This document shows, piece by piece, positions 1-58,043 of a DNA stretch of 58,043 bases. The stretch's first letter is position 1. Each line of letters opens with the position of its first letter. The DNA lies in NCBI GenBank assembly GCA_902776455.1, contig CACYQI010000010.1, forward strand, positions 1 through 58,043. The letters are read 5' to 3'. The notes beneath the pieces were generated by a model. That model ran no database searches and was not told the DNA's origin. It was given only the letters and a program-made list of their open reading frames with translations. Source of the stretch: an uncultured Bacteroidales bacterium. GTDB taxonomy: Bacteria > Bacteroidota > Bacteroidia > Bacteroidales > Bacteroidaceae. The translations under genes and the position numbers were made by a program.

Positions 1-172
1 CGACGCCTTCACCGCAGCCAACATCAAGGCCGTCAACGTCCGCTGGACACCCGGCAAGCACTTCCGCAACCTCCGCGACGACGCCTCCTTCCGCCTCGTC
101 CCCGGCAAGAAGGCACAGTCCGAAGCCATCGAGGAAATCAAGAACGAGGAAACCATCCACGGACTTGAGTAA
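1..172 (+). CDS. 3' end of an unidentified protein gene
   Basis: Reading from base 2 gives 56 codons and a TAA at 170-172, ending in ...NEETIHGLE. Codon use is GC-rich at third positions, as in the neighbouring genes, so it is very likely the real end of a gene that begins left of the window. The visible part is charged and hydrophilic, with no membrane segment. I do not recognise the family from this fragment and assign no function. No clear terminator hairpin follows; the next 200 bases contain type A palindromic repeats. Confidence 0.6.
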   Translation, partial: DAFTAANIKAVNVRWTPGKHFRNLRDDASFRLVPGKKAQSEAIEEIKNEETIHGLE

Positions 173-400
173 GAAGACCAAGACCCAAGACCAATACCCC
201 CTCTAACTCCCCCATAAAGGGGGAGAACCGAAGGAAAAGCCAACTCAGCCGCGAAAGACTCCCTCTCTTATATGCCCCCCTAACGGTTCCCCCCTCCTTT
301 GGAGGGGACGGGGGAGGCTTTTGGGGAGGGTCTTTCACCAACATATCAAACACGCGATTTTGACACACACACTTTCAATTGTCAATTAAGAATTTTGTTG

Positions 401-408
401 TACCTTTG
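401..408 (+). promoter_or_regulatory. Bacteroidetes-type -7 box (TACCTTTG)
   Basis: TACCTTTG matches the TAnnTTTG -7 consensus of the Bacteroidetes primary sigma factor. No start codon with a sensible ORF follows, but a stretch able to form several helices begins about 7-20 bases downstream. This suggests that the box drives a non-coding RNA. Confidence 0.55.
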
Positions 409-414
409 CAGTAC

Positions 415-619
415 ACAGAGCCTATAAGGGCAACAAAATTTCTACTATCGTAGATGAGAATTCTGTTCTTTATCTTGACAACGACTATTCTGCGATAGCT
501 ATATATAGTAGTCCATGCTTAGAACAAAGCGCGGATAGCTGCATAAGGTGAGTTGAGAGGCTTCGAGGCTAACATTCCACGTTATCCACTAACTTCCTGC
601 ATGCAGCAACGCCCTACAC
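415..619 (+). ncRNA. Candidate structured non-coding RNA of about 200 nt
   Basis: There is no ORF here, yet the DNA sits directly behind a good -7 box and is not made of the dispersed repeats that fill other gaps. Complementary segments suggest a closed multibranch fold: 427-431 (AGGGC) with 611-615 (GCCCT), a hairpin at 441-454 (TCTAC/GTAGA), 465-469 with 521-525 (GTTCT/AGAAC) enclosing 483-487 with 509-513, and a long hairpin closed by 533-539 (GGATAGC) with 581-587 (GTTATCC). Size and free-standing promoter would fit 6S RNA, but the branched fold does not look like a 6S rod. Class unknown; both ends are estimates. Confidence 0.4.
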
Positions 620-668
620 AGCACGCCGTGAAAATGATAAACACTCGTCACTCGTCACTTTTTGGTCT

Positions 669-806
669 AACATGTTGGAAATAAGCTAATGACGAGGTGA
701 CAGTACTGTCACCCTACCGTCACCCTATCGTCACCCTCTCGTCACCTCGCATCCTATTGAATCACAATGCTATAACCGTGAAGGTGACGGGGTGACGGTA
801 GAGTTT
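669..806. repeat. Inverted array locus 1 (GTCACC motif)
   Basis: A perfect 18-bp palindrome (GGTGACAGTACTGTCACC, 696-713) opens an array of four 11-bp units of the form CGTCACCCTAT at 707-749. A spacer of roughly 30 bp follows, then two inverted copies (GGTGACGG, GGTGACGG) at about 783-800. The architecture matches three other gene-free loci in this window. It could be an iteron-like protein-binding array, a regulatory remnant or a nucleic-acid hairpin. No gene lies in it. Confidence 0.7.
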
Positions 807-939
807 CAAATTTTGAGGCAAAGGGGGGAGTTGATTATGCTGCACACAAAGTGGAGGTTAGCGATTAGGAATAATGCTATTCTCTAACTGCTAACCTCTA
901 TGTGCTAACGTTTCATCTATCCCGCAGGGACGGGGAAGT

Positions 940-1401
940 TTAGCGCAGGCGGTCGAGCGAGCGGACTAACTTCTCGTCGTGACGTATGCCCCGGTATGCG
1001 AGGCAGAGCAGGATGAGGGCTACGGCTGGCAGGGCGGCTGTCCAATGGGGTCGCCATGATGCCGTGAGTTCTGCTACAAGCAGACGGCTGATGATGCCGT
1101 AGGCGATGTACCAGCAGACGAGCAGGATGATGCTGAATGTGGCGAGCCGCATCTGAAGGGTGCGACGCTTGTAGAGCCAGATGTCGAAGAAGGTGACTGC
1201 CGTGGCGATGACGAGCAGGGCCATAAGTACGGGACAGAAATAGAACATGTGTTCTTTCTCTGCCGACACGAGCCATAGGTTGTACATATCGACTGTTTCT
1301 GTGCCTTCGGTTGTGAGCAAATGCGCGATGGGCGTAGAGAGACAGCCGATGCAGAGGATGGTGGCAAGAAGCAGGTAGATGGTCTGTATGCGTTGTATCA
1401 T
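940..1401 (-). CDS. DUF4293 family inner-membrane protein
   Basis: The 153-residue protein begins MIQRIQTIYLLLATILCIG and has four hydrophobic segments, at about residues 7-25, 55-75, 84-105 and 112-132, with a basic C-terminus. Length, start and topology match the DUF4293 family, which is largely confined to Bacteroidetes and has no known function. It lies 3 bp downstream of the RNA polymerase omega gene, in the order bamD-rpoZ-DUF4293 that is common in this phylum, so the two are probably co-transcribed. The next conserved neighbour often seen in relatives (coaBC) is absent here; a repeat-rich gap follows instead. Confidence 0.85.
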   Translation of the reverse strand: MIQRIQTIYLLLATILCIGCLSTPIAHLLTTEGTETVDMYNLWLVSAEKEHMFYFCPVLMALLVIATAVTFFDIWLYKRRTLQMRLATFSIILLVCWYIAYGIISRLLVAELTASWRPHWTAALPAVALILLCLAYRGIRHDEKLVRSLDRLR

Positions 1402-1404
1402 CGT

Positions 1405-1740
1405 TCAGTCGAGCAGGGAGGCCTCTTTGCTGGGGTTGCGGAAGTAGATCTTGCCGTCGATGAATTCCTGTGTAGCCATGAGGGTTGGCTTGGGAAGCTT
1501 CTCGTAGTAGCGGCTGATTTCTATCTGTTCGCGATTCTCGAACACTTCGTCGAGGTTGTCCTGTGTGCTGGCGAACTCAGAGAGTTTCTTGCTCAGTTCC
1601 TGCTTGATATCGGCAGAAATCTGATTGGCGCGCTTGGAGATGATGACTACGCTCTCGTAGATGTTTCCGGTCTCTTCGCACAGATTCATTACGTCTCTGG
1701 TAACTGTGTCGGTAGGTGCTGAAATTTTCTTGTAATCCAT
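1405..1740 (-). CDS. rpoZ: DNA-directed RNA polymerase omega subunit (RpoZ/Rpb6-like)
   Basis: The 111-residue protein starts MDYKKISAPTDTVTRDVMNL and matches the Bacteroidetes omega/Rpb6 family, a small subunit that helps assemble and stabilise the beta-prime subunit of RNA polymerase. The conserved core (SVVIISKRANQISADIKQEL, about residues 30-49) holds the motif shared by omega and eukaryotic Rpb6; the C-terminal part is a Bacteroidetes extension. It sits between bamD and a DUF4293 gene on the same strand. The 344 bp separating it from bamD are mostly repeats, so its promoter is not obvious. Confidence 0.85.
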   Translation of the reverse strand: MDYKKISAPTDTVTRDVMNLCEETGNIYESVVIISKRANQISADIKQELSKKLSEFASTQDNLDEVFENREQIEISRYYEKLPKPTLMATQEFIDGKIYFRNPSKEASLLD

Positions 1741-2084
1741 GATATAATTTACTATTTGACGATTTACTATTTACGATTTATTTACGATTTAGCCATTTAA
1801 CCATTTACTTCCCCCTTCCTCCCTTCCCCCTCTCCCACGGGAGAGGGTTGAGGAGAGGCCATTTAATTTTCGATTTGACTATTTACAATTTACGATTTAT
1901 TTACTATTTAGTAATTTAGCTGACCCTCTCTCCAACTCTAAGACCCCCCTTAGGGAGAGTGGAGAGCTTTTTCCCGTCAGTAAGCCTCCCCTCGGGGCAA
2001 TTGCCCGTTAAAAGCGGAGCAATTGGGGAGTGTAAGCGACGGAGGCCCGAAGGGTTTGGAGGGGGTCGAGGGGGTCTTCTTTAT
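1741..2084. repeat. Repeat-filled gap (types C and A)
   Basis: This gap between bamD and rpoZ is built almost wholly from phrase C (TTTACTATTTGACGATTTAC and variants) and GC-rich palindromes of type A (CTCTCCCACGGGAGAGGG, then related CTCCC/GGGAG hairpins). No ORF, promoter box or RNA gene was recognised. Confidence 0.75.
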
Positions 2085-3086
2085 TTATGATTTCTTTTGC
2101 CAAGTGAACTTTTTAATATATTTCTGCTGCTTCAGATTTTCCACATCCTTTTTGGCTCTCTCCGATTCTTGCATCTCTTTCAGAGCCTCTTTCGCATCGT
2201 CGTTCTTTTTCTTCTTGCTTAATTCGTCTTCTTCCGGCAGGCTGCCTTTCCTCTCTACGACGCGTTCGGAGTAATCGAAGATTGCGTTCGCCTCTTTCAG
2301 GTACTTGCTTTCGGGGTAGTCGTTCTGGAAGGCATAGTATTCGTCGATGGTGTCGCGGTAGCGCTCGAGGCGTTTTTCTTCTACGCTGTGTCGTGCCAGC
2401 AGGTACTTGGCCCGAAGGATGAGGACGGAGAGGTCTTCGCGGAGCTGCACTGAGGCGTAGGGATAGTCCTTGAGGGCGTTCTGTGCTGTGATGACGCAGG
2501 CTTCGTAGTTGTTGCCGCCGTAGATGGAGTTGAGCGTGTAGGTGCCGAGGTCGTAGTAGAGCTTGGCTGCGAGATACTCCTTTCTGACGAGCTTGTCCTG
2601 CATTTCGTAGATGACTTGCTGCGCTTGCGACTTGAGGGTCGTCTCGGGGCAGTAGTCGAGGAAGCTCTGGTACTCGTTGATGGCTTCCATGGTGCTTGTC
2701 TGGTCGAGGCGTATGTCGGGTGTCTGCTTGTAGAGCGCGTAGCCGCTGTTGTAGCGAGCCATTTCCATGTAGTGCCCCTTGGGGTAGGACTGGTAGTACT
2801 TCTTGAAGAACATGGCTGCCGACTCGTAGTCTTTGGCTTTCATGTTGCTTTCCGCGAGCATGTAGAGGCTTTCCTCACCGAATGGGGTACCTTTCAGCAG
2901 GGTCAGCAGGGAGCCGAATAGCTCGGCTGCCTGATGATAGTTGCCCGACATGTAGAGGGCTTTGGCGGCCTCGTACTTGTATTCATAGTCGCCATTCTTG
3001 AGCACGGCATTGTACTCGCTGCAGGCGGTGAGCAAGAGCGAGCATGCGACGAGAAGCAGGAACAAGAGACGATGCATTTTCTTCAT
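2085..3086 (-). CDS. bamD: Outer-membrane assembly lipoprotein BamD
   Basis: BamD is the TPR lipoprotein of the BAM complex, which folds beta-barrels into the outer membrane. The chosen ATG gives 333 residues with a lipoprotein signal (MKKMHRLLFLLL, then LLLTAC) whose Cys would be lipidated. TPR-like helices follow: YEAAKALYMSGNYHQAAELF, then a repeat around ESLYMLAESNMKAKDYESA. An in-frame TTG four codons upstream lies inside the promoter -7 box and is unlikely to be used. Only about 9 bases separate that box from the ATG, so the mRNA is probably almost leaderless. The C-terminal ~60 residues are Lys/Glu-rich and may form a coiled coil. Confidence 0.88.
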   Translation of the reverse strand: MKKMHRLLFLLLVACSLLLTACSEYNAVLKNGDYEYKYEAAKALYMSGNYHQAAELFGSLLTLLKGTPFGEESLYMLAESNMKAKDYESAAMFFKKYYQSYPKGHYMEMARYNSGYALYKQTPDIRLDQTSTMEAINEYQSFLDYCPETTLKSQAQQVIYEMQDKLVRKEYLAAKLYYDLGTYTLNSIYGGNNYEACVITAQNALKDYPYASVQLREDLSVLILRAKYLLARHSVEEKRLERYRDTIDEYYAFQNDYPESKYLKEANAIFDYSERVVERKGSLPEEDELSKKKKNDDAKEALKEMQESERAKKDVENLKQQKYIKKFTWQKKS

Positions 3087-3095
3087 ATCAAGGCG

Positions 3096-3103
3096 CAAAG
3101 ATA
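3096..3103 (-). promoter_or_regulatory. -7 box TATCTTTG for bamD
   Basis: On the minus strand TATCTTTG fits the TAnnTTTG consensus and lies 9 bases before the bamD ATG. It overlaps the alternative TTG start, which argues for the ATG. Confidence 0.6.
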
Positions 3104-3162
3104 TGATTTTTTGCGGATTCTGCCAAAACTGCTCTCATAAAAAAGGGCTTAGGATGCTGTTT

Positions 3163-4290
3163 TTAACGATTATTGGCTTTCTTGGGGTCGTAAATGGCTA
3201 CTCCGACAAACGAATCGGCGCATCCGTAGAAGAGAAACCACTTTCCGCGGAAGGGTACGAGTCCTTCGGTGAAGACGGTACCAGAGGGGTACTGTCCGCT
3301 CTTCTCGAAGGAGTCTTGGGGGTAGAAGTAGGGGTAGTCGAGGCGGTCGAGCAGGCGGGTCGGGTCGTGGGAGGAGAAGAGGGCTTGCCCGGCACAATAG
3401 GCTCCGGAGGCATAGCGTGGGTCGCCGTCGTTGCCTCCGCGGTTCTTTCCGTTGTAGAAGAGGATGATGCCCTTGCGGGTCTTGATGGCAGGCGGCCCGC
3501 ATTCCACGAGCTGGCTGTCGAAGTAGCCTTTGCGGGTGTCCATGACGTGCAGCAGCTTGCCGTCGGGGGCCAGCATGGGTGTCCAGTGTATCAGGTCGGT
3601 GCTTGTGGCGATGTTGACGAAGTTTTCGCCCCAGTACATGAGGTATTTCCCTTTGATGCGAGCGATGACTTGGCGGCCGTTCTTCATCTCGGTCACGATG
3701 GAACCCGACTTGGAGTAGCCTTTGCTCAGCTGGCTTTTGTGGGCATCGGAGAAGATGGGACCGTGTTTCGTCCAATGGACGAGGTCGCGCGATGTGGCGA
3801 CGCTAAGCCGGGCAAGCTTGTGGTTCCAACTGGTGTAGGTCATTACGTAAAGGCCGTCTTCGGTCATGCAGACACGCGGGTCTTCGCATCCTCCGGGCAC
3901 GTCGAAGTCGGTCCATTCGTCGCCACCGGGGAAGAGGACGGGGGAGCCGTGATGTTGGAAGTGGATGCCGTCTTCGCTGAAAGCATAGCCGATGCGCGAG
4001 GTGCGGGAGCCGATGCCTTTGGCGATGTTGTCCTCGGCGCGATAGAGGAGGGCGATGCCGCCGTTGAACACGGTAGCGGCAGGATTGAACGTCTCGCTGT
4101 TCTCCCATTGAGCCACCTTGCCGTGCATCGGGCAGAAGAAGCGACTCGTCGTGTCGGGGCGTACGATAGGGTTGATACCAGCAGGCCGCTCGAAGCCGAG
4201 CCAAGCCCATTTCTTCTCAGTATTCGGCACTTTCTGTGCCTGCAGAGGAAGCATCAAAGCAAATGATGCTAAAAGGAATAGGGACATCAT
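3163..4290 (-). CDS. Secreted GH130 glycoside phosphorylase/hydrolase (beta-mannoside-active family)
   Basis: The 375-residue protein has a signal peptide (hydrophobic LFLLASFALMLPLQAQ) and a five-bladed propeller fold typical of GH130. Family motifs are clear: FNPAATVFNGGIALLYRAED (about residues 69-88), the SRIGYAFSEDGIHF blade and GGCEDPRV with the conserved Glu-Asp-Pro-Arg. GH130 enzymes act on beta-mannosides, some as phosphorylases and others as hydrolases. The export signal favours a periplasmic hydrolase acting on beta-1,2- or beta-1,4-linked mannosides, but that is inference. It stands alone, with no SusC/D pair nearby. Confidence 0.85.
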   Translation of the reverse strand: MMSLFLLASFALMLPLQAQKVPNTEKKWAWLGFERPAGINPIVRPDTTSRFFCPMHGKVAQWENSETFNPAATVFNGGIALLYRAEDNIAKGIGSRTSRIGYAFSEDGIHFQHHGSPVLFPGGDEWTDFDVPGGCEDPRVCMTEDGLYVMTYTSWNHKLARLSVATSRDLVHWTKHGPIFSDAHKSQLSKGYSKSGSIVTEMKNGRQVIARIKGKYLMYWGENFVNIATSTDLIHWTPMLAPDGKLLHVMDTRKGYFDSQLVECGPPAIKTRKGIILFYNGKNRGGNDGDPRYASGAYCAGQALFSSHDPTRLLDRLDYPYFYPQDSFEKSGQYPSGTVFTEGLVPFRGKWFLFYGCADSFVGVAIYDPKKANNR

Positions 4291-4524
4291 GAGTTAAGAG
4301 TTAAGAGTGAAGAATCCTAGATAATTTACTATTTGACGATCCTAAATAATTTACTATTTGACAATCCTAGATAATTTACTATTTGACTATTTACTATTTA
4401 TTTACAATTTAGTAATTTAACCATTTACTTCCCATTTCTCCCTCTCCCGGGGAGAGGGAGAAGTCCTTCCCTTTAGGGGAGGATTTAGGAGAGGCTGTGG
4501 GGGTTAGGGGGTCTTTTTCAATTT
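4291..4524. repeat. Repeat mosaic (types C, A, B)
   Basis: Three tandem copies of a phrase like CCTAGATAATTTACTATTTG lie near 4315-4385. They are followed by type A palindromes (CTCCCGGGGAGAGGGAG) and a type B stretch. No gene is visible. Confidence 0.7.
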
Positions 4525-5193
4525 TCAGCCTCTCCCCAACCCTCTCCCGCGGGAGAGGGAGTTATTCCCCCTAAAGGGGGTTAGGGGGTCTTTTTCAACT
4601 TTCAATTTCTTTACTGCCTTCGAGACGACATATCCTCGGAAGGGGTTCTCGATGGTTTGCAGGGCGATGCCGTTGAGCATCTCGGGTTCTAGCACGTGGT
4701 GAAGGTCGTCGGTGATGCCTGTACCGATGAGTTTTAGCACCGCTTCTTTCTGTGTCCAAAGGCGTGTGAAAACGAGGTCGGGGAAGGGGTCTGCAAGGAT
4801 GGCGTCCGCTTCCTCTTGGCTCATTGTGTATCGCACAAGATCCTCTTTGGCTGGGCGGATGTGCTCAATGTCCAAGCCACAAGGATGGTCGCTGACCAGA
4901 CAGCCGACGGCTTCTTTGCAATGACTGATACTGAAGTGTATCTCGGGGTGCTCTGCGAGAAAAGGCTTGCCGTGCTCGTTGAAGCAGAAGGCTGGTTTGC
5001 CGCCGATGCCAAAGAGCTGTCGAAGCCCTCGAAGCAGTTCGATGTAGCCCACAGCACAATCGCGTCGGCCCTGAGGAAACTTGAAGCGCAAGGCAGCTTC
5101 GCGTCGCCATTCGGGCAGAAAGCCGAGAAGCATTTCCGTCTGCGCTTCGCTCAACGCAGAGACATGGTCGTTGATGCAGAGAATTTCTTTCAT
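4525..5193 (-). CDS. 4'-phosphopantetheinyl transferase (Sfp/AcpT type)
   Basis: This enzyme transfers phosphopantetheine from CoA to a serine of carrier proteins. The ATG at 5191-5193 (MKEILCINDHVSAL) gives 222 residues; an upstream TTG adds four residues and is less likely. Motifs present are the FSISHCKEAVGCLVS block, CGLDIEHIRP (Mg-binding Asp and Glu) and FTRLWTQKEAVLKLIGTG (the WxxKEA motif). The last ~28 residues ([17 protein letters not shown]...) are encoded by type B and A repeats and closely match the C-terminal tail of the MMPL exporter at 34.6 kb. It could activate the two carrier-protein domains encoded at 25.6 and 35.0 kb. Confidence 0.85.
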   Translation of the reverse strand: MKEILCINDHVSALSEAQTEMLLGFLPEWRREAALRFKFPQGRRDCAVGYIELLRGLRQLFGIGGKPAFCFNEHGKPFLAEHPEIHFSISHCKEAVGCLVSDHPCGLDIEHIRPAKEDLVRYTMSQEEADAILADPFPDLVFTRLWTQKEAVLKLIGTGITDDLHHVLEPEMLNGIALQTIENPFRGYVVSKAVKKLKVEKDPLTPFRGNNSLSRGRGLGRG

Positions 5194-5451
5194 AGATTCT
5201 AGCAAATCAACTTTCTAAGTGGTTAGAGGTTAGAGGTTCTTTGCGTCGCCTTCGGCGAAGTGAAGAGTGAAGAGTTTGCTACCGCCATAACTTTCTTCTT
5301 GTGGTTAGAGGTTAGAAGTTAGAGGTTAGAGGATATTTGGGGATGCTGAAGGGGCAAAGGTGTCCTCTAACCTCTTACCTCTAACCTCTAACCTCTTTTC
5401 AATTTTCAATTTTCAACTTTCAATTTTCAACTTTATTCCCCCTAAAGGGGG
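5194..5451. repeat. Repeat mosaic (types E, D, B, A)
   Basis: The gap contains tandem GTTAGAGGTTAGAGGT units in both orientations (about 5220-5240, 5298-5330 and 5361-5395), a CGCCTTCGGCGAAGTGAAGA hairpin unit, and TTTTCAATTTTCAACTTTC runs. No gene is visible. Confidence 0.7.
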
Positions 5452-6792
5452 TTAGGGGGTCTTTTTAAATTTTCTTATTGCCAGCAGGCACACAGGGGCT
5501 GATAGCGCGTTGACGAGGAAGAAGACTTCGTACCCGAGCCTCTCTACCATCCAACCGCTGAGGGCCATGGGCAGAAACATGGCGGCTGCTACGAGGGGAA
5601 TCTGCAACATGCCGATGGAAGCGGCGTAGCGCGAACCCGAAACGGCACTCACGGGAAGCCTGCACACGCCAAGTCCCATGCCGAAGAGCAGCTGCGCCGT
5701 CATCGTACAACAGCAGAGCATCCATAGCGACTGAGGCGGACTGTAGGTCATTCCCCAATAGACAAACGGAGAGAGCACAAGGCTGAAAGCCATTGGCCAG
5801 AAGCAACGCTGGAGGCCGTAGTGCCTGATGAACCACCAACCGATGGCTATGCCGAGGCTGAAGGCTATCACCCCCACCGTGCCTTGCGCAAAGCCTATCT
5901 CCTGCATGGTACATTGCAAACCGCCTCGCGCATGCGTATCATATAAATATAGTACGCGCGCGAAGAACATCAGCCCTTGTGGCAAGAGGAGGAAGAAGAG
6001 GAGGAAGAACCATCCCACAGCCCCTTCTCTGCTCGTCCATCTTCCTGCCTTTTGTCCGCTCTCGCCTCGGAGGTATGCTTTCCCCTCTTTGCTTTCCTTG
6101 CAAGCTCTGACGCTTCTCTCCAAGGGGGACGAAGGGAGTAGGCAGTTGGTCAGACTTAGCATGAGGAAGAGTCCCGCCACGACATAGCATCCCAACGACC
6201 ACGAGTAGCGTATCTGTCGGAAATACACTTGCAGCGTGCCAACAAGGAAGATGAGTGCTCCGTAGGTGAAGATGACGGCTATCTGCGAGCAGACATGGCG
6301 CGGAACCATCAGAAGTCGGCGGAAGAAGGAGCGCAAGCGGCTCTCGTAGTACATGCGGGCCGTCAGTTCGTGCCAAGCACAGAAGAGACTGACCAACAGC
6401 AAGGCGAGGAACACCGCCACTGGTCCCCGATTGAAGGAGAAGGCCAGCAGGATGAGCGCGACGAAGAGGAGCGCCTCTACGATGTGTACCATCTGCCCGA
6501 AGTGCCCTACCCTTCTCACCCACGGACGCATGAACGACTTCAGCACCCACGGCACGAAGAGGAGCGCGGAGCAAAGCGTTGCCCATGCCGGTGCCACGTC
6601 CAGTTGGAGCAGCATCAGCAGCGCAACGTAAGTCACCATTGCCCCCGGTATCTCTTCCGCGGCAAAGAGGGTGAGGAAACGAAGGCCTCCCCCGTCCCCT
6701 CCAAAGGAAGGGGGAACGGAGTCGCCTTGACTCCCTCTCTTTTGGAGAGGGCTGGGGAGAGGCTTTTTAGTAGCTTCTTGCGATGAGGACAC
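5452..6792 (-). CDS. Major facilitator superfamily transporter (AmpG/muropeptide-like)
   Basis: A 446-residue membrane protein with about 12 hydrophobic segments. The first helix ([20 protein letters not shown]) resembles the AmpG and related MFS group, which imports muropeptides or similar solutes; the substrate here is unknown. The only start ahead of helix 1 is a GTG at 6790-6792, inside the last codons of proS, so the genes would overlap by 26 bp. Residues 8-36 (about [10 protein letters not shown] to GGDGGG) are encoded by a type A palindromic repeat. An ATG within helix 1 is possible but would truncate it. A second Ser/Arg/Glu-rich insert interrupts the central cytoplasmic loop. Confidence 0.75.
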
Positions 6793-8248
6793 GTGCCTTG
6801 CTGGGTTTGCCTGTTACCATATCCACGCCTTCTGTCTGCTCAAAACCGAAGGGCACGCAGCGGATGGTAGCCTGCGTCTCTTCCTTGATGCGGGCTTCCG
6901 TCTCGGCTGTGCCGTCCCAATGGCAGAGGAAGAAGCCGCCGTCCTTGACGCGCTCCTTGAACTCTTCGTAGTTCTCGCACTCGTAGATATGGGCGTCGCG
7001 GAAGGCTTTGGCCTTGGTGAAGATGTTCTTCTGTATGTCGTCGAGGAGCGTCTTGACGTAGTCGGCGATGCCGTCCAAGGGGCGCGTCTCTTTCTCCAAC
7101 GTGTCGCGACGCATCACTTCCACCGTACCGTTCTCCAAGTCCCTTGCACCCAGCACGAGACGCACGGGCACGCCCTTCAGCTCGTAGTCGGCGAACTTGA
7201 AGCCCGGACGTTTGTTGTCGGCGTTGTCGTACTTGACGCTGATGCCCATCCGCTTCAGCTCGTCGATGATGGGAGCCACGGCAGCATCCACGGCTGCCAT
7301 CTGTTCGGGCTTGCCGCCAATGGGGATGATGACCACCTGAATGGGCGCCAATGCAGGCGGCAGCACAAGGCCGTTGTCGTCGCTATGCGTCATGATGAGC
7401 GCGCCCATGAGTCGGGTGCTCACGCCCCAAGAGGTAGCCCAAGCGTATTCGGGTTTGTTCTCCTTGTTGAGGAACTGCACCTCGAAGGCCTTGCCGAAGT
7501 TCTGTCCGAGGAAGTGGCTCGTGCCGCTCTGCAAAGCCTTACCGTCCTGCATCATGGCCTCGATGGTATAGGTGTCGAGCGCACCAGCAAAACGCTCCGT
7601 CTCGCTCTTGACGCCCTGTACTACCGGCACGGCCATGTACTCCTCGGCAAACTTGGCATAGACTTTGAGCATCTGCTGGGCACGTGCCTCGGCTTCTTCG
7701 CGAGTGGCGTGGGCCGTGTGCCCTTCTTGCCAAAGGAACTCGCTGGTGCGCAGGAAGAGACGGGTGCGCATCTCCCAACGCATCACGTTGCACCACTGGT
7801 TCACCAGCAGGGGAAGGTCGCGATAGGACTGTATCCAATTCTTGAAGGTGTTCCAAATGATGGTTTCCGACGTCGGACGGATGATGAGTTCCTCTTCCAA
7901 TCGGGCTGCGGGATCTACCACAACGCCGTCATGTGTCTCGTTGGTTTTCAGGCGATAGTGTGTCACCACGGCACACTCCTTAGCGAAGCCTTCCACGTGC
8001 TCCGCCTCTTTCGAAAGGAAGCTCTTCGGGATGAGCAGCGGGAAGTAGGCATTCTGTACGCCCGTCTCCTTGAACATATCGTCGAGCGTGCGTTGCATCT
8101 TCTCCCAGATAGCATAGCCATAGGGCTTGATTACCATGCAACCCCTCACGTCGCTCTGCTCGGCCAAGTCGGCCTTCACCACCAATTCGTTGTACCACTT
8201 GCTGTAGTCCTCACTCCTTTTTGTAAGGAAATCCAATTCTTTTGCCAT
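6767..8248 (-). CDS. proS: Proline--tRNA ligase (archaeal/eukaryotic type)
   Basis: It charges tRNA-Pro with proline. At 493 residues it has the short class II architecture without the bacterial editing insertion: motif 1 and 2 region ([20 protein letters not shown], then [20 protein letters not shown] and [20 protein letters not shown]), the motif 3 region near [20 protein letters not shown], an anticodon-binding domain ([11 protein letters not shown]), and the terminal Tyr typical of this form (LIARSY). It starts at a clear ATG; the 319-bp leader contains a 22-bp tandem repeat. The MFS gene downstream overlaps its 3' end. Confidence 0.95.
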
Positions 8249-8303
8249 AGATGTATTCTTTATTCAGTTTATGTATCCCGTAAAACACACAGTGCCGTCT
8301 CGT

Positions 8304-8369
8304 CAGTACTCCCACGGGAAAACTCCAGTACTCCCACGGGAAAACTCCAGTACTCCCACGGTGGGACTG
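8304..8369. repeat. 22-bp direct repeat, three copies
   Basis: CAGTACTCCCACGGGAAAAC(TC) starts at 8304, 8326 and 8348; the third copy diverges at CGGTGGGACTG. It lies in the gap between the divergent proS and the OmpA-like gene. Each unit holds a short CCCACGGG palindrome. This is too few and too closely spaced for a CRISPR array. Confidence 0.75.
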
Positions 8370-8509
8370 GGGACATGCCGTGTGCTTCCGTGGGATGACA
8401 GCCTGCCTGAAAAGGCTTTATCGGCCTTAACGCGAGTGCAAAAGTACAAAAAAAAGTTTATAATTCATAATAAATCCCCTTTCTTCATCCTACATTCTTC
8501 ATTTTTTCG

Positions 8510-8517
8510 TACCTTTG
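8510..8517 (+). promoter_or_regulatory. -7 box TACCTTTG for the OmpA-like lipoprotein gene
   Basis: TACCTTTG followed by GCAGG lies 50 bases upstream of the ATG at 8568. The leader ends in an A-rich stretch (ACACGAAAAA) next to the start, typical of efficient Bacteroidetes translation. Confidence 0.65.
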
Positions 8518-8567
8518 CAGGCAAAATCAGGAAACAAGGATTTATTAACAGATTAAAACACGAAAAA

Positions 8568-9308
8568 ATGAAAGCAAAGAAATTAATTCTGGGTATCTTG
8601 GCCATGGCCTTGGTATTCTCTGGCTGTAACATGAACAACACCACCAAAGGCGGCCTCATCGGCGGTGCAGGCGGCGGCGCTCTGGGCGCAGGCATCGGCG
8701 CTGCCATCGGCGCACTCATCAACGGCTCAAGCGGCGCTAAGCTCGGTGCTGCCATCGGTGCTGGTGTAGGCGTTGCTGGAGGCACAACGGCTGGCGTGCT
8801 CATCGGCAGAAAGATGGACAAGGCCAAGAAGGAAGCAGAAGCCATCGCCAACGCACAGGTTGCCGATGCAGTCGATCAGAACGGCTACCAGGCCGTAAAG
8901 GTCACCTTCGAGAGCGGCATCCTCTTCCAGAGCGGCAAGTCCGTGCTCAGCGCTGCAGCACAAAGCTCGCTCAACAAGTTTGCCACCGACGTCCTCGCTG
9001 CCAACCCCGACATGAACGTAGGCATCGTGGGCTACACCGACAACGACCCCTGGAAGGGCAAGACAGCCGAACAGAGCGTTGCCGCCAACCAGAAGCTCTC
9101 CGAACAGCGTGCACAGGCCGTCAGCAACTTCCTCCAGAAGCATGGCGCAGCTGCCAATCAGATTCAGGAGGTCGTAGGTCTGGGCGAAAGCAACCCCGTA
9201 GCCGACAACGCCACAGCAGCTGGCAAGCAGCAGAACCGCCGCGTAGAGGTCTATCTCTATGCCAGCGACGCCATGATTGAAGCTGCCAAGCAAGGTACTC
9301 TGCAGTAA
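8568..9308 (+). CDS. OmpA-family peptidoglycan-associated lipoprotein with glycine-zipper
   Basis: The ATG at 8568 gives 246 residues starting MKAKKLILGILAMALVFSGC, a lipoprotein signal with Cys at residue 20. Residues ~28-75 form a Gly/Ala-rich glycine-zipper (repeated GAGIGAAIGA pattern) likely to span or coat the outer membrane. The C-terminal half is an OmpA-like peptidoglycan-binding domain with the VGYTDNDP region and NRRVEVYL ending. The family anchors the outer membrane to peptidoglycan. The long upstream in-frame ORF is ignored because the -7 box lies within it. Confidence 0.9.
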   Translation: MKAKKLILGILAMALVFSGCNMNNTTKGGLIGGAGGGALGAGIGAAIGALINGSSGAKLGAAIGAGVGVAGGTTAGVLIGRKMDKAKKEAEAIANAQVADAVDQNGYQAVKVTFESGILFQSGKSVLSAAAQSSLNKFATDVLAANPDMNVGIVGYTDNDPWKGKTAEQSVAANQKLSEQRAQAVSNFLQKHGAAANQIQEVVGLGESNPVADNATAAGKQQNRRVEVYLYASDAMIEAAKQGTLQ

Positions 9309-9891
9309 TCGACTCAGCCCCCTCCCCCAGCCCTTCCCTCCCAAGAGGAAAGGCTTCGGGGGCTTAACGCCCCTCTCCCGGAAACAGACGGAAGTGGGGC
9401 TGACGTTTTTCCGCACTGACAAAATGCAAGCAAAACAGGCATTCCGCTTACACACGACATTTCGAAGAACCTTCAAGAATCGCTTAAAACGGCTCCTGTG
9501 GCACTTTTCCACCCTCAGACAAAAATATGGGCTTAAATCGAAAGCCATTTCGCAACGACTTAACAGACAACCCATTACCGGGCACCACACACGATTCTTC
9601 ATTTGACTCAAAGTGTCAAATTGCAACACAGAGATAGCAGAACAAGGTGATTTTCCACGTTTTTTGCACACTTTTTGACAGAGAAGAAATCCAAAGACAG
9701 CACAGGAAGTTTCCAAACACACAGTGTCAAGTCGGCCTACAACCCACGTCGAATCGGCCGACAACCTACGCCGCATCAGCCGACAACCCACTAAACAGCC
9801 CCTTTCACGGCACATTCCGAAGTGTGCAAAAACTGACGATATGACAAGCAAAAACACACTTCCGCTTGACAAATGACAAACAAAGTTCACA
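9309..9891. other. 583-bp gap holding a divergent copy of intergenic module K
   Basis: After a short type A repeat, the segment around 9488-9541 (ACGGCTCCTGTGGCACTT, then GGGCTTAAATCGAA) resembles segments at 14957-15020 and 40180-40240. Further on (9727-9790) a phrase GTCGGCCTACAACCCA is repeated three times with changes (TCGGCCGACAACC, TCAGCCGACAACC). The small ORFs here lack start context and coding bias, so I call no gene. Confidence 0.55.
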
Positions 9892-10620
9892 ATGAACATA
9901 CTCAGGAAAATACAGAAACTGCTGCGATGGACGGTCATCCTCTTCTTCAGTAGCACCATCCTCGCCGTCGTCATTTACAAATGGTGCCCCGTTTACGTCA
10001 CGCCGCTCATGGTGATACGTTGCGCCCAGCAAGTGCATCATGGCGAAAAGCTGCGGCTGAAGCACCATTGGGTGCCGCTCGACTCGATGAGCATCTACTT
10101 GCCCGTTGCGGTGATGGCAAGCGAGGACCAGCGGTTCCTCGACCACGACGGTTTCGACTTCATCGAGATTGACAAGGCGCTGGAGGAGCGGCGCGCTGGC
10201 AAACGATACCGAGGCGGCAGCACTATCAGCCAACAGACGGCCAAGAATGTCTTCCTTTGGCCGCAGGCAAGCTGGGTGAGAAAGGGTCTCGAAGCGTACT
10301 TCACCGTGCTTATCGAACTCCTTTGGGGCAAGCAGCGCATCATGGAGGTCTATCTCAACTCCATCGAGATGGGCGACGGCATCTACGGCGCGGAAGCTGT
10401 GGGACAACAGCACTTCGGACGAAAAGCTCTTTCGCTCACCCGAACAAACTGTGCCCTGATTGCCGCCACGTTGCCCAATCCGCTGAAGTTCAGCAGCAAA
10501 GACCCTTCTTCCTACGTGCTGAAGCGGCAGACGGCAATCATGGCGCAGATGCGACACATCCCCGTCGCCTTCGGCGAAGGGAAAAGTGAGGCCTCTCCCC
10601 CATCGCCTTCGGCGAAGTGA
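9892..10620 (+). CDS. mtgA: Monofunctional biosynthetic peptidoglycan transglycosylase
   Basis: This GT51 enzyme polymerises lipid II into glycan strands at the inner membrane. An N-terminal anchor (residues ~10-32, LLRWTVILFFSSTILAVVIY) precedes the catalytic domain with its hallmark motifs: VMASEDQRFLDHDGFD (catalytic Glu), RGGSTISQQTAKNVFLW, KQRIMEVYLNSIEMGDGIYG and AALIAATLPNP-type block. Length (242) is normal for MtgA except that the last ~18 residues (AFGEGKSEASPPSPSAK) are encoded by type D and A repeats, ending in the same PSPSAK tail as the MMPL exporter at 34.6 kb. Confidence 0.93.
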   Translation: MNILRKIQKLLRWTVILFFSSTILAVVIYKWCPVYVTPLMVIRCAQQVHHGEKLRLKHHWVPLDSMSIYLPVAVMASEDQRFLDHDGFDFIEIDKALEERRAGKRYRGGSTISQQTAKNVFLWPQASWVRKGLEAYFTVLIELLWGKQRIMEVYLNSIEMGDGIYGAEAVGQQHFGRKALSLTRTNCALIAATLPNPLKFSSKDPSSYVLKRQTAIMAQMRHIPVAFGEGKSEASPPSPSAK

Positions 10621-10831
10621 AAAGTGAAGAGTGAAGAGTGAAGAATTTGCTACCGCCTTGTAAATAGCTAAATTATAAAATTGTAAATTAAATAGCCTCT
10701 CCCCAGCCCTCTCCCGTGGGAGAGGGGGAAGCCTCCCCTCGGGGAGGTTTGGAAGGGGTCTGTAAGGTTTGGAAGGGGTCTGTTCTCTTGCTCCTTGCCC
10801 CTTGAAAGTGTAAGTGAAGAGTGAAGCTGCC
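10621..10831. repeat. Repeat mosaic (types D, C, A, F)
   Basis: GAAGAGTGAAGAGTGAAGAA, TTTGCTACCGCC, a type C phrase, a type A palindrome (CCTCTCCCGTGGGAGAGGGG) and a CTTGCTCCTTGCCCCTTG fragment follow one another between the converging mtgA and thyA genes. No gene is visible. Confidence 0.75.
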
Positions 10832-11653
10832 TTAGACGCTTACTGCGCCTTTGATGGCTGGATATGGGTCGTAGTCCTCGAGGGTGAAGTCTTCGTACTG
10901 GAACTTGAAGATGTCCTTCACGTCGGGGTTGATGCGCATTCGTGGCAGCTTGCGCGGTGTGCGCGTGAGTTGCAGGCGAACCTGTTCGAGGTGGTTGAGG
11001 TAGATGTGCGTGTCGCCGGTGGTGTGGATGAAGTCGCCCGGCTGGAGTCTGCAAACCTGTGCCATCATCATACAAAGCAGGGCGTAGGAGGCGATGTTGA
11101 AGGGTACGCCGAGGAAGCAGTCGGCACTCCGCTGATAGAGTTGCAGGGAGAGCTTGCCAGCCTCCCCCGACCCCTCCAAAGGAGGGGAGACATAGAACTG
11201 GAAGAAGGCATGACAGGGCGGCAGGTTCATGTTCGGCAAGTCGGCGACGTTCCATGCTGAGACGATGATGCGTCGGCTGTCGGGGTTGTGCTTGATGGCT
11301 TCGACGGCTTCTTGTATCTGGTCGATGAACCCGCCATTGTAGTCGGGCCATGAGCGCCACTGATAGCCGTAGATGTGTCCGAGGTCGCCCGTTTCGGGGT
11401 CGGCCCACTCGTTCCAGATGCGCACGCCCCGTTCTTGCAGCCACTTGGCATTGGTGTTGCCATCGAGGAACCAAAGCAGCTCGTAGATGATGCTCTTGAG
11501 GTGTACTTTCTTTGTTGTGAGCAAGGGAAAGCCTTCGCTCAAAGGGAAGCGCATCTGATGACCGAAGATGCTGAGGGTGCCTGTGCCTGTCCTGTCTTCC
11601 TTCTTGATGCCTTCGTCGAGGATTTTCTGCAGTAGGTCTAAGTATTGTTTCAT
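10832..11653 (-). CDS. thyA: Thymidylate synthase carrying a repeat-encoded insertion
   Basis: ThyA methylates dUMP to dTMP using methylene-tetrahydrofolate. The 273-residue protein has all expected blocks: the [11 protein letters not shown] loop, the catalytic Cys in [13 protein letters not shown] (C147), [20 protein letters not shown], and a C-terminus close to the E. coli form (IKGAVSV versus IKAPVAI). E. coli ThyA continues FYVADGKLSC; here FYV is followed by [10 protein letters not shown] and then GKLSL. The extra residues come from a type A palindrome at 11161-11190. The frame is intact and the site is a surface strand turn, so the enzyme may still work. It overlaps dfr by 4 bp (ATGA), implying translational coupling. 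Confidence 0.95.
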
Positions 11654-12135
11654 TTCCTGATGTAATCTACAAAGTCGAAGCTTTGGTTGTGTTTCTCGTC
11701 GGTTTCATGTCTCTCGAGGGAAGCGACTTCCCATCCATCGCGGTTGAACTCGGGGAAGAAGGCATCGGCTTCTGCCGGTGTGTCGTGTACTTCGGTGAGG
11801 CAAAGGCGATGGGCCAGGGGCAAGGCTTCGGCATAGACGCTTGCCCCACCTATTATGTATATGTCTTCGTGGGCAGGGCAACTGGCGAGGGCTTCTGCAA
11901 GGGAAGCAAATCTCTCTGCTCCGGGAAAGTCCTGCTCCCTGCGCGAGAGGACGACGTTGCGACGATTGGGCAACGCTCCACCCGGCAGGCTTTCGAAGGT
12001 CTTGCGCCCCATGATGACGGTATGGCCCGTGGTGAGTGCCTTGAAGCGACGCAGGTCGGCAGGCAGCCAGTAGAGGAGCTTGCCTTTCAGCCCGATGGCG
12101 TTGTTCTCGGCAATGGCGGCAATGATGCTAATCAT
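11650..12135 (-). CDS. folA: Dihydrofolate reductase
   Basis: The enzyme reduces dihydrofolate with NADPH, regenerating the cofactor used up by the downstream thyA. The 161-residue protein shows the standard motifs: [35 protein letters not shown] (the substrate-binding helix), [12 protein letters not shown] (NADPH site), [14 protein letters not shown] and the C-terminal strand. The stop codon overlaps the thyA ATG. The upstream gap is a type C repeat with no recognisable -7 box. Confidence 0.95.
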
Positions 12136-12353
12136 TGAAGTAATTTACTATTTGACTATTTACGATTTACGATTTAATTAATGTACAATTTAACAATGTA
12201 CAATGTACAATTGATGTACAATTTAGTAATTTAACCATTTACATCCCCTTCTCCTTTAGAAGAGGGCTGGGGAGAAGCTTTTCTCCCTCTCCCACGGGAG
12301 AGGGCTGGGGAGAGGCTCCTTTTCACTTCGCCGAAGGCGACACTCTTCACTCT
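12136..12353. repeat. Repeat mosaic (types C and A)
   Basis: TTTACTATTTGACTATTTAC and ACAATGTACAATGTACAA phrases are followed by two type A palindromes and a CTTCGCCGAAGGCGACACTC hairpin unit. No gene is visible. Confidence 0.7.
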
Positions 12354-14087
12354 TCAGAGTTTCTTCATTTCTTTCAGGAAGTCGCTGATGCGCTCCAGAT
12401 AGTTGTAGCTGCCTGTGCCGGGCGAGGCGGTTCGCTGGAAGCAATGGTTGCGTTTGGCAAGGATGTGGAGTTCGCTCTGGATGCCCATGGCACGCATCTT
12501 CTCCCATGTCTTGACGGAGTTCATGGCTGCCCAGCCGTCCTCGTCGCCGTGGACGAAGAGCATCGGGACGGTCTTCAGGTCGAAGTTCAGCTCGGGAACG
12601 AGTACGGCGCTGTCGTCTGTTCCGCTCGATGTGTTGTTCTTCTCTGCGCCATCGGTCAAGGCATAGGCGGGATAGATGCCGATGCCCCATTGCACGTTGC
12701 ACGGCTGCTTGTCGAGGTCGTCGATGGGAAGGTAAGCCTGCTGCACAGACGAGGTGACACCCATGAGGGTGAGATGGCCGCCAGCGCTGCTTCCCATGAT
12801 GCCGATGTTGTTGGGGTCGAGACCGTATTCGGCGGCTTTGCTCTTGACGAGACGAATGGCGCGCTGCAGGTCTTGCCAAGCCGAGATGTGCTTCTTCAAA
12901 CCCGTCTCTGCGGCGGGTCGAGGCGTGCGATAGCGCATCGTGACGACTGCCATGCCGAGGCTGTTGAGGTAACGACGAGCGGGAGCCACTTCGAAGCCGT
13001 CCGGACCGTTGCCCATATAGCTACCTCCCGAATAGATAATCTGTATGGCTTTGGTCTTGAGGTTAGCAGGAATGTGCCATTCGATGTAGGGCGTACCTTG
13101 ATTCTCCTGCACATAGGGCATCTTGCCGTCGGGCCAGATGTTCTCCTTGACGTATTTGGCGCGGTCGTTGTCGTTGGAGAAACGCTTCATGATGTCTTCT
13201 TCGGGAGCAAGAGGACCAAGCAGTCCCATTTGCGTCAAGAACTCAACGGCTCGCTCCAATCCGAAGGCTCCGTGGCCTTTTCCCGGATAGAGATGCAGCT
13301 CGGCATTGATTTTGCGCTTGCGAAGCTCGCGGAACACCATGGTCGAAGCATTGGGGCTGTAGGGGTCGTTGCCACCATGATGGAGGCTCATGGGGCAGGT
13401 CTTCTCGTCGAAGTGGAAGATGGTGTCGAGCTTGACATCGGGACCATAGCCGAGGCGTACGTTGGGTGTGCCGCCTTCGCTGTCGCTGAGGGCGTAAGCG
13501 GGGGCGTTGACGATGGCGAAGTTAACGTGGCAAGGCACTTCGTCGAGCGCATCGACAGGGGCGTAGGCGGGGGTCATGGAGCTTGTGGCAAGCAGCAGGG
13601 CCAAGTGCGAACCGGCAGACATGCTGATGGTTCCTATCTTCTCGGGGTCGAAGCCGCGCTTCTTTGCCTCGTTACGAACCATGCGGACGGCTCGCTGGCC
13701 GTCTTCCCAAGCGGTCTTGTAGATGGGCAGTCCTTCGGGACGTGGCGTGCGATAGACGAAGTTGACGCATTGGAAACCGAGTTCCGTAAAGCGCTTCGTC
13801 CAAAGGGAGATGAGGTTGTTGTCGCAAGTGTTGTAGTAGCCTCCGCCCGAGATGAGTATCATGCAGCCGCCATTGGGAGCAGCGGGCGAGTCCATCCACT
13901 CCAGATAAGGCATTCGCGCCTTGTCGGGGTTGAAGCCTTCGGCGTTGACTTCGGCCGTCATGGCCGCTATCTGCTGAGGCTGATTGTCGGGCATCTTGCC
14001 TTTCGGCCAGATGGAGATGTGCTTTCCTGCCTGAACACCAAGAAATGCAGAGAATAAGAGAATAAGAAAAAGAGAGAGTTTCTTCAT
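12354..14087 (-). CDS. Secreted tandem-domain alpha/beta-hydrolase esterase
   Basis: After a signal peptide (MKKLSLFLILLFSAFLGVQA) the 577 residues hold two copies of the same BD-FAE-like esterase domain, at roughly 25-300 and 310-577. Both begin with a similar phrase (ISIWPKGKMPDNQP, then NIWPDGKMPYVQEN). Domain 1 has oxyanion ILISGGGYY, nucleophile region ISMSAGSHLA, acid region HHGGNDPYSP and GKGHGAFG. Domain 2 has YSGGSYMG, IMGSSAGGHLT, VHGDEDGWA and KRNHCFQ. Both triads look complete, though the first nucleophile elbow has Ser instead of the usual first Gly. Likely substrates are acetyl or feruloyl esters on plant polysaccharides, but no binding data support that here. Confidence 0.85.
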   Translation of the reverse strand: MKKLSLFLILLFSAFLGVQAGKHISIWPKGKMPDNQPQQIAAMTAEVNAEGFNPDKARMPYLEWMDSPAAPNGGCMILISGGGYYNTCDNNLISLWTKRFTELGFQCVNFVYRTPRPEGLPIYKTAWEDGQRAVRMVRNEAKKRGFDPEKIGTISMSAGSHLALLLATSSMTPAYAPVDALDEVPCHVNFAIVNAPAYALSDSEGGTPNVRLGYGPDVKLDTIFHFDEKTCPMSLHHGGNDPYSPNASTMVFRELRKRKINAELHLYPGKGHGAFGLERAVEFLTQMGLLGPLAPEEDIMKRFSNDNDRAKYVKENIWPDGKMPYVQENQGTPYIEWHIPANLKTKAIQIIYSGGSYMGNGPDGFEVAPARRYLNSLGMAVVTMRYRTPRPAAETGLKKHISAWQDLQRAIRLVKSKAAEYGLDPNNIGIMGSSAGGHLTLMGVTSSVQQAYLPIDDLDKQPCNVQWGIGIYPAYALTDGAEKNNTSSGTDDSAVLVPELNFDLKTVPMLFVHGDEDGWAAMNSVKTWEKMRAMGIQSELHILAKRNHCFQRTASPGTGSYNYLERISDFLKEMKKL

Positions 14088-14106
14088 AATTTATATCTTG
14101 AATTTA

Positions 14107-14778
14107 TTAATTTTGAAGTTCGTGCATTCGCGCAATGTACTTCCCGATGATGTCGAACTCGATGTTGACGACGGTTCCCTCCTTGATGGCATGGAAGTTG
14201 GTGTGGTCGAAGGTATAGGGGATGATGCAGACTTGGAAGGTGTCTTCTGTAGGACGGCAAACGGTGAGGCTGACCCCGTTGACGGTGACGCTACCCTTAT
14301 CGACCGTGAAATAGCCGTGCTTGATCATCTCCTTCGTACTCTCGTACTTGAAGGTATATTGGTGGCTTCCCTGCTGGTCCTCAACGGCGATGCAGACGGC
14401 CGTCTGGTCAACGTGTCCCTGCACGATGTGTCCGTCCAAGCGGCCGTTCATCAGCATCGAACGCTCCACGTTCACTTCGTCGCCCACTCGGAGCAACCCA
14501 AGATTGCTGCGTTCCAAGGTCTCGCGCATGGCTGTTACCGTGTAGGTGGATTGACCATCGGCCTTTGGACATTGGCCATAATCCTTCGCCGCAACAGAGC
14601 TTTCAGTCGTGGCCGAGTGGTCAATGGCAACGACGGTCAGGCAAACGCCGTTATGGGCGATGCTTTGGTCGATGCTGAGTTCCTCTACGAAAGGGCAAGT
14701 CAAAGTCAGATGGACGTTGTCCTGGTCGTGTTCTATGGCGACGACCCGCGCCATGCTTTCAATGATTCCGGAAAACAT
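14107..14778 (-). CDS. ribE: Riboflavin synthase alpha subunit
   Basis: It dismutates two 6,7-dimethyl-8-ribityllumazine molecules to riboflavin. The start MFSGIIESMARVVAI is characteristic of the family, and the -7 box further upstream supports this ATG over the upstream in-frame TTG. The 223 residues form two similar lumazine-binding beta-barrels: the first with IAHNGVCLTVV, the second with GSVTVNGVSLTV and the linker GHIVQGHVDQTA. No FMN riboswitch-like sequence is visible. It lies 19 bp downstream of nothing on its own strand; the tandem esterase gene follows at a 19-bp distance and may be co-transcribed. Confidence 0.92.
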   Translation of the reverse strand: MFSGIIESMARVVAIEHDQDNVHLTLTCPFVEELSIDQSIAHNGVCLTVVAIDHSATTESSVAAKDYGQCPKADGQSTYTVTAMRETLERSNLGLLRVGDEVNVERSMLMNGRLDGHIVQGHVDQTAVCIAVEDQQGSHQYTFKYESTKEMIKHGYFTVDKGSVTVNGVSLTVCRPTEDTFQVCIIPYTFDHTNFHAIKEGTVVNIEFDIIGKYIARMHELQN

Positions 14779-14829
14779 TGTGTATGATGCTAAATGGATT
14801 AATTCAAGATTCAAAGTCGTTTCACGCTG

Positions 14830-14837
14830 CAAAGATA
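14830..14837 (-). promoter_or_regulatory. -7 box TATCTTTG for ribE
   Basis: The minus strand reads TATCTTTGCAGCG about 52 bases ahead of the ribE ATG, matching TAnnTTTG. Confidence 0.6.
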
Positions 14838-14929
14838 CAAAATAAAAGTGAAAGATGGAGTGTATAGGCAGAAAAAAATGCAGAACACCCTTCGCGGAGC
14901 CACATCGGTTCGGCTTGCGTGTTTGTCAA

Positions 14930-15250
14930 AATCTTTCGCAATACGAGGCTCTCTGACGGCATCTTTTTCGTTCTGTGGCACTTTGGCCCACCGAAGTCAA
15001 GAAATGGGCTTAAATCGAATGACTGCTGAAAGTCAATGTGTTAGAAAGGGGCGTTTTGTTGGGTGGAGTTAAGAAAGTGTAGGGTCGGCACACATTGCCG
15101 ACAAACGGAACAAAGAATGAAGGGGAAAACTGAAAATTGAGAAGTGAAACTTAACGTAGAGAAAAAAGCGATACTCCGTGGAGAGTTGGCCAACTTAACG
15201 TGGAGTGTTGAACGACGAGGCACGGAGAGTCGCCTCATACGGCATGTTGA
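14930..15250. repeat. Intergenic module K, copy a
   Basis: The segment 14957-15020 (GACGGCATCTTTTTCGTTCT, GTGGCACTTTGGCCCACCGA and AAATGGGCTTAAATCGAAT) is shared with 40180-40240 and, less well, with 9488-9541. About 150 bp further on, ATACTCCGTGGAGAGTTGGC recurs at 40391 as ATACTCCGTGGAGAATCGGC. All three copies lie between the 3' end of one gene and the 5' end of the next. The rest of the gap to 15560 is type A, B and C repeats; no gene is visible. Confidence 0.65.
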
Positions 15251-15560
15251 GCGGGGAAATGTTGTAAAGGTTTTTCCGTTGAATCGCTTACATTTAGCAG
15301 ACCCTCCTCCAAAACCTTCCCTCTCTATGGGGAAGGGCTTTCTCCTCCTTTATGGGGGAGTTAGAGGGGATCTGGGAGTTTGAGGTGGTCTTGGAGTTAG
15401 AGGGGGCTTTTTCTCCCCTTCCTTTAAGGGAAGGATTAGGGCGTCGCCAAATGGTCAATGGTAAATGCAGCCTCTCCAAAACCCTCCCCTAAAGGGAAGG
15501 GCTTGAAGGGAGGGAAACAAATGGTAAATGGTAAATGATTAAATGGTAAATGAGAGATGG

Positions 15561-16322
15561 TCAATGGTCAATGATTCTTAGCGTCTTCTCTTCCTTGTCG
15601 TAGGTGATGCCTTCGCCTTGCAGGAAACGGCCCAACGTACCGCTCTGCGTGAGCGATGCCGTCGTGCCGGTAGAGATTTCCCCGTCTTGTACTATCCACA
15701 GCGCGTCGCTCAGCTGGATGGCCATCTCCACGTCGTGCAAGCTCAGGAAGATGGTCTTGTTCGTCTCGTGAGCAAGCCGGAGCAACAGCCGAAGCGTGCT
15801 GACCTTGGCGTGAAAGTCGAGGAAGGCGGTCGGTTCGTCGAGCAGGATGATGGGTGTTTGCTGAGCTAATGCCTTGGCAAGCAATGCCTTCTGTCGTTCT
15901 CCGTCGCTCAACGTATCGACGGTACGCTGTGCCAGATGGGCGATTCCCACCATCCCGATGGCTTCGGCAACGATGGCTCTGTCCTCTTTGTCCAGTCGGC
16001 CGAAGAAGCCCGTATAGGGGGAACGTCCCATTCCAACGAGGTCTTCCACCTTCATGTACGGCACTTCCACGCGCTCTGTCAGCACCACGGACACGGCTTT
16101 GCTGCGCTCTGCGGGTGAAAGCGAATGGAGGTTGCGGCCGTCAATCAGCACCTTCCCGGCAAGAGGAGGCTGGAAGCCCGCCAAGGTGCGAAGGAGGGTG
16201 CTCTTGCCAGCACCGTTGGCACCGAGCAGACTGACCATCTGCCCAGCGGCAAGAGTCTGGCTGATGTCGGTGAGGACGGCTTTCTCGCCGTATCCGACTG
16301 TAAGGTGCTGGAGTTCAATCAT
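15561..16322 (-). CDS. ABC transporter ATP-binding protein (FecE/BtuD type)
   Basis: The 253-residue ATPase powers import of an iron chelate or corrinoid through the permease encoded 1.6 kb upstream. Motifs: Walker A GANGAGKSTLL, signature LSDGERQKALLAKAL (a variant of LSGGQ), Walker B PIILLDEPTAFLD and the H-loop LSLHDVEMA. Its ATG overlaps the stop of the GH20 gene by 4 bp, so translation of the two is coupled. The binding protein and permease are the matching parts; the intervening GH20 makes the operon unusual. Confidence 0.9.
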   Translation of the reverse strand: MIELQHLTVGYGEKAVLTDISQTLAAGQMVSLLGANGAGKSTLLRTLAGFQPPLAGKVLIDGRNLHSLSPAERSKAVSVVLTERVEVPYMKVEDLVGMGRSPYTGFFGRLDKEDRAIVAEAIGMVGIAHLAQRTVDTLSDGERQKALLAKALAQQTPIILLDEPTAFLDFHAKVSTLRLLLRLAHETNKTIFLSLHDVEMAIQLSDALWIVQDGEISTGTTASLTQSGTLGRFLQGEGITYDKEEKTLRIIDH

Positions 16323-17914
16323 TCAACTTCGGGACAATACTTGTAACCAAGCTTGCGGTAGCTCTGCTTCATGCTCTCGAGCCGACCGAGGAAAGCTTCG
16401 TAGTTCTTGTCTTGTGGTTGCAGCCATTGCACCTCGCTCATAGCGGCAAGTCGGGGCAGCAGCATGTATTCCACATGGTCGGGGCTGAGCATGTACTCCG
16501 TCCAGAGATTGCATTGCACGCCCATGATGTACTTGGCTTCCTCTTCGGTCAGCCCTTCGGGAACCGGTTCCATGCTATAGACCTTGCTCACAGGAACGTA
16601 TCCGCCGATGCCGAGGGGCTGAGCGGCATGCGTCTTGAGCTGGTAGTAGTCGAAGTAGCAATGGGAGGTGGGAGTCATAACGACATGGTGATGCAGCTTG
16701 GCAGCAGCCGTTCCGCCTTCGTAGCCGCGCCAGCTCATGACGGCCGCCTTCTCGCTCAGACCGCCTTCGAGCGTCTCGTCCCAACCTATTATCTGTCGGC
16801 CGCGAAGCGAAAGGAATGCTTCCATCTCCTTGTTGATGTAGGTCTGCAATCCTGCTTCTTCCTTCAGCCCAAGTTCCTTCATTTTGGCTTGACACTTAGG
16901 ACAATTCTTCCACCGAACACGCGGACTTTCGTCGCCTCCAATGTGTATCAGCTCGCCGGGGAACACAGAGCAAAGCTCGTCATACACTACTTTGAGGAAC
17001 TCCAGCGTCTTGGGATTGCCGGCACAGAGCACGTCGTCGGCTACTCCCCAAACGCCCCAAACCTCATAGGGACCGCCTGTGCAACCCATATCGGGATAGA
17101 CGCTGAGGGCTGCTATCATGTGGCCGGGAAGGTCTATCTCGGGTACAATGGTGATGTAGCGTTCTGCGGCGTATCGCACCACTTCGCGCATCTCTTCCTG
17201 CGTATAGTAGCCCGTTTCGGGAGTGTCGTCGAAGATGGTGACAGCAGGGTCGTGAAGGCCGACGTTCTTGCCGATGATGGTATGCGGACGGATGCTTGCT
17301 TTTTCCGTCAGCAGAGGAAGGGCTTTTACTTCGAAACGCCAGCCTTGGTCGTCGGTCAAGTGCCAATGGAAGCGATTGACGCCATGCAAGGCAAGGATGT
17401 CGATGAACGTCTTGATGAAGCTGACGGGGAAGAAGTGGCGGGCACAATCAAGCTCTGTGCCACGATAGCTGAAACGCGGTTCTGCGCTGATGGTAGCGCA
17501 GGGCAGATGCACCTCGCCCTGCTCGTTCATCACGCTCTTGCGAAGCGTCTGTATGCCGTAGAACACACCGCTTTCGCTTGCACCCTGAATGGTAATGCCC
17601 TTCGGGGCTACGATGATGGTGTAGGCATCGGGATTGTCGCTCTTCAAGCCGAGTGTCAGGTTGATGTCGGCACCTTTCTTGTCGGAAGGCTTGACGGCGA
17701 GGCGAAGGTACTCGGCAGCGAACTCGGCGTTGCGTCGCATCTTGGCATTGTCGGCTGGATAGGCTACGGTCATGCCTTCGTTGAGGGTGAAGTACTTGCC
17801 GCTCTTGTCGATACTGATTTGCTGAGGCATCGGAACGACTTGATAGTCAATCTCGGCCGCTGCATTAAGGCAAAAAGCGGCAGAGAGAAGGAAGGAAAAT
17901 AGATGTTTCATCAT
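16319..17914 (-). CDS. Secreted beta-N-acetylhexosaminidase (GH20)
   Basis: It removes terminal beta-linked GlcNAc or GalNAc, by substrate-assisted catalysis. The 531 residues comprise a signal peptide (FSFLLSAAFCLNAAAE), a GH20b-like alpha/beta domain (to about residue 145) and the TIM barrel, with HWHLTDDQGWRFE and the catalytic pair in HIGGDESPRVRW (Asp-Glu). The Cys pair in NCPKCQAKM may bind metal or form a disulfide. It lies 9 bp after the ABC permease and overlaps the ABC ATPase start by 4 bp. A glycan-trimming enzyme inside an uptake operon hints that the ligand may be released from, or be bound to, a glycoconjugate; this is inference. Confidence 0.93.
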   Translation of the reverse strand: MMKHLFSFLLSAAFCLNAAAEIDYQVVPMPQQISIDKSGKYFTLNEGMTVAYPADNAKMRRNAEFAAEYLRLAVKPSDKKGADINLTLGLKSDNPDAYTIIVAPKGITIQGASESGVFYGIQTLRKSVMNEQGEVHLPCATISAEPRFSYRGTELDCARHFFPVSFIKTFIDILALHGVNRFHWHLTDDQGWRFEVKALPLLTEKASIRPHTIIGKNVGLHDPAVTIFDDTPETGYYTQEEMREVVRYAAERYITIVPEIDLPGHMIAALSVYPDMGCTGGPYEVWGVWGVADDVLCAGNPKTLEFLKVVYDELCSVFPGELIHIGGDESPRVRWKNCPKCQAKMKELGLKEEAGLQTYINKEMEAFLSLRGRQIIGWDETLEGGLSEKAAVMSWRGYEGGTAAAKLHHHVVMTPTSHCYFDYYQLKTHAAQPLGIGGYVPVSKVYSMEPVPEGLTEEEAKYIMGVQCNLWTEYMLSPDHVEYMLLPRLAAMSEVQWLQPQDKNYEAFLGRLESMKQSYRKLGYKYCPEVE

Positions 17915-17923
17915 TGTAGTATT

Positions 17924-18931
17924 TTAGTTTTTGTTGTTTTTCAGTATGACATGCATGACGACAGGCGCTCCGATGAGTGGAGTGATGACGCTGATGGGTA
18001 TGATGCTTCCGTCACGAGGCAGGGTGCTGAGCAGGTTGCAGGCTAAAGCCAAGTTGGCTCCGATGAGCATCGTGGCGGGCATGAGGGTGCGATGCCAAGC
18101 TGTTCCGAGTGCCAGTCGGGCGAGATGCGGCACAGCAAGTCCGATGAACGAAACGGGGCCGCAGAAGGCGGTCGTAGTGGCTGTGAGCAGTCCGGTGACG
18201 AGCAGCAGCATCTGTCGGACGCGTCCTATTCTTATCCCGAGATTCTCGGCATAGCGGTCGCCGAGCAGAAGCGCGTCGAGCGGCTTGATGAGCAGGAGGG
18301 AAAGGAGCAATCCGAAGCACGAAAGCGCACAAAAGATGGGCAGTCTCTCTATGCCAACCGAAGCAAAGTTGCCCATTCCCCATATCACGAAGCTGAAGAC
18401 TCCTTGTTCCGTGGCCGAGTAGTTGAGCAGCTGAATGATGCTTCCCGTCACGTAACTGATGATGACACCCGTGATGAGTAGCATTATCTGGCTTCTGAGC
18501 AGCTTGCTTAGGACCATCAGCAAGGCCATGATGCCCAAGGCTCCAGCCATGGCTGCCGAGATGACAAGCAAGTGGCCTCCGACAGAGAGATTGCCGATGG
18601 AAACCGTTCCTCCAAGCAGCAGAAGCACGATGGCTACGCCAAGATTGGCTCCGGAATCGATGCCAAGGATAGAAGGCCCAGCCAGCGGATTGCGGAACGC
18701 CGTTTGAAGCAAGAGGCCACAAGTGCCCAAAGCGGTTCCCGTCAGCAAGGCCGTAAGCATCTGCGGCACACGTCCCTGAAGCACGATAACGCTCCATGCT
18801 GGATGGCCCTCCACTTCTTTTCCGCAGAGGATGTGCCAGACATCTTCGACGGGAATATCAAGCGACCCCCAAAGCACATTAGCTATGGCAAGCAACACCA
18901 AAGCCAAACTAAGCAAAATGAGCCTTTTCAA
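17924..18931 (-). CDS. FecCD/BtuC-family ABC permease
   Basis: A 335-residue inner-membrane permease with about ten hydrophobic segments, matching the iron-siderophore/cobalamin importer family. Conserved blocks include TALGTCGLLLQTAFRNPLAG, PSILGIDSGANLG and the cytoplasmic coupling loop near GPVSFIGLAVPHLAR. No ATG precedes the first helix. The best start is a TTG (KRLILLSLALV follows), which lies in the type B repeat TTGAAAATTGAAAGTTGAAA, so the repeat seems to supply the initiation codon. It is 164 bp (all repeats) downstream of the binding-protein gene and 9 bp upstream of GH20. Confidence 0.9.
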   Translation of the reverse strand: MKRLILLSLALVLLAIANVLWGSLDIPVEDVWHILCGKEVEGHPAWSVIVLQGRVPQMLTALLTGTALGTCGLLLQTAFRNPLAGPSILGIDSGANLGVAIVLLLLGGTVSIGNLSVGGHLLVISAAMAGALGIMALLMVLSKLLRSQIMLLITGVIISYVTGSIIQLLNYSATEQGVFSFVIWGMGNFASVGIERLPIFCALSCFGLLLSLLLIKPLDALLLGDRYAENLGIRIGRVRQMLLLVTGLLTATTTAFCGPVSFIGLAVPHLARLALGTAWHRTLMPATMLIGANLALACNLLSTLPRDGSIIPISVITPLIGAPVVMHVILKNNKN

Positions 18932-19095
18932 CTTTCAACTTTCAATTTTCAATTTTCAACTTTCAGCCTCTTCCCATCCCTCCCCTAAAGGGAAGGGGGT
19001 AAGTCTCTCCCTTTAGGGGGAGATTTAGAGGAGGCCTTTAATTTTCAATTTTCAACTTTCAACTTTCAACTTTTTAATTTTTCACCTTTTCACCT
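18932..19095. repeat. Repeat mosaic (types B and A) inside the ABC operon
   Basis: Runs of CAACTTTCAATTTTCAATTT alternate with GC-rich palindromes (CTCCCCTAAAGGGAAGGGG, then CTCTCCCTTTAGGGGGAG). This is the largest gap in the operon. Read on the minus strand, the B run provides the permease start codon. Confidence 0.75.
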
Positions 19096-20211
19096 TTAAT
19101 TAGTGAGTGGCTTGAAATAGCTGTAGCTTGCCTCTATGCCAAGTTCGGGATGGAAGATGGCGATGAGGTTTTCAAGCAGACGTTCCGGGTGGAAGGGTGT
19201 CTCTTCGTAGATAAGCGTGACCGACGTATCGCACCACCATATCGGAGCCTTAATGCCGGAAAGGAGCGGAGTGTCGGAAATCATCTGCTGACGGCTGAGG
19301 TTGCCGTGATGCTTGATAAGCCAGAAGTCGGCATTGATGGCTTTGTCAACCACCTTTTCTGTGCTTAGAGGGATGCTGCCATTGCCTTTGAGGTGGGCGA
19401 AGAGGTACTCTGCTCCTGCATCGGCATAGAGCTTCGACGAGGAGCTTCCCGCAGCGGGCAAGGTCCATTGGCCGCTCCAGGGCATCTCGGACAAGAGGCG
19501 GGGCCTTGTCGTCGTTTTGCGAGCCACAGCACATAGCTCTTGATAGCGGCTCTCGACCGTGCTGAAGATGCTGTCTGCCTCCTCAGCTTTTCCAAGAAGT
19601 CGGCCGTAGAAACGAATCCATTCGGCACGTCCAAGCGGCGTGTTCTCCATGTAGTCGGCACACCAAATGATGGGTATGCCCAGCGTTTCCACACGGCCCA
19701 GTCCGCCGCTGTTCTCGAAGGGACTGGGAAGCAGGGCATCGGGATTCAAGTCGATAATCTGCTCCAAGCTTGGCTGAACGCTGTTGCCTAAGTTCGCAAT
19801 ACGGCCGTCAGCCACGGCTTCCCTGAATTCCTGTTGGTTGCAGAACTGCAGGTCGCAAATGCCGCCTACTGCACTGTCTGCCTTCAACTCGTGGAGCAAG
19901 GCAAGATGAACGCTGCTGAAAATACCTGCATTACGCAGAGGAACATGGACGACAGTACCTGCTTGCTTTGGGGGAAACGAGCCGGAAGAGGACTCAACCA
20001 GACAGTATTTGCCCAAAGCATGCAGCGTGTCCCAAGGATTCCGCAATGTCACTTCCGTACGATCGGAGAAGGTGACAATCGTCAAGTTGCGGGCATAGTG
20101 CAGTCGAAGCGTGTCGCCTTTCTCTGCAAGGCTACCTGTCCTTGCCCCATTGCACGAGAGCATGAGGAGAGAAAGGACGATATAAATATAGATAATGTAG
20201 CGTTTGTGCAT
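19096..20211 (-). CDS. ABC transporter periplasmic binding lipoprotein (iron-chelate/corrinoid type)
   Basis: The 371-residue protein starts MHKRYIIYIYIVLSLLMLSC, a lipoprotein signal with the lipidated Cys at residue 20. The rest is a TroA-like two-lobe binding protein: FSDRTEVTLRNPW, SVHLALLHELKADSAVGGIC (usual first-lobe helix), NLDPDALLPSPFEN-type segment LNPDALLPSPFENS, and IIWCADYMENTPLGRAEW. It delivers ligand to the permease encoded next. The ligand is uncertain: the family covers siderophores, heme and cobalamin. It follows the epimerase gene by 18 bp. Confidence 0.85.
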   Translation of the reverse strand: MHKRYIIYIYIVLSLLMLSCNGARTGSLAEKGDTLRLHYARNLTIVTFSDRTEVTLRNPWDTLHALGKYCLVESSSGSFPPKQAGTVVHVPLRNAGIFSSVHLALLHELKADSAVGGICDLQFCNQQEFREAVADGRIANLGNSVQPSLEQIIDLNPDALLPSPFENSGGLGRVETLGIPIIWCADYMENTPLGRAEWIRFYGRLLGKAEEADSIFSTVESRYQELCAVARKTTTRPRLLSEMPWSGQWTLPAAGSSSSKLYADAGAEYLFAHLKGNGSIPLSTEKVVDKAINADFWLIKHHGNLSRQQMISDTPLLSGIKAPIWWCDTSVTLIYEETPFHPERLLENLIAIFHPELGIEASYSYFKPLTN

Positions 20212-20229
20212 AAGAAAAGACTCTCAGCA

Positions 20230-21282
20230 TCAGAGCCACCCTTCCTGCTTGTACCAGCGAATGCTTGCTTCGACGCCTCGTTCAAGATCCCATTGGGGAT
20301 CATAGCCGAAGTCTGCGATGGCTGGTTCGATGTCGCATTGCCAGTTGCGCTGAGAGAGGATTTTGTACTTATCGTCGTTAAAGAGACTCATCTTGCCAGT
20401 CACGAGGCTTATCTTGCCACTTATCCAGCAAAAGGCACGTACAAACCAAAGCGGCAACTTCAAGTGGAGAACCCAAGGATTGCCAAGGTTCTTTTGCACG
20501 AGGTCGCTGTAGCATCGGCTGTTGTAGATGTGCCCGTCGCTTAGGAAGTAGGCTTTGCCCTCTGTCTTAGGCTCTACCATACTCTTGAAGACCGCTTGCA
20601 CCACGTCAAGGACATATACGAAGGTAATCTCTTGTGGCGTAAACCCTACAGCCACATCAACGTGCTGCTTGATGCTTTTTGCCATAAGGTAGTAGTCGCG
20701 TTCGCGAGGTCCATAGACGCCTGTCGGACGAAGAATGGTATAGGGGAAGTCGTGCTGTTCCTGCAAATAGTGTTCGGCAGCAAGCTTGCTCTTTCCGTAA
20801 GCCGTGTTGGGTTGGGGGTGGTCGGAAAGGAGAATGGGTGAATATATCCAAGGATTGTCGGCAGTAGGTTTACGGACAGGTTTTTCGCGTATGGCTCCAA
20901 AGATGCCGAAGCTGCTCAGGAAGACGAAGCGTTGGGGCACCATGTCTGTCTCGCGAAGAGCAGAGATGAAGTTCTTCGTTCCTTCTGTATTGGTGCGATA
21001 GAAGTCCTGGAGATGCAAGCATTTCGTCGCTCCGGCAGCATGAATGACGTAATCCCATCCTTTGCCACCCAACTTCTCTTTGTAGTCAAGAAGCTGTGAA
21101 CGCAGTTTCTCGGGGTTCTGCATGTCAAGTTGTGCGAACTGAATGCGTTTATCCTGAAGGTATCGACGGCTGCTAGTGCCTCTGATGCCTGCCCAGACAT
21201 CATAGCCTTGCTTCAGTCCTTCTTCAACGATAAAGCTGCCAATGAAACCGCTGGAGCCTGTTACTAAAATTGTTTTGTTCAT
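20230..21282 (-). CDS. NAD(P)-dependent epimerase/dehydratase (extended SDR)
   Basis: The 350-residue protein has the N-terminal Rossmann motif TGSSGFIGS (residues ~8-16), the DMQNPEKL cofactor-specificity turn, HAAGATK, and the catalytic Ser and YGKSK (Tyr-x-x-x-Lys) near residue 160. It fits the broad extended-SDR family, which includes sugar-nucleotide epimerases and 3-beta-hydroxysteroid dehydrogenase-like enzymes; the substrate cannot be read from the sequence. It is packed between the SNF2 gene (36 bp) and the ABC binding protein (18 bp), so all may belong to one operon, though a functional link is not evident. Confidence 0.85.
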   Translation of the reverse strand: MNKTILVTGSSGFIGSFIVEEGLKQGYDVWAGIRGTSSRRYLQDKRIQFAQLDMQNPEKLRSQLLDYKEKLGGKGWDYVIHAAGATKCLHLQDFYRTNTEGTKNFISALRETDMVPQRFVFLSSFGIFGAIREKPVRKPTADNPWIYSPILLSDHPQPNTAYGKSKLAAEHYLQEQHDFPYTILRPTGVYGPRERDYYLMAKSIKQHVDVAVGFTPQEITFVYVLDVVQAVFKSMVEPKTEGKAYFLSDGHIYNSRCYSDLVQKNLGNPWVLHLKLPLWFVRAFCWISGKISLVTGKMSLFNDDKYKILSQRNWQCDIEPAIADFGYDPQWDLERGVEASIRWYKQEGWL

Positions 21283-21318
21283 AGGTTTATGGAATCCAAT
21301 CCTCCGATGCGGGAGGAT

Positions 21319-23649
21319 TTATTTGTTGTTAAGTATTTCGTCGATATAGTATAATAGTTGCTTCGACTTGTCGGGCGATTGCAATATGTCGCGAAGACTG
21401 GTGAGGAGACCTGTGATTTCGGGACTGGGAGCAAGGGGCAAAGGACTCTCTTTGGGGGCATGGGGCGAGGGACTCTCTTTGGGGGCATGGGGCGAGGGGC
21501 AAGGGGCAGGAAGATTGTTGGTGTGTGTTTGGTGTTCTCCGGCTTCTTGCTCCTCTTCTTTCTCTCCTTTTGACAATGCTGGAAAGAGGCTTTCTATGAA
21601 GCCTTGGAAGCGGTCGTCGCGAAGAAGGATGGTGTCGTCGCCGCCATCGAGCACACCCTCCATCATGGAGCGCTTGAAGCGCAAGCGGTCTATCATGCTT
21701 TCTTCGATGGAGTCTTTCGAAACGAGGTTAAGCACCTGTACGGGCATATCCTGTCCGATGCGATAGACGCGGCCGATGCGTTGTTCCAAGATGGCCGGAT
21801 TCCAAGGAAGGTCGAGGTTGATGAGAATGCTTGCCGTCTGCAGGTTGAGACCTGTGGAACCCGTATCGGTGGAAAGGAAGATGCGGCAGTCGCTTTCGTC
21901 CCAGAATCGCTCTATGAGTTCGTTTCGCTTTGTCTGCGGCACGTTGCCGTGCAGGTATTCATATCGGATGCCTCTTTCATCGAGTTCCATTGCCACCAGT
22001 CGGGCCATTCGCTCCCATTCGCTGAACACGACTATCTTTGCCGTGCTGCCCGCCAAGGCATCTTCCAGGATGCTCATCGCCTCTGCCACCTTCACGTCGT
22101 GCCTGTTCTCTTTGTCCTGGTCGATGATGAAAGTGCTGTCGGCAAGCATGCGCATCTGTCCGAACATGAGCAGCAGCCGACGGCGTTCTTCTTCGCTCAG
22201 ACTGTGGGTGCGCGACCATTTGCTCACCAGCCTTGCCACAGCGCTTCGCAATTCTTCGTGCCGACTGGTTTGTTCTGCTGTCATGGGGACGAGCAGGAAC
22301 TGGTCGGTACGCTTGGGCAATTGCAGTTGTACGCTTTGTTTTGTACGGCGGATGAGGGTATCCTTCAGTCGTTCTCCGATGTCGTTCAAGTTCTTATATC
22401 CTACCGCCTTGCCTGTTTCGGGGTCTGTGACGATGTGGTCGTAACGGAACCGATAGAGAGGGGCGAGCAGATAAGGGTCGGCAAGTTGTACGATGGAACA
22501 AAGTTCGTCGAGATTGTTCTCGAGCGGAGTGCCGGAAAGAAGTACGCTGTAGTGCGCGTCGATGCGGCGTACTGCCCATGCTGGACGCGTGTTCCAGTTC
22601 TTCAGCCGCTGCACTTCGTCCATGATGAGCAAGTCTGTGGAAAGGCGGTTGAGCGACTTCATGTCGTTGGCAAGCGACTGATAGGACACTATCTTGTACG
22701 GGGCTGCAGAGGCTTGATAGAGTTCCAATCGCCTTGAAGCATATCCCTCGACGAGGAGGACGGGCTGCTCCGTAAAACGTTCTATCTCCCGCTTCCATTG
22801 GTACTTGAGCGACGAAGGGCATACGATGAGCACACTTTCGGCCATCTTCTCCCGCAGATAAATCTCTGCACAGCAGATAGCTTGCACCGTTTTTCCCAGT
22901 CCCATCTCGTCGGCTATGATGGCCTTGCCTGCTTTGACTGCAAAGCGGACGCCTTCCTTTTGATAGGGGTACAAAGTGGTGGTGAGCAGGGCGTCGAGCA
23001 CCTCGTCTGTATATACGCTATCGACGAGCGAGGCTCTTTGCAGGCGTTCGCGTTGGCTGATGATGAGTTCGAGCGCATCGGGATAGCAACGGAACGAGGG
23101 GGCTATGCTTCGTGCCTTCTCCAAGAAGGTGTCGAAGCGGGCATACGAATCGGGGCGGAGAACGGAAGCGCGGTCGAAGTACTCTGTCGCCAAGGCCGCA
23201 AACTCTTTCCGATGGTCTTCGCCGATGCGGATGCGGATGCACCTTTCGCCATGATAGTCTATATAGACAGAAGTGTAGTCGGGTTCGTCGCGGCAGACTT
23301 CCTTGTTCTCTGCTTGCAGCCACAGCTTCACGCCCTCCACGTGCTTGCAGGTGCCGAGGCCTGACGTGCGGAAATCGGGACACGAGCAGTAGTTCCAAGG
23401 GCTGTAGGCACCGCGGTAGATGACTTTGTACTGGCTGCGCGACTTCGGGTTGCGCACCTGGTATTCTCCGGGATCGAACAGAGCGCCCAGCTCGCTGATG
23501 ATGAAGTGCTCGTGCTGAGCCTGCTGCCTCCTCAATGCCACCTGCCACTCCTCAAGCCCCATATCGGCGGGCTTCACCGCATTGCTCAGCTTGCGCTGGC
23601 CGTCTCGCTGGCTGTCGGATTTCGCTCCTGTATAGTGGTTTCTCTCCAT
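21319..23649 (-). CDS. SNF2-family DEAD/DEAH helicase with SWIM zinc finger
   Basis: A 776-residue Swi2/Snf2 ATPase that would translocate on DNA and remodel bound proteins. From the chosen ATG it has an N-terminal SWIM finger (CSC...CKH, Cys at about 88, 90 and 101, His 103), Walker A ADEMGLGKT (about 246-254), the DEVQ box in LLIMDEVQRLKN, LLSGTPLENN, and motifs V/VI (STDTGSTGLNLQ and QRIGRVYRIGQ). The -7 box covers the upstream TTG, so the ATG is preferred. The C-terminal linker (residues ~715-745) repeats PSPHAPKES and is encoded by type F-like DNA. In bacteria such proteins often stand alone. Confidence 0.9.
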   Translation of the reverse strand: MERNHYTGAKSDSQRDGQRKLSNAVKPADMGLEEWQVALRRQQAQHEHFIISELGALFDPGEYQVRNPKSRSQYKVIYRGAYSPWNYCSCPDFRTSGLGTCKHVEGVKLWLQAENKEVCRDEPDYTSVYIDYHGERCIRIRIGEDHRKEFAALATEYFDRASVLRPDSYARFDTFLEKARSIAPSFRCYPDALELIISQRERLQRASLVDSVYTDEVLDALLTTTLYPYQKEGVRFAVKAGKAIIADEMGLGKTVQAICCAEIYLREKMAESVLIVCPSSLKYQWKREIERFTEQPVLLVEGYASRRLELYQASAAPYKIVSYQSLANDMKSLNRLSTDLLIMDEVQRLKNWNTRPAWAVRRIDAHYSVLLSGTPLENNLDELCSIVQLADPYLLAPLYRFRYDHIVTDPETGKAVGYKNLNDIGERLKDTLIRRTKQSVQLQLPKRTDQFLLVPMTAEQTSRHEELRSAVARLVSKWSRTHSLSEEERRRLLLMFGQMRMLADSTFIIDQDKENRHDVKVAEAMSILEDALAGSTAKIVVFSEWERMARLVAMELDERGIRYEYLHGNVPQTKRNELIERFWDESDCRIFLSTDTGSTGLNLQTASILINLDLPWNPAILEQRIGRVYRIGQDMPVQVLNLVSKDSIEESMIDRLRFKRSMMEGVLDGGDDTILLRDDRFQGFIESLFPALSKGEKEEEQEAGEHQTHTNNLPAPCPSPHAPKESPSPHAPKESPLPLAPSPEITGLLTSLRDILQSPDKSKQLLYYIDEILNNK

Positions 23650-23670
23650 CTGATTCTCGTTCTGCGACTG

Positions 23671-23678
23671 CAAAGATA
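23671..23678 (-). promoter_or_regulatory. -7 box TATCTTTG for the SNF2 gene
   Basis: The minus strand reads TTATATCTTTGCAG 22 bases before the SNF2 ATG. It may drive the whole SNF2-to-ABC run. Confidence 0.6.
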
Positions 23679-23753
23679 TAACATAATTTTATAAAAAACG
23701 CTATTTTCTCCAATTAATTCTTCTTTTGAGACCTTTATTCTTTAATTTTTCCT

Positions 23754-23761
23754 TACCTTTG
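23754..23761 (+). promoter_or_regulatory. -7 box TACCTTTG for the acyl-ligase fusion gene
   Basis: TTACCTTTGTAGCAG fits TAnnTTTG. The resulting leader of about 135 bases is largely type B repeat (about 23796-23900), pyrimidine-rich on this strand, with no Shine-Dalgarno-like or A-rich site next to the ATG. Confidence 0.55.
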
Positions 23762-23901
23762 TAGCAGAATTGCGAAACATTCTTACATAAACCATCAACT
23801 TTCAATTTTCAATTCTCAACTCTCAACTTTCAATTCTCAACTTTCAATTCTCAACTTTCAATTTTCAATTCTCAACTTTCAATTTTCAACTTTCAATTTT
23901 T

Positions 23902-26529
23902 ATGATTGACTTGAACAAAATAGCCATTATTGCAGGCGAGCACAATGTGACGTACAGCGAACTGTTGCAAAGAGTGGCACAATATGCCAAGAAGACGCCA
24001 AAGGGCAAGCAGACGAAGACGCTCATCTTCAGCGAGAATCGTGAAGGCTGGGCGTACAGCTTCTTTTCCGTTTGGCAGAACGAAGGCATCGCTGTTCCTG
24101 TAGATGCTTCGAGCACGGCAAGCGACGTGGCCTACATCATCAACGACTGCAAGCCCGATGCCGTTTGGGTGTCGAGGGAACGGGAAGCTGTGCTGAGGGA
24201 AGCATTAGCCCCTAACCACTCACCTCTAACCACTTATATCATCGACGATTACGAATCCCTGCCGCTTGCCGACGAGCATCCCACTTCCATCCTTCCGTGG
24301 AATGCCCTTTCCGAGCCGGACAACACCGACACGGCGCTCATCATCTACACCTCGGGCACTACGGGTTCGCCGAAAGGCGTCATGCTCTCGTATGCTGCCT
24401 TGAAGGCCAACGTCCACAGCGTCTCGTACGACGTTCCCATCTATTCCGAGAAGCGTCGCGCCCTTGTCCTGCTGCCGCTCCACCACGTCCTGCCGCTCAT
24501 GGGGTCGCTCATCGCGCCTCTCTATATGGGTGGCGGCATCGCCATCAGCCCTTCCCTTTCCGGTCCCGACATCATGGACACGCTTCAGCGCGGACAGGTC
24601 GGCATCATGATAGGCGTGCCTCGTCTTTGGCAGACGCTCTTTGTCGGCATCAAGAAGAAGATTGACCAGACGGCCGTCGGCCGCATGCTCTTCGCATTGT
24701 GCAGCACCTTGAAGTGCAGGACACTCAGTCGCATCGTCTTCAGTTCCGTCAGGAAGAAGATGGGCGGACACATTGACTACCTGGTCAGCGGCGGTGCTGC
24801 TTTGGACAGAGAGATAGGCGAAGGGCTTCGCACGCTTGGCCTCGATGTGCTCGAAGGCTATGGCATGACGGAAACCGCTCCCATCATTGCCTTCACGCGC
24901 CCCGGCGACTACATCCCCGGCTGCTCGGGACTGCCCCTGCCGGGCGTTGACTGCAAGCTGGTGAATGGCGAGTTGTGCGTGAAGGGACCGAACTTGATGT
25001 CGGGCTACTACAATCGGCCCGAAGAGACCAGCGCGGTGATTGACAGCGACGGCTATCTGCATACGGGCGACCTTGCCGAGTTCGATTCGGTAGGCCGCAT
25101 CACCATTACGGGTCGAACTAAAGAAATAATTGTACTAAGCAATGGCAAGAACGTGCAACCCAGCGAGATAGAGTACAAGCTGGAGAAGTACGACTCGCTG
25201 GTCAAGGAAGCGGCAGTGGTGCAGGATGGCGACATGCTTCGGGCCATCATCGTGCCGCAGCCGGCATGGGCTTCTACCATGACCGATGCCGAAACGGCAG
25301 CGGCCTTGAAGCGCGACGTGCTGGAACCCTACAACAAGACCGTCTCTGCCTACAAGAAGATAATGAGCGTGCTCGTCTATCGCGGTGAGTTGCCTCGGAC
25401 GAGGCTCGACAAATTGCAGCGCTACAAGCTCGGAGAAATCCTGAAAGAAGGGAAAGGCGCAAGGGAAAACGAACGTAAACGAGCGGTTGAACCAACCTTC
25501 GAGGAGTATCTGTCAATCAAGCACTTCATCGAGACGGAAAAAGGCATTACCGTTCATGCCACCGACCACATCGAGACCGACCTTGCCCTCGACTCGCTCG
25601 ACAAGATAAGCTTGCAGACTTTCATCGAGAACACCTTCGGCACGTCGGTCGGCGTTGACGCGATGCCCGATTTCGCCAACATCGAAGCTTTGGCTCGCCA
25701 TGTAGCAGCCCGTAAAGGGGCAAGGAGCAAGGAGCAAGGGGCAAGAGAATACCAACAGCCAGAGCAATACTCCTGCTCCTTGCCCCAAGACCCCCCTCCA
25801 TCTCCCCCGAGGGGGAGAGTTTCGCGGCAGGAAGCCTCCCCTCGGGGAGGTTTGGAAGGGGTCTGGGGGGAGTTAGAAGGGGGGTCTTGGTCCTTGCCCC
25901 TGCCTACAGCCGGCTTCACCTACCGCCTCACATCCCGCATCTTCAAGTTGTTCTTCCGTTGCTACAACAGCTTGAAGATAAAAGGCGCGGAAAACATTCC
26001 CGCAAAAGGTGCCTGCATCCTTGCTCCCAACCACCAAAGCTTCATCGACGGGCCGTTGGTGCTCTCCGCCCTGCCGTGGAACAAGCTCGGAGAATACTTT
26101 TTCTATGCCACCGAGGAACACGTCCGCGGAAGACGCCGACGCTTGGCAGCCAAGAGCAACGTGATAGTCATGGAACGGGCCGACCTGAAGAACTCCATCT
26201 TGAAGCTTGCCAAAGTGCTCAGAGAAGGGCATCGCGTCATCATCTTCCCCGAAGGAGCGCGCACACATGACGGACAGACCGTTCCCTTTAAAAAAACCTT
26301 TGCCATCCTCGCCAAAGACCTGGAGGTGCCCGTCGTGCCCGTCTGCATCCGCGGAGCCTACGAAGCTCTGCCAAGAGGCAGTCGGTTCGTCAGCCCGAAG
26401 CACATCGAAGTGACTTTCTTGCCTGCCATCAATGGGGCAAGGAGCAAGGAGCAAGGGGCAGGAGAATTGTCCTACGAGGAACTGACCAAACAGACCCAGC
26501 ATGCCATCGAAGCGCTTTTGGCCCGATAA
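23902..26529 (+). CDS. Three-domain fusion: acyl-AMP ligase, carrier protein, PlsC-type acyltransferase
   Basis: The 875-residue protein joins an ANL-family ligase (P-loop-like IIYTSGTTGSPKGVML at about 147-162, GYGMTETAP, YLHTGDLAEF), a carrier domain with attachment Ser565 (LALDSLDKIS), and a lysophospholipid-type acyltransferase with NHQSFID (about 710-716) and FPEGARTHDG. It would activate a fatty acid, hold it on its own carrier and transfer it to a lyso-lipid, like an Aas enzyme with a built-in ACP. Residues 603-668, between carrier and acyltransferase, are encoded by the 79-bp F element plus type A repeats. Two smaller repeat-derived inserts occur near residues 103-112 (APNHSPLTT) and 845-855. 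It overlaps the next gene by 29 bp. Confidence 0.88.
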   Translation: MIDLNKIAIIAGEHNVTYSELLQRVAQYAKKTPKGKQTKTLIFSENREGWAYSFFSVWQNEGIAVPVDASSTASDVAYIINDCKPDAVWVSREREAVLREALAPNHSPLTTYIIDDYESLPLADEHPTSILPWNALSEPDNTDTALIIYTSGTTGSPKGVMLSYAALKANVHSVSYDVPIYSEKRRALVLLPLHHVLPLMGSLIAPLYMGGGIAISPSLSGPDIMDTLQRGQVGIMIGVPRLWQTLFVGIKKKIDQTAVGRMLFALCSTLKCRTLSRIVFSSVRKKMGGHIDYLVSGGAALDREIGEGLRTLGLDVLEGYGMTETAPIIAFTRPGDYIPGCSGLPLPGVDCKLVNGELCVKGPNLMSGYYNRPEETSAVIDSDGYLHTGDLAEFDSVGRITITGRTKEIIVLSNGKNVQPSEIEYKLEKYDSLVKEAAVVQDGDMLRAIIVPQPAWASTMTDAETAAALKRDVLEPYNKTVSAYKKIMSVLVYRGELPRTRLDKLQRYKLGEILKEGKGARENERKRAVEPTFEEYLSIKHFIETEKGITVHATDHIETDLALDSLDKISLQTFIENTFGTSVGVDAMPDFANIEALARHVAARKGARSKEQGAREYQQPEQYSCSLPQDPPPSPPRGRVSRQEASPRGGLEGVWGELEGGSWSLPLPTAGFTYRLTSRIFKLFFRCYNSLKIKGAENIPAKGACILAPNHQSFIDGPLVLSALPWNKLGEYFFYATEEHVRGRRRRLAAKSNVIVMERADLKNSILKLAKVLREGHRVIIFPEGARTHDGQTVPFKKTFAILAKDLEVPVVPVCIRGAYEALPRGSRFVSPKHIEVTFLPAINGARSKEQGAGELSYEELTKQTQHAIEALLAR
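25708..25786 (+). repeat. 79-bp F element, copy 1 (in frame)
   Basis: It begins GCCCGTAAAGGGGCAAGGAG and ends CTCCTGCTCCTTGCCCC, with short inverted ends (GGGGCAAGGAGCA against TGCTCCTTGCCCC). All 79 bases equal 29313-29391, and 78 of them match the reverse complement of 31268-31345 with one mismatch. It is read in the frame encoding ARKGARSKEQGAREYQQ. Confidence 0.9.
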
Positions 26530-27136
26530 GAGCGAGCAGGGCAACACGTGGACACACCTCGGAGGAGCCGTCTTTGCGCTTAGTTCCGTTTGGCTCGTAT
26601 GGTTGGCAGCGGACATCAGCCCGCAGATGACTTTCGGAGTCGTCTGCTTTCTGACAGGCATGCTCTTCATGTTCCTCAGCAGCACGGCCTATCATTGGGT
26701 GAGCGACAAAAGGCTGAAGCTGGCTTTGCGCAAGTGCGACCACATCAGCATCTATGTGATGATAGCCTGCTCCTATACGCCCATCCTTGTCGGAGTGGTG
26801 GGCGGTTGGCTTGGCTGGCTTGTCTTTGCCATTCAGTGGGCAATGGTGATAGGCGGTGCCCTGTACAAAATCTATGCGATAGGCCGCTGGCCTCGGCTCT
26901 CGTTGGCTATCTATCTCGTCATGGGATGGAGCATCGTCCTCATAGCAGAACCCGTTATGAAACTGCTGACGCCCACCACGATACTGCTGCTGCTGACCGA
27001 AGGCATAGCCTATTCCGCAGGGACATACTTCTTCGTCCACGACGACCGCCCGCACTATCATGCCATTTGGCACGTCTTTGTCCTCCTTGGCGCCATCGCC
27101 CACTGGGGAGCTGTGCTGACCTTGCTTGTGTCTTGA
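26501..27136 (+). CDS. Hemolysin III / TrhA family membrane protein
   Basis: A 211-residue protein with seven hydrophobic segments and the PAQR-type conserved residues: NTWTHLGGAVFAL (the early His), SSTAYHWVSDKR, KCDHISIYVMIACSYTPI, and late HAIWHVFVLLGAIAHW. These His residues and the Ser/Asp probably bind a metal. The family is linked to membrane energetics and, in some cases, hemolysis; its biochemical role is unsettled. The ATG at 26501 lies in the preceding ORF, overlapping it by 29 bp, so co-translation is likely. Confidence 0.88.
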   Translation: MPSKRFWPDKSEQGNTWTHLGGAVFALSSVWLVWLAADISPQMTFGVVCFLTGMLFMFLSSTAYHWVSDKRLKLALRKCDHISIYVMIACSYTPILVGVVGGWLGWLVFAIQWAMVIGGALYKIYAIGRWPRLSLAIYLVMGWSIVLIAEPVMKLLTPTTILLLLTEGIAYSAGTYFFVHDDRPHYHAIWHVFVLLGAIAHWGAVLTLLVS

Positions 27137-28637
27137 AAAGGCGTTTAGTTTATTCTCCTTGCAGGTTTTGTCCGTTCTCCGTTGAGATTTCGCTAAATCT
27201 CCGTGGAGTGTCTGTGGTGTTCTTTGACCACATACCCCCAGCCTGCCGATTTGTGATGTACCGACACCAATGCGACAAATTTCAAGCTTTAAAATTCTTT
27301 GAATTTTAATTTCGCGTTTTAAGGCCCGTAGAGCGCTTCTTTTTGCTCGGGGTAGTCCAATATACGTCCGAGGCACTCAAAAGCGAATCTCGGGCAAATT
27401 AGAGGGGTTTTAGAGGGGTTGGGGAATTGAGAGTTGAAAGTTGAAAATTGAAAAGCCTCCTCTAAATCTCCCCCTAAAGGGAGAGACTTCAGCCTCCTCT
27501 AAATCTCCCCCCTAAAGGGAGAGACTTCAGCCCCCCACTAACTCCCCCTAAAGGGAGAACGGCAAGGCAGACGGACGGTTCACCCTCCTTTGGAGAGGTA
27601 GGGGAGGCTTGAAATTGAAAGGTTTACCGCGAATACGGCATCGATTTCTAACAAATCCAACATTACCAACACCACCAACACCACCAACACGCGAAAAAAA
27701 GACACAAGCACCTGCTTATATATATATATAATAATTAGCCATACTATACTTAATAATATAAGTATTATATATATGCAATCGCTTGTGTCTCAAAAAAACA
27801 TGTTGGTTATGTTGGTTATGTTGGTTTTTTTGTAACTTTACACCCGAAAACATAGTTTCAAACACACACATCATGCGAAGAAACTCTCATAACATATTGA
27901 GCCACAAGGTGCTGCCATCCTACCCCTGCCATCTTGTTTGCAACATGCGGTAAGAGTGTTTCTGCCCGATTGTGTGGATTTCTTTGTGATTTTCGCCCCT
28001 CCTGCTTGCTGTTTTTACCCTCTGAGAAGGGTGTTTTTGTGGTTTTTCCTGCCTTTTTCGCGTTTTCGTCGTGCCAAAACGAAGAAATCCGGTTTGTGGA
28101 GATAGATGCTTATTATGCCGAGTTGTGTCGTCAGAATGCCATGTAAGAGCACGAAACACCCGTTTTGCAATGGCTCACCCCCCTAAATAATTTACGATTT
28201 TACGATTTACAATTTACTATTTATTTACAATTTTATAATTTAGCTATTTACAAGGCGGTAGCAAATTCTTCGCTCTTCATTCTTAATTCTTCATTTACAA
28301 AGGGCGGCGGAGCGTAGTAACTTTGATTTTTCACTTTTCACTTTTCACTCTTCACTTCGCCGAAGGCGACATTCTTCACTTTTCACTTCGCCAAAGGCGA
28401 CATTTAGGGCGTAGCCTTAATTTTGAATTTTGAATTGTTTATCTTTCGTTTCTTTCGTGCTTTTAGATGTGGTAAAATAATTGCTTCCTGTGTGACTGTG
28501 TGATAATTCTCAACTTTCAATTTTGCATTTTGTATGTACATTTCGTGCTTCGTACTTCTCCTTTTTTCGCTTTTCGTTCTTCTTTTTCTCCTTTCATTTT
28601 TCAATTTTTCAACTTTCGATTTTCAATTTTCAATAAT
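27137..28637. other. 1.5-kb gene-free region: repeats and array locus 2
   Basis: It includes a K-like fragment near 27190-27230 (AAATCTCCGTGGAGTGTC), three type A hairpins at about 27460-27610, the inverted array locus 2, a C/T-rich region at 27934-28146 whose 70-codon ORF lacks coding character, and long runs of types C, D and B (28190-28637). I find no gene. Confidence 0.6.
27664..27825. repeat. Inverted array locus 2 (ACCAACACC motif)
   Basis: Left arm: TACCAACACCACCAACACCA, a 9-bp unit repeated three times (27664-27690), then GACACAAGC (27701-27709). A spacer of about 70 bp rich in TATATA follows. Right arm: GCTTGTGTC (27781-27789), then TGTTGGTTATGTTGGTTATG with three units to 27825. 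The two arms are inverted copies. AACATATTGAGCCACA at 27891-27906 recurs beside locus 3. No gene is attached. Confidence 0.7.
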
Positions 28638-28643
28638 ATGTTG

Positions 28644-28651
28644 TATCTTTG
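28644..28651 (+). promoter_or_regulatory. -7 box TATCTTTG for the SMR-type gene
   Basis: It lies 19 bases before the ATG at 28671 and inside the longer upstream ORF, which supports the downstream start. Confidence 0.55.
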
Positions 28652-28670
28652 CAAAAATAATCTGAGAAAT

Positions 28671-29024
28671 ATGCATCTGTTGCCTTTGGCTTTCACCCAA
28701 TGCCTGCTGCTTGCGAGCGGACAGGTGTTCCTGAAACTTGCTCTTGGCAGGATGGCTCCTTTCGGCTGGAACTGGGAGTTCTTCGGCTCGGTGCTGACGA
28801 ACTGGCAGCTGGCCCTCAGCGGTCTTTTCTGCGGCGCAGGTACGGCCCTCTGGTTCTACATCATCAAGCACTTCCCCTTCAGCATGGCCTATCCTTTGGT
28901 GTCGATGAGCTACGCGCTGGGCATGATAGCGGCTATCGTGGTGTTCCACGAAGAGGTGAGTGCGACGCGATGGCTGGGGGTTGTGCTCATCATGGCGGGA
29001 TGCTATCTGATTGCAAAAAATTGA
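28671..29024 (+). CDS. SMR/EmrE-like four-helix membrane protein
   Basis: A protein of 117 residues beginning MHLLPLAFTQCLLLASGQVF, with four hydrophobic segments (about 3-24, 36-58, 62-84 and 92-113). It resembles the small multidrug resistance/EamA half-transporter group, including the ArnE/F-type lipid flippase subunits. The position ahead of LolA-like, GT2-acyltransferase and MMPL genes favours a lipid-related role, but a drug exporter is possible. The short leader and the -7 box set the start at 28671. Confidence 0.75.
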   Translation: MHLLPLAFTQCLLLASGQVFLKLALGRMAPFGWNWEFFGSVLTNWQLALSGLFCGAGTALWFYIIKHFPFSMAYPLVSMSYALGMIAAIVVFHEEVSATRWLGVVLIMAGCYLIAKN

Positions 29025-29072
29025 AAGGGGTCGAAAATTGAGAATTGAAAGTGGAAAGTTGAAAGTGGAAAA

Positions 29073-29714
29073 TTGAAAGTGGAAAAGATAAAACGGGGCT
29101 GTCTCATTATCGTTTGTTGTCTGTTGGCGGTTGCTCTTCCGGCACAGACGCTGAGCGAACAGGACATCATCAAGAAGATGGCATCTGCGGCTGAGAAGAC
29201 AAGAACTGTCCGGGCCGACTTCACGCAAACAAGGTACTCGAAGATGCTCAAGAATGCGCAAACGTGGCAGGGCAAGTTGTTCTGCGAACTGCCCGACAAG
29301 CTTCGGTGGGAAGCCCGTAAAGGGGCAAGGAGCAAGGAGCAAGGGGCAAGAGAATACCAACAGCCAGAGCAATACTCCTGCTCCTTGCCCCCTGCCCCCT
29401 GCCCCTTAAAAGGGGGGGTCCATACTCCCCCTAAAGGGGGAAGGGTTGGAGGCAAGATAGCACGCATGATTATGAGCTGCGTGTCTGGCAAGTGTCTGAC
29501 TGACAGCAAGGCTTTCCAAGTATCGGCCAGATGCATCCGTCCTGGCGAATACGTGGCGGAGCTGCTGCCATTGAAGAAAGAGATGAAGCGGATGTATGCC
29601 AAACTTGTCCTGCATTTCGATGTCAAAGAAGAGACAGTAAACGAGGTAGAGCTATACGAAAAGAACGGCGACCGCACAGTAATCAAGCTGCATGACATAC
29701 GCATCAACAACTGA
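29073..29714 (+). CDS. LolA-like outer-membrane lipoprotein carrier protein, interrupted by repeats
   Basis: A periplasmic protein with signal peptide (IKRGCLIIVCCLLAVALPAQ) and LolA features: IIKKMASAAEKTRTVRADFT, GKLFCELPDKLRW and C-terminal LHDIRIN. LolA relatives in aryl-polyene and flexirubin clusters probably shuttle lipid. No ATG is available: the in-frame stop at 29046 leaves only TTG 29073 or GTG 29079, both in type B repeat. Residues 81-126 are encoded by the 79-bp F element and a type A palindrome. Without that insert only about 168 residues remain, shorter than usual, so some native sequence seems to have been replaced; activity is uncertain. Confidence 0.7.
   Translation: MKVEKIKRGCLIIVCCLLAVALPAQTLSEQDIIKKMASAAEKTRTVRADFTQTRYSKMLKNAQTWQGKLFCELPDKLRWEARKGARSKEQGAREYQQPEQYSCSLPPAPCPLKGGVHTPPKGGRVGGKIARMIMSCVSGKCLTDSKAFQVSARCIRPGEYVAELLPLKKEMKRMYAKLVLHFDVKEETVNEVELYEKNGDRTVIKLHDIRINN
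29313..29391 (+). repeat. 79-bp F element, copy 2 (in frame)
   Basis: Identical to 25708-25786, base for base, and in the same reading frame within an unrelated gene. It is followed by further CCCCCTGCCCCCTGCCCC and a CCCCCTAAAGGGGG-type hairpin. Confidence 0.9.
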
Positions 29715-31197
29715 TACGCTTCGCGCGAGAGGCATCTGCGTGGTGATTCCGACGTACAACAATGCCGGAACCATCGGCGATGTAGTGAGCCGGACGTGCA
29801 GGCAGTGCCGCGACGTGATAGTGGTCTGCGACGGTTGCACGGACGGTACGCCCGACATTCTCCGTGGCATGGAGGGCATCACTCTTGTTGTCCGCGAGAA
29901 GAACGGAGGCAAGGGAGCCGCTCTGAAAGACGGTTTCCGCAAAGCGAAAAGCATGGGGTTTGCCTATGCCATTACGCTGGATGCCGACGGACAGCACTTC
30001 CCCGAGGACATTCCCGCGTTGCTCCATGCCAACCAGAAGCATCCGGGAGCGCTCGTTGTGGGCGTCCGAGAGAGAGAGGCAAGGAGCAAGGGGCAAGGGG
30101 CTGGCAGCAAGTTTGCCAACGCTTTCAGCAACTTCTGGTTTGCCCTGCAGACGTGGCATCGGCTGGAGGACACGCAGTCGGGGTTCCGCCTCTATCCTCT
30201 CAGAAAGCTCTGCTGCATTGGGTTGCTCACTTCCCGCTACGAGGCGGAGCTGGAACTGCTCGTCTTTGCGTCGTGGCATGGGGTAGAGTTGGTGTCGGTA
30301 CCCGTTGGCGTCTATTACCCGAATCCCGAGGAACGTGTGTCGCACTTCCGCCCAGTGAGGGACTTCTCGCGCATCTTTGTCCTGAACACCGTGCTGTGCG
30401 TGCTGGCTGTTGTCTATGGTTTGCCGCGAGCCTTGTGGCGCTGGCTGATGACGTTTCTGCGCACGGCCTACTCGCTGCTTTTCTTCCTCCTCGTTGTTGT
30501 CTTCATCTGCCCGCCCTACGCTCTGTACTACAGACTGTTTGTGCGAGACGAGGAGCGGCGACGCATGGGCATGCATCGTCTGCTCTGCTTCTTTGCAAGG
30601 TTCGTGACGCTTTGGCACGGCATTCCGGGCGTGAGGTTCTCGCTGGGCAACCCCGAAGGCGAGGACTTCGGTAGGCCGGCCATCATCATAGCGAACCACC
30701 AGTCGCATCTGGACCTTATGACCATGCTGATGCATACGCCCCGACTGGTCTGTCTGACGAAAGACTGGGTTTGGAACAACCGGCTCTACGGCTACATCAT
30801 CCGCGGGGCAGAGTTCTATCCCGTCTCGGAGGGCACGGAAAGCCTGATGCCTAAGCTGAGGTCGCTGGTGGAGAGAGGCTACAGCATAGCGGTCTATCCG
30901 GAGGGTACGCGCGAGGCCGACTGCAAGATAATGCGCTTCCGGCAGGGAGCTTTCTATCTGGCTCAGCAGCTCGACATCGATGTGCTGCCCATCGTCTCCT
31001 ACGGTACGGGAAAAGCTTTGCCCAAGAGGGGGAAGTACCTCCGCAAGTGGCCCATCAGGGTGGAGATAGACCGACGCATCAGTCCGCAGGAGTTGCTGAC
31101 GTTTGGCGAGACGCCGAGGCTGCAGGCGTCGAAGATGAGAAAGTACTTTGAACGAAGATATGCCGAGATGGCGAACCGAATAGAACAAGATGTGTAA
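29692..31197 (+). CDS. Glycosyltransferase 2 / lysophospholipid acyltransferase fusion
   Basis: A 501-residue protein. The GT2 domain (about 14-230) has VVIPTYNNAGTIGDVV, DGCTDGT and LDADGQHF (Asp97-x-Asp99, metal/nucleotide binding); two hydrophobic segments (about 228-280) link it to a PlsC-like domain with NHQSHLDL (about 335-342) and VYPEGTREADC. This exact fusion is typical of aryl-polyene and flexirubin clusters, where it is thought to attach sugar and acyl groups to the membrane lipid. A short type F insert lies at about residues 130-139 (REARSKGQGAGS). It overlaps the LolA-like stop by 23 bp. Confidence 0.88.
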   Translation: MTYASTTDTLRARGICVVIPTYNNAGTIGDVVSRTCRQCRDVIVVCDGCTDGTPDILRGMEGITLVVREKNGGKGAALKDGFRKAKSMGFAYAITLDADGQHFPEDIPALLHANQKHPGALVVGVREREARSKGQGAGSKFANAFSNFWFALQTWHRLEDTQSGFRLYPLRKLCCIGLLTSRYEAELELLVFASWHGVELVSVPVGVYYPNPEERVSHFRPVRDFSRIFVLNTVLCVLAVVYGLPRALWRWLMTFLRTAYSLLFFLLVVVFICPPYALYYRLFVRDEERRRMGMHRLLCFFARFVTLWHGIPGVRFSLGNPEGEDFGRPAIIIANHQSHLDLMTMLMHTPRLVCLTKDWVWNNRLYGYIIRGAEFYPVSEGTESLMPKLRSLVERGYSIAVYPEGTREADCKIMRFRQGAFYLAQQLDIDVLPIVSYGTGKALPKRGKYLRKWPIRVEIDRRISPQELLTFGETPRLQASKMRKYFERRYAEMANRIEQDV

Positions 31198-32092
31198 GCA
31201 ACTGCTGATAGTCCTTTCCCTGCTCCTTGCTCCCAGCTCCTTGCTCCTTTACGGGGGCAGGGGGCAGGGGGCAAGGAGCAGGAGTATTGCTCTGGCTGTT
31301 GGCATTCTCTTGCCCCTTGCTCCTTGCTCCTTGCCCCTTTACGGGGGCAGGAAGCAGGGCGCTACGGCCGTCATTGTCTGTCCCGGCGGCTCGTACAGCT
31401 GGCTCGCCATGAAGACAGAAGGCACGGATGTGGCTCGATGGCTTCAGGCAAACGGCATTTCGGCTTTCGTGCTGAAATACAGGGTGCAAGGCGTCGTTCC
31501 GTACATCACGCATTCGCGGCTTGTGTTCCGTGGACACCAGTACCCCGACATGATGAACGACCTCAATCAAGCCATCCGCCATGTTCGCGAACATGCCGAT
31601 GAGTACGGCATCGACCCGGAACGTATAGGCGTGATGGGCTTCTCGGCAGGCGGACATCTGGCTCTCTGTGGAGCTTCCCTCATCGGGGAGAGGTTGGAGG
31701 GGGACTGCCCTTCTTTCATCGCTGCCATCTATCCCGTGGTGAGCATGTCGCATCCATGCAGCCACAAGCGTTCGCGTCGCGCCTTGCTGGGAGAATACAG
31801 GAAGTATAGCCGGAAGATGCGCGACTCGCTTTCAGTAGAAAGACACATCCCGAAGGACTGTCCGCCCGTCTTCCTCGTCAACTGCAAAGACGACAAGACC
31901 GTGAACTACCAGAACTCCGTGCTTCTCGACTCGGCTCTTACCGCTCAGGGCATCAGCCATCGCTACATACAATACCAGACAGGCGGCCACGGCTTCGGAG
32001 TCTCCGAGACAAAGGGAACTGCGGAGTGCAGGGCTTGGAAGGAGGAGTTCCTGAGCTGGCTGAAAGACACATTCGGGGAACAAGAACAATAA
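31190..32092 (+). CDS. Alpha/beta-hydrolase esterase with repeat-encoded N-terminus
   Basis: The catalytic part (from about residue 60) is a BD-FAE/acetyl-esterase-like fold: VCPGGSYSWLAM (oxyanion), GVMGFSAGGHLALC (nucleophile), VNCKDDKTVN (acid) and TGGHGFG (His). The ATG overlaps the GT2 gene by 8 bp. Residues ~14-58 come from two copies of type F repeat read so that they encode hydrophobic stretches (LLLAPSSLLL; ILLPLAPCSL), together acting perhaps as a signal or anchor. Its place in a lipid cluster suggests it acts on an acyl or acetyl ester of the product. Confidence 0.78.
   Translation: MCKQLLIVLSLLLAPSSLLLYGGRGQGARSRSIALAVGILLPLAPCSLPLYGGRKQGATAVIVCPGGSYSWLAMKTEGTDVARWLQANGISAFVLKYRVQGVVPYITHSRLVFRGHQYPDMMNDLNQAIRHVREHADEYGIDPERIGVMGFSAGGHLALCGASLIGERLEGDCPSFIAAIYPVVSMSHPCSHKRSRRALLGEYRKYSRKMRDSLSVERHIPKDCPPVFLVNCKDDKTVNYQNSVLLDSALTAQGISHRYIQYQTGGHGFGVSETKGTAECRAWKEEFLSWLKDTFGEQEQ
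31268..31345 (-). repeat. F element, copy 3 (inverted)
   Basis: The reverse complement of the 79-bp unit with one difference (GGCATT for GGTATT). A further partial copy precedes it (31219-31260). Read forward it encodes GARSRSIALAVGILLPLAP, also free of stops. Confidence 0.88.
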
Positions 32093-32111
32093 CGAAGAAC
32101 GATAAAACAAG

Positions 32112-34628
32112 ATGGTGCTGAAGATGTTCGACTTTTTCCGCCGTCACGCTTTCATCCGCTGGGCTTCGCTCATTGGCGTGACGATGATGATGCTGGCTTC
32201 TGTCATGCGTCTCTCCTACAAGGAAGACATTCTCGACTTCCTGCCGCTCGACGAGACAGACAGGCAGCGGATGGCTATCTACGAGGACATCTCGGGCATG
32301 AACCGCCTCTTCGTCATCTTCGAGAACGTGGGTGGCGCAGAAGCGACGATAGAGATGGTGGAGCGGTTTGCAGAAATGGTGGAGGAAACCGATACGGCAG
32401 GGCTTTGCCAAAGCATGCGTACAAGTTTCGACTCCGAAAGCATCTCGGAGGCAATGGACTTCATCGTAGCGAAGGCTCCGCTCCTGCTCACCGCAGCCGA
32501 CTACAAGCGGATGGACAGTCTGCTCTCTAAGCCCGGATACATCGAAGCGAAGCTCGAAGAGGACCTCAACACCCTGATGTTCCCTTCGGGCGGATGGGCA
32601 GAACAGCACATCGGCCGCGACCCGCTCGGCCTCTTCGCTCCCCTTCTGGAAGAGTTCGGGAAGACAGAAGGCAGCTCGCACTTCGAGATGTACGACGGCT
32701 ACATCTTCACTTCCGACATGCAGCAAGCTATCGTCATGCTCACGTCCCCCTTCGGCAGCAGCGAGACAGCAGGAAACGCCCGTCTGGTCGATTTGCTCGA
32801 GCAGAGCATAGAGAAGACAAAAGCCGATTTCCCCGACATGAAGGCACACGTGGCTGGCGGACCGCAGATAGCCGTGACGTCAGCCCGACAAATCATGCGC
32901 GACAGCATGCTGGCTCTGTCGCTTTCGGCAGTACTCATCATAGCCTTGCTGCTCTATGCTTTCCGCAGGTTCCGATACATCCTGCTCATCGCCCTCACCG
33001 TGCTTTGGGGCTGGCTTTTCGCTCTTGGCGCATTGGCTTTCGTCCACAGCAATGTGTCGATGATAGTGGTAGGCATTTCGAGCATCATCATCGGCATTGC
33101 CGTCAACTATCCGCTCCACCTTATCAGTCACCTCCAACACCAGCCCGACATCCGCGAAACGCTGAGCGACATAACAAAACCGCTGCTTGTGGGCAACATC
33201 ACGACCGTAGCGGCATTCCTCGCCCTCGTTCCACTCAAATCAACTTGCCTGCGCGACCTCGGCCTCTTCGCCTCCTTCCTGCTGATTGGGACGATTCTCT
33301 TCGTGCTGATTTGGCTGCCACATAAAGCCTCTCCAGCCTCTCCCCAAACAGCCTCTCCCCAACCCTCTCCCGTGGGAGAGGGAGTTCTCCCCCTCGGGGG
33401 AGATAGAGGGGGGTCTTTTCCATTTTCAACTTTCAACTTTCAATTTTCAGCCTCTAAAGTCCTTGTCCTGATAGCTCTGCTGACGCTTGTCTTCGGCTAC
33501 TTTAGCCTCTCTGTTGAGTTTGACTCCGACTTGTCGAACATCAACTACTTGACCGACGAGCAGAAGTCCGACATGAACAAAGCCTTTGGAGAGGGACGTG
33601 GAGAAGCGTCCCTAAAGGGTACCGTCACGCTCTATCTGCTTTCTTCGGGCAGAGACTTCGACGAGGCACTCGTCCTCTCGGAATCGAAGCAAGCAGTCAT
33701 CGACTCTCTCGAGGAAGCGGGAATGGTGGCGAACCATCGGGGCATCAGTCGTTTCCTGCCCTCGAAGAAGAAACAGCAGGAGCACCTCAAACTTTGGAAC
33801 GAATGGCTGGAGAGGCATCCGCATCTTCTTTCCGACTTGAAGTCGGCCGCCACGAAACAAGGCTTTGCAGAAGATGCCTTCTCCGACTTCGAGAACATCA
33901 TCATTTCGGAACACGCCATCGCCTCCTTCTCCGACTTCCAGCCACTGACATCCGAAGTGTTTGCCAACAACATTTCGAGGGCTGCTAAGGGCAAATCCAC
34001 CATAGCAGAGACGCTGACCATCCGCGAAGATGATGCCAAGAGGGTCAAAGAAGTCTTGCCCGAAGCCTTCGACATCGGTTCCCTCCACTCGTCCCTCGCC
34101 GACGCACTTTCCTCCGACTTCAACTATGTCGGTTGGGTCTGCTCCCTTGTGGTCTTCCTGTTCCTCTGGCTCTCCTTCCGAAGCATCAAGCTGGCCGTCA
34201 TCTCCTTCATCCCGATGGCTGTCAGCTGGATATGGATTCTGGGTATCATGTCGTTGCTCGGCATCAAGTTCAACATCGTCAACATCATTCTGGCCACCTT
34301 CATCTTCGGCCAAGGCGACGACTACACCATCTTCATCACCGAAGGCTGCATCTCGGAATATGTGTACGGAAAGCCTGTCCTCGCCTCCTACAAACGAAGC
34401 ATCATCCTCTCTGCCCTCATCATGTTCATCGGCATCGGCACACTCATCACGAGCCGTCATCCTGCCCTCCATTCGCTCGCAGAAGTCACTATCGTCGGCA
34501 TGTTCTCTGTCGTACTGATGGCATACATCATCCCGCCTATACTCGTCAGAAAATTGAAAATTGAAAAAGACCCCCTACCCCCCTTTAGGGGGAATATCTC
34601 CCTCTCCCCATCGCCTTCGGCGAAGTGA
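32112..34628 (+). CDS. MMPL/RND-superfamily lipid exporter
   Basis: An 838-residue inner-membrane protein with two halves, each made of a periplasmic domain and six hydrophobic segments. The first half has the helix set around 275-400 (LSLSAVLIIALLLYAF and following), the second around 680-820 (WVCSLVVFLFLWLSF, GIKFNIVNIILATFIFGQGD). MMPL proteins of aryl-polyene-like clusters export lipid. Residues ~407-448 between the halves are type A and B repeat (SPQPSPVGEGVLPLGG, then FSTFNFQFSA). The C-terminal ~25 residues (KIEKDPLPPFRGNISLS) are repeat-encoded too and resemble the phosphopantetheinyl transferase tail. Confidence 0.85.
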   Translation: MVLKMFDFFRRHAFIRWASLIGVTMMMLASVMRLSYKEDILDFLPLDETDRQRMAIYEDISGMNRLFVIFENVGGAEATIEMVERFAEMVEETDTAGLCQSMRTSFDSESISEAMDFIVAKAPLLLTAADYKRMDSLLSKPGYIEAKLEEDLNTLMFPSGGWAEQHIGRDPLGLFAPLLEEFGKTEGSSHFEMYDGYIFTSDMQQAIVMLTSPFGSSETAGNARLVDLLEQSIEKTKADFPDMKAHVAGGPQIAVTSARQIMRDSMLALSLSAVLIIALLLYAFRRFRYILLIALTVLWGWLFALGALAFVHSNVSMIVVGISSIIIGIAVNYPLHLISHLQHQPDIRETLSDITKPLLVGNITTVAAFLALVPLKSTCLRDLGLFASFLLIGTILFVLIWLPHKASPASPQTASPQPSPVGEGVLPLGGDRGGSFPFSTFNFQFSASKVLVLIALLTLVFGYFSLSVEFDSDLSNINYLTDEQKSDMNKAFGEGRGEASLKGTVTLYLLSSGRDFDEALVLSESKQAVIDSLEEAGMVANHRGISRFLPSKKKQQEHLKLWNEWLERHPHLLSDLKSAATKQGFAEDAFSDFENIIISEHAIASFSDFQPLTSEVFANNISRAAKGKSTIAETLTIREDDAKRVKEVLPEAFDIGSLHSSLADALSSDFNYVGWVCSLVVFLFLWLSFRSIKLAVISFIPMAVSWIWILGIMSLLGIKFNIVNIILATFIFGQGDDYTIFITEGCISEYVYGKPVLASYKRSIILSALIMFIGIGTLITSRHPALHSLAEVTIVGMFSVVLMAYIIPPILVRKLKIEKDPLPPFRGNISLSPSPSAK

Positions 34629-34802
34629 AAAGTGAAAAGTGAAAAGTGAAAAATCAAAGTTACCTACCGCCCTGTAAATAATTAAATTACTAAATAGTAC
34701 ATAAATCGTAAATTGTAAATCGTCAAATCGTAAATTATATAGGATCGTCAAATAGTAAATTAATTAGGATTGTCAACTCGTAAATTTAAAATATAATTAA
34801 AT

Positions 34803-34996
34803 ACTGAAGTTTCGGAAGTTAAAATGGAAGTTAAAATGGAAGTAAACTCGCTCCGCTCGTGGAAGTAAAAATGGACAATACCATATAGACTGTCAGCATC
34901 CAAAGCTATCGTCCAGCACGCAGTGTTTAACCTCCAGCCTGCAAAGCAGGCTTAACTCCCTATTTAACTTCATCTTATAACTCCCGAAACTTAAAT
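34803..34996. repeat. MITE-like element M, copy 1
   Basis: The left end (ACTGAAGTTTCGGAAGTTAA, 34803 on) and right end (TATTTAACTTCATCTTATAA then CTCCCGAAACTTAAAT, to 34996) form imperfect terminal inverted repeats of about 30 bp. The interior has a CGCTCCGCTCG and a GCCTGCAAAGCAGGC hairpin. The same ends occur at 42464-42698. No ORF. Confidence 0.7.
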
Positions 34997-35013
34997 TAAA
35001 TCGTAAATGTGAG

Positions 35014-35238
35014 ATGAAAGAACATATCATAGCACTGCTGACAGAAGCGCTCCCGATGGTCAACATCGAGTCGGACTTCCTTTTCAGCGAACTCGACTCG
35101 CTCGGCGTCACCACTATCCTCATGCTCCTCTCCGAAGAATACGGCATCGAGCTGGACGCAAGGGACGCAACACCAAGGAACCTCAAGACTATCGACGCTA
35201 TCGTCGAAATGGTGAAGTCCAAACTCGCGAACAAATGA
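35014..35238 (+). CDS. Acyl carrier protein
   Basis: A 74-residue carrier with the phosphopantetheine motif ELDSLGVTTILM (Ser at about residue 30) and acidic helices (MLLSEEYGIELDARDATPRN). It differs from a housekeeping AcpP and is placed with an acyl-AMP ligase 60 bp downstream and the MMPL exporter upstream, so it probably serves the specialised lipid pathway. The transferase encoded at 4.5-5.2 kb could activate it. Confidence 0.85.
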   Translation: MKEHIIALLTEALPMVNIESDFLFSELDSLGVTTILMLLSEEYGIELDARDATPRNLKTIDAIVEMVKSKLANK

Positions 35239-35298
35239 CCTAAGGCGAAGCCTTAAAATTATGAATTATGAATTATGAATTATGAATTGTGAATTGCC

Positions 35299-36657
35299 AT
35301 GGAGCAAGCCATCGAACACTTTGCCCAGCTGACTCCAGACAAGGCGGCAGTCATATCAGCTGACGAGACGCTCTCCTACTCAGCCCTATGGAAACGCATC
35401 CGGCTGAGAGCAAAGCGACTGAGAGAGGAAGGCATCGCCGACGGCACTCCCTACGTCTTCGTTGCTACGCAAGATGCCGACTTCATCGTCACCTACATAG
35501 CCGTCCATCTTTGCGGAGGAATTAGCGTGCCGCTCGATAGCTCAACCCCCGAAGAACGTCAGCAGCAAATTCGAGAAGAAGTCAGCCCCCCTATAAATGG
35601 GAAGAACCCCCTACCCTCCTTTAGGGGAAATAAATGGTTAAATGGTAAATGCTCCGACATCCTCTACACCACCGGCACGACGGGGAAGGCAAAGGGCGTG
35701 ATGGTATCGAAAAAAGCATGGACTGCCAATGCCGAAAACCTGACAGACAGGCTGGGCTTCACCTCCGACCTCCTCTTCATCATTTGCGGACCGCTTTCTC
35801 ATCTCGGCAGCCTCTCCAAGATTTATCCCACGCTAATGAACGGCGGCACTTTGTACATCATGGAGAGTCTGAAAGACCTGAACGCCTTCTTCTCCGTCTT
35901 CCAACTGCCTTTCCCGAAGTTCGCCACCTTCCTTGTGCCCTCGAGCATCAGGATGCTGCTGCAGGTGGCTTCGAAGGACTTAGCCGCCGTCGCTCCGAAA
36001 ATCGACTTCATCGAAACGGGAGCCGCAGCCATCACGCAAAGCGACATGCAACGCCTCTGCCAGCTACTCCCCTACTCCCGCCTCTTCAACACATACGCTT
36101 CGACCGAAACAGGCATCGTTTGCAGCTATGAGTTCAGCAAGTACGGCTGCGTGCCCGGACTCTTGGGAAAGCCGATGAAGCATTCCTCTGTTCGCATCGA
36201 CGGAGAAGGAAGAGTGGTCTGTTCGGGCGACACCATCATGTCGGGCTACGTCGGCTCTCCCGAACTGACAGCCCAAATCCTTCGCGGCGGCGAGGTCTTC
36301 ACTTCCGACCTCGGCTCGCTGGACAATCAGGGAATGCTCCGCCTGCAAGGACGGCAGGACGACGTCATCAACGTGGGCGGCTACAAGGTGAACCCTTTGG
36401 AAGTGGAAGAAGCCGTCTGTTCGTCGGGCCTCGTCAGCGAATGTATCTGCCTTCCAGCTCCGCACGTCCTGCTCGGCACGGTTCCCAAGCTGCTCTACGT
36501 ACCCGGAGAAGGCTTAGAGACGAAGCCCAAAGACATAGCCGACTACCTGCGAGGCCGCATAGAAAGCTACAAGATACCCTTGTTCTACGAGGCTGTCGAA
36601 GCAATCCGCCACACCTATAACGGCAAGCCCGACCGCAAAACTTACCGAAAGGATTAG
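35299..36657 (+). CDS. Acyl-AMP ligase (ANL superfamily)
   Basis: A 452-residue adenylating enzyme: the ATP loop DILYTTGTTGKAKGVMVS (about 119-136), YASTETGIVCSYE, the GYKVNPLEVEEAV hinge region and a C-terminal Lys (NGKPDRKTYRKD). It lacks a carrier domain and probably loads an acyl or aryl acid onto the adjacent ACP. Residues ~95-118 come from type A and C repeats (SPPINGKNPLPSFRGNKW, then LNGKCS). The gene's stop overlaps the 3' end of the convergent aldo-keto reductase gene. Confidence 0.88.
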   Translation: MEQAIEHFAQLTPDKAAVISADETLSYSALWKRIRLRAKRLREEGIADGTPYVFVATQDADFIVTYIAVHLCGGISVPLDSSTPEERQQQIREEVSPPINGKNPLPSFRGNKWLNGKCSDILYTTGTTGKAKGVMVSKKAWTANAENLTDRLGFTSDLLFIICGPLSHLGSLSKIYPTLMNGGTLYIMESLKDLNAFFSVFQLPFPKFATFLVPSSIRMLLQVASKDLAAVAPKIDFIETGAAAITQSDMQRLCQLLPYSRLFNTYASTETGIVCSYEFSKYGCVPGLLGKPMKHSSVRIDGEGRVVCSGDTIMSGYVGSPELTAQILRGGEVFTSDLGSLDNQGMLRLQGRQDDVINVGGYKVNPLEVEEAVCSSGLVSECICLPAPHVLLGTVPKLLYVPGEGLETKPKDIADYLRGRIESYKIPLFYEAVEAIRHTYNGKPDRKTYRKD

Positions 36658-37604
36658 CCGCGCAATCCTACACACTTCAAGTTCTCTTGCAGCTGTGCCG
36701 TCGAACTTGCTCCGACGAGTACGCTCGTGACACCTTGCTGCAGAACCCAGCGAAGCGCCATTTCGGCAAGCGTTTCGCCATGCGACGCAGCCTCTGCATT
36801 CCAAGCCTTCAGCTGCCCGAGAAGTTCGTCGGTGAGCATGTCGGGACGCAGCGTCTTCCCCTTCGACATTCTCGATTGCTCAGGGATGCCGCCCAAGTAG
36901 CGGTCGGTGAGAAGCCCTTGTGCCAAAGGCGAGAAGGAGATGAAGCCTACGCCCGCCTCGCGGCAGAGGTCGAGGATGCCCTCTCTTTGCGGCTCGCGGT
37001 CGAGGAGGTTGAGTCTGCCCTGATAGATGAGGCAGGGGACGTCGCGCTCCCGAAGGTACTCGAAGGCAGTACGCGTGGCTTCCAACGGCCAGCGCGATAT
37101 GCCTACATAAAGGGCTTTGCCGGCTCTCACCACATCGACCAGCGCCTGCAACGTCTCGTCGAGCGGAGTCTCGGGGTCGTAGCGATGGCTGTAGAAGAGG
37201 TCAACGTAGTCGAGGTGCATGCGCTTGAGGCTTTGGTCGAGACTTGCCATCAGGTACTTGCGCGACCCCCAATTGCCATAAGGCCCGGGCCACATGTCAT
37301 AGCCCGCTTTAGTGGAGATGAACAGCTCGTCGCGATAGGGACGGAAGTCGTCGTCCATAAGCCGGCCGAAAGTCTCTTCGGCAGAGCCGTAGGGAGGGCC
37401 GTAGTTGTTGGCAAGGTCGAAATGAGTGATGCCGTGGTCGAAGGCATAGCGGGTTATCTCACGGCTTCGCTCGTAGGGGTCCACGCCTCCGAAGTTGTGC
37501 CAGAAGCCCAAGCTGACTTTTGGCAGCAGCACTCCGCTCTGTCCGCAGCGGTTGTACTGCATTCCGTTCTCGTAGCGCAACGGATGGGCTGTGTACATAT
37601 CCAT
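36654..37604 (-). CDS. Aldo-keto reductase (YghZ-like)
   Basis: A 316-residue NADPH-dependent reductase of the group that includes E. coli YghZ (L-glyceraldehyde-3-phosphate reductase). Expected residues are present: FDLANNYGPPYGSAEE (catalytic Asp and Tyr), LFISTKAGYDM (Lys) and DLFYSHRYDPETPLDE (His). The ATG MDMYTAHPLRYENG is preferred because it avoids overlap with GH97; an upstream ATG adds seven residues. It starts 1 bp after the GH97 stop, so the two are probably translated from the same mRNA. Confidence 0.88.
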   Translation of the reverse strand: MDMYTAHPLRYENGMQYNRCGQSGVLLPKVSLGFWHNFGGVDPYERSREITRYAFDHGITHFDLANNYGPPYGSAEETFGRLMDDDFRPYRDELFISTKAGYDMWPGPYGNWGSRKYLMASLDQSLKRMHLDYVDLFYSHRYDPETPLDETLQALVDVVRAGKALYVGISRWPLEATRTAFEYLRERDVPCLIYQGRLNLLDREPQREGILDLCREAGVGFISFSPLAQGLLTDRYLGGIPEQSRMSKGKTLRPDMLTDELLGQLKAWNAEAASHGETLAEMALRWVLQQGVTSVLVGASSTAQLQENLKCVGLRG

Positions 37605-37605
37605 T

Positions 37606-39552
37606 CTATTTGATTGTTGCTGCAAAGCCGCCGTTGCGCTCCATGTGTATGCTGAGGGACGAGCCTTTGCTTACGTTCTGCTCTGCCTTATTGTAGTGCA
37701 TGGCCTGATAGCCAGCGTTCTTGCCGTCGCGGAAGAGGGTCATGCGGTGATTGCCTTCGGAGAGGAAGTCGAGGTTCAAGTTGAGGTCGCGAGGCGTGTT
37801 GTTCGTGATGCCGCCAATGAACCATTCTTCGCCCTTTCGCTTGGCCACGACGACGTACTCGCCGGCCTTAGCTTCGAGGCAGCGCGTCTCGTCCCATGTG
37901 GTCGGCACGGAGGCGATGAAGCGCGTGCAATCCTCGTTCTGATAGTAGCGCGTAGGGTTGTCGGCAAGCATCTGCACACCACTTTCGAGCACGACGTAGA
38001 GGGCCATCTGGAAGGCACGTGTGCCCATAGCTCCCGAATTGGGTCGGTCGGCACGATAGCGGTCGGGCTGCATGTTGTTCATGCCGCCGGGGGTGAAGTC
38101 GGCAGGGCCTACAGCATTGCGGATGAAGGGCAGGAAGGTGGTGTTCTCCGGTCGGCAGCCGCCCATCTGCTCCAGTCCGCGGATGCCCTCATACGACACC
38201 AGATTGGGGTACTCCTGCTCCAGTCCTGCTGGCGTGAAGGAGCCGTGCCAATCGATGATGATGTGGTACTTGGCAGCCTCGGCTGTGACGCGTTTGTAGA
38301 AGTTCACCATCCATTGGTCGGCATGATCCATGAAGTCAATCTTCACCGCCGTTATGCCCCATTGGGCGTAGGTCTCGAAGAGGGTGTCGAGGTGCTGGTG
38401 AACCGTGAGCCACGGCAGCCAGAGCACTACTTTCACCCCTTTGGCGTTGCAATACTCGATGAGTTCCGGCAAGCGGAGACCATCGTTGCCGTGGAAGGGG
38501 TCGCGGGTGGATTTGGCCCAACCCTCGTCAAGCAGGATGTATTCCAACCCGAACTTGGCGGCAAAGTCGGCATAGTAGCAATAGGTCTCGAAGTTGCAGC
38601 CAGCCTTGAAGTCAACGTCGGGACCGAAGGGAGTGGCACCGTTCCACCATTCCCACGAGAACTTTCCGGGCTTTATCCAGCTGACGTCGGGCAGCACGTT
38701 GCGTCGGGCAAGTTGCAGAGGCACAGTCTGTTCCACGATGCCTCGCGAGTCGGTCACGACGACGAAGCGCCACGGAAACGCTCTGCGTCCTTGTGTCTTG
38801 GCGATGTAATCGGCTTCTTGGGTAATCGTTTCGCCACGATCGCCACGGGGTTCCCACGTGATGGGAGCCTTGGGGAAAGCGGTGGTGATGCCCTTCTCGC
38901 CAGCCTTGAGGAAGAGGCGCGGATAGTCGTCCACGTCGCTCTCGCCAATGAGCAGCTGCGTGTCGTCGTCGCGTGAGAGCAGAGCGGGCACGGTGGCCAG
39001 CTTGTCGTCCTTCTGCCATTCGGCAATGGTCTTGTGCTGATAGGGTTCCTCGTAGGAGGTGTTGAACGAGCCGCAGGTCTGGTAGTGAGCCGTGAAACCA
39101 TCGGTGGGCATGATGTTGAACTGCTCGTCCATCACTTCCACTTCGCCTTTCAGGTCGGTCACGAAGCGATACGCCACGGCGTTGTCCATGACGCGAAGCT
39201 CCAGACGGTACTGTCCGAAGTTCAGCGTGGCTTGGTTGTACTGGCTTTCTATGACGGAGAACTTCAGGGGCACAACGGGTCGGATGGTTTCCTTCATCTG
39301 TGTCTGCTTCACGCTCTTGGGAGAAGCCTCGCCGCCCAGGACGCGCGAAGCGAGTTGCATGCTGATGTCGGAAGCCGTACAGACGGGCTTTCCGTCGCGG
39401 TTCACGGTCCAGCGAAGTCCGCCTTCTCCTGTTTGCAACTCGACGGAGAGCCGTCCGCTGGGCGATGTCACAGTCACAGCCTTGGCTGCCCGCGCTGTAG
39501 TCAAGGACAGGGCAACAAACGTTGCCAGCATCATACAAATAGTTCTTTTCAT
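37606..39552 (-). CDS. Secreted GH97 alpha-glycosidase
   Basis: A 648-residue periplasmic enzyme with a signal peptide (MLATFVALSLTTARAAK), the GH97 N-terminal beta domain (TSPSGRLSVELQTGEGGLRW), a TIM barrel and a C-terminal beta domain. GH97 contains inverting alpha-glucosidases (SusB) and retaining alpha-galactosidases. The segment VKIDFMDHADQWM carries an Asp at the position reported as nucleophile in the retaining enzymes, so alpha-galactosidase activity is the better guess. SEGI-type EGIRGLEQ follows. The -7 box TAACTTTG lies 29 bases upstream. Confidence 0.9.
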   Translation of the reverse strand: MKRTICMMLATFVALSLTTARAAKAVTVTSPSGRLSVELQTGEGGLRWTVNRDGKPVCTASDISMQLASRVLGGEASPKSVKQTQMKETIRPVVPLKFSVIESQYNQATLNFGQYRLELRVMDNAVAYRFVTDLKGEVEVMDEQFNIMPTDGFTAHYQTCGSFNTSYEEPYQHKTIAEWQKDDKLATVPALLSRDDDTQLLIGESDVDDYPRLFLKAGEKGITTAFPKAPITWEPRGDRGETITQEADYIAKTQGRRAFPWRFVVVTDSRGIVEQTVPLQLARRNVLPDVSWIKPGKFSWEWWNGATPFGPDVDFKAGCNFETYCYYADFAAKFGLEYILLDEGWAKSTRDPFHGNDGLRLPELIEYCNAKGVKVVLWLPWLTVHQHLDTLFETYAQWGITAVKIDFMDHADQWMVNFYKRVTAEAAKYHIIIDWHGSFTPAGLEQEYPNLVSYEGIRGLEQMGGCRPENTTFLPFIRNAVGPADFTPGGMNNMQPDRYRADRPNSGAMGTRAFQMALYVVLESGVQMLADNPTRYYQNEDCTRFIASVPTTWDETRCLEAKAGEYVVVAKRKGEEWFIGGITNNTPRDLNLNLDFLSEGNHRMTLFRDGKNAGYQAMHYNKAEQNVSKGSSLSIHMERNGGFAATIK

Positions 39553-39580
39553 ATTAAAAGGTTTAGAGGTTATTCTGGCA

Positions 39581-39588
39581 CAAAGTTA
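39581..39588 (-). promoter_or_regulatory. -7 box TAACTTTG for GH97
   Basis: The minus strand reads GCTAACTTTGTGCC, a good TAnnTTTG match at a suitable distance from the ATG. Confidence 0.6.
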
Positions 39589-39757
39589 GCAATTAATTCC
39601 GAAACTTGTATGCCTGAGCTTGACAAAAATAGCGTAAAGGCAAAATAATACTTTCGTCAACGGCTTTTCCTCTTCCTTTCTTCACGCTTTCGGCATGATA
39701 CCTTTATTATTGTTGTCCGGAGAAAAGCAAGAGCACCTCTACTTATGCGCCTATTAT

Positions 39758-40016
39758 TCGGCTTTCCTAACGAAAGCAGCTCATGGGGGCTTACTCTAAA
39801 GTCCCGAGGAACGAAAGAACACAGACGAGGGATGCAAGCCCCCGGTAATGGTACAACGACAGAGAAAGCCCCGAGGGGGCGACAGAGAACTGAGCAAGTT
39901 GTTATCGAACATGTTAGATATTCTGTCGCCCCTTCAGGGCTTAGTATTGTTGACGCATTTGTTCCGGGGGTTTTCACCCCCGTCTGTGATCTTTCGCACC
40001 TCCGGTGCTTATTCTC
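39758..40016 (+). repeat. 255-bp nested-hairpin element L, copy 1
   Basis: It carries a series of paired hairpin motifs in mirror order: AAAGTCCCGAGGAACGAAAG, GCAAGCCCCCGG, AAGCCCCGAGGGGGCGACAG, then CTGTCGCCCCTTCAGGGC, CCGGGGGTTTTCACCCCCG, GCACCTCCGGTGC. The whole unit is a long imperfect palindrome. The reverse complement of 49871-50123 aligns over its full length. It lies upstream of GH97 with no ORF. Confidence 0.8.
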
Positions 40017-40149
40017 TAAACAACAATATACCTATACCTTTCCCACCTTTTCAATTCTTCTCCTTTTCCTTTTTACCTTTTTATTTTTTCACCTTTTCAC
40101 CTTTCTTTTTACCTTTTTAATTTTTTACTTTTTCACCTTTTCTTTTGTC

Positions 40150-40450
40150 GTGTTTCTTCGGGCGAGGCGCGTTTTAACGGCCTTTTTTTCGCTCTGCGGC
40201 ACTTGGTGCCACCGAAGACGAGAAATGGCCTTAAATCGAATCGCGTTTGATAATCAAAGAGTTACAAAGGAGCTTTTTAAGACACAAAGCAATGAAAGTA
40301 CAAGGCAAGCGTGAGACAAGGTTAAAGCAAGCATTGTTTTCGCTCAAAATCTGCATGGAGATTCGGTCAACTCTCCACAGAGAAAATGCAAATACTCCGT
40401 GGAGAATCGGCCGACACTACACGGAGCATAAAATTCTTCGGCACGTCGGA
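40150..40450. repeat. Intergenic module K, copy b
   Basis: CGGCCTTTTTTTCGCTCTGC and GTGCCACCGAAGACGAGAAA then CCTTAAATCGAAT match copy a at 14957-15020; the later CTCCGTGGAGAATCGGCCGA also matches. The rest of this 959-bp gap is a pyrimidine-rich run (40040-40140) and a hairpin GCACGTC...CGTGCC near 40441. No gene is visible. Confidence 0.65.
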
Positions 40451-40511
40451 CGGACTGGAACGGCGTGCCGAAAGGAAAATCATGTCATGGTTTTTCGTGA
40501 AGAACGACTGC

Positions 40512-41513
40512 CTATTGGGCGGTCTGCATGACGGCTTTGAAGTAGCCGACGCTCTCGGCGATGCCGATGAAGGGGTCGCTCATGTCCTTCTCATACTCGA
40601 GGCTGACGGAACCCTTGTAGCCCACTTTGCGCAACAACTTGACGAAGAGGGGGAAGTCGATGATGCCTCGTCCCAGCTCGATGGCTTTGCCCTCTTTCGT
40701 CGGAGCGGTAACGTCCTTGAGATGAATGTCGAAGACGCGCTTGGCATAACGCTTGAGGTCGCGCATCGGGTCGCTGCCGTAGCGTAGGTCATGCCCGATG
40801 TCGAGGCAGATGCCCAGTCGGGGGTCGCGGTCCTTGACGTCCTCCCAGATGGACGTTGCATCGGGGTAGAGCGACATGTCGGGGCCGTGCAGGTGGATGG
40901 CATAGCGGATGTTCGTCTCGCGAACCAGCTGTTCCACGCGGTCGAGCACAGCATAGTTGGGCGACTTGTCGCCCCAGGAGCCGGGCACGCCCACGACAAG
41001 GTCAACGCCCACTCGCTGAGCGTAGGCAAAAGCTTTCTCGGCTGCCGGCACGTCCTTCATGTAGATAGGTCCAACGGCATAGCCGACGACATTGTGCTCG
41101 GCAAGCTTGGCCTTGAACGCAGCCACTTGGTCGGCATCGGCATCAAGCGGCAGGTGGAAGTCCTTGATGCAGAGATAATGGACGTCTATTCGGCGCATGA
41201 AGGCCAACGTGGTGTCGATGTCGAACTTGTTGAACGTGTAGCCCGCCATGCCGAGATGGAAGGAAGACCCTCTTCCCAACCCTTCCCCCTCTATGGGGAA
41301 CGGCATCTCGTCTGATTTAGTGGTTAGGGGTGAGTGGTTAGGGGTTAGAGGATTGTTGGGGATGCTGGCTTCGGTGCCAGAAGTATTCTCTAACCTCTTA
41401 CCTCTAACCTCTAACCACTTAGAGAGGGCCTTTGAGTTAGAAAACGCCTGTTGTGTTTGCAGCATGGCAACACCTGCCAAGCTGCTTCGGAGAAATGTTC
41501 TGCGGTTTATCAT
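40512..41513 (-). CDS. Tat-exported sugar phosphate isomerase/epimerase-like TIM barrel
   Basis: From the ATG at 41511-41513 the 333-residue protein starts MINRRTFLRSSLAGVAM, a twin-arginine signal, then a xylose-isomerase-like TIM barrel with metal-binding Glu/His/Asp/Glu positions (HLHGPDMS, LGICLDIGHDLRYG, FDIHLKDVT, VSLEYEKDM). Such proteins in Bacteroidetes often act on keto-sugars, alongside GH or DUF1080 enzymes; the substrate is unknown. Residues ~33-82 are repeat-derived: type E (PNNPLTPNHSPLTT) and type A (PIEGEGLGRG), lying between the signal and the barrel, where an insertion is easy to tolerate. Confidence 0.85.
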   Translation of the reverse strand: MINRRTFLRSSLAGVAMLQTQQAFSNSKALSKWLEVRGKRLENTSGTEASIPNNPLTPNHSPLTTKSDEMPFPIEGEGLGRGSSFHLGMAGYTFNKFDIDTTLAFMRRIDVHYLCIKDFHLPLDADADQVAAFKAKLAEHNVVGYAVGPIYMKDVPAAEKAFAYAQRVGVDLVVGVPGSWGDKSPNYAVLDRVEQLVRETNIRYAIHLHGPDMSLYPDATSIWEDVKDRDPRLGICLDIGHDLRYGSDPMRDLKRYAKRVFDIHLKDVTAPTKEGKAIELGRGIIDFPLFVKLLRKVGYKGSVSLEYEKDMSDPFIGIAESVGYFKAVMQTAQ

Positions 41514-41668
41514 GTTGTTTACTTGGAGTGAAGAGTGAAGAATCAAAGTTACATTCGTCTGGTTGCTTACTATTATTCTTCACTCTTCGTTCTCTCATTT
41601 TTTACCATTTGTTCCACAAAAGTATAAAATAATTCTCGATTGAGGATGAAAGATTGAATATAATTTCG

Positions 41669-41676
41669 TAAATTTG
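41669..41676 (+). promoter_or_regulatory. -7 box TAAATTTG ahead of the TIR-like gene
   Basis: TAAATTTGCAGAG fits TAnnTTTG but is 223 bases from the ATG; the intervening leader is repeats. It may drive the TIR-like, ATPase and DUF4435 genes. Confidence 0.45.
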
Positions 41677-41702
41677 CAGAGAAAAACAAAAAGTAAGCCC
41701 TC

Positions 41703-41785
41703 CTGTCGCCTTCGGCGAAGTAAAAAGTGAAGAATATCGCCTTCGGCGAAGTGAAAAGTGAAGAATGTCGCCTTCGGCGAAGTGA
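41703..41785. repeat. Three UUCG hairpins with ~32-bp period (type D)
   Basis: TCGCCTTCGGCGAAGTGAAA and close variants occur at about 41706, 41737 and 41769. Each encodes a C(UUCG)G tetraloop stem in the RNA. They sit in the predicted leader of the defence-like genes and could pause or terminate transcription, or simply be dispersed repeats. Confidence 0.65.
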
Positions 41786-41899
41786 AAAGTGAAAAGTGAA
41801 AAGTGAAAAATCAAAGTTACCAGCCGCGCTGTAAATAGCTAAATTATAAAATTGTAAATAAATCGTAAATAGTAAATCGTCAAATCGTAAATTACCTCG

Positions 41900-42427
41900 A
41901 TGAACACACATAAGACTTACGTTGCCTATGATGCTATAGGCGTTCTCGACCACGAGAACAGCAACCTCAAGACATTCCATCAGTTGCACGCTTGGCAAAG
42001 GATGCGCCCCGACCGCTTCCGCTTCCTGAACATGGACGAAATCAACTTCTCGAGCGAACACGACGACCTCGTCGATAGCACGGTCAAGAACCGTCTGCTT
42101 GCCCTCATGGCTCAGGCGGACAACCTGCTTGTGCTCGTCTCGCCCATCACCAACGTGGAAAGCCCCATCCTGAACTGGCAAATCAGCAAGGCTGTGAACC
42201 GCTACCACCTGCCCGTCATCATCGCCTACGTCGGCAAAGAACAGCTGGGCGACACTTCGGTAGAGGACAACTGGCACCGATTGCCGAACAAGATACGCAA
42301 GTACATCGGCCGCGACAGCGCACGCATGTGCCACATCCCGCTCACACAAGACAAGCTGGAACGCGCCCTCGGCACCTTCTCCGTTGACTCGCAGACATAT
42401 CCCTGGAACTCAACGACAATCTTCTAA
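41900..42427 (+). CDS. TIR-like (MTH538/ThsB-type) domain protein
   Basis: A 175-residue soluble protein that resembles the TIR-like MTH538 family, which includes ThsB of Thoeris: strand KTYVAYDAIGV, helical HQLHAWQRM, NMDEINFSSEHDDLVDSTVK (about 45-63), ALMAQADNLLVLVSPITNVE and NWQISKAVNRYHLPVIIAYV. In ThsB-like proteins this fold makes a cyclic ADP-ribose-type signal or senses infection. The usual Glu after the conserved Trp appears to be Gln (Q94), so catalysis is uncertain. It precedes an ABC-type ATPase and a DUF4435 gene. The assignment is from pattern recognition only. Confidence 0.6.
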   Translation: MNTHKTYVAYDAIGVLDHENSNLKTFHQLHAWQRMRPDRFRFLNMDEINFSSEHDDLVDSTVKNRLLALMAQADNLLVLVSPITNVESPILNWQISKAVNRYHLPVIIAYVGKEQLGDTSVEDNWHRLPNKIRKYIGRDSARMCHIPLTQDKLERALGTFSVDSQTYPWNSTTIF

Positions 42428-42463
42428 AATTAAGAATTAAGAGAGAAGAATTAAGAATGACAT

Positions 42464-42698
42464 AACTGAAGTTTCGGAAGTTAAAATGGAAACAGACCCC
42501 CTCTAACTCCTCCTCTATGGGGAGAACTGAAGGTCGGCGTATGTTCCGCCTGCGCCTGACCGAAGGGAAGAAGGGTAAGCCAACTATTAAATAGTAAATG
42601 GTAAATGAGTAAATAGTAAATGGTAAATGAGTAAATAGTAAATGGTAAATGAGAGACTTCCTATTTAACTTCATCCTATAACACCCGAAACTTAAATG
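42464..42698. repeat. MITE-like element M, copy 2
   Basis: It has the same ends as 34803-34996 (ACTGAAGTTTCGGAAGTTAA and CCCGAAACTTAAATGA) in the gap between the TIR-like and ATPase genes. The interior differs: a type A hairpin and tandem GTAAATGAGTAAATAGTAAA units. No gene; a possible weak promoter (ATAATGTTTG) lies just to the right. Confidence 0.7.
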
Positions 42699-42758
42699 AC
42701 ATAATGTTTGCAGACAATTTTTCTTTATTAATTTTTAATTCTTAATTAAAACAAGGCA

Positions 42759-43574
42759 ATGAACGGACAATACATAGCACGCATTGAGATTGATGCCCTT
42801 TGGAATGGGCACAAGCACATCTGCTGGGACTTGCAGCCAGGCGTCAACATCCTGAGCGGCGTGAACGGCGTCGGCAAAAGCACGATACTCAACCGCGTCA
42901 TCATGCACCTGCTCGACATCAACAAGGAACTCCGCCGAAACGACGGCGTTCACCTCAGCTTCTTCCCCGAAGGAGCCAACTCTGTCGATTTCGACGTCAT
43001 ACGAAGCTTCGACCGACCCATGCTCTCCAGCGACCTTATGAACAAGCTGACCGACACGCAGATGCAGACAGAACTCGACCTGCACATCTACCACCTGCAA
43101 CGCAAATGGCTCGACTATCAGGTCAACCTCTCGAACCGCATGGTAGAACTCTTCACCAGCCAAGACCCCAATGCAGCTGCAAAGGTGCAAGAGCTGGCAA
43201 GCGAAAAGACTCACTTCCAGGACATTGTCGATGACCTCTTCAGCGAGACAGGAAAGACCATCAAGCGCGACCAGAACGAAATCTACTTCGACTCCTACGG
43301 CGAGAGCATCTCAGCCTACAAGCTCTCCAGCGGCGAGAAGCAGATGCTCATCATCCTGCTCACCGTACTGGTGCAGAACAGGCAACCCTTCGTGCTCTTC
43401 ATGGACGAACCGGAAGTCAGCCTCCACGTCGAATGGCAACAGCGACTGCTCGAACTCCTTATCAGCCTCAACCCCAACGTCCAGATAATACTCACTACCC
43501 ACAGCCCCGCCGTCATTATGAACGGATGGAGCGACAGAGTAACCGACGTGGATGACATCGAAGTAAAGATATAA
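42759..43574 (+). CDS. Small ABC/SMC-like ATPase of a PARIS-like pair
   Basis: A 271-residue ATPase: Walker A GVNGVGKST (34-42, Lys40), a helical insertion (about 95-165), signature LSSGEKQ (189-195), Walker B FVLFMDEPEV (211-220, Asp216-Glu217), and H-loop TTHSPAV (His248). It belongs to the AAA_15/AAA_21-like group found beside DUF4435 nucleases, as AriA in PARIS, but is shorter than typical AriA, which may indicate a different type. The DUF4435 gene follows after 117 bp. It may sense a phage protein and release the partner toxin. Confidence 0.82.
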   Translation: MNGQYIARIEIDALWNGHKHICWDLQPGVNILSGVNGVGKSTILNRVIMHLLDINKELRRNDGVHLSFFPEGANSVDFDVIRSFDRPMLSSDLMNKLTDTQMQTELDLHIYHLQRKWLDYQVNLSNRMVELFTSQDPNAAAKVQELASEKTHFQDIVDDLFSETGKTIKRDQNEIYFDSYGESISAYKLSSGEKQMLIILLTVLVQNRQPFVLFMDEPEVSLHVEWQQRLLELLISLNPNVQIILTTHSPAVIMNGWSDRVTDVDDIEVKI

Positions 43575-43691
43575 TTCATAATTCTCAATTCATAATACGC
43601 TAACGCCAAGAATTATGAGTTTAGGTATGCTCTATTATAATTTAATTCAAATGATTATGAATTATGAATTCTTAATTATGAATTAACAAAG

Positions 43692-44720
43692 ATGGCAAAG
43701 CGACTGCAAGAACACCTCAACTCCACATACATAGAGCTGGCCTCGCGGCTTCGGCCGAAGGATGCGGCAAGGAAGATTGTGGCATACGTCGAGAGCTACG
43801 ACGACGTGTTCTTTTGGCGCTCTGTCTTGCAGGACTTCGAGACCGAGCAAATCAAGTTCGAAGTGATGCTCCCTTCAAGGCGCAACCTCAGCAAAGGCAA
43901 GAAGGCTGCCCTCATGAACCGCCTCGGCCCTTCCCTCGGAGACTACATGATAGCTTGCGTGGATGCCGACTACGACTACCTCATGCAAGGTGCCACAGAG
44001 GTGAGCCGCACGCTCCTCTCCTCTCCCTACATCTTCCACACCTATGCCTACGCCATCGAGAACTACCAATGCTACGCTCCTTCCCTCCACACGGCATGCG
44101 TGATGAGCACACTCAACGACCGAACCATCCTCTCCTTCGAAGCCTTCATGGAAGAGTACAGCCGAACCATCTGGCCGCTCTTCGTATGGAGCATCTGGAC
44201 ACACCGCAACGGACATGCAAACACGTACAGCATCACCGACCTTGCCCAAACCATCACCTTCCACGACATCAATCCCTGGCATCCCGAGAAAGCACTCGAA
44301 CATCTGCGGGACAACGTCAACAAGAAAGTGGCCTGGTTGCAACGCAAGTTCCCAAAGGCTAAGGACAGCTACTTGAAACTGCGGAAGAGCCTTCAGGAGG
44401 ATCTCGGCATCCAGCCAGCCGACACGTATCTCTACATCCAAGGACACGCCCTCATGGATGGAGTGGTTCTGCCGCTGCTGACGCCTATCTGCAACATTCT
44501 CAGAAGAGAAAGAGAGAAGGAAATAGCGCAACTGGCTTTGCACGGCAAGCAGAAGCAAAACGAACTTTCCGGCTATCGGCACAGCCAGTCGCCCATCGAC
44601 CTCATGCTTCGCAAAGGAACGGCCTTCAAGCAAAGCAAGCCCTACCAAGAACTCTGTGCCGACATCAAAGCACTTACGGACAGAATCAGCAGGCGGGAGA
44701 AGGAGAAAGTTGAAAGTTGA
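43692..44720 (+). CDS. DUF4435 TOPRIM-like protein (AriB-like)
   Basis: A 342-residue protein whose N-terminus carries a TOPRIM-like set: Glu34 in VAYVESYDDVFFW and the Asp cluster D91-x-D93-x-D95 in CVDADYDYL, then YAIENYQCYA. In PARIS the DUF4435 partner AriB is a TOPRIM nuclease that cuts host tRNA upon activation; this one probably has a related activity. C-terminal ~45 residues are basic. It lies downstream of the ATPase with a type G repeat (AATTATGAATT) between. The final codons (KVES) run into type B repeat. Confidence 0.78.
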   Translation: MAKRLQEHLNSTYIELASRLRPKDAARKIVAYVESYDDVFFWRSVLQDFETEQIKFEVMLPSRRNLSKGKKAALMNRLGPSLGDYMIACVDADYDYLMQGATEVSRTLLSSPYIFHTYAYAIENYQCYAPSLHTACVMSTLNDRTILSFEAFMEEYSRTIWPLFVWSIWTHRNGHANTYSITDLAQTITFHDINPWHPEKALEHLRDNVNKKVAWLQRKFPKAKDSYLKLRKSLQEDLGIQPADTYLYIQGHALMDGVVLPLLTPICNILRREREKEIAQLALHGKQKQNELSGYRHSQSPIDLMLRKGTAFKQSKPYQELCADIKALTDRISRREKEKVES

Positions 44721-44827
44721 AAATGGAAAGTTGAAAATGGAAAGCTTCAGGCGCCTCGCAGAACAGATAATCGTACATGGTTTTGCAAAAAAGAGCGGCA
44801 TTGCTTTGCTATTCACGAAAAATGTCG

Positions 44828-44835
44828 TAACTTTG
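44828..44835 (+). promoter_or_regulatory. -7 box TAACTTTG for methylmalonyl-CoA epimerase
   Basis: CGTAACTTTGCATTC fits TAnnTTTG. The leader is A-rich (TTAAACAAAAACAATTAACA) immediately before the ATG at 44893. Confidence 0.65.
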
Positions 44836-44892
44836 CATTCAACTTAACTTTTAAAGTCAAACATAACACATTAAACAAAAACAATTAACATC

Positions 44893-45297
44893 ATGAAAAT
44901 TTCACGCATTGAGCACTTAGGCATCGCCGTTCAGAGCATCGACGCAGTGCTGCCCTATTTCCAGGACGTTCTCGGACTGGAGGTTTACAAGACAGAAGTT
45001 GTAGAAGACCAGAAAGTGAAGACCGCCTTCCTGAAAGTGGGCGAGGTAAAGCTGGAACTCCTGGAACCCACTTGCCCAGAGAGCACCGTACAGAAGTTCC
45101 TCGATAACGGCGGTCGTGGCGTTCACCACGTTGCTTTCAAGGTTGAAGACGGCGTAGGCGAAGCTCTCGCCATGTGCGACAGCAAAGGCATCCGCCTCAT
45201 CGACAAGGCTCCACGTAAAGGTGCCGACGGTCTGAGCATCGCATTCCTGCATCCGAAGAGCACTTGCGGCATCCTGACCGAACTCTGCGAAGAATAA
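44893..45297 (+). CDS. mce: Methylmalonyl-CoA epimerase
   Basis: It interconverts (2R)- and (2S)-methylmalonyl-CoA in the succinate-propionate route used by Bacteroidales. The 134-residue VOC/glyoxalase-fold protein has the metal ligands typical of the family: HLGIAV (His), KLELLEPT (Glu), GGRGVHHVAFKV (His) and CGILTELCEE (Glu). In many relatives mmdA (methylmalonyl-CoA decarboxylase carboxyltransferase) follows directly; here a DUF1080 gene follows instead. Confidence 0.93.
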   Translation: MKISRIEHLGIAVQSIDAVLPYFQDVLGLEVYKTEVVEDQKVKTAFLKVGEVKLELLEPTCPESTVQKFLDNGGRGVHHVAFKVEDGVGEALAMCDSKGIRLIDKAPRKGADGLSIAFLHPKSTCGILTELCEE

Positions 45298-45402
45298 GAC
45301 GAAACAAAAGAATCAAGAAGTGAAGAATGAAGACTAAAGGTTACGCTTAACGCAGTAGCAGTTTCTTCATTCTTCATTTTTTATTTTAACCACCCTAAGA
45401 CT

Positions 45403-46404
45403 ATGAACAACAAATTGATAGTAGCACTTTTCTCGCTCCTCGTCCTCTCTTTAGGCAAAGCAAGAGCAGAGAACCTCACTCCCGAGAATCAAGTCATCGG
45501 CTTGCGCCACATCATCGAGCAGACCAGCGACCCACAGCAACGCGAGGCAGCTCTGAAGCTGATGGCAAATGCAGGCACCTATCAGGCACTGACCTTTGCC
45601 GCATCGCTCATGGGCGACGAACAGCCGCAAACGGCTAAGGCTGCGGCAAGTACCGTATGGCAGATTCTTGCCGCTCACCCCGAATACAATGGGAAAGAAT
45701 CTCGCGAAATGCTTTCACAAGCCATTCCTCTTCTCGAAAAGAAGCAGAAGAAGCAGGCAAAAACATGGCTCGATGGTGCCAACCAGAACGAGGAAGGCTT
45801 CGTCTGCCTCTTCAACGGCAAGAACCTCGACGGCTGGAAAGGACTCGTAGAGAACCCGATTGCCCGCGCGAAGATGAACAGCAACGAACTGGCCAAGGCT
45901 CAGGAGAAAGCCGACGAACTGATGCGTCGCGACTGGATAATCGAGAACGGAGAGTTGGTCTATATCGGCAACGGATGGGACAACATCTGTACCGTGAAGA
46001 ACTACGCCGACTTCGAACTGCTCGTTGACTGGCGACTCGACCCGACTGGCAAGGAACCCGATGCTGGAGTCTATCTGCGCGGCACACCACAAGTACAGAT
46101 TTGGGACATTCGGCGCACTAATGTCGGCGCACAGGTCGGTTCGGGCGGTCTCTACAACAACAAGAAGAACCCCAGCACCCCGACAAGCGTCGAGGACAAC
46201 AAGTTGGGCGAATGGAACACCTTCCGCATCGTGATGAAGGGCGAGAAAGTGACCGTTTGGCTCAATGGCGTCAAAGTGGTCGATGACGTAGTCCTCGAGA
46301 ACTACTGGGACCGCAACCTGCCCATCTTCCCCTGCGACCAGATTGAGATGCAGGCACACGGCAGCCGTTGCTACTTTAGGAACATATATGTAAAGGAACT
46401 TTGA
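45403..46404 (+). CDS. Secreted DUF1080 protein (3-keto-disaccharide hydrolase family)
   Basis: A 333-residue protein with signal peptide (LIVALFSLLVLSLGKARA), an N-terminal helical domain (HIIEQTSDPQQREAALKLM to about residue 120) and a concanavalin-like DUF1080 domain with FVCLFNGKNLDGWKGL, DWRLDPTGKEPDAGVYLRGT, QVQIWD and LPIFPCDQIEMQAHG. The family includes 3-keto-disaccharide hydrolases that cleave oxidised sugars; the substrate here is unknown. It lies 27 bp upstream of fmt. Confidence 0.88.
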   Translation: MNNKLIVALFSLLVLSLGKARAENLTPENQVIGLRHIIEQTSDPQQREAALKLMANAGTYQALTFAASLMGDEQPQTAKAAASTVWQILAAHPEYNGKESREMLSQAIPLLEKKQKKQAKTWLDGANQNEEGFVCLFNGKNLDGWKGLVENPIARAKMNSNELAKAQEKADELMRRDWIIENGELVYIGNGWDNICTVKNYADFELLVDWRLDPTGKEPDAGVYLRGTPQVQIWDIRRTNVGAQVGSGGLYNNKKNPSTPTSVEDNKLGEWNTFRIVMKGEKVTVWLNGVKVVDDVVLENYWDRNLPIFPCDQIEMQAHGSRCYFRNIYVKEL

Positions 46405-46431
46405 TTTAATTCAAAATTCGAATAAATAATA

Positions 46432-47370
46432 ATGAACTCACCCCGTATCGTCTTCATGGGCACGCCCGACTTTGCTGTGCAAAGCCTTAGCCGACTCGTA
46501 GAGGAAGGTTTCAACGTGGTTGGCGTCGTCACGATGCCCGACAAACCCATTGGCCGCCACCACGATGTCCTGCAATCCAGTCCCGTCAAGAAGTTTGCAC
46601 AGGAGAAAGGCATTCCTGTCCTGCAACCCGAAAAGTTGCGCGACGAGGCTTTCCTCGCTGAGTTGAAAGCCTTGAAGCCCGACTTGCAGATAGTCGTTGC
46701 CTTCCGCATGCTGCCGCAAGTGGTTTGGGCTTTGCCGCCTCTTGGCACATTCAATCTCCATGCTGCACTTCTGCCGCAGTATCGCGGCGCAGCTCCCATC
46801 AACTGGGCCATCATCAATGGCGATAGCGAAACGGGCATCACTACGTTTTTCCTTGACGAACAGATTGATACGGGGCGCATCATCTTGCAGGAACGCATCC
46901 CCATAGCCATCGACGATTGTGCCGAAGACGTTCACGACAAACTGATGGTCAGAGGAGCTGAACTGGTCGTCAAGACGGTTCGCCTCATCGAGAGCGGAGA
47001 GGCAAAAGCCACCGACCAAAGCCTGTTTATGACTGACGAGCCGCTGCGGCCTGCTCCAAAGATATTCAAGGACACCTGCCAAATCAGATGGAGCGAACAC
47101 ACCTTGCAGAGTGCCTACAACTTCATCCGAGGCCTAAGCCCCTACCCTGCTGCTTGGACGCCTGTCCTTGCCAACGGCAAAGAAACGGAAATGAAGGTCT
47201 TCAAAGCCTCAATGCTACCTTCCGAACGAGGAGAGAAGGAAGGCTCATGTCTCGTCCCTCTTCCCGGCGGCTACCTCTCCCTCGACGAAGTGCAAATAGC
47301 AGGCAAGAAGCGAATGCCCATAGCAGACCTGCTAAGAGGGACTAACCTTAAATTTGAAAGCAACCCCTAA
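46432..47370 (+). CDS. fmt: Methionyl-tRNA formyltransferase
   Basis: It formylates initiator Met-tRNA with 10-formyl-tetrahydrofolate. The 312-residue protein has RIVFMGTPDFAVQSL (nucleotide-fold N-terminus), the catalytic segment FNLHAALLPQYRGAAPINWA, SETGITTFFLDEQIDTGRII and a C-terminal tRNA-binding domain. The C-terminal tail (TNLKFESNP) is cut off by repeat DNA; the usual ending is hydrophilic here too. Start ATG is preceded by A-rich AATAAATAATA. Confidence 0.94.
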   Translation: MNSPRIVFMGTPDFAVQSLSRLVEEGFNVVGVVTMPDKPIGRHHDVLQSSPVKKFAQEKGIPVLQPEKLRDEAFLAELKALKPDLQIVVAFRMLPQVVWALPPLGTFNLHAALLPQYRGAAPINWAIINGDSETGITTFFLDEQIDTGRIILQERIPIAIDDCAEDVHDKLMVRGAELVVKTVRLIESGEAKATDQSLFMTDEPLRPAPKIFKDTCQIRWSEHTLQSAYNFIRGLSPYPAAWTPVLANGKETEMKVFKASMLPSERGEKEGSCLVPLPGGYLSLDEVQIAGKKRMPIADLLRGTNLKFESNP

Positions 47371-47401
47371 CTCCCCCCTGAAAGAGAGACAATTAAAATT
47401 A

Positions 47402-47446
47402 CTATAGCATCTATAGCTTCTATAGCATCTATAGCTTCTATAAAAT
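47402..47446. repeat. 9-bp tandem repeat, five units, ahead of GH3
   Basis: Units alternate CTATAGCAT and CTATAGCTT (47402-47437) and end CTATAAAAT. The array abuts the GH3 start at 47455 and lies in its leader, where TATAG-rich DNA may affect RNA structure. The number of units may vary between strains. Confidence 0.75.
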
Positions 47447-47454
47447 TTCCAATC

Positions 47455-49737
47455 ATGAAGAATAAAATAGTCCTTTTCCTCCTTACCTGTTGCTCTGCGA
47501 TGCAGGCACAGACTCTTCCCGTTTATCTTGATGCCACGAAGGGAATAGAAGCCCGTGTGGAAGATGCTCTCAGCCGCATGACGCTTGCTGAGAAGATTGA
47601 TGTCATCCATGCGCAAAGCAAGTTCTCGAGTGCTGGCGTTAAGCGTCTCGGCATGCCCGACTTCTGGACCGATGACGGACCGCATGGCGTACGGCCCGAT
47701 GTGCTGTGGGACGAATGGGAACAGGCCGGACAGACCAACGACTCGTGCGTAGCCTTCCCTGCACTCACCTGTCTCGCAGCCACTTGGAATCCCGATTGTG
47801 CAAAGGCTTACGGTCATGCTTTGGGCGAAGAAGCACTCTATCGCGGCAAGGGCATGATTCTCGGACCTGGCGTCAACATCTACCGCACGCCCCTCGGAGG
47901 CCGTAACTTCGAATACATGGGCGAAGACCCCTATCTCACTTCCCGCATGGTCGTGCCTTACGTTCAGGGCTTGCAGAGCTGTGGAGTGGCAAGTTGCGTG
48001 AAGCACTACTGCCTGAACAACGACGAGGAATATCGCCACCAAGTGAACGTCATCGTCAGCGACCGCGCTCTCCACGAGATTTACCTGCCCGGCTTCGAGG
48101 CTGCCGTAAAGGAGGGAAAGGCATGGGGCATCATGGGTGCATACAACCTCTACAAGGACGAGCATAACTGCCACAACCAGTACACTCTCAACAAGATACT
48201 GAAGCACGACTGGCGATTCGATGGCGTTGTGGTCAGCGACTGGGGCGGAACACACGACCTCGACCAAGCCGTCAGGAACGGACTCGACATGGAGTTCGGC
48301 ACATGGACCGACGGCTTGACCATGGGCGCAACAAATGCCTACGACCAGTACTACCTCTCCAAGCAGTACCAGAAGGCCATCACGGAAGGAAAATACACCA
48401 CCGACGAACTCGACGAGAAGGTGCGCCGCGTGTTGCGCCTCTTCTTCCGCACCACAATGAACAGGCAGCGTCCCTACGGATTCCTCTGTAGCGAAAGCCA
48501 TTACGAAGTGGCACAGAAAGTGGCAGCCGAAGGCATCGTCCTCCTGCAGAACGAGGGTAACGTCCTGCCCATCAAGCCGGAAGGAAAGAAGATACTCGTA
48601 GTAGGCGAGAACGCCATCAAGATGATGACAGTGGGCGGAGGTTCCAGCTCGCTCAAGGCTCAGCACGAAATCAGCCCCCTGCAAGGACTGCAGATGAGGC
48701 TAAAAGCCTCTCCCCAGCCCTCTCCCGTGGGAGAGGGTGTACTCCCCCTAAAGGGGGATGGGGGGTCTATCGACTACGCCCGTGGCTACGTGGGCGACAC
48801 CAGCGGCAACTACAACGGCGTGACAACCGGACAGAACCTCAACGACGACCGCTCGGCCGAAGAACTCATAGCCGAAGCCGTTGAGAAGGCTAAGAAGGCC
48901 GACTACGTCATCATCTTCGGAGGCCTGAACAAGAGCGACTATCAGGACTGCGAGGGACACGACCGCAAGACGATGGACTTGCCCTACGGACAGGACAAGC
49001 TCGTCGCAGCGCTTGCTGCCGCCTGCAAGAAGACCATCTTCGTCAACATCAGCGGCAACGCTGTCAGCATGCCGTGGAGAAAGCAAGTGCCTGCCATCGT
49101 ACAAGCCTGGTACTTGGGCAGCGAAGCGGGCATCAGCCTCGCCGACGTCCTTCTCGGCAACACCAATCCCAGCGGCCACCTGCCCTTCACTTGGCACGAG
49201 AGCCTCGACCAAGTGGGAGCACACAGTTTCGGCCCCGCAGCTTTTCCGGGCACCTGGCGCGAAGGGGGAAAGATAATCGACGAAGAGTACAAGGAAGACA
49301 TCTTCGTCGGCTATCGCTGGACAGACAAGCAGAAGCTGAAACCTGCCTTCGCCTTCGGTCATGGGCTGAGCTACACCACATTCAGAATCAGCAACTTCCA
49401 CGTCACAAGTCAGACTACAGCAAACGGCAACATGACTTTCGTCGTGGACATCACCAATACCGGCAAGCTCGAAGGCAGCGATGTCGTCCAGCTCTACATC
49501 ACCGACGTCAAGAGTAGCGTCTCACGGCCCGTAAAGGAACTGAAAGCCTTCAAGAAAGTCAGACTGAAACCCGGCGAGACGAAGACCATCACCTTGCATA
49601 CCGACCGACGTGCCCTCTCCTTCTGGGACGAAACCATCGGCGACTGGAAGGCTGAACCGGGCGACTTCGTAGCTCACATCGGCGATGCCAGCAACCGACT
49701 CGCATGCAAGATGAAGTTCACGCTCACCGAAGAATAG
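47455..49737 (+). CDS. Secreted GH3 beta-glycosidase (bgl-type)
   Basis: A 760-residue enzyme with a signal peptide (KIVLFLLTCCSAMQA). The N-terminal TIM barrel has KIDVIHAQSKFS, DGPHGVRPDVLWD and the nucleophile Asp262 (VVVSDWGGTHDLDQA); a C-terminal alpha/beta sandwich (GGLNKSDYQDCEGHDR, with the catalytic Glu expected nearby) and a fibronectin-III-like domain (VTNTGKLEGSDVVQLY-type: DITNTGKLEGSDVVQLYITD) follow. Residues ~418-438 (SPQPSPVGEGVLPLKGDGG) are a type A repeat insertion almost identical to the one in the MMPL exporter. Likely acts on beta-glucosides or xylosides from plant glycans. Confidence 0.92.
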   Translation: MKNKIVLFLLTCCSAMQAQTLPVYLDATKGIEARVEDALSRMTLAEKIDVIHAQSKFSSAGVKRLGMPDFWTDDGPHGVRPDVLWDEWEQAGQTNDSCVAFPALTCLAATWNPDCAKAYGHALGEEALYRGKGMILGPGVNIYRTPLGGRNFEYMGEDPYLTSRMVVPYVQGLQSCGVASCVKHYCLNNDEEYRHQVNVIVSDRALHEIYLPGFEAAVKEGKAWGIMGAYNLYKDEHNCHNQYTLNKILKHDWRFDGVVVSDWGGTHDLDQAVRNGLDMEFGTWTDGLTMGATNAYDQYYLSKQYQKAITEGKYTTDELDEKVRRVLRLFFRTTMNRQRPYGFLCSESHYEVAQKVAAEGIVLLQNEGNVLPIKPEGKKILVVGENAIKMMTVGGGSSSLKAQHEISPLQGLQMRLKASPQPSPVGEGVLPLKGDGGSIDYARGYVGDTSGNYNGVTTGQNLNDDRSAEELIAEAVEKAKKADYVIIFGGLNKSDYQDCEGHDRKTMDLPYGQDKLVAALAAACKKTIFVNISGNAVSMPWRKQVPAIVQAWYLGSEAGISLADVLLGNTNPSGHLPFTWHESLDQVGAHSFGPAAFPGTWREGGKIIDEEYKEDIFVGYRWTDKQKLKPAFAFGHGLSYTTFRISNFHVTSQTTANGNMTFVVDITNTGKLEGSDVVQLYITDVKSSVSRPVKELKAFKKVRLKPGETKTITLHTDRRALSFWDETIGDWKAEPGDFVAHIGDASNRLACKMKFTLTEE

Positions 49738-49870
49738 TCCCGTAGCGCGACAAGCTTAGTCATCTCCTGCACCCTCCTAACCATCGGTATTTAGAGCAAA
49801 ATGTGATTGTCTGTGGCTTTCTGGTCCTACAGGCCGAATTCACTGGATTCTAATAATTTATTGCTGTCCG

Positions 49871-50123
49871 CTAAATAAGCACCGGAGGTGCGAAAGAACA
49901 CAGCCGGGGGTGACCCCCCGGGACAAGCGCATTAACAAAACTAAGCCCCGAAAGGGCGACAGAACATGTAACGTGTTTAATAACAACATGCTTAGGTATC
50001 TGTCGCCCCTTCGGGGCTTCTTTGATTGTCGCACTACTACCGGGGGCTTGCGCCCCCGTCTGTGGTCTCTCGTCCCTTCGGGACTTTAGATAAGCCCCCC
50101 ATGAGCTGCTTTTCGTCAGGCAA
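49871..50123 (-). repeat. 255-bp nested-hairpin element L, copy 2
   Basis: Read on the minus strand it aligns with 39758-40016 across the full length: GCAGCTCATGGGGGGCTTAT, CAAGCCCCCGGTAGTAG, AAGCCCCGAAGGGGCGACAG, GTCGCCCTTTCGGGGCTTAG, CCGGGGGGTCACCCCCGGC, GCACCTCCGGTGCTTA. Many differences inside stems are paired changes that keep the hairpins. No gene lies in the surrounding 802-bp gap. Confidence 0.8.
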
Positions 50124-50219
50124 GCCGATGGATAGGAGCATCAATTGAGGTGCGCATGCTTTTCCCGGACACCAATATAATAATTACCAAAACTCGCTGA
50201 CACTCCACGTTGTCTCGTC

Positions 50220-50260
50220 ATTTCTCACGTGTGATAAATTGATTTCTCACCTGTGAGAAA
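50220..50260. repeat. Two neighbouring palindromes sharing TTTCTCAC
   Basis: TTTCTCACGTGTGATAAAT (from 50221) and TTTCTCACCTGTGAGAAA (50243-50260, 8-bp arms around CT) form an operator-like pair about 22 bp apart. A poly-A run follows. Function unknown; they could also be a terminator for the GH3 gene. Confidence 0.5.
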
Positions 50261-50365
50261 AAAGGACGAAGCCAATAGCGTATCCAAGCTCTTGTTGTGC
50301 CACATCATCTTGTGACCCGTCCGAAAAGCCAAGGTTCTCCAGAGTAACACCCTCAGAATTGCACA

Positions 50366-50467
50366 CAATCTGCCACATTTCCGCCCATCTGCAACAAATC
50401 TGCCACAGCCATATCCTTTTGTTTGTCAATGTGATAAAGCATGTCTGTGGCAGATTGGCAGATTTCT
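50366..50467. repeat. Inverted array locus 4 (ATCTGCCAC motif)
   Basis: Left arm: ATCTGCCAC at 50368, ATCTGCAAC at 50387, ATCTGCCAC at 50398. Spacer of roughly 38 bp rich in T. Right arm: TGTGGCAGAT then TGGCAGATTT (50446-50464), the inverse of the left. The same layout is seen at three other loci, with other motifs. No gene is attached, but the kinase gene's 3' end is close by. Confidence 0.65.
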
Positions 50468-50539
50468 TCGGGAAAAATCATAGTGTACGCGTGCGAGCGA
50501 GAAAGTGTGCAACATTGTTTGATGTGTGCTTAGCACTTC

Positions 50540-52315
50540 TCAATAATAATCCCTCGGCTCGTTGCTGACTTCCTTCACATTCGCTTTGATGAGCTTCCAG
50601 TGGCCTCGGCTCGAATCGTCTGCATCGGGTTGCATCGTCAGGAGGGAGTCGCCCTGTTCGCAGGTGAGGAAGAGGCCCGTGTCGTTCATCAGTTTGTAGC
50701 ACCCGTCGGCTTGGCGGAAGAAGTACCAGACCTGTGCGTTCCCGTCAATCCAGACGGTACCCAGTTCTGCGCCCTCGTACCAATAGAGGTATCGCTCATC
50801 GACTCCGTCGCCGGGGTCAAACTCGTGTGTGTCGATGACATAGCCGTTGCCGTAGCGCGTCAAATCAAGCGGAAGACCCTTCGGCTTCACGGCCGCCTGA
50901 GCATCCCACAGCCCGCCTCGACCAAGCAGAAGGCCCGCCGCCTCGTTGTAGAAAAAGAGCGTGCCATGTTCGTCGATGCGGTCGCCCTCGATGGCTGGCA
51001 GTTCCTCGAGCTTCCAGTTGTCGAAATGGAAGACAAAGTCGATGCTGTCTCTGACGTGATTGAAGTTCATGCGGACGTACATCAGGTCGTTTGTAGCCGT
51101 GAAATCTACCGTGAGCCGATGGTCTTTCACGGGTTCCGACGGCATTTCCGCCGAAGAAGCACATCCGCTGTTGTTCATTGTGCGACGCGGCACTCCCTCG
51201 CGCACGAAGATTTGGAAGAAAGCATCGCCAAACCTTACTGGCTCGTAGCCATCGGTGCTATAGTCCACGGAGATGCGATAGCGATGGCCTGCTCTGACAT
51301 AGATGGGGCAATGGACTGGTTCCTGACCGTCAATGCCGCAGAAGACGATGGTGTTCTTCGTCCCCTCGTTTGTCACTTGGAAGCATTGCGGTTCGGTATA
51401 GGTCCATGCCGTCATGTCCTGGAATATCTGTGGCTTAGGCTTGTGCGTTTGCCAGTACCAGAAAGCCCCTGCACAGAGGCAGACGAGGAGCAGGCAGGCG
51501 GCAATCTTCATCCTCTTGTTCCGTTCTATGCGCCGCAAGTCGTCCTGCAACTCCTCGATGTTGTGGTATCGGCGGTCGATGGGCTGCAGGCATCGCTTCA
51601 CCACCTTCTCCCATTTCCCATTTAATGATTTTCCATTTACCTTTTCCCCCTCCTTTGAAGGGGTTAGGGGAGACAGTATCCACATATCCTCCAGTATCTT
51701 GCCGAGGGAGAAGATGTCGTTCCTGACATCAGGCAGCGACCCTTCGGCCTGTTCGGGCGACATGTAGCCATCCGTGCCGCTGGGCTGTTTCAGTATGGCG
51801 AAGAAGTCCGCATCGGCCAGCCCGAAGTCTATCACCTTCACGTTCCTGCCGCCTCGCGTCACCATGATGTTCGAAGGCTTCAGGTCACGATGCACGATGT
51901 CGAGATGGTGCAAGTAGGAGACAGCGTCAATCAGCTCGCGAGTTATCCTCATCTTAGCACTGTCCGAAGGATTCTTGGCAAGGTAGTCCTTCAGCGTCTC
52001 GCCCTCCACGTATTCCATCACGATGAAGAGAGCACCGCCAATCGTCTCCATGCCCGTCGTCTTCACGACAGACGGATGCCCCGGCACCTGCGCCCGCAGC
52101 AGCAGTTCACACTCCTTGCGAAGCATCTCCTGGAAGGCAGGCTGGTCGGCCTCTTCGGGCAGCAATCCCTTCAGCAGCCACCATCGCCCACGGCGCTTGC
52201 CCTTTAATAATATATTATGTGACGTGCGGCGCAACTCCGTCACTTCCGTGAACTCCTGGCTCACGCCCTCGAAGTCCCCGGAGAAAAAACCGCTTGTAGA
52301 ATCCTTATCAATCAT
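50540..52315 (-). CDS. Transmembrane Ser/Thr protein kinase (Hanks type)
   Basis: A 591-residue protein. The kinase domain (about 25-262) has the ATP Lys in RWWLLKG (K49), HRDLKPSN (Asp144), DFGLAD (Asp163) and SPEQAEG. A type A plus C repeat insertion (SPLTPSKEGEKVNGKSL, residues 215-232) lies between helices of the C-lobe. One transmembrane segment (270-288) leads to an extracytoplasmic part of about 300 residues (QVTNEGTKNTIVFCGIDG; a jelly-roll-like block near 340-430) that may bind carbohydrate or another ligand. Bacterial kinases of this layout sense envelope signals. The small gene upstream on the same strand may be a partner. Confidence 0.85.
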   Translation of the reverse strand: MIDKDSTSGFFSGDFEGVSQEFTEVTELRRTSHNILLKGKRRGRWWLLKGLLPEEADQPAFQEMLRKECELLLRAQVPGHPSVVKTTGMETIGGALFIVMEYVEGETLKDYLAKNPSDSAKMRITRELIDAVSYLHHLDIVHRDLKPSNIMVTRGGRNVKVIDFGLADADFFAILKQPSGTDGYMSPEQAEGSLPDVRNDIFSLGKILEDMWILSPLTPSKEGEKVNGKSLNGKWEKVVKRCLQPIDRRYHNIEELQDDLRRIERNKRMKIAACLLLVCLCAGAFWYWQTHKPKPQIFQDMTAWTYTEPQCFQVTNEGTKNTIVFCGIDGQEPVHCPIYVRAGHRYRISVDYSTDGYEPVRFGDAFFQIFVREGVPRRTMNNSGCASSAEMPSEPVKDHRLTVDFTATNDLMYVRMNFNHVRDSIDFVFHFDNWKLEELPAIEGDRIDEHGTLFFYNEAAGLLLGRGGLWDAQAAVKPKGLPLDLTRYGNGYVIDTHEFDPGDGVDERYLYWYEGAELGTVWIDGNAQVWYFFRQADGCYKLMNDTGLFLTCEQGDSLLTMQPDADDSSRGHWKLIKANVKEVSNEPRDYY

Positions 52316-52496
52316 AAAAAGCCTCTCCCCTGCCCTCTCCTAAAGGAGAGGGAGACAGACCCACCCCATCCCTCCCTTAAAGGGAGGGGGAAGTAAATGG
52401 TTAAATTACTAAATTGTACATCAATTGTACATTGTACATTGTTAAATTGTACATTAATTAAATCGTAAATAGTAAATAGTAAAATCGTAAATATCT
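52316..52496. repeat. Repeat mosaic (types A and C)
   Basis: CTCTCCTAAAGGAGAGGGAG and CTCCCTTAAAGGGAGGGGG hairpins, then ACATTGTACATTGTTAAATT and TAAATCGTAAATAGTAAATA runs, separate the kinase from its upstream neighbour. No gene or -7 box is visible. Confidence 0.7.
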
Positions 52497-53051
52497 TCAC
52501 TCTTCTATTATCTCGAAATGCACGCCGCCCGACTTGACGCCTGCCACATACGAGACGGGAGGCCGTCCTTCGTGTACGAGGTTGCTCAGATAGAGCGGTT
52601 CACCCTCGATGATGACGGCAGCCTCGAAGGTGTCGCCGACGGAAAGCTTCGAGTTTTCTACATGGCGGATGATGAAGTGGCCCCCTCCCTGATGCTCCAC
52701 GAGGCAGACGCGGTCGGGCTGCCAAGTGAGACGCACGAAGAGTCCCCGTGCCAGACGTTTCCCTTCAATATGTCGCGAGAGGACACGTCCGCTGCTGTCA
52801 TTTCCGTCTGCCATCAAGAATGTGGCGTAGTCCTTGTAGCCCAAGAAGTGAGCCAACACGTCGAGTGTACCCCGTCGTGTCTTGATGTCGCCGTCACCAT
52901 AGAACCCCCAGACACGTTTCAGGGTGTTCACGCCAAGCGTCTGATGCTCCTGCAACACAATCAGTTCACCAAGCCACACGAAATCCTGCGGCTCAGACAA
53001 CGTCCTGCCCACCTTCTCCTCAATAGCCTTGCAGAGTGCTTCATTTTCCAT
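52497..53051 (-). CDS. Conserved-looking hypothetical protein next to the kinase
   Basis: From the ATG at 53049-53051 (MENEALCKAIEEKVGRTLSE) the protein has 184 residues. The N-terminal half, with TLKRVWGFYGDGDIKTRRGT and LDVLAHFLGYKDYATF, resembles a helical domain seen in many Bacteroidetes regulatory proteins, possibly HTH-like. The C-terminal half is beta-rich (RLTWQPDRVCLVEHQGG and VSYVAGVKSGGVHFEIIEE). I do not know a function. The -7 box TAACTTTG lies 22 bp before the start, so it and the kinase may form one unit, with the 181-bp repeat gap between them. Confidence 0.7.
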   Translation of the reverse strand: MENEALCKAIEEKVGRTLSEPQDFVWLGELIVLQEHQTLGVNTLKRVWGFYGDGDIKTRRGTLDVLAHFLGYKDYATFLMADGNDSSGRVLSRHIEGKRLARGLFVRLTWQPDRVCLVEHQGGGHFIIRHVENSKLSVGDTFEAAVIIEGEPLYLSNLVHEGRPPVSYVAGVKSGGVHFEIIEE

Positions 53052-53072
53052 CTTTAATCGTTTAGTCACCTG

Positions 53073-53080
53073 CAAAGTTA
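53073..53080 (-). promoter_or_regulatory. -7 box TAACTTTG for the 184-residue protein
   Basis: The minus strand reads GGTAACTTTGCAGGTGAC, matching TAnnTTTG, and fixes the ATG at 53051 over the upstream in-frame extension. Confidence 0.65.
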
Positions 53081-53410
53081 CCACAATTTCCCGAGACCGC
53101 CAAACATTTCCTTGCCTAAAGCTCAAAGTGGACGAAAGTGGATGAGAATAATGGAAATGACTGCACCCCAACTTTAACATATAATTGCCATGAACTGCCC
53201 ATGAATTGCCATTAAATTTCATTGGTGTCTGGCATTTCCAAGTCCATGCCAACCACATTTTGCTCTAATCAGTTTAATCCGCTAAATCCGTGGTATAAAA
53301 CCCTTTAGAAACTTAAATTATTTTATTACTGCTTGAATCCACCAAACAAAAGAGAAAATCATTGCTGTCCGAGAAAAAAGCCGAACACCAATAATACGAA
53401 AATTCCCGTC

Positions 53411-53554
53411 ACCTGTCACCTTTCCACCATAACATATTGAGCCACAGAGAAATATAGAGGTGACAGTACCGTCACCTACTGTCACCCCTACTGTCACCCC
53501 GCAAGGCGCTGATGGTCAGTAGCTTAAGGCAGAAAGTGACGGAGTGACGGCACT
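53411..53554. repeat. Inverted array locus 3 (GTCACC motif)
   Basis: AACATATTGAGCCACA (53431-53446) precedes GGTGACAGTACCGTCACC (53459-53476, a near-palindrome almost identical to the one in locus 1). Further units GTCACCTACT, GTCACCCCTACT and GTCACCCCGC follow, then two inverted copies (AAAGTGACGGAGTGACGGCA, 53533-53552). No gene lies here. Confidence 0.7.
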
Positions 53555-53657
53555 TTCAATTCATAGTTCATAATTCATAATTAGGGCTACGCCCTGACTC
53601 TTCGCAAAAAATAACTATGAAGCTTTAGCTCGAGTAAGTCTATGAATTGACAGTATC

Positions 53658-53723
53658 GCTGTGTTTGCAATCGAAGCACGCTGTGTCTGCAATCGAAGCA
53701 CGCTGTGTCTGCAATCGAAGCAC
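53658..53723. repeat. 22-bp direct repeat, three copies
   Basis: GCTGTGTCTGCAATCGAAGC(AC) starts at 53658, 53680 and 53702; the first unit has TTT in place of TCT. The block lies in the 827-bp gap upstream of an AT-rich gene and is followed by a K-like fragment (CTTTTTCGTCAGAC, ACGGCCCTTAAAG). Copy number and unit length equal the repeat at 8304, but sequences differ. Confidence 0.75.
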
Positions 53724-53848
53724 GGAGTCTTTTTCGTCAGACCTCCCTAAAACGCACTTTTAGCATTGTTTCAAGTACAAAAACGGCCCTTAAAGCAAAG
53801 TGGACGAAAGTGGATGGATTTTTTGCTCCATTTCTCGATAAAGATACT

Positions 53849-53856
53849 TAATTTTG
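53849..53856 (+). promoter_or_regulatory. -7 box TAATTTTG for the AT-rich orphan gene
   Basis: TTAATTTTGCTGCTG fits TAnnTTTG and lies 22 bp before the ATG at 53879; the leader is A-rich (TGAAAAACAATTAAAC). Confidence 0.55.
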
Positions 53857-53878
53857 CTGCTGAAAAACAATTAAACTT

Positions 53879-54727
53879 ATGGAAAATTTAACATGTTTCC
53901 AAAATAAACAAGATGAGTACTATCAGTATTGGGAGAGTTTCATTGATCAATGGTATAAATGGGAAAAAGAGGAATGCCATGAAGCACCAAATGAATGGTC
54001 CAATCCAGATGACCTTCCTCTTTATAACAACAAAGAGGCCAAAGACATGTCGTCGTTATATATTCCTGAACCCTGGTGGGGCAATGACGGCAGGCAGCCA
54101 CTTCATTGTGTAGTTGTCAACTTCAACCCAGGCGAAGGCGGTGAAGAGCAAACATGGGAAAACATTCCTTACAAGTCTTCATACACCGATGACATTGTTA
54201 ATGCCAACAATGTGCTTCTTTTCACGAAATGCTGGCACTGGTCGAAAAGAGCCAAGCCGATTTTGAAAATAGTAAAGGAAAAAGAAGAAGAAAACATTAA
54301 AGAATGGTTGGGATTGCAACATTGTCTGAGTGTCGAACTAATCCCCTGGCACACAAAAACTGTAACTCCATCTTATTGGGACTACTTGAAAGCTAATATC
54401 TCGAAGGTTTACGAGCATTCCATTTGTTTTGCTGCAAACGAAGCCCGAAGGATAGATAATCAGATGCTGAACTCTGTTGTCATCCTCAAGATGTCGGGAC
54501 AGAACACGAAAACTCTTTTGAAATATCTGGATGAAGCCAAGATATCATCTTCCAAAGTTAAGCCAATCCAATCAGTCAATAGCGGTAAAGGCAAATATAT
54601 GGAGTTCACCATAAACGACTTGCCGGACATAAGGTTCATCAGTATTTGGGGAGCTCGTTCACGAAACGATTTCCCGTCTAACGAATACATGAAGGAAATT
54701 TTTGAGAAGATATTTAATCACATCTAA
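53879..54727 (+). CDS. AT-rich orphan gene, unknown function
   Basis: A 282-residue soluble protein, rich in Trp (WESFIDQWYKWEKEE) and with codon use clearly more AT-rich than its left neighbours, suggesting recent acquisition. The central motif VVVNFNPGEGGEEQ and the later LSVELIPWHTKT recall the NPG...PWH layout of uracil-DNA-glycosylase-like folds, but I cannot confirm that, and no catalytic set is certain. The C-terminus contains IRFISIWGARSRNDF. It ends 22 bp before the GLUG-protein start, so the two may be linked. Confidence 0.7.
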   Translation: MENLTCFQNKQDEYYQYWESFIDQWYKWEKEECHEAPNEWSNPDDLPLYNNKEAKDMSSLYIPEPWWGNDGRQPLHCVVVNFNPGEGGEEQTWENIPYKSSYTDDIVNANNVLLFTKCWHWSKRAKPILKIVKEKEEENIKEWLGLQHCLSVELIPWHTKTVTPSYWDYLKANISKVYEHSICFAANEARRIDNQMLNSVVILKMSGQNTKTLLKYLDEAKISSSKVKPIQSVNSGKGKYMEFTINDLPDIRFISIWGARSRNDFPSNEYMKEIFEKIFNHI

Positions 54728-54749
54728 AAATACTAATCCTAATAACAAT

Positions 54750-57700
54750 ATGAAACGTATTTTTCTTTTAGCGGCGTTGGCTTTATCCACGCTGACATCA
54801 TTTGCTCAGTTCAGCGGGTCGGGGTCAGGAACAACGAGCGACCCCTACAAGATTTTCTATCCTGACCAGTTGAATCAGGTGCGCAACTACCCCAATCAAA
54901 GTGGTGTGTATTTCAAGTTGATGGAGGACATTGACCTCACTGACTGGATAACTGCCAATAATCCAGGACAGGGATGGGAGCCTATAGGTATTGAGTCAGC
55001 ACCATTTATGGGTGTGTTTGATGGTAATGGCAAGACTCTGACAGGCTTCACGATTAACAGGACGTCGGACTATGTAGGTTTCTTTGGATATATCTCAGGT
55101 GCCACAGTAAAAAACCTCACCATGACAGGTGAGGTGAAGGGAGGCTCTTATACGGGTGCCTTTGCTGGAGCAGGAAGTGGCACACTGACAGGACTAACAT
55201 TCAATGGAAACGTGACAGGAAGCAACTATACTGGTGGCATCATTGGAAATAGTCAAGCTACTATGACGAATGTCCATGTGTATGGCGATGTAAAAGGTGC
55301 TCAATATGTGGGAGGCAATGCAGGTCAGACAACATCAACTATTAGTAATGCCACAATAACAGGTAATGTCACAGCAACTTCATCGTATGGAGGTGGTATT
55401 GTCGGTTCTACTACAGCAAATATCAGTACAGCCAACGTAACTGGTAAAGTGACGGGTAGTTCTGGATATGTAGGCGGTATTGCAGGAAAGAGTAGCGGTG
55501 ACATTACCAATGCCACTGCATCTGGAGATGTCAAAGGAACCAATAATATAGGTGGCATTTGCGGCCAATCCGCAGATGCGAAATCATTTACCAATTGCTG
55601 TTCCACTGGCAATGTCAATGGTTCGACAAAGGTTGGTGGCATTTGTGGTGAAGGCAACTCCACTACATTCACAAATTGTTATTCATACGGTAATGTGACT
55701 GGCACAGGAAATTATGTGGGAGGAATTGCAGGTCGTTGCAGCATCGATCAGGATTGTTGTATCAACAATTGCATTTCATTTGGTGATGTATGTGGCAAAT
55801 ACTATGTTGGCGGAATAGCTGGTGAATATGGGGTAACAGAGGCACAGCCAACATTATATGAATATAGAGTTTATAACTCATCTGGCACATATAGTTCATA
55901 TATAGAAAAGCTTTTACAAGGTAATGATATGACGCAGTCTTCTATAAGCAATAGTTGCGCAATTGGAGGAATTGAAGGGACTTCTTATGTGGGTGGAGTT
56001 GCTGGTTTAATTAAAAGCGGTTCTGGTTCCTTCCAAAAAGTATCTGCTGGTTCATTTAATACGTCACATTACAATCATGATGGAACTGTAACGACATACC
56101 ATCCAGATCCAAGTATATATATGTATGTTCATAGATATACAAAAGTGAATTTGAATACCGGTGCAATTAATTATGATATAGAAGCGGGTAAATGTGTTAA
56201 GGGTACTGAAATAACGATATCCGAAAAATACTATAATTACAAACAAGTTTATTCTGAGATTTCCGTTAGTGATTGCTATACAACAGGAAGCATTAAAGGA
56301 TCGGACAATGTCGGTGGAGTTGTGGGGCGAATGGAAGGAGGAAATATAAACAACAACTACAGTTCTGCCAATATAATTGGGGAAAATTATGTCGGGGGTA
56401 TTGTCGGATATCTAAAAGGATATGAAAAAACCATTGCCAGCACAAGTCTTACGAATCAATTGGTACTGAAGTCCAATATGGCTCTTAACACGAGTATCAG
56501 CGCAACAGGTAATGTCGGCCGCATCTACGGCAGCAAAGGGGACAACGTAATAGTCGGCATCAATGGCGACACGTCGGAGGACAATCGCGCCCTTCATGAC
56601 ACTCGGGTGATAGTAAATGGCGTGACACAGGAAATACTAGATGACGAACAAAATGGAGTAAACAATGGTGCCGCATACTTCAAGTTGAAAGCTAATTATG
56701 TGGACCCGAATCACGGTTGGGACTTCAATAGCAACTGGACAATTCAAGAAACCGAAACCTATCCCTATAAGCCCTGGCAGGCAGCACCGCCCACCATTAC
56801 TTCCGCCTTGGTTTCTAATGATGTGAGTATCACAGGTAAGAGCATCGATGGCGGCACAGTATATATTAAGATAGGTAATGGTGAAGAACAATCGGTTACT
56901 TGCTCAGGAACGACTTTTACCTTGACAGGCATCGAACCATTGAAATCTGGTTCAATGGTTCAGCTTTATACTAAGACTAACGACAAGGAGGCGTCATACA
57001 TCAACCAATATACCGTAGGATATCCAGGCAGTGGCACAGAGGCCGATCCCTGGCGCGTCTATTCGGCAGAAGACTTGCAGGGTGTCTATAAGGCTGGATA
57101 CTACAAACAGATGAACGACATCAATCTTGCATCGTGGATTTCTGCCAACAGCTCAACAAAAGGCTGGGTGCCTGTAGGCTATAGTGGAAGCGGTACAATA
57201 GTCTATGACGGCGACAACAACAAGGTTACAGGCCTTTGGACAAACACAACGGACAGTTACACGGGACTATTCTCCAGTATTTCCAGTGGCACAATCAAAA
57301 ACCTCACTTTACAACTCAATGCCAAGAAGGTGAAGGGTGGTGACTATACTGGCGCACTTATTGGAAGAATCGGCGCAGGAACTATTGAGAACGTCACCGT
57401 GACAGGCAACGTACAGGGAGGCAATAACACTGGCGGCATCGTCGGGTACAGCACCTCTACCATGCTCAAGAACCTCTCGTATTCCGGCCAAGTGACAGGC
57501 TCTGGTGCCACAGGCGGCATCACGGCCTATGTCTCCGGGCAGCCCGTTACAGCCTGCCAAGTGACGGCATCAACCATCAAGAGTACTGGCGGAAACGTCG
57601 GCGGGCTGATTGCCGCAGGCAATGCATCTGTCAGCCAGTGCAAAGTGACAGGGACAACCGTCAACCAGACAGGAACGGGCAGCGGCATCTATGTAGCTGG

Positions 57701-58043
57701 CCTGACTGCAAACGTCACGGGTGCAGTAACCCAGTGCCTTGCAGATGCAACCGTATCGAATGCGAGTGCCAGCGGCTACACAGCTGGACTTGCAGCAAAG
57801 AGCAGCTCAACTATCAAAGAATGTTCCGCAACAGGCTCCGTGACCTCAACTGGATCTAACACGAAGACAGGCGGCCTCGTGGCACAGACCACTTCAGGCA
57901 CCACCATCGAGGATTGTTACAGCACAGCGAGCGTCAGCGGCACGCAATATACTGCGGGCCTGGTGGGCTACAACTACGGCAAGGTGAACCGATGCTATGC
58001 CTCGGGCAATGTGAGCAGCACCTATTATGGTTCAGGCCTCGTC
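54750..58043 (+). CDS. Large secreted GLUG-repeat surface protein (3' end beyond window)
   Basis: The frame stays open from the ATG at 54750 to the end (1098 codons seen). It starts MKRIFLLAALALSTLTSFAQ, a signal peptide, and then has many GLUG-type repeats with cores such as YVGGIAG, YTGGIIG and NIGGICG about every 24-32 residues, a beta-solenoid-like array found in adhesins and some peptidases. Two modules are recognisable: GTTSDPYKIFYPDQLNQV with DIDLTDWITANNPGQG at the start, and GTEADPWRVYSAEDLQGV with DINLASWISANSSTKG near residue 765. Base composition is AT-rich at 55.85-56.45 kb and GC-richer on either side, suggesting a patchwork. Probably exported and cell-surface bound; a sorting signal may lie beyond the window. 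Confidence 0.85.
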   Translation, partial: MKRIFLLAALALSTLTSFAQFSGSGSGTTSDPYKIFYPDQLNQVRNYPNQSGVYFKLMEDIDLTDWITANNPGQGWEPIGIESAPFMGVFDGNGKTLTGFTINRTSDYVGFFGYISGATVKNLTMTGEVKGGSYTGAFAGAGSGTLTGLTFNGNVTGSNYTGGIIGNSQATMTNVHVYGDVKGAQYVGGNAGQTTSTISNATITGNVTATSSYGGGIVGSTTANISTANVTGKVTGSSGYVGGIAGKSSGDITNATASGDVKGTNNIGGICGQSADAKSFTNCCSTGNVNGSTKVGGICGEGNSTTFTNCYSYGNVTGTGNYVGGIAGRCSIDQDCCINNCISFGDVCGKYYVGGIAGEYGVTEAQPTLYEYRVYNSSGTYSSYIEKLLQGNDMTQSSISNSCAIGGIEGTSYVGGVAGLIKSGSGSFQKVSAGSFNTSHYNHDGTVTTYHPDPSIYMYVHRYTKVNLNTGAINYDIEAGKCVKGTEITISEKYYNYKQVYSEISVSDCYTTGSIKGSDNVGGVVGRMEGGNINNNYSSANIIGENYVGGIVGYLKGYEKTIASTSLTNQLVLKSNMALNTSISATGNVGRIYGSKGDNVIVGINGDTSEDNRALHDTRVIVNGVTQEILDDEQNGVNNGAAYFKLKANYVDPNHGWDFNSNWTIQETETYPYKPWQAAPPTITSALVSNDVSITGKSIDGGTVYIKIGNGEEQSVTCSGTTFTLTGIEPLKSGSMVQLYTKTNDKEASYINQYTVGYPGSGTEADPWRVYSAEDLQGVYKAGYYKQMNDINLASWISANSSTKGWVPVGYSGSGTIVYDGDNNKVTGLWTNTTDSYTGLFSSISSGTIKNLTLQLNAKKVKGGDYTGALIGRIGAGTIENVTVTGNVQGGNNTGGIVGYSTSTMLKNLSYSGQVTGSGATGGITAYVSGQPVTACQVTASTIKSTGGNVGGLIAAGNASVSQCKVTGTTVNQTGTGSGIYVAGLTANVTGAVTQCLADATVSNASASGYTAGLAAKSSSTIKECSATGSVTSTGSNTKTGGLVAQTTSGTTIEDCYSTASVSGTQYTAGLVGYNYGKVNRCYASGNVSSTYYGSGLV

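Follow-up and report, generated by a model that had tools for sequence, protein, structure and literature searches.

A dispersed family of heptad-armed hairpin elements probably adds in-frame peptides to unrelated proteins in a Prevotella-related gut bacterium

Results

Repeat copies and their host genes

Here, we analyze short repeats in the window, i.e., the whole stretch of 58,043 nucleotides from an uncultured Bacteroidales bacterium. The following features carry or surround these repeats.

5304..5395, minus strand: hairpin of sister family F6, with the same core and the heptad GAGGTTA (81% identity to the query)
21428..21509, minus strand: arms that have diverged, within an SNF2-type helicase ORF (C-terminal part)
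23902..26529, plus strand: host gene 1, ORF of 875 aa, AMP-binding ligase fused to an acyltransferase (PF00501, PF23562, PF01553)
24193..24235, plus strand: lone arm of sister heptad family F6 (TCTAACC), in frame within host gene 1
25707..25786, plus strand: copy 1, comprising the flank AGCCCGTAAA, left arm (25717-25744), core, and right-arm heptads 1-2
25787..25888, plus strand: F5-type palindromes (AAGACCCC...GGGGTCTT) within the copy 1 right arm (boundaries drawn by eye; part matched, family D20)
25887..25900, plus strand: last two heptads of the copy 1 right arm, one of them mismatched
26434..26461, plus strand: half element, 28 bp, four heptads, in frame near the C-terminus of host gene 1
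29073..29714, plus strand: host gene 2, ORF of 213 aa, LolA-like (PF03548)
29322..29405, plus strand: copy 2, complete 84-bp hairpin in LolA, with four heptads on either side of a 28-nt core
29692..31197, plus strand: glycosyltransferase/acyltransferase ORF with three heptads (PF00535, PF01553)
30076..30096, plus strand: these three heptads, in frame
31190..32092, plus strand: host gene 3, ORF of 300 aa, alpha/beta hydrolase (esterase) (PF20434, PF07859)
31254..31337, minus strand: copy 3, complete inverted 84-bp hairpin near the esterase N-terminus
41323..41416, minus strand: F6 sister hairpin (81% identity to the query)

The initial annotation reported a 79-bp unit that is identical in two genes and inverted in a third, and direct comparison bears this out: copies 1 and 2 are in fact identical over 80 bp (25707-25786 and 29312-29391), and copy 3, on the opposite strand at 31268-31345, has 1 mismatch in 78 positions compared with them. 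The three host ORFs, each with Pfam matches, are uninterrupted and are read in the frames described, which copies 1 and 2 share (REYQQPEQYS) and which in copy 3 is a hydrophobic antisense frame (RSIALAVGIL). The boundaries of the unit do not stand; rather, the 79 bp are a shared stretch that covers most of an 84-bp hairpin, located at 29322-29405 in LolA and 31254-31337 in the esterase. The stop (CCG TAA) noted in another frame is present; however, it sits in the outer flank, outside this hairpin. Chance is ruled out as the source of the likeness, as the two other copies in the window were matched at E-values of 4e-36 and 1e-33 and the repeat has 69 matches in the genome, the assembly of which is a draft (94 contigs, 87% complete). 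The near-identity of the copies suggests recent copying, as the annotation had supposed. An Rfam search of the window at gathering thresholds gave no match on the hairpin element and one match elsewhere.

Design and folding of the element

The element is an 84-bp imperfect hairpin made up of four heptads GGRGCAA, a core (GAGAATAC...AATCCTC) that is usually 28 nt long (42/63 cores), and four heptads YTGCYCC; the two arms thus form imperfect terminal inverted repeats. The heptad GGRGCAA is stop-free in every frame on both strands, the by-eye consensus of the hairpin is stop-free in all six frames, and 31 of 63 distinct copies have six open frames compared with 2.1% of 1,260 shuffles.

A period of 7 dominates among the arrays (171 versus no more than 17 at any of the other periods between 4 and 12, with loci partly picked by this heptad), as would be expected if 7-nt replication slippage within linkers had made the arrays on the spot, with no mobile element. 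Short arrays of 21-28 bp that lack a core (30076-30096 and 26434-26461) and heptad-like stretches seen by eye at the LolA site of some relatives fit this explanation as well. However, the nonperiodic core recurs together with the arms at tens of loci, and unrelated genes share 80 identical bp. Because slippage cannot move a core between loci, it is largely refuted for core-bearing copies, and we regard it as quite unlikely to account for the family.

For copy 2 with its flanks, the predicted DNA fold has a z-score of −2.89, and 2/200 shuffles fold equally well. Among 63 oriented copies, each counted once and including four orientation ties, paired arm positions do not covary and mismatches are in excess (matched fraction of 0.370 versus 0.480 in shuffles, which ignore the kinship of the copies). 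Upkeep of the fold is therefore without support, and we rejected correction of one arm templated by the other within the hairpin, which predicts covariation, the opposite of what these shuffles indicate.

As mRNA, the hairpins are predicted to be strong, with sense-strand energies from −30.6 to −75.6 kcal/mol in 24 genic copies. Twenty of these copies are oriented forward and four in reverse (p = 0.0015; the copy in the gene for EPSP synthase is a tie, and a count of 19/24 gives p = 0.0066), and the sense hairpin is the weaker strand in 22 of the 24. Selection against mRNA structure was rejected as the cause of this strand asymmetry: in 8/8 intergenic copies, too, the core-forward strand forms the weaker hairpin, and the asymmetry is therefore a property of the element. 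The orientation bias alone remains, and for this peptide quality would be an equally good explanation.

Distribution of the family

In the genus, at least one match was found in 23 of 101 genomes, and in the family in 14 of 399 genomes from 3 of 30 genera, the own genome being included in both counts; matches per genome are lower bounds, as few candidates were scored. A search of 84,980 species genomes for the exact pattern yielded 42 stretches; every one comes from a record labeled Prevotellaceae, Bacteroidaceae, Prevotella, or Bacteroidales, and none from Rickettsia.

Occurrence in genes varies with stop codons in the heptad

Complete hairpins occur both between genes and, in frame, within unrelated conserved genes. 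With a hairpin counted as inside an ORF if the ORF has at least 200 aa with 40 aa on either side of the hairpin, 20 of 28 complete hairpins in the own genome and 14 of 18 in other genomes lie in ORFs, compared with fractions of 0.66 and 0.69 for random windows. Genes were called broken from ORF geometry alone, and the sole locus flagged (L040) sits between two long plus-strand ORFs.

Arrays of GGRGCAA lie in ORFs in 56 of 79 cases (random, 0.72). By comparison, stop-bearing heptad arrays do so in 9/42 cases if the stops are on one strand and in 4/28 if they are on both; a single array of another stop-free heptad lies outside ORFs (0/1). The difference between 56/79 and 13/71 has a p value of 7e-11. 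Similarly, in sister family F6, which has the same core and a stop-containing heptad, 3 of 24 hairpins are in ORFs versus 20/28 (p = 2e-5; 24 distinct hairpins among the best 25 of 91 matches), and one of the three (L321) precedes the Pfam domain of its ORF. These p values are too small because the copies are related and the array loci were partly picked by GGRGCAA. The annotation had proposed that the frames are selected or filtered. Because the heptad lacks stops on both strands, most landings are readable, and the frames are for the most part not chosen; filtering shows up instead in the heptad families that occur within ORFs.

Altogether, 24 core-bearing copies lie in 22 ORFs with a Pfam match, including those for RecG, RNase R (identified from its Pfam domains), BipA, EngB, EPSP synthase, and RsmF; this list omits coreless copies (L059, L061, L062, L063, and half pieces), two in long ORFs without a Pfam match (L038 and L046), and one that precedes the domain (L045). 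A single Pfam domain spans the insert in EPSP synthase, the EngB GTPase, GSCFA, ODP, the DEAD domain of RecG, RNB, ABC, and PGI, in which the insert is a half element.

The location in genes bears on whether the hairpin is a REP-type element mobilized in trans by a Y1 (RAYT) transposase. The hairpin form, the dispersal, and the absence of a recognizable target duplication agree with this idea, as do three Y1_Tnp matches in the genome, of which two are above the cut-off. However, REPs are extragenic by name, whereas 34 of the 46 complete hairpins (pooled) lie inside long ORFs. Moreover, a different palindrome, GGCGGATTTGTAATCCGCC, flanks the RAYT-like gene in L094, the only such gene whose flanking palindrome is clear, and the inspected stretches of L094, L095, and L096 contain no GGRGCAA hairpin. 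Mobilization of this kind is therefore unlikely, and we rejected the Y1 transposases as movers.

Host sites in relatives are empty or filled differently

At seven host sites, the stretch between the flanks is divisible by 3 and stop-free in all 171 rows, including the own; 13 gapless EPSP synthase rows with flanks overlapping by 6 nt were scored as in frame, and the 21 loci entered for LolA and for the glycosyltransferase (GT2) gave 20 and 21 rows plus the own. In the site-by-site comparison of these two genes, the same relatives are listed twice. In four of the seven host genes, one open frame spans both flanks in 94/94 loci of relatives. Interruptions do occur elsewhere in the genes of some relatives: the aligned part of G047 RNase R contains a stop, and its frame starts just 60 aa before the left flank (L186); the frame of BipA of G071 starts just 64 aa before it (L246); and eight RsmF matches contain stops; none of these irregularities falls between the flanks or close downstream of them.

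With site types assigned by eye, the BipA site is empty in 21/22 relatives, with one (G065) sharing the element. The RNase R site is repeat-free in 15/23, shares the element in one (G020), and has F5 in seven, while the EPSP synthase site is tight in 13/24, has clear F5 in nine, and is doubtful in two (L213 yielded no row). Among 25 loci compared for RsmF, two of which (L267 and L274) are from G129, the element is shared by G005 and G104. Elements common to relatives at one site are compatible with vertical descent or repeated gain. In other species, the same loops are filled by other families, i.e., F5 palindromes and other heptad hairpins. At 30076..30096, the own genome has 36 nt, compared with 30-33 nt of different sequence in relatives. 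In LolA, ~100 nt of the coding sequence of relatives is absent in the own gene, and because of this loss the protein may be impaired. The comparison with empty sites that the annotation had proposed thus gave empty or refilled sites in relatives of the same genus; however, host sequence was replaced and no target duplication was recognized at the sites compared, which may be old. As a possible refutation, the annotation had named homologues in distant genera that carry the peptide as a normal part of each protein; in relatives of the same genus, to which this check extended, sites are empty or differently filled.

These comparisons also bear on two alternatives. The assemblies are drafts, and two sites in the window are identical with the third nearly so, as a short-read assembly artifact might produce; yet the element is present at orthologous sites of separately assembled genomes (RNase R in G020, BipA in G065, and RsmF in G005 and G104), making such an artifact extremely improbable. 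Alternatively, the insert could be removed from the RNA or skipped by the ribosome, as with mobile bypassing elements, leaving a normal protein, and the strong predicted mRNA hairpins would suit such a process. However, it needs neither frame keeping nor absence of stops, yet all 171 rows have both, and it needs no avoidance of stops, yet stop-bearing sister hairpins are rare in ORFs. We therefore consider it highly improbable.

Discussion

We propose that the repeats are a family of nonautonomous, dispersed 84-bp hairpin elements that add an in-frame peptide to host proteins (with a probability of roughly 0.8). The family has a constant design, is present at a site in one species and absent in relatives, and leaves the reading frame unbroken at every host site compared; stop-free heptads are as common in ORFs as random windows, and stop-bearing heptads are rare there. 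Copies may land regardless of genes, and the survivors within genes would be those that keep the frame in turns or variable linkers. The element would persist in genes because stop-free heptads let translation pass and because it lands in loops. Judging from translated ORFs, host proteins would gain an additional peptide that is mostly hydrophilic, for example KEQGARSKEQENTNSQSNPPAPCPLPLAP; SKEQENTNSQSNPPAP is an example of the element-encoded peptide predicted for RNase R, BipA, or RsmF. We suggest that copying may occur by replication or repair; the frequent replacement of host bases is more in line with template switching or break repair than with a cut-and-paste transposase.

More tentatively, we speculate that heptad-armed hairpins make up a superfamily that shares one core and can swap its arms (GGRGCAA, GAGGTTA, and perhaps GTGAAGA). 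Such a superfamily and the F5 palindromes would overwrite identical loops of core proteins again and again throughout the genus, serving as a natural mutagen of loops that keeps the frame. Copying might proceed via a strand-specific hairpin, in which one strand retains G-T/G-U pairs at positions that are A-C in the other, in genic and intergenic copies alike. This extension is possible, although we consider it doubtful.

Protein-coding palindromes are known from Rickettsia, while the present case concerns gut Bacteroidota. The family provides natural controls, i.e., the same core with stop-free or stop-bearing arms and loops that are filled or empty in about twenty relatives; therefore, the translational filtering of selfish DNA and insertion-tolerant protein loops become measurable.

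Comparison with known systems

Titles and abstract openings of top-ranked papers describe no such elements for Prevotella or Bacteroidetes. According to excerpts of PMC2229807, bacterial MITEs are primarily intergenic. MITEs with ORFs (ERIC/RU-1, the 107-bp Correia element, and RU-3) resemble the present element as small nonautonomous repeats with readable frames, some fused to genes (parts of PMC2229807 and PMC2759123). The heptad element differs in that no target duplication was found and its frequency in ORFs is close to chance.

Porphyromonas gingivalis is a relative within the Bacteroidales. Its BrickBuilt MITE likewise has a tandem repeat within an inverted-repeat element; however, its unit is 23 nt, and the element is always intergenic (PMC4596501). 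The heptanucleotide arrays (TAACTGA) of Beggiatoaceae and others, including five Bacteroidetes, are also direct 7-bp repeats; however, they are mostly intergenic direct arrays, and the excerpted text of PMC4679880 mentions no core-bearing hairpin. The triplex motif TMECO of Escherichia coli, CCCTCNCCC...GGGNGAGGG, resembles by eye the loop-sharing F5 palindromes but is always intergenic in E. coli K-12 (excerpt of PMC4666352); it bears no resemblance to the heptad element.

Rickettsia palindromic elements (RPEs) are short hairpins in and between genes that form in-frame fusions to unrelated conserved proteins, of which the host protein gmk is translated and active (parts of PMC10969869 and PMC2229807). 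A 2024 review considers a similar process in other prokaryotes conceivable (PMC10969869). The present element, too, is hairpin forming, has many copies, and lies in frame in unrelated conserved genes as well as between genes. It differs from RPEs in length (usually 84 bp versus 105-146 bp), in its phylum, in its arms of 7-bp repeats, in that about half of the copies are open in six frames, and in that other families share the same protein loops. Likened by design and gene context rather than by comparison with RPE sequences, an element that would work like RPEs is the best reading of these repeats, as the annotation had suggested, here on the larger scale of 69 matches in one genome.

RESULTS

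A heptad-armed hairpin in three genes of the window

Three copies of one repeat lie within ORFs of the window:

25707 to 25786, copy 1, in the ORF for a ligase/acyltransferase
29312 to 29391, copy 2, in the ORF for a LolA-like protein
31268 to 31345, copy 3, inverted, in the ORF for an alpha/beta hydrolase (esterase)

The initial annotation described copies 1 and 2 as an identical 79-bp repeat; we found identity base for base over 80 bp and, for the inverted copy, the single mismatch in 78 positions that it had reported. In the esterase, the element makes up most of the N-terminal hydrophobic stretch (31190 to 31360; LLLAP repeats) and might be part of a signal peptide.

A search of the same genome returned 69 matches, among them halves and sites matched on both strands. 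When the loci are split by heptad, the element consists of four GGRGCAA heptads, a core, and four YTGCYCC heptads, most commonly spanning 84 bp; the core is 28 nt long in 42 of the 63 distinct complete copies among all loci collected. The two arms complement each other, A-C or G-T mismatches being frequent, and the paired positions of the 63 complete copies do not covary. All six frames are open in 31/63 copies compared with 2.1% of shuffles. Half elements of 28 bp are present among the loci, and arms adjoin foreign heptads, suggesting that each arm is a module in its own right; among the short repeats of these loci, period 7 predominates. Of the two strands, the one that reads the core as GAGAATAC forms the weaker fold in 8 of 8 intergenic copies (L030, L031, L033, L029, L045, L046, L057, and L040), and the weaker fold is that of the sense strand in 22 of 24 genic copies. 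At R/Y paired sites of the 63 copies, the GAGAATAC strand has 114 A-C versus 41 G-T pairs.

By eye, several of the most similar copies are apparently placed within the loop of a palindrome of a separate family, F5 (AAGACCCCCTCTAACTCCCCC TTAAAG GGGGAG...GGGGTCTT); such nesting would explain the CCCGTAAA bordering the 79-bp unit. F5 (AGACCCCTCTAA...TTTAGAGGGGTCT) has 53 matches in the genome and also lies in frame inside genes across the genus (window 25787 to 25888; L166:2717-2796; L180).

Other repeats were observed in passing. An intergenic long hairpin at 27640 to 27850 has arms of 9-bp repeats (ACCACCAAC / GTTGGTTAT) enclosing an AT-rich inner hairpin, and larger composite intergenic repeats combine GTAAAT and GTGAAAA heptads with TCGCCTTCGGCGA (28182 to 28432, 34606 to 34743, and 41700 to 41894). 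A marginal match to the Rfam Acido-Lenti-1 RNA (50040 to 50085; 38 bits, threshold 37) overlaps one arm of the inverted repeat 39829 to 39979 / 49906 to 50056. At L094:1250-2260, a RAYT-like gene (179 aa) is bordered by its own palindrome GGCGGATTTGTAATCCGCC, and together they are probably an ordinary REP/RAYT unit.

The element resides in conserved genes

Complete hairpins lie inside long ORFs (at least 200 aa, with 40 aa on both sides) in 20/28 cases in this genome and 14/18 in others; the corresponding values for random windows are 66% and 69%, and the element thus does not avoid genes. Hosts identified by Pfam include RecG, an RNase R-like RNB protein, BipA/TypA, an EngB-type GTPase, EPSP synthase, PrmA, RsmF, a SpoU methylase, shikimate dehydrogenase, and an ABC ATPase. 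A single Pfam domain spans the insert in eight ORFs. In alignments to solved relatives, the insert maps between residues 68 and 69 of 1sul chain (EngB) and between 391 and 395 of 8ewh (BipA), and is a 6-aa gain relative to 3ifs (glucose-6-phosphate isomerase); these positions would correspond to surface turns.

Within the genus, 23 of 101 genomes (this one counted) have a match; within the family, 14 of 399 genomes and 3 of 30 genera do. An exact-pattern scan of 84,980 species genomes (contigs of at least 3,000 bases, from which the window's own or very close records are possibly absent) yielded 42 stretches, all in Prevotellaceae, Bacteroidaceae, Prevotella, or Bacteroidales records; where the title states a source, it is ruminant stomach.

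Host sites are empty, filled, or refilled in relatives

Seven host sites were aligned to those of relatives by their protein flanks, and site types were judged by eye. At the BipA site, the flanks are separated by 12 nt (EIDG or similar) in 21 of 22 relatives, and the element is shared with one relative (G065). Among 23 relatives, the RNase R site holds the element in one (G020), F5-like palindromes in 7, and no repeat in 15. The EPSP synthase site has tight loops in 13 of 24 relatives, clear F5 inserts in 9, and doubtful ones in 2; the insert in our genome resembles, by eye, a heptad hairpin nested within F5. Other families occupy 4 of the 29 further RecG loci, with an array of GTAAAT heptads at one and CT-rich palindromes at three. 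The 25 RsmF loci comprise GGRGCAA hairpins (2), a GGTTAGA-heptad hairpin with the element's core (1), GTGAAGA hairpins (4, in three genomes), CTCTCAA or CAACTGT arrays (2), F5-like palindromes (4 clear and 3 doubtful), unfilled sites (8), and one long site without a repeat. The LolA site is mostly 96 to 102 nt in relatives, two of which have F5-like sequence, versus 144 nt with the element here, and the GT2 site is 30 to 33 nt versus 36 nt with heptads.

In all 171 rows of the seven sites, our genome included, the gap between flanks is a multiple of three and stop-free. Moreover, a single open frame spans both flanks in 94/94 relatives' loci for RNase R, RsmF, BipA, and EPSP synthase; the stops in some of these genes fall elsewhere, and in the RNase R of G047 and the BipA of G071, the frame is interrupted upstream. 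The length gains are +75 nt (BipA), +78 relative to 18-nt linkers (RecG), +24 (RNase R), +42 to +48 relative to most relatives (LolA), and +3 (GT2). Because these gains are unequal, we conclude that selection, and not a fixed insert length, maintains the frame and that host bases were lost.

Stop-bearing heptads provide a natural control

The GGRGCAA heptad contains no stop in any frame on either strand, and 56 of 79 of its period-7 arrays lie within ORFs, as do 72% of random 28-bp windows. The corresponding counts for other heptads are 9/42 with stops on one strand, 4/28 with stops on both, and 0/1 for the one other stop-free heptad. The sister hairpin F6 combines the element's core (GAGAATAC...CAATCCTC) with the heptad GAGGTTA, the repeats of which carry stops. 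It has 91 matches in this genome, both strands counted, and its hairpins lie in ORFs in only 3 of 24 cases examined, whereas those of GGRGCAA do so in 20 of 28 (random windows in this test, 58%). On the simplest reading, translation decides where such elements persist.

DISCUSSION

We infer that the element is translated into the host protein and, likewise, how it may spread. The loss of host bases, together with the lack of a recognised target duplication at the compared host sites, speaks against a standard cut-and-paste transposase; old sites could also account for both observations. For bacteria at large, a preference of slippage for 7 nt was proposed earlier (Mrazek 2007, cited in PMC4679880).

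The element is real, and the proposal of a protein-coding palindrome resembling the Rickettsia palindromic elements (RPE) was right in substance; it lies in a phylum other than that of RPE. The heptad arms, the exchangeable arms on one core, and the loops shared with other families are features of the element described here that the parts of the RPE literature consulted do not mention.
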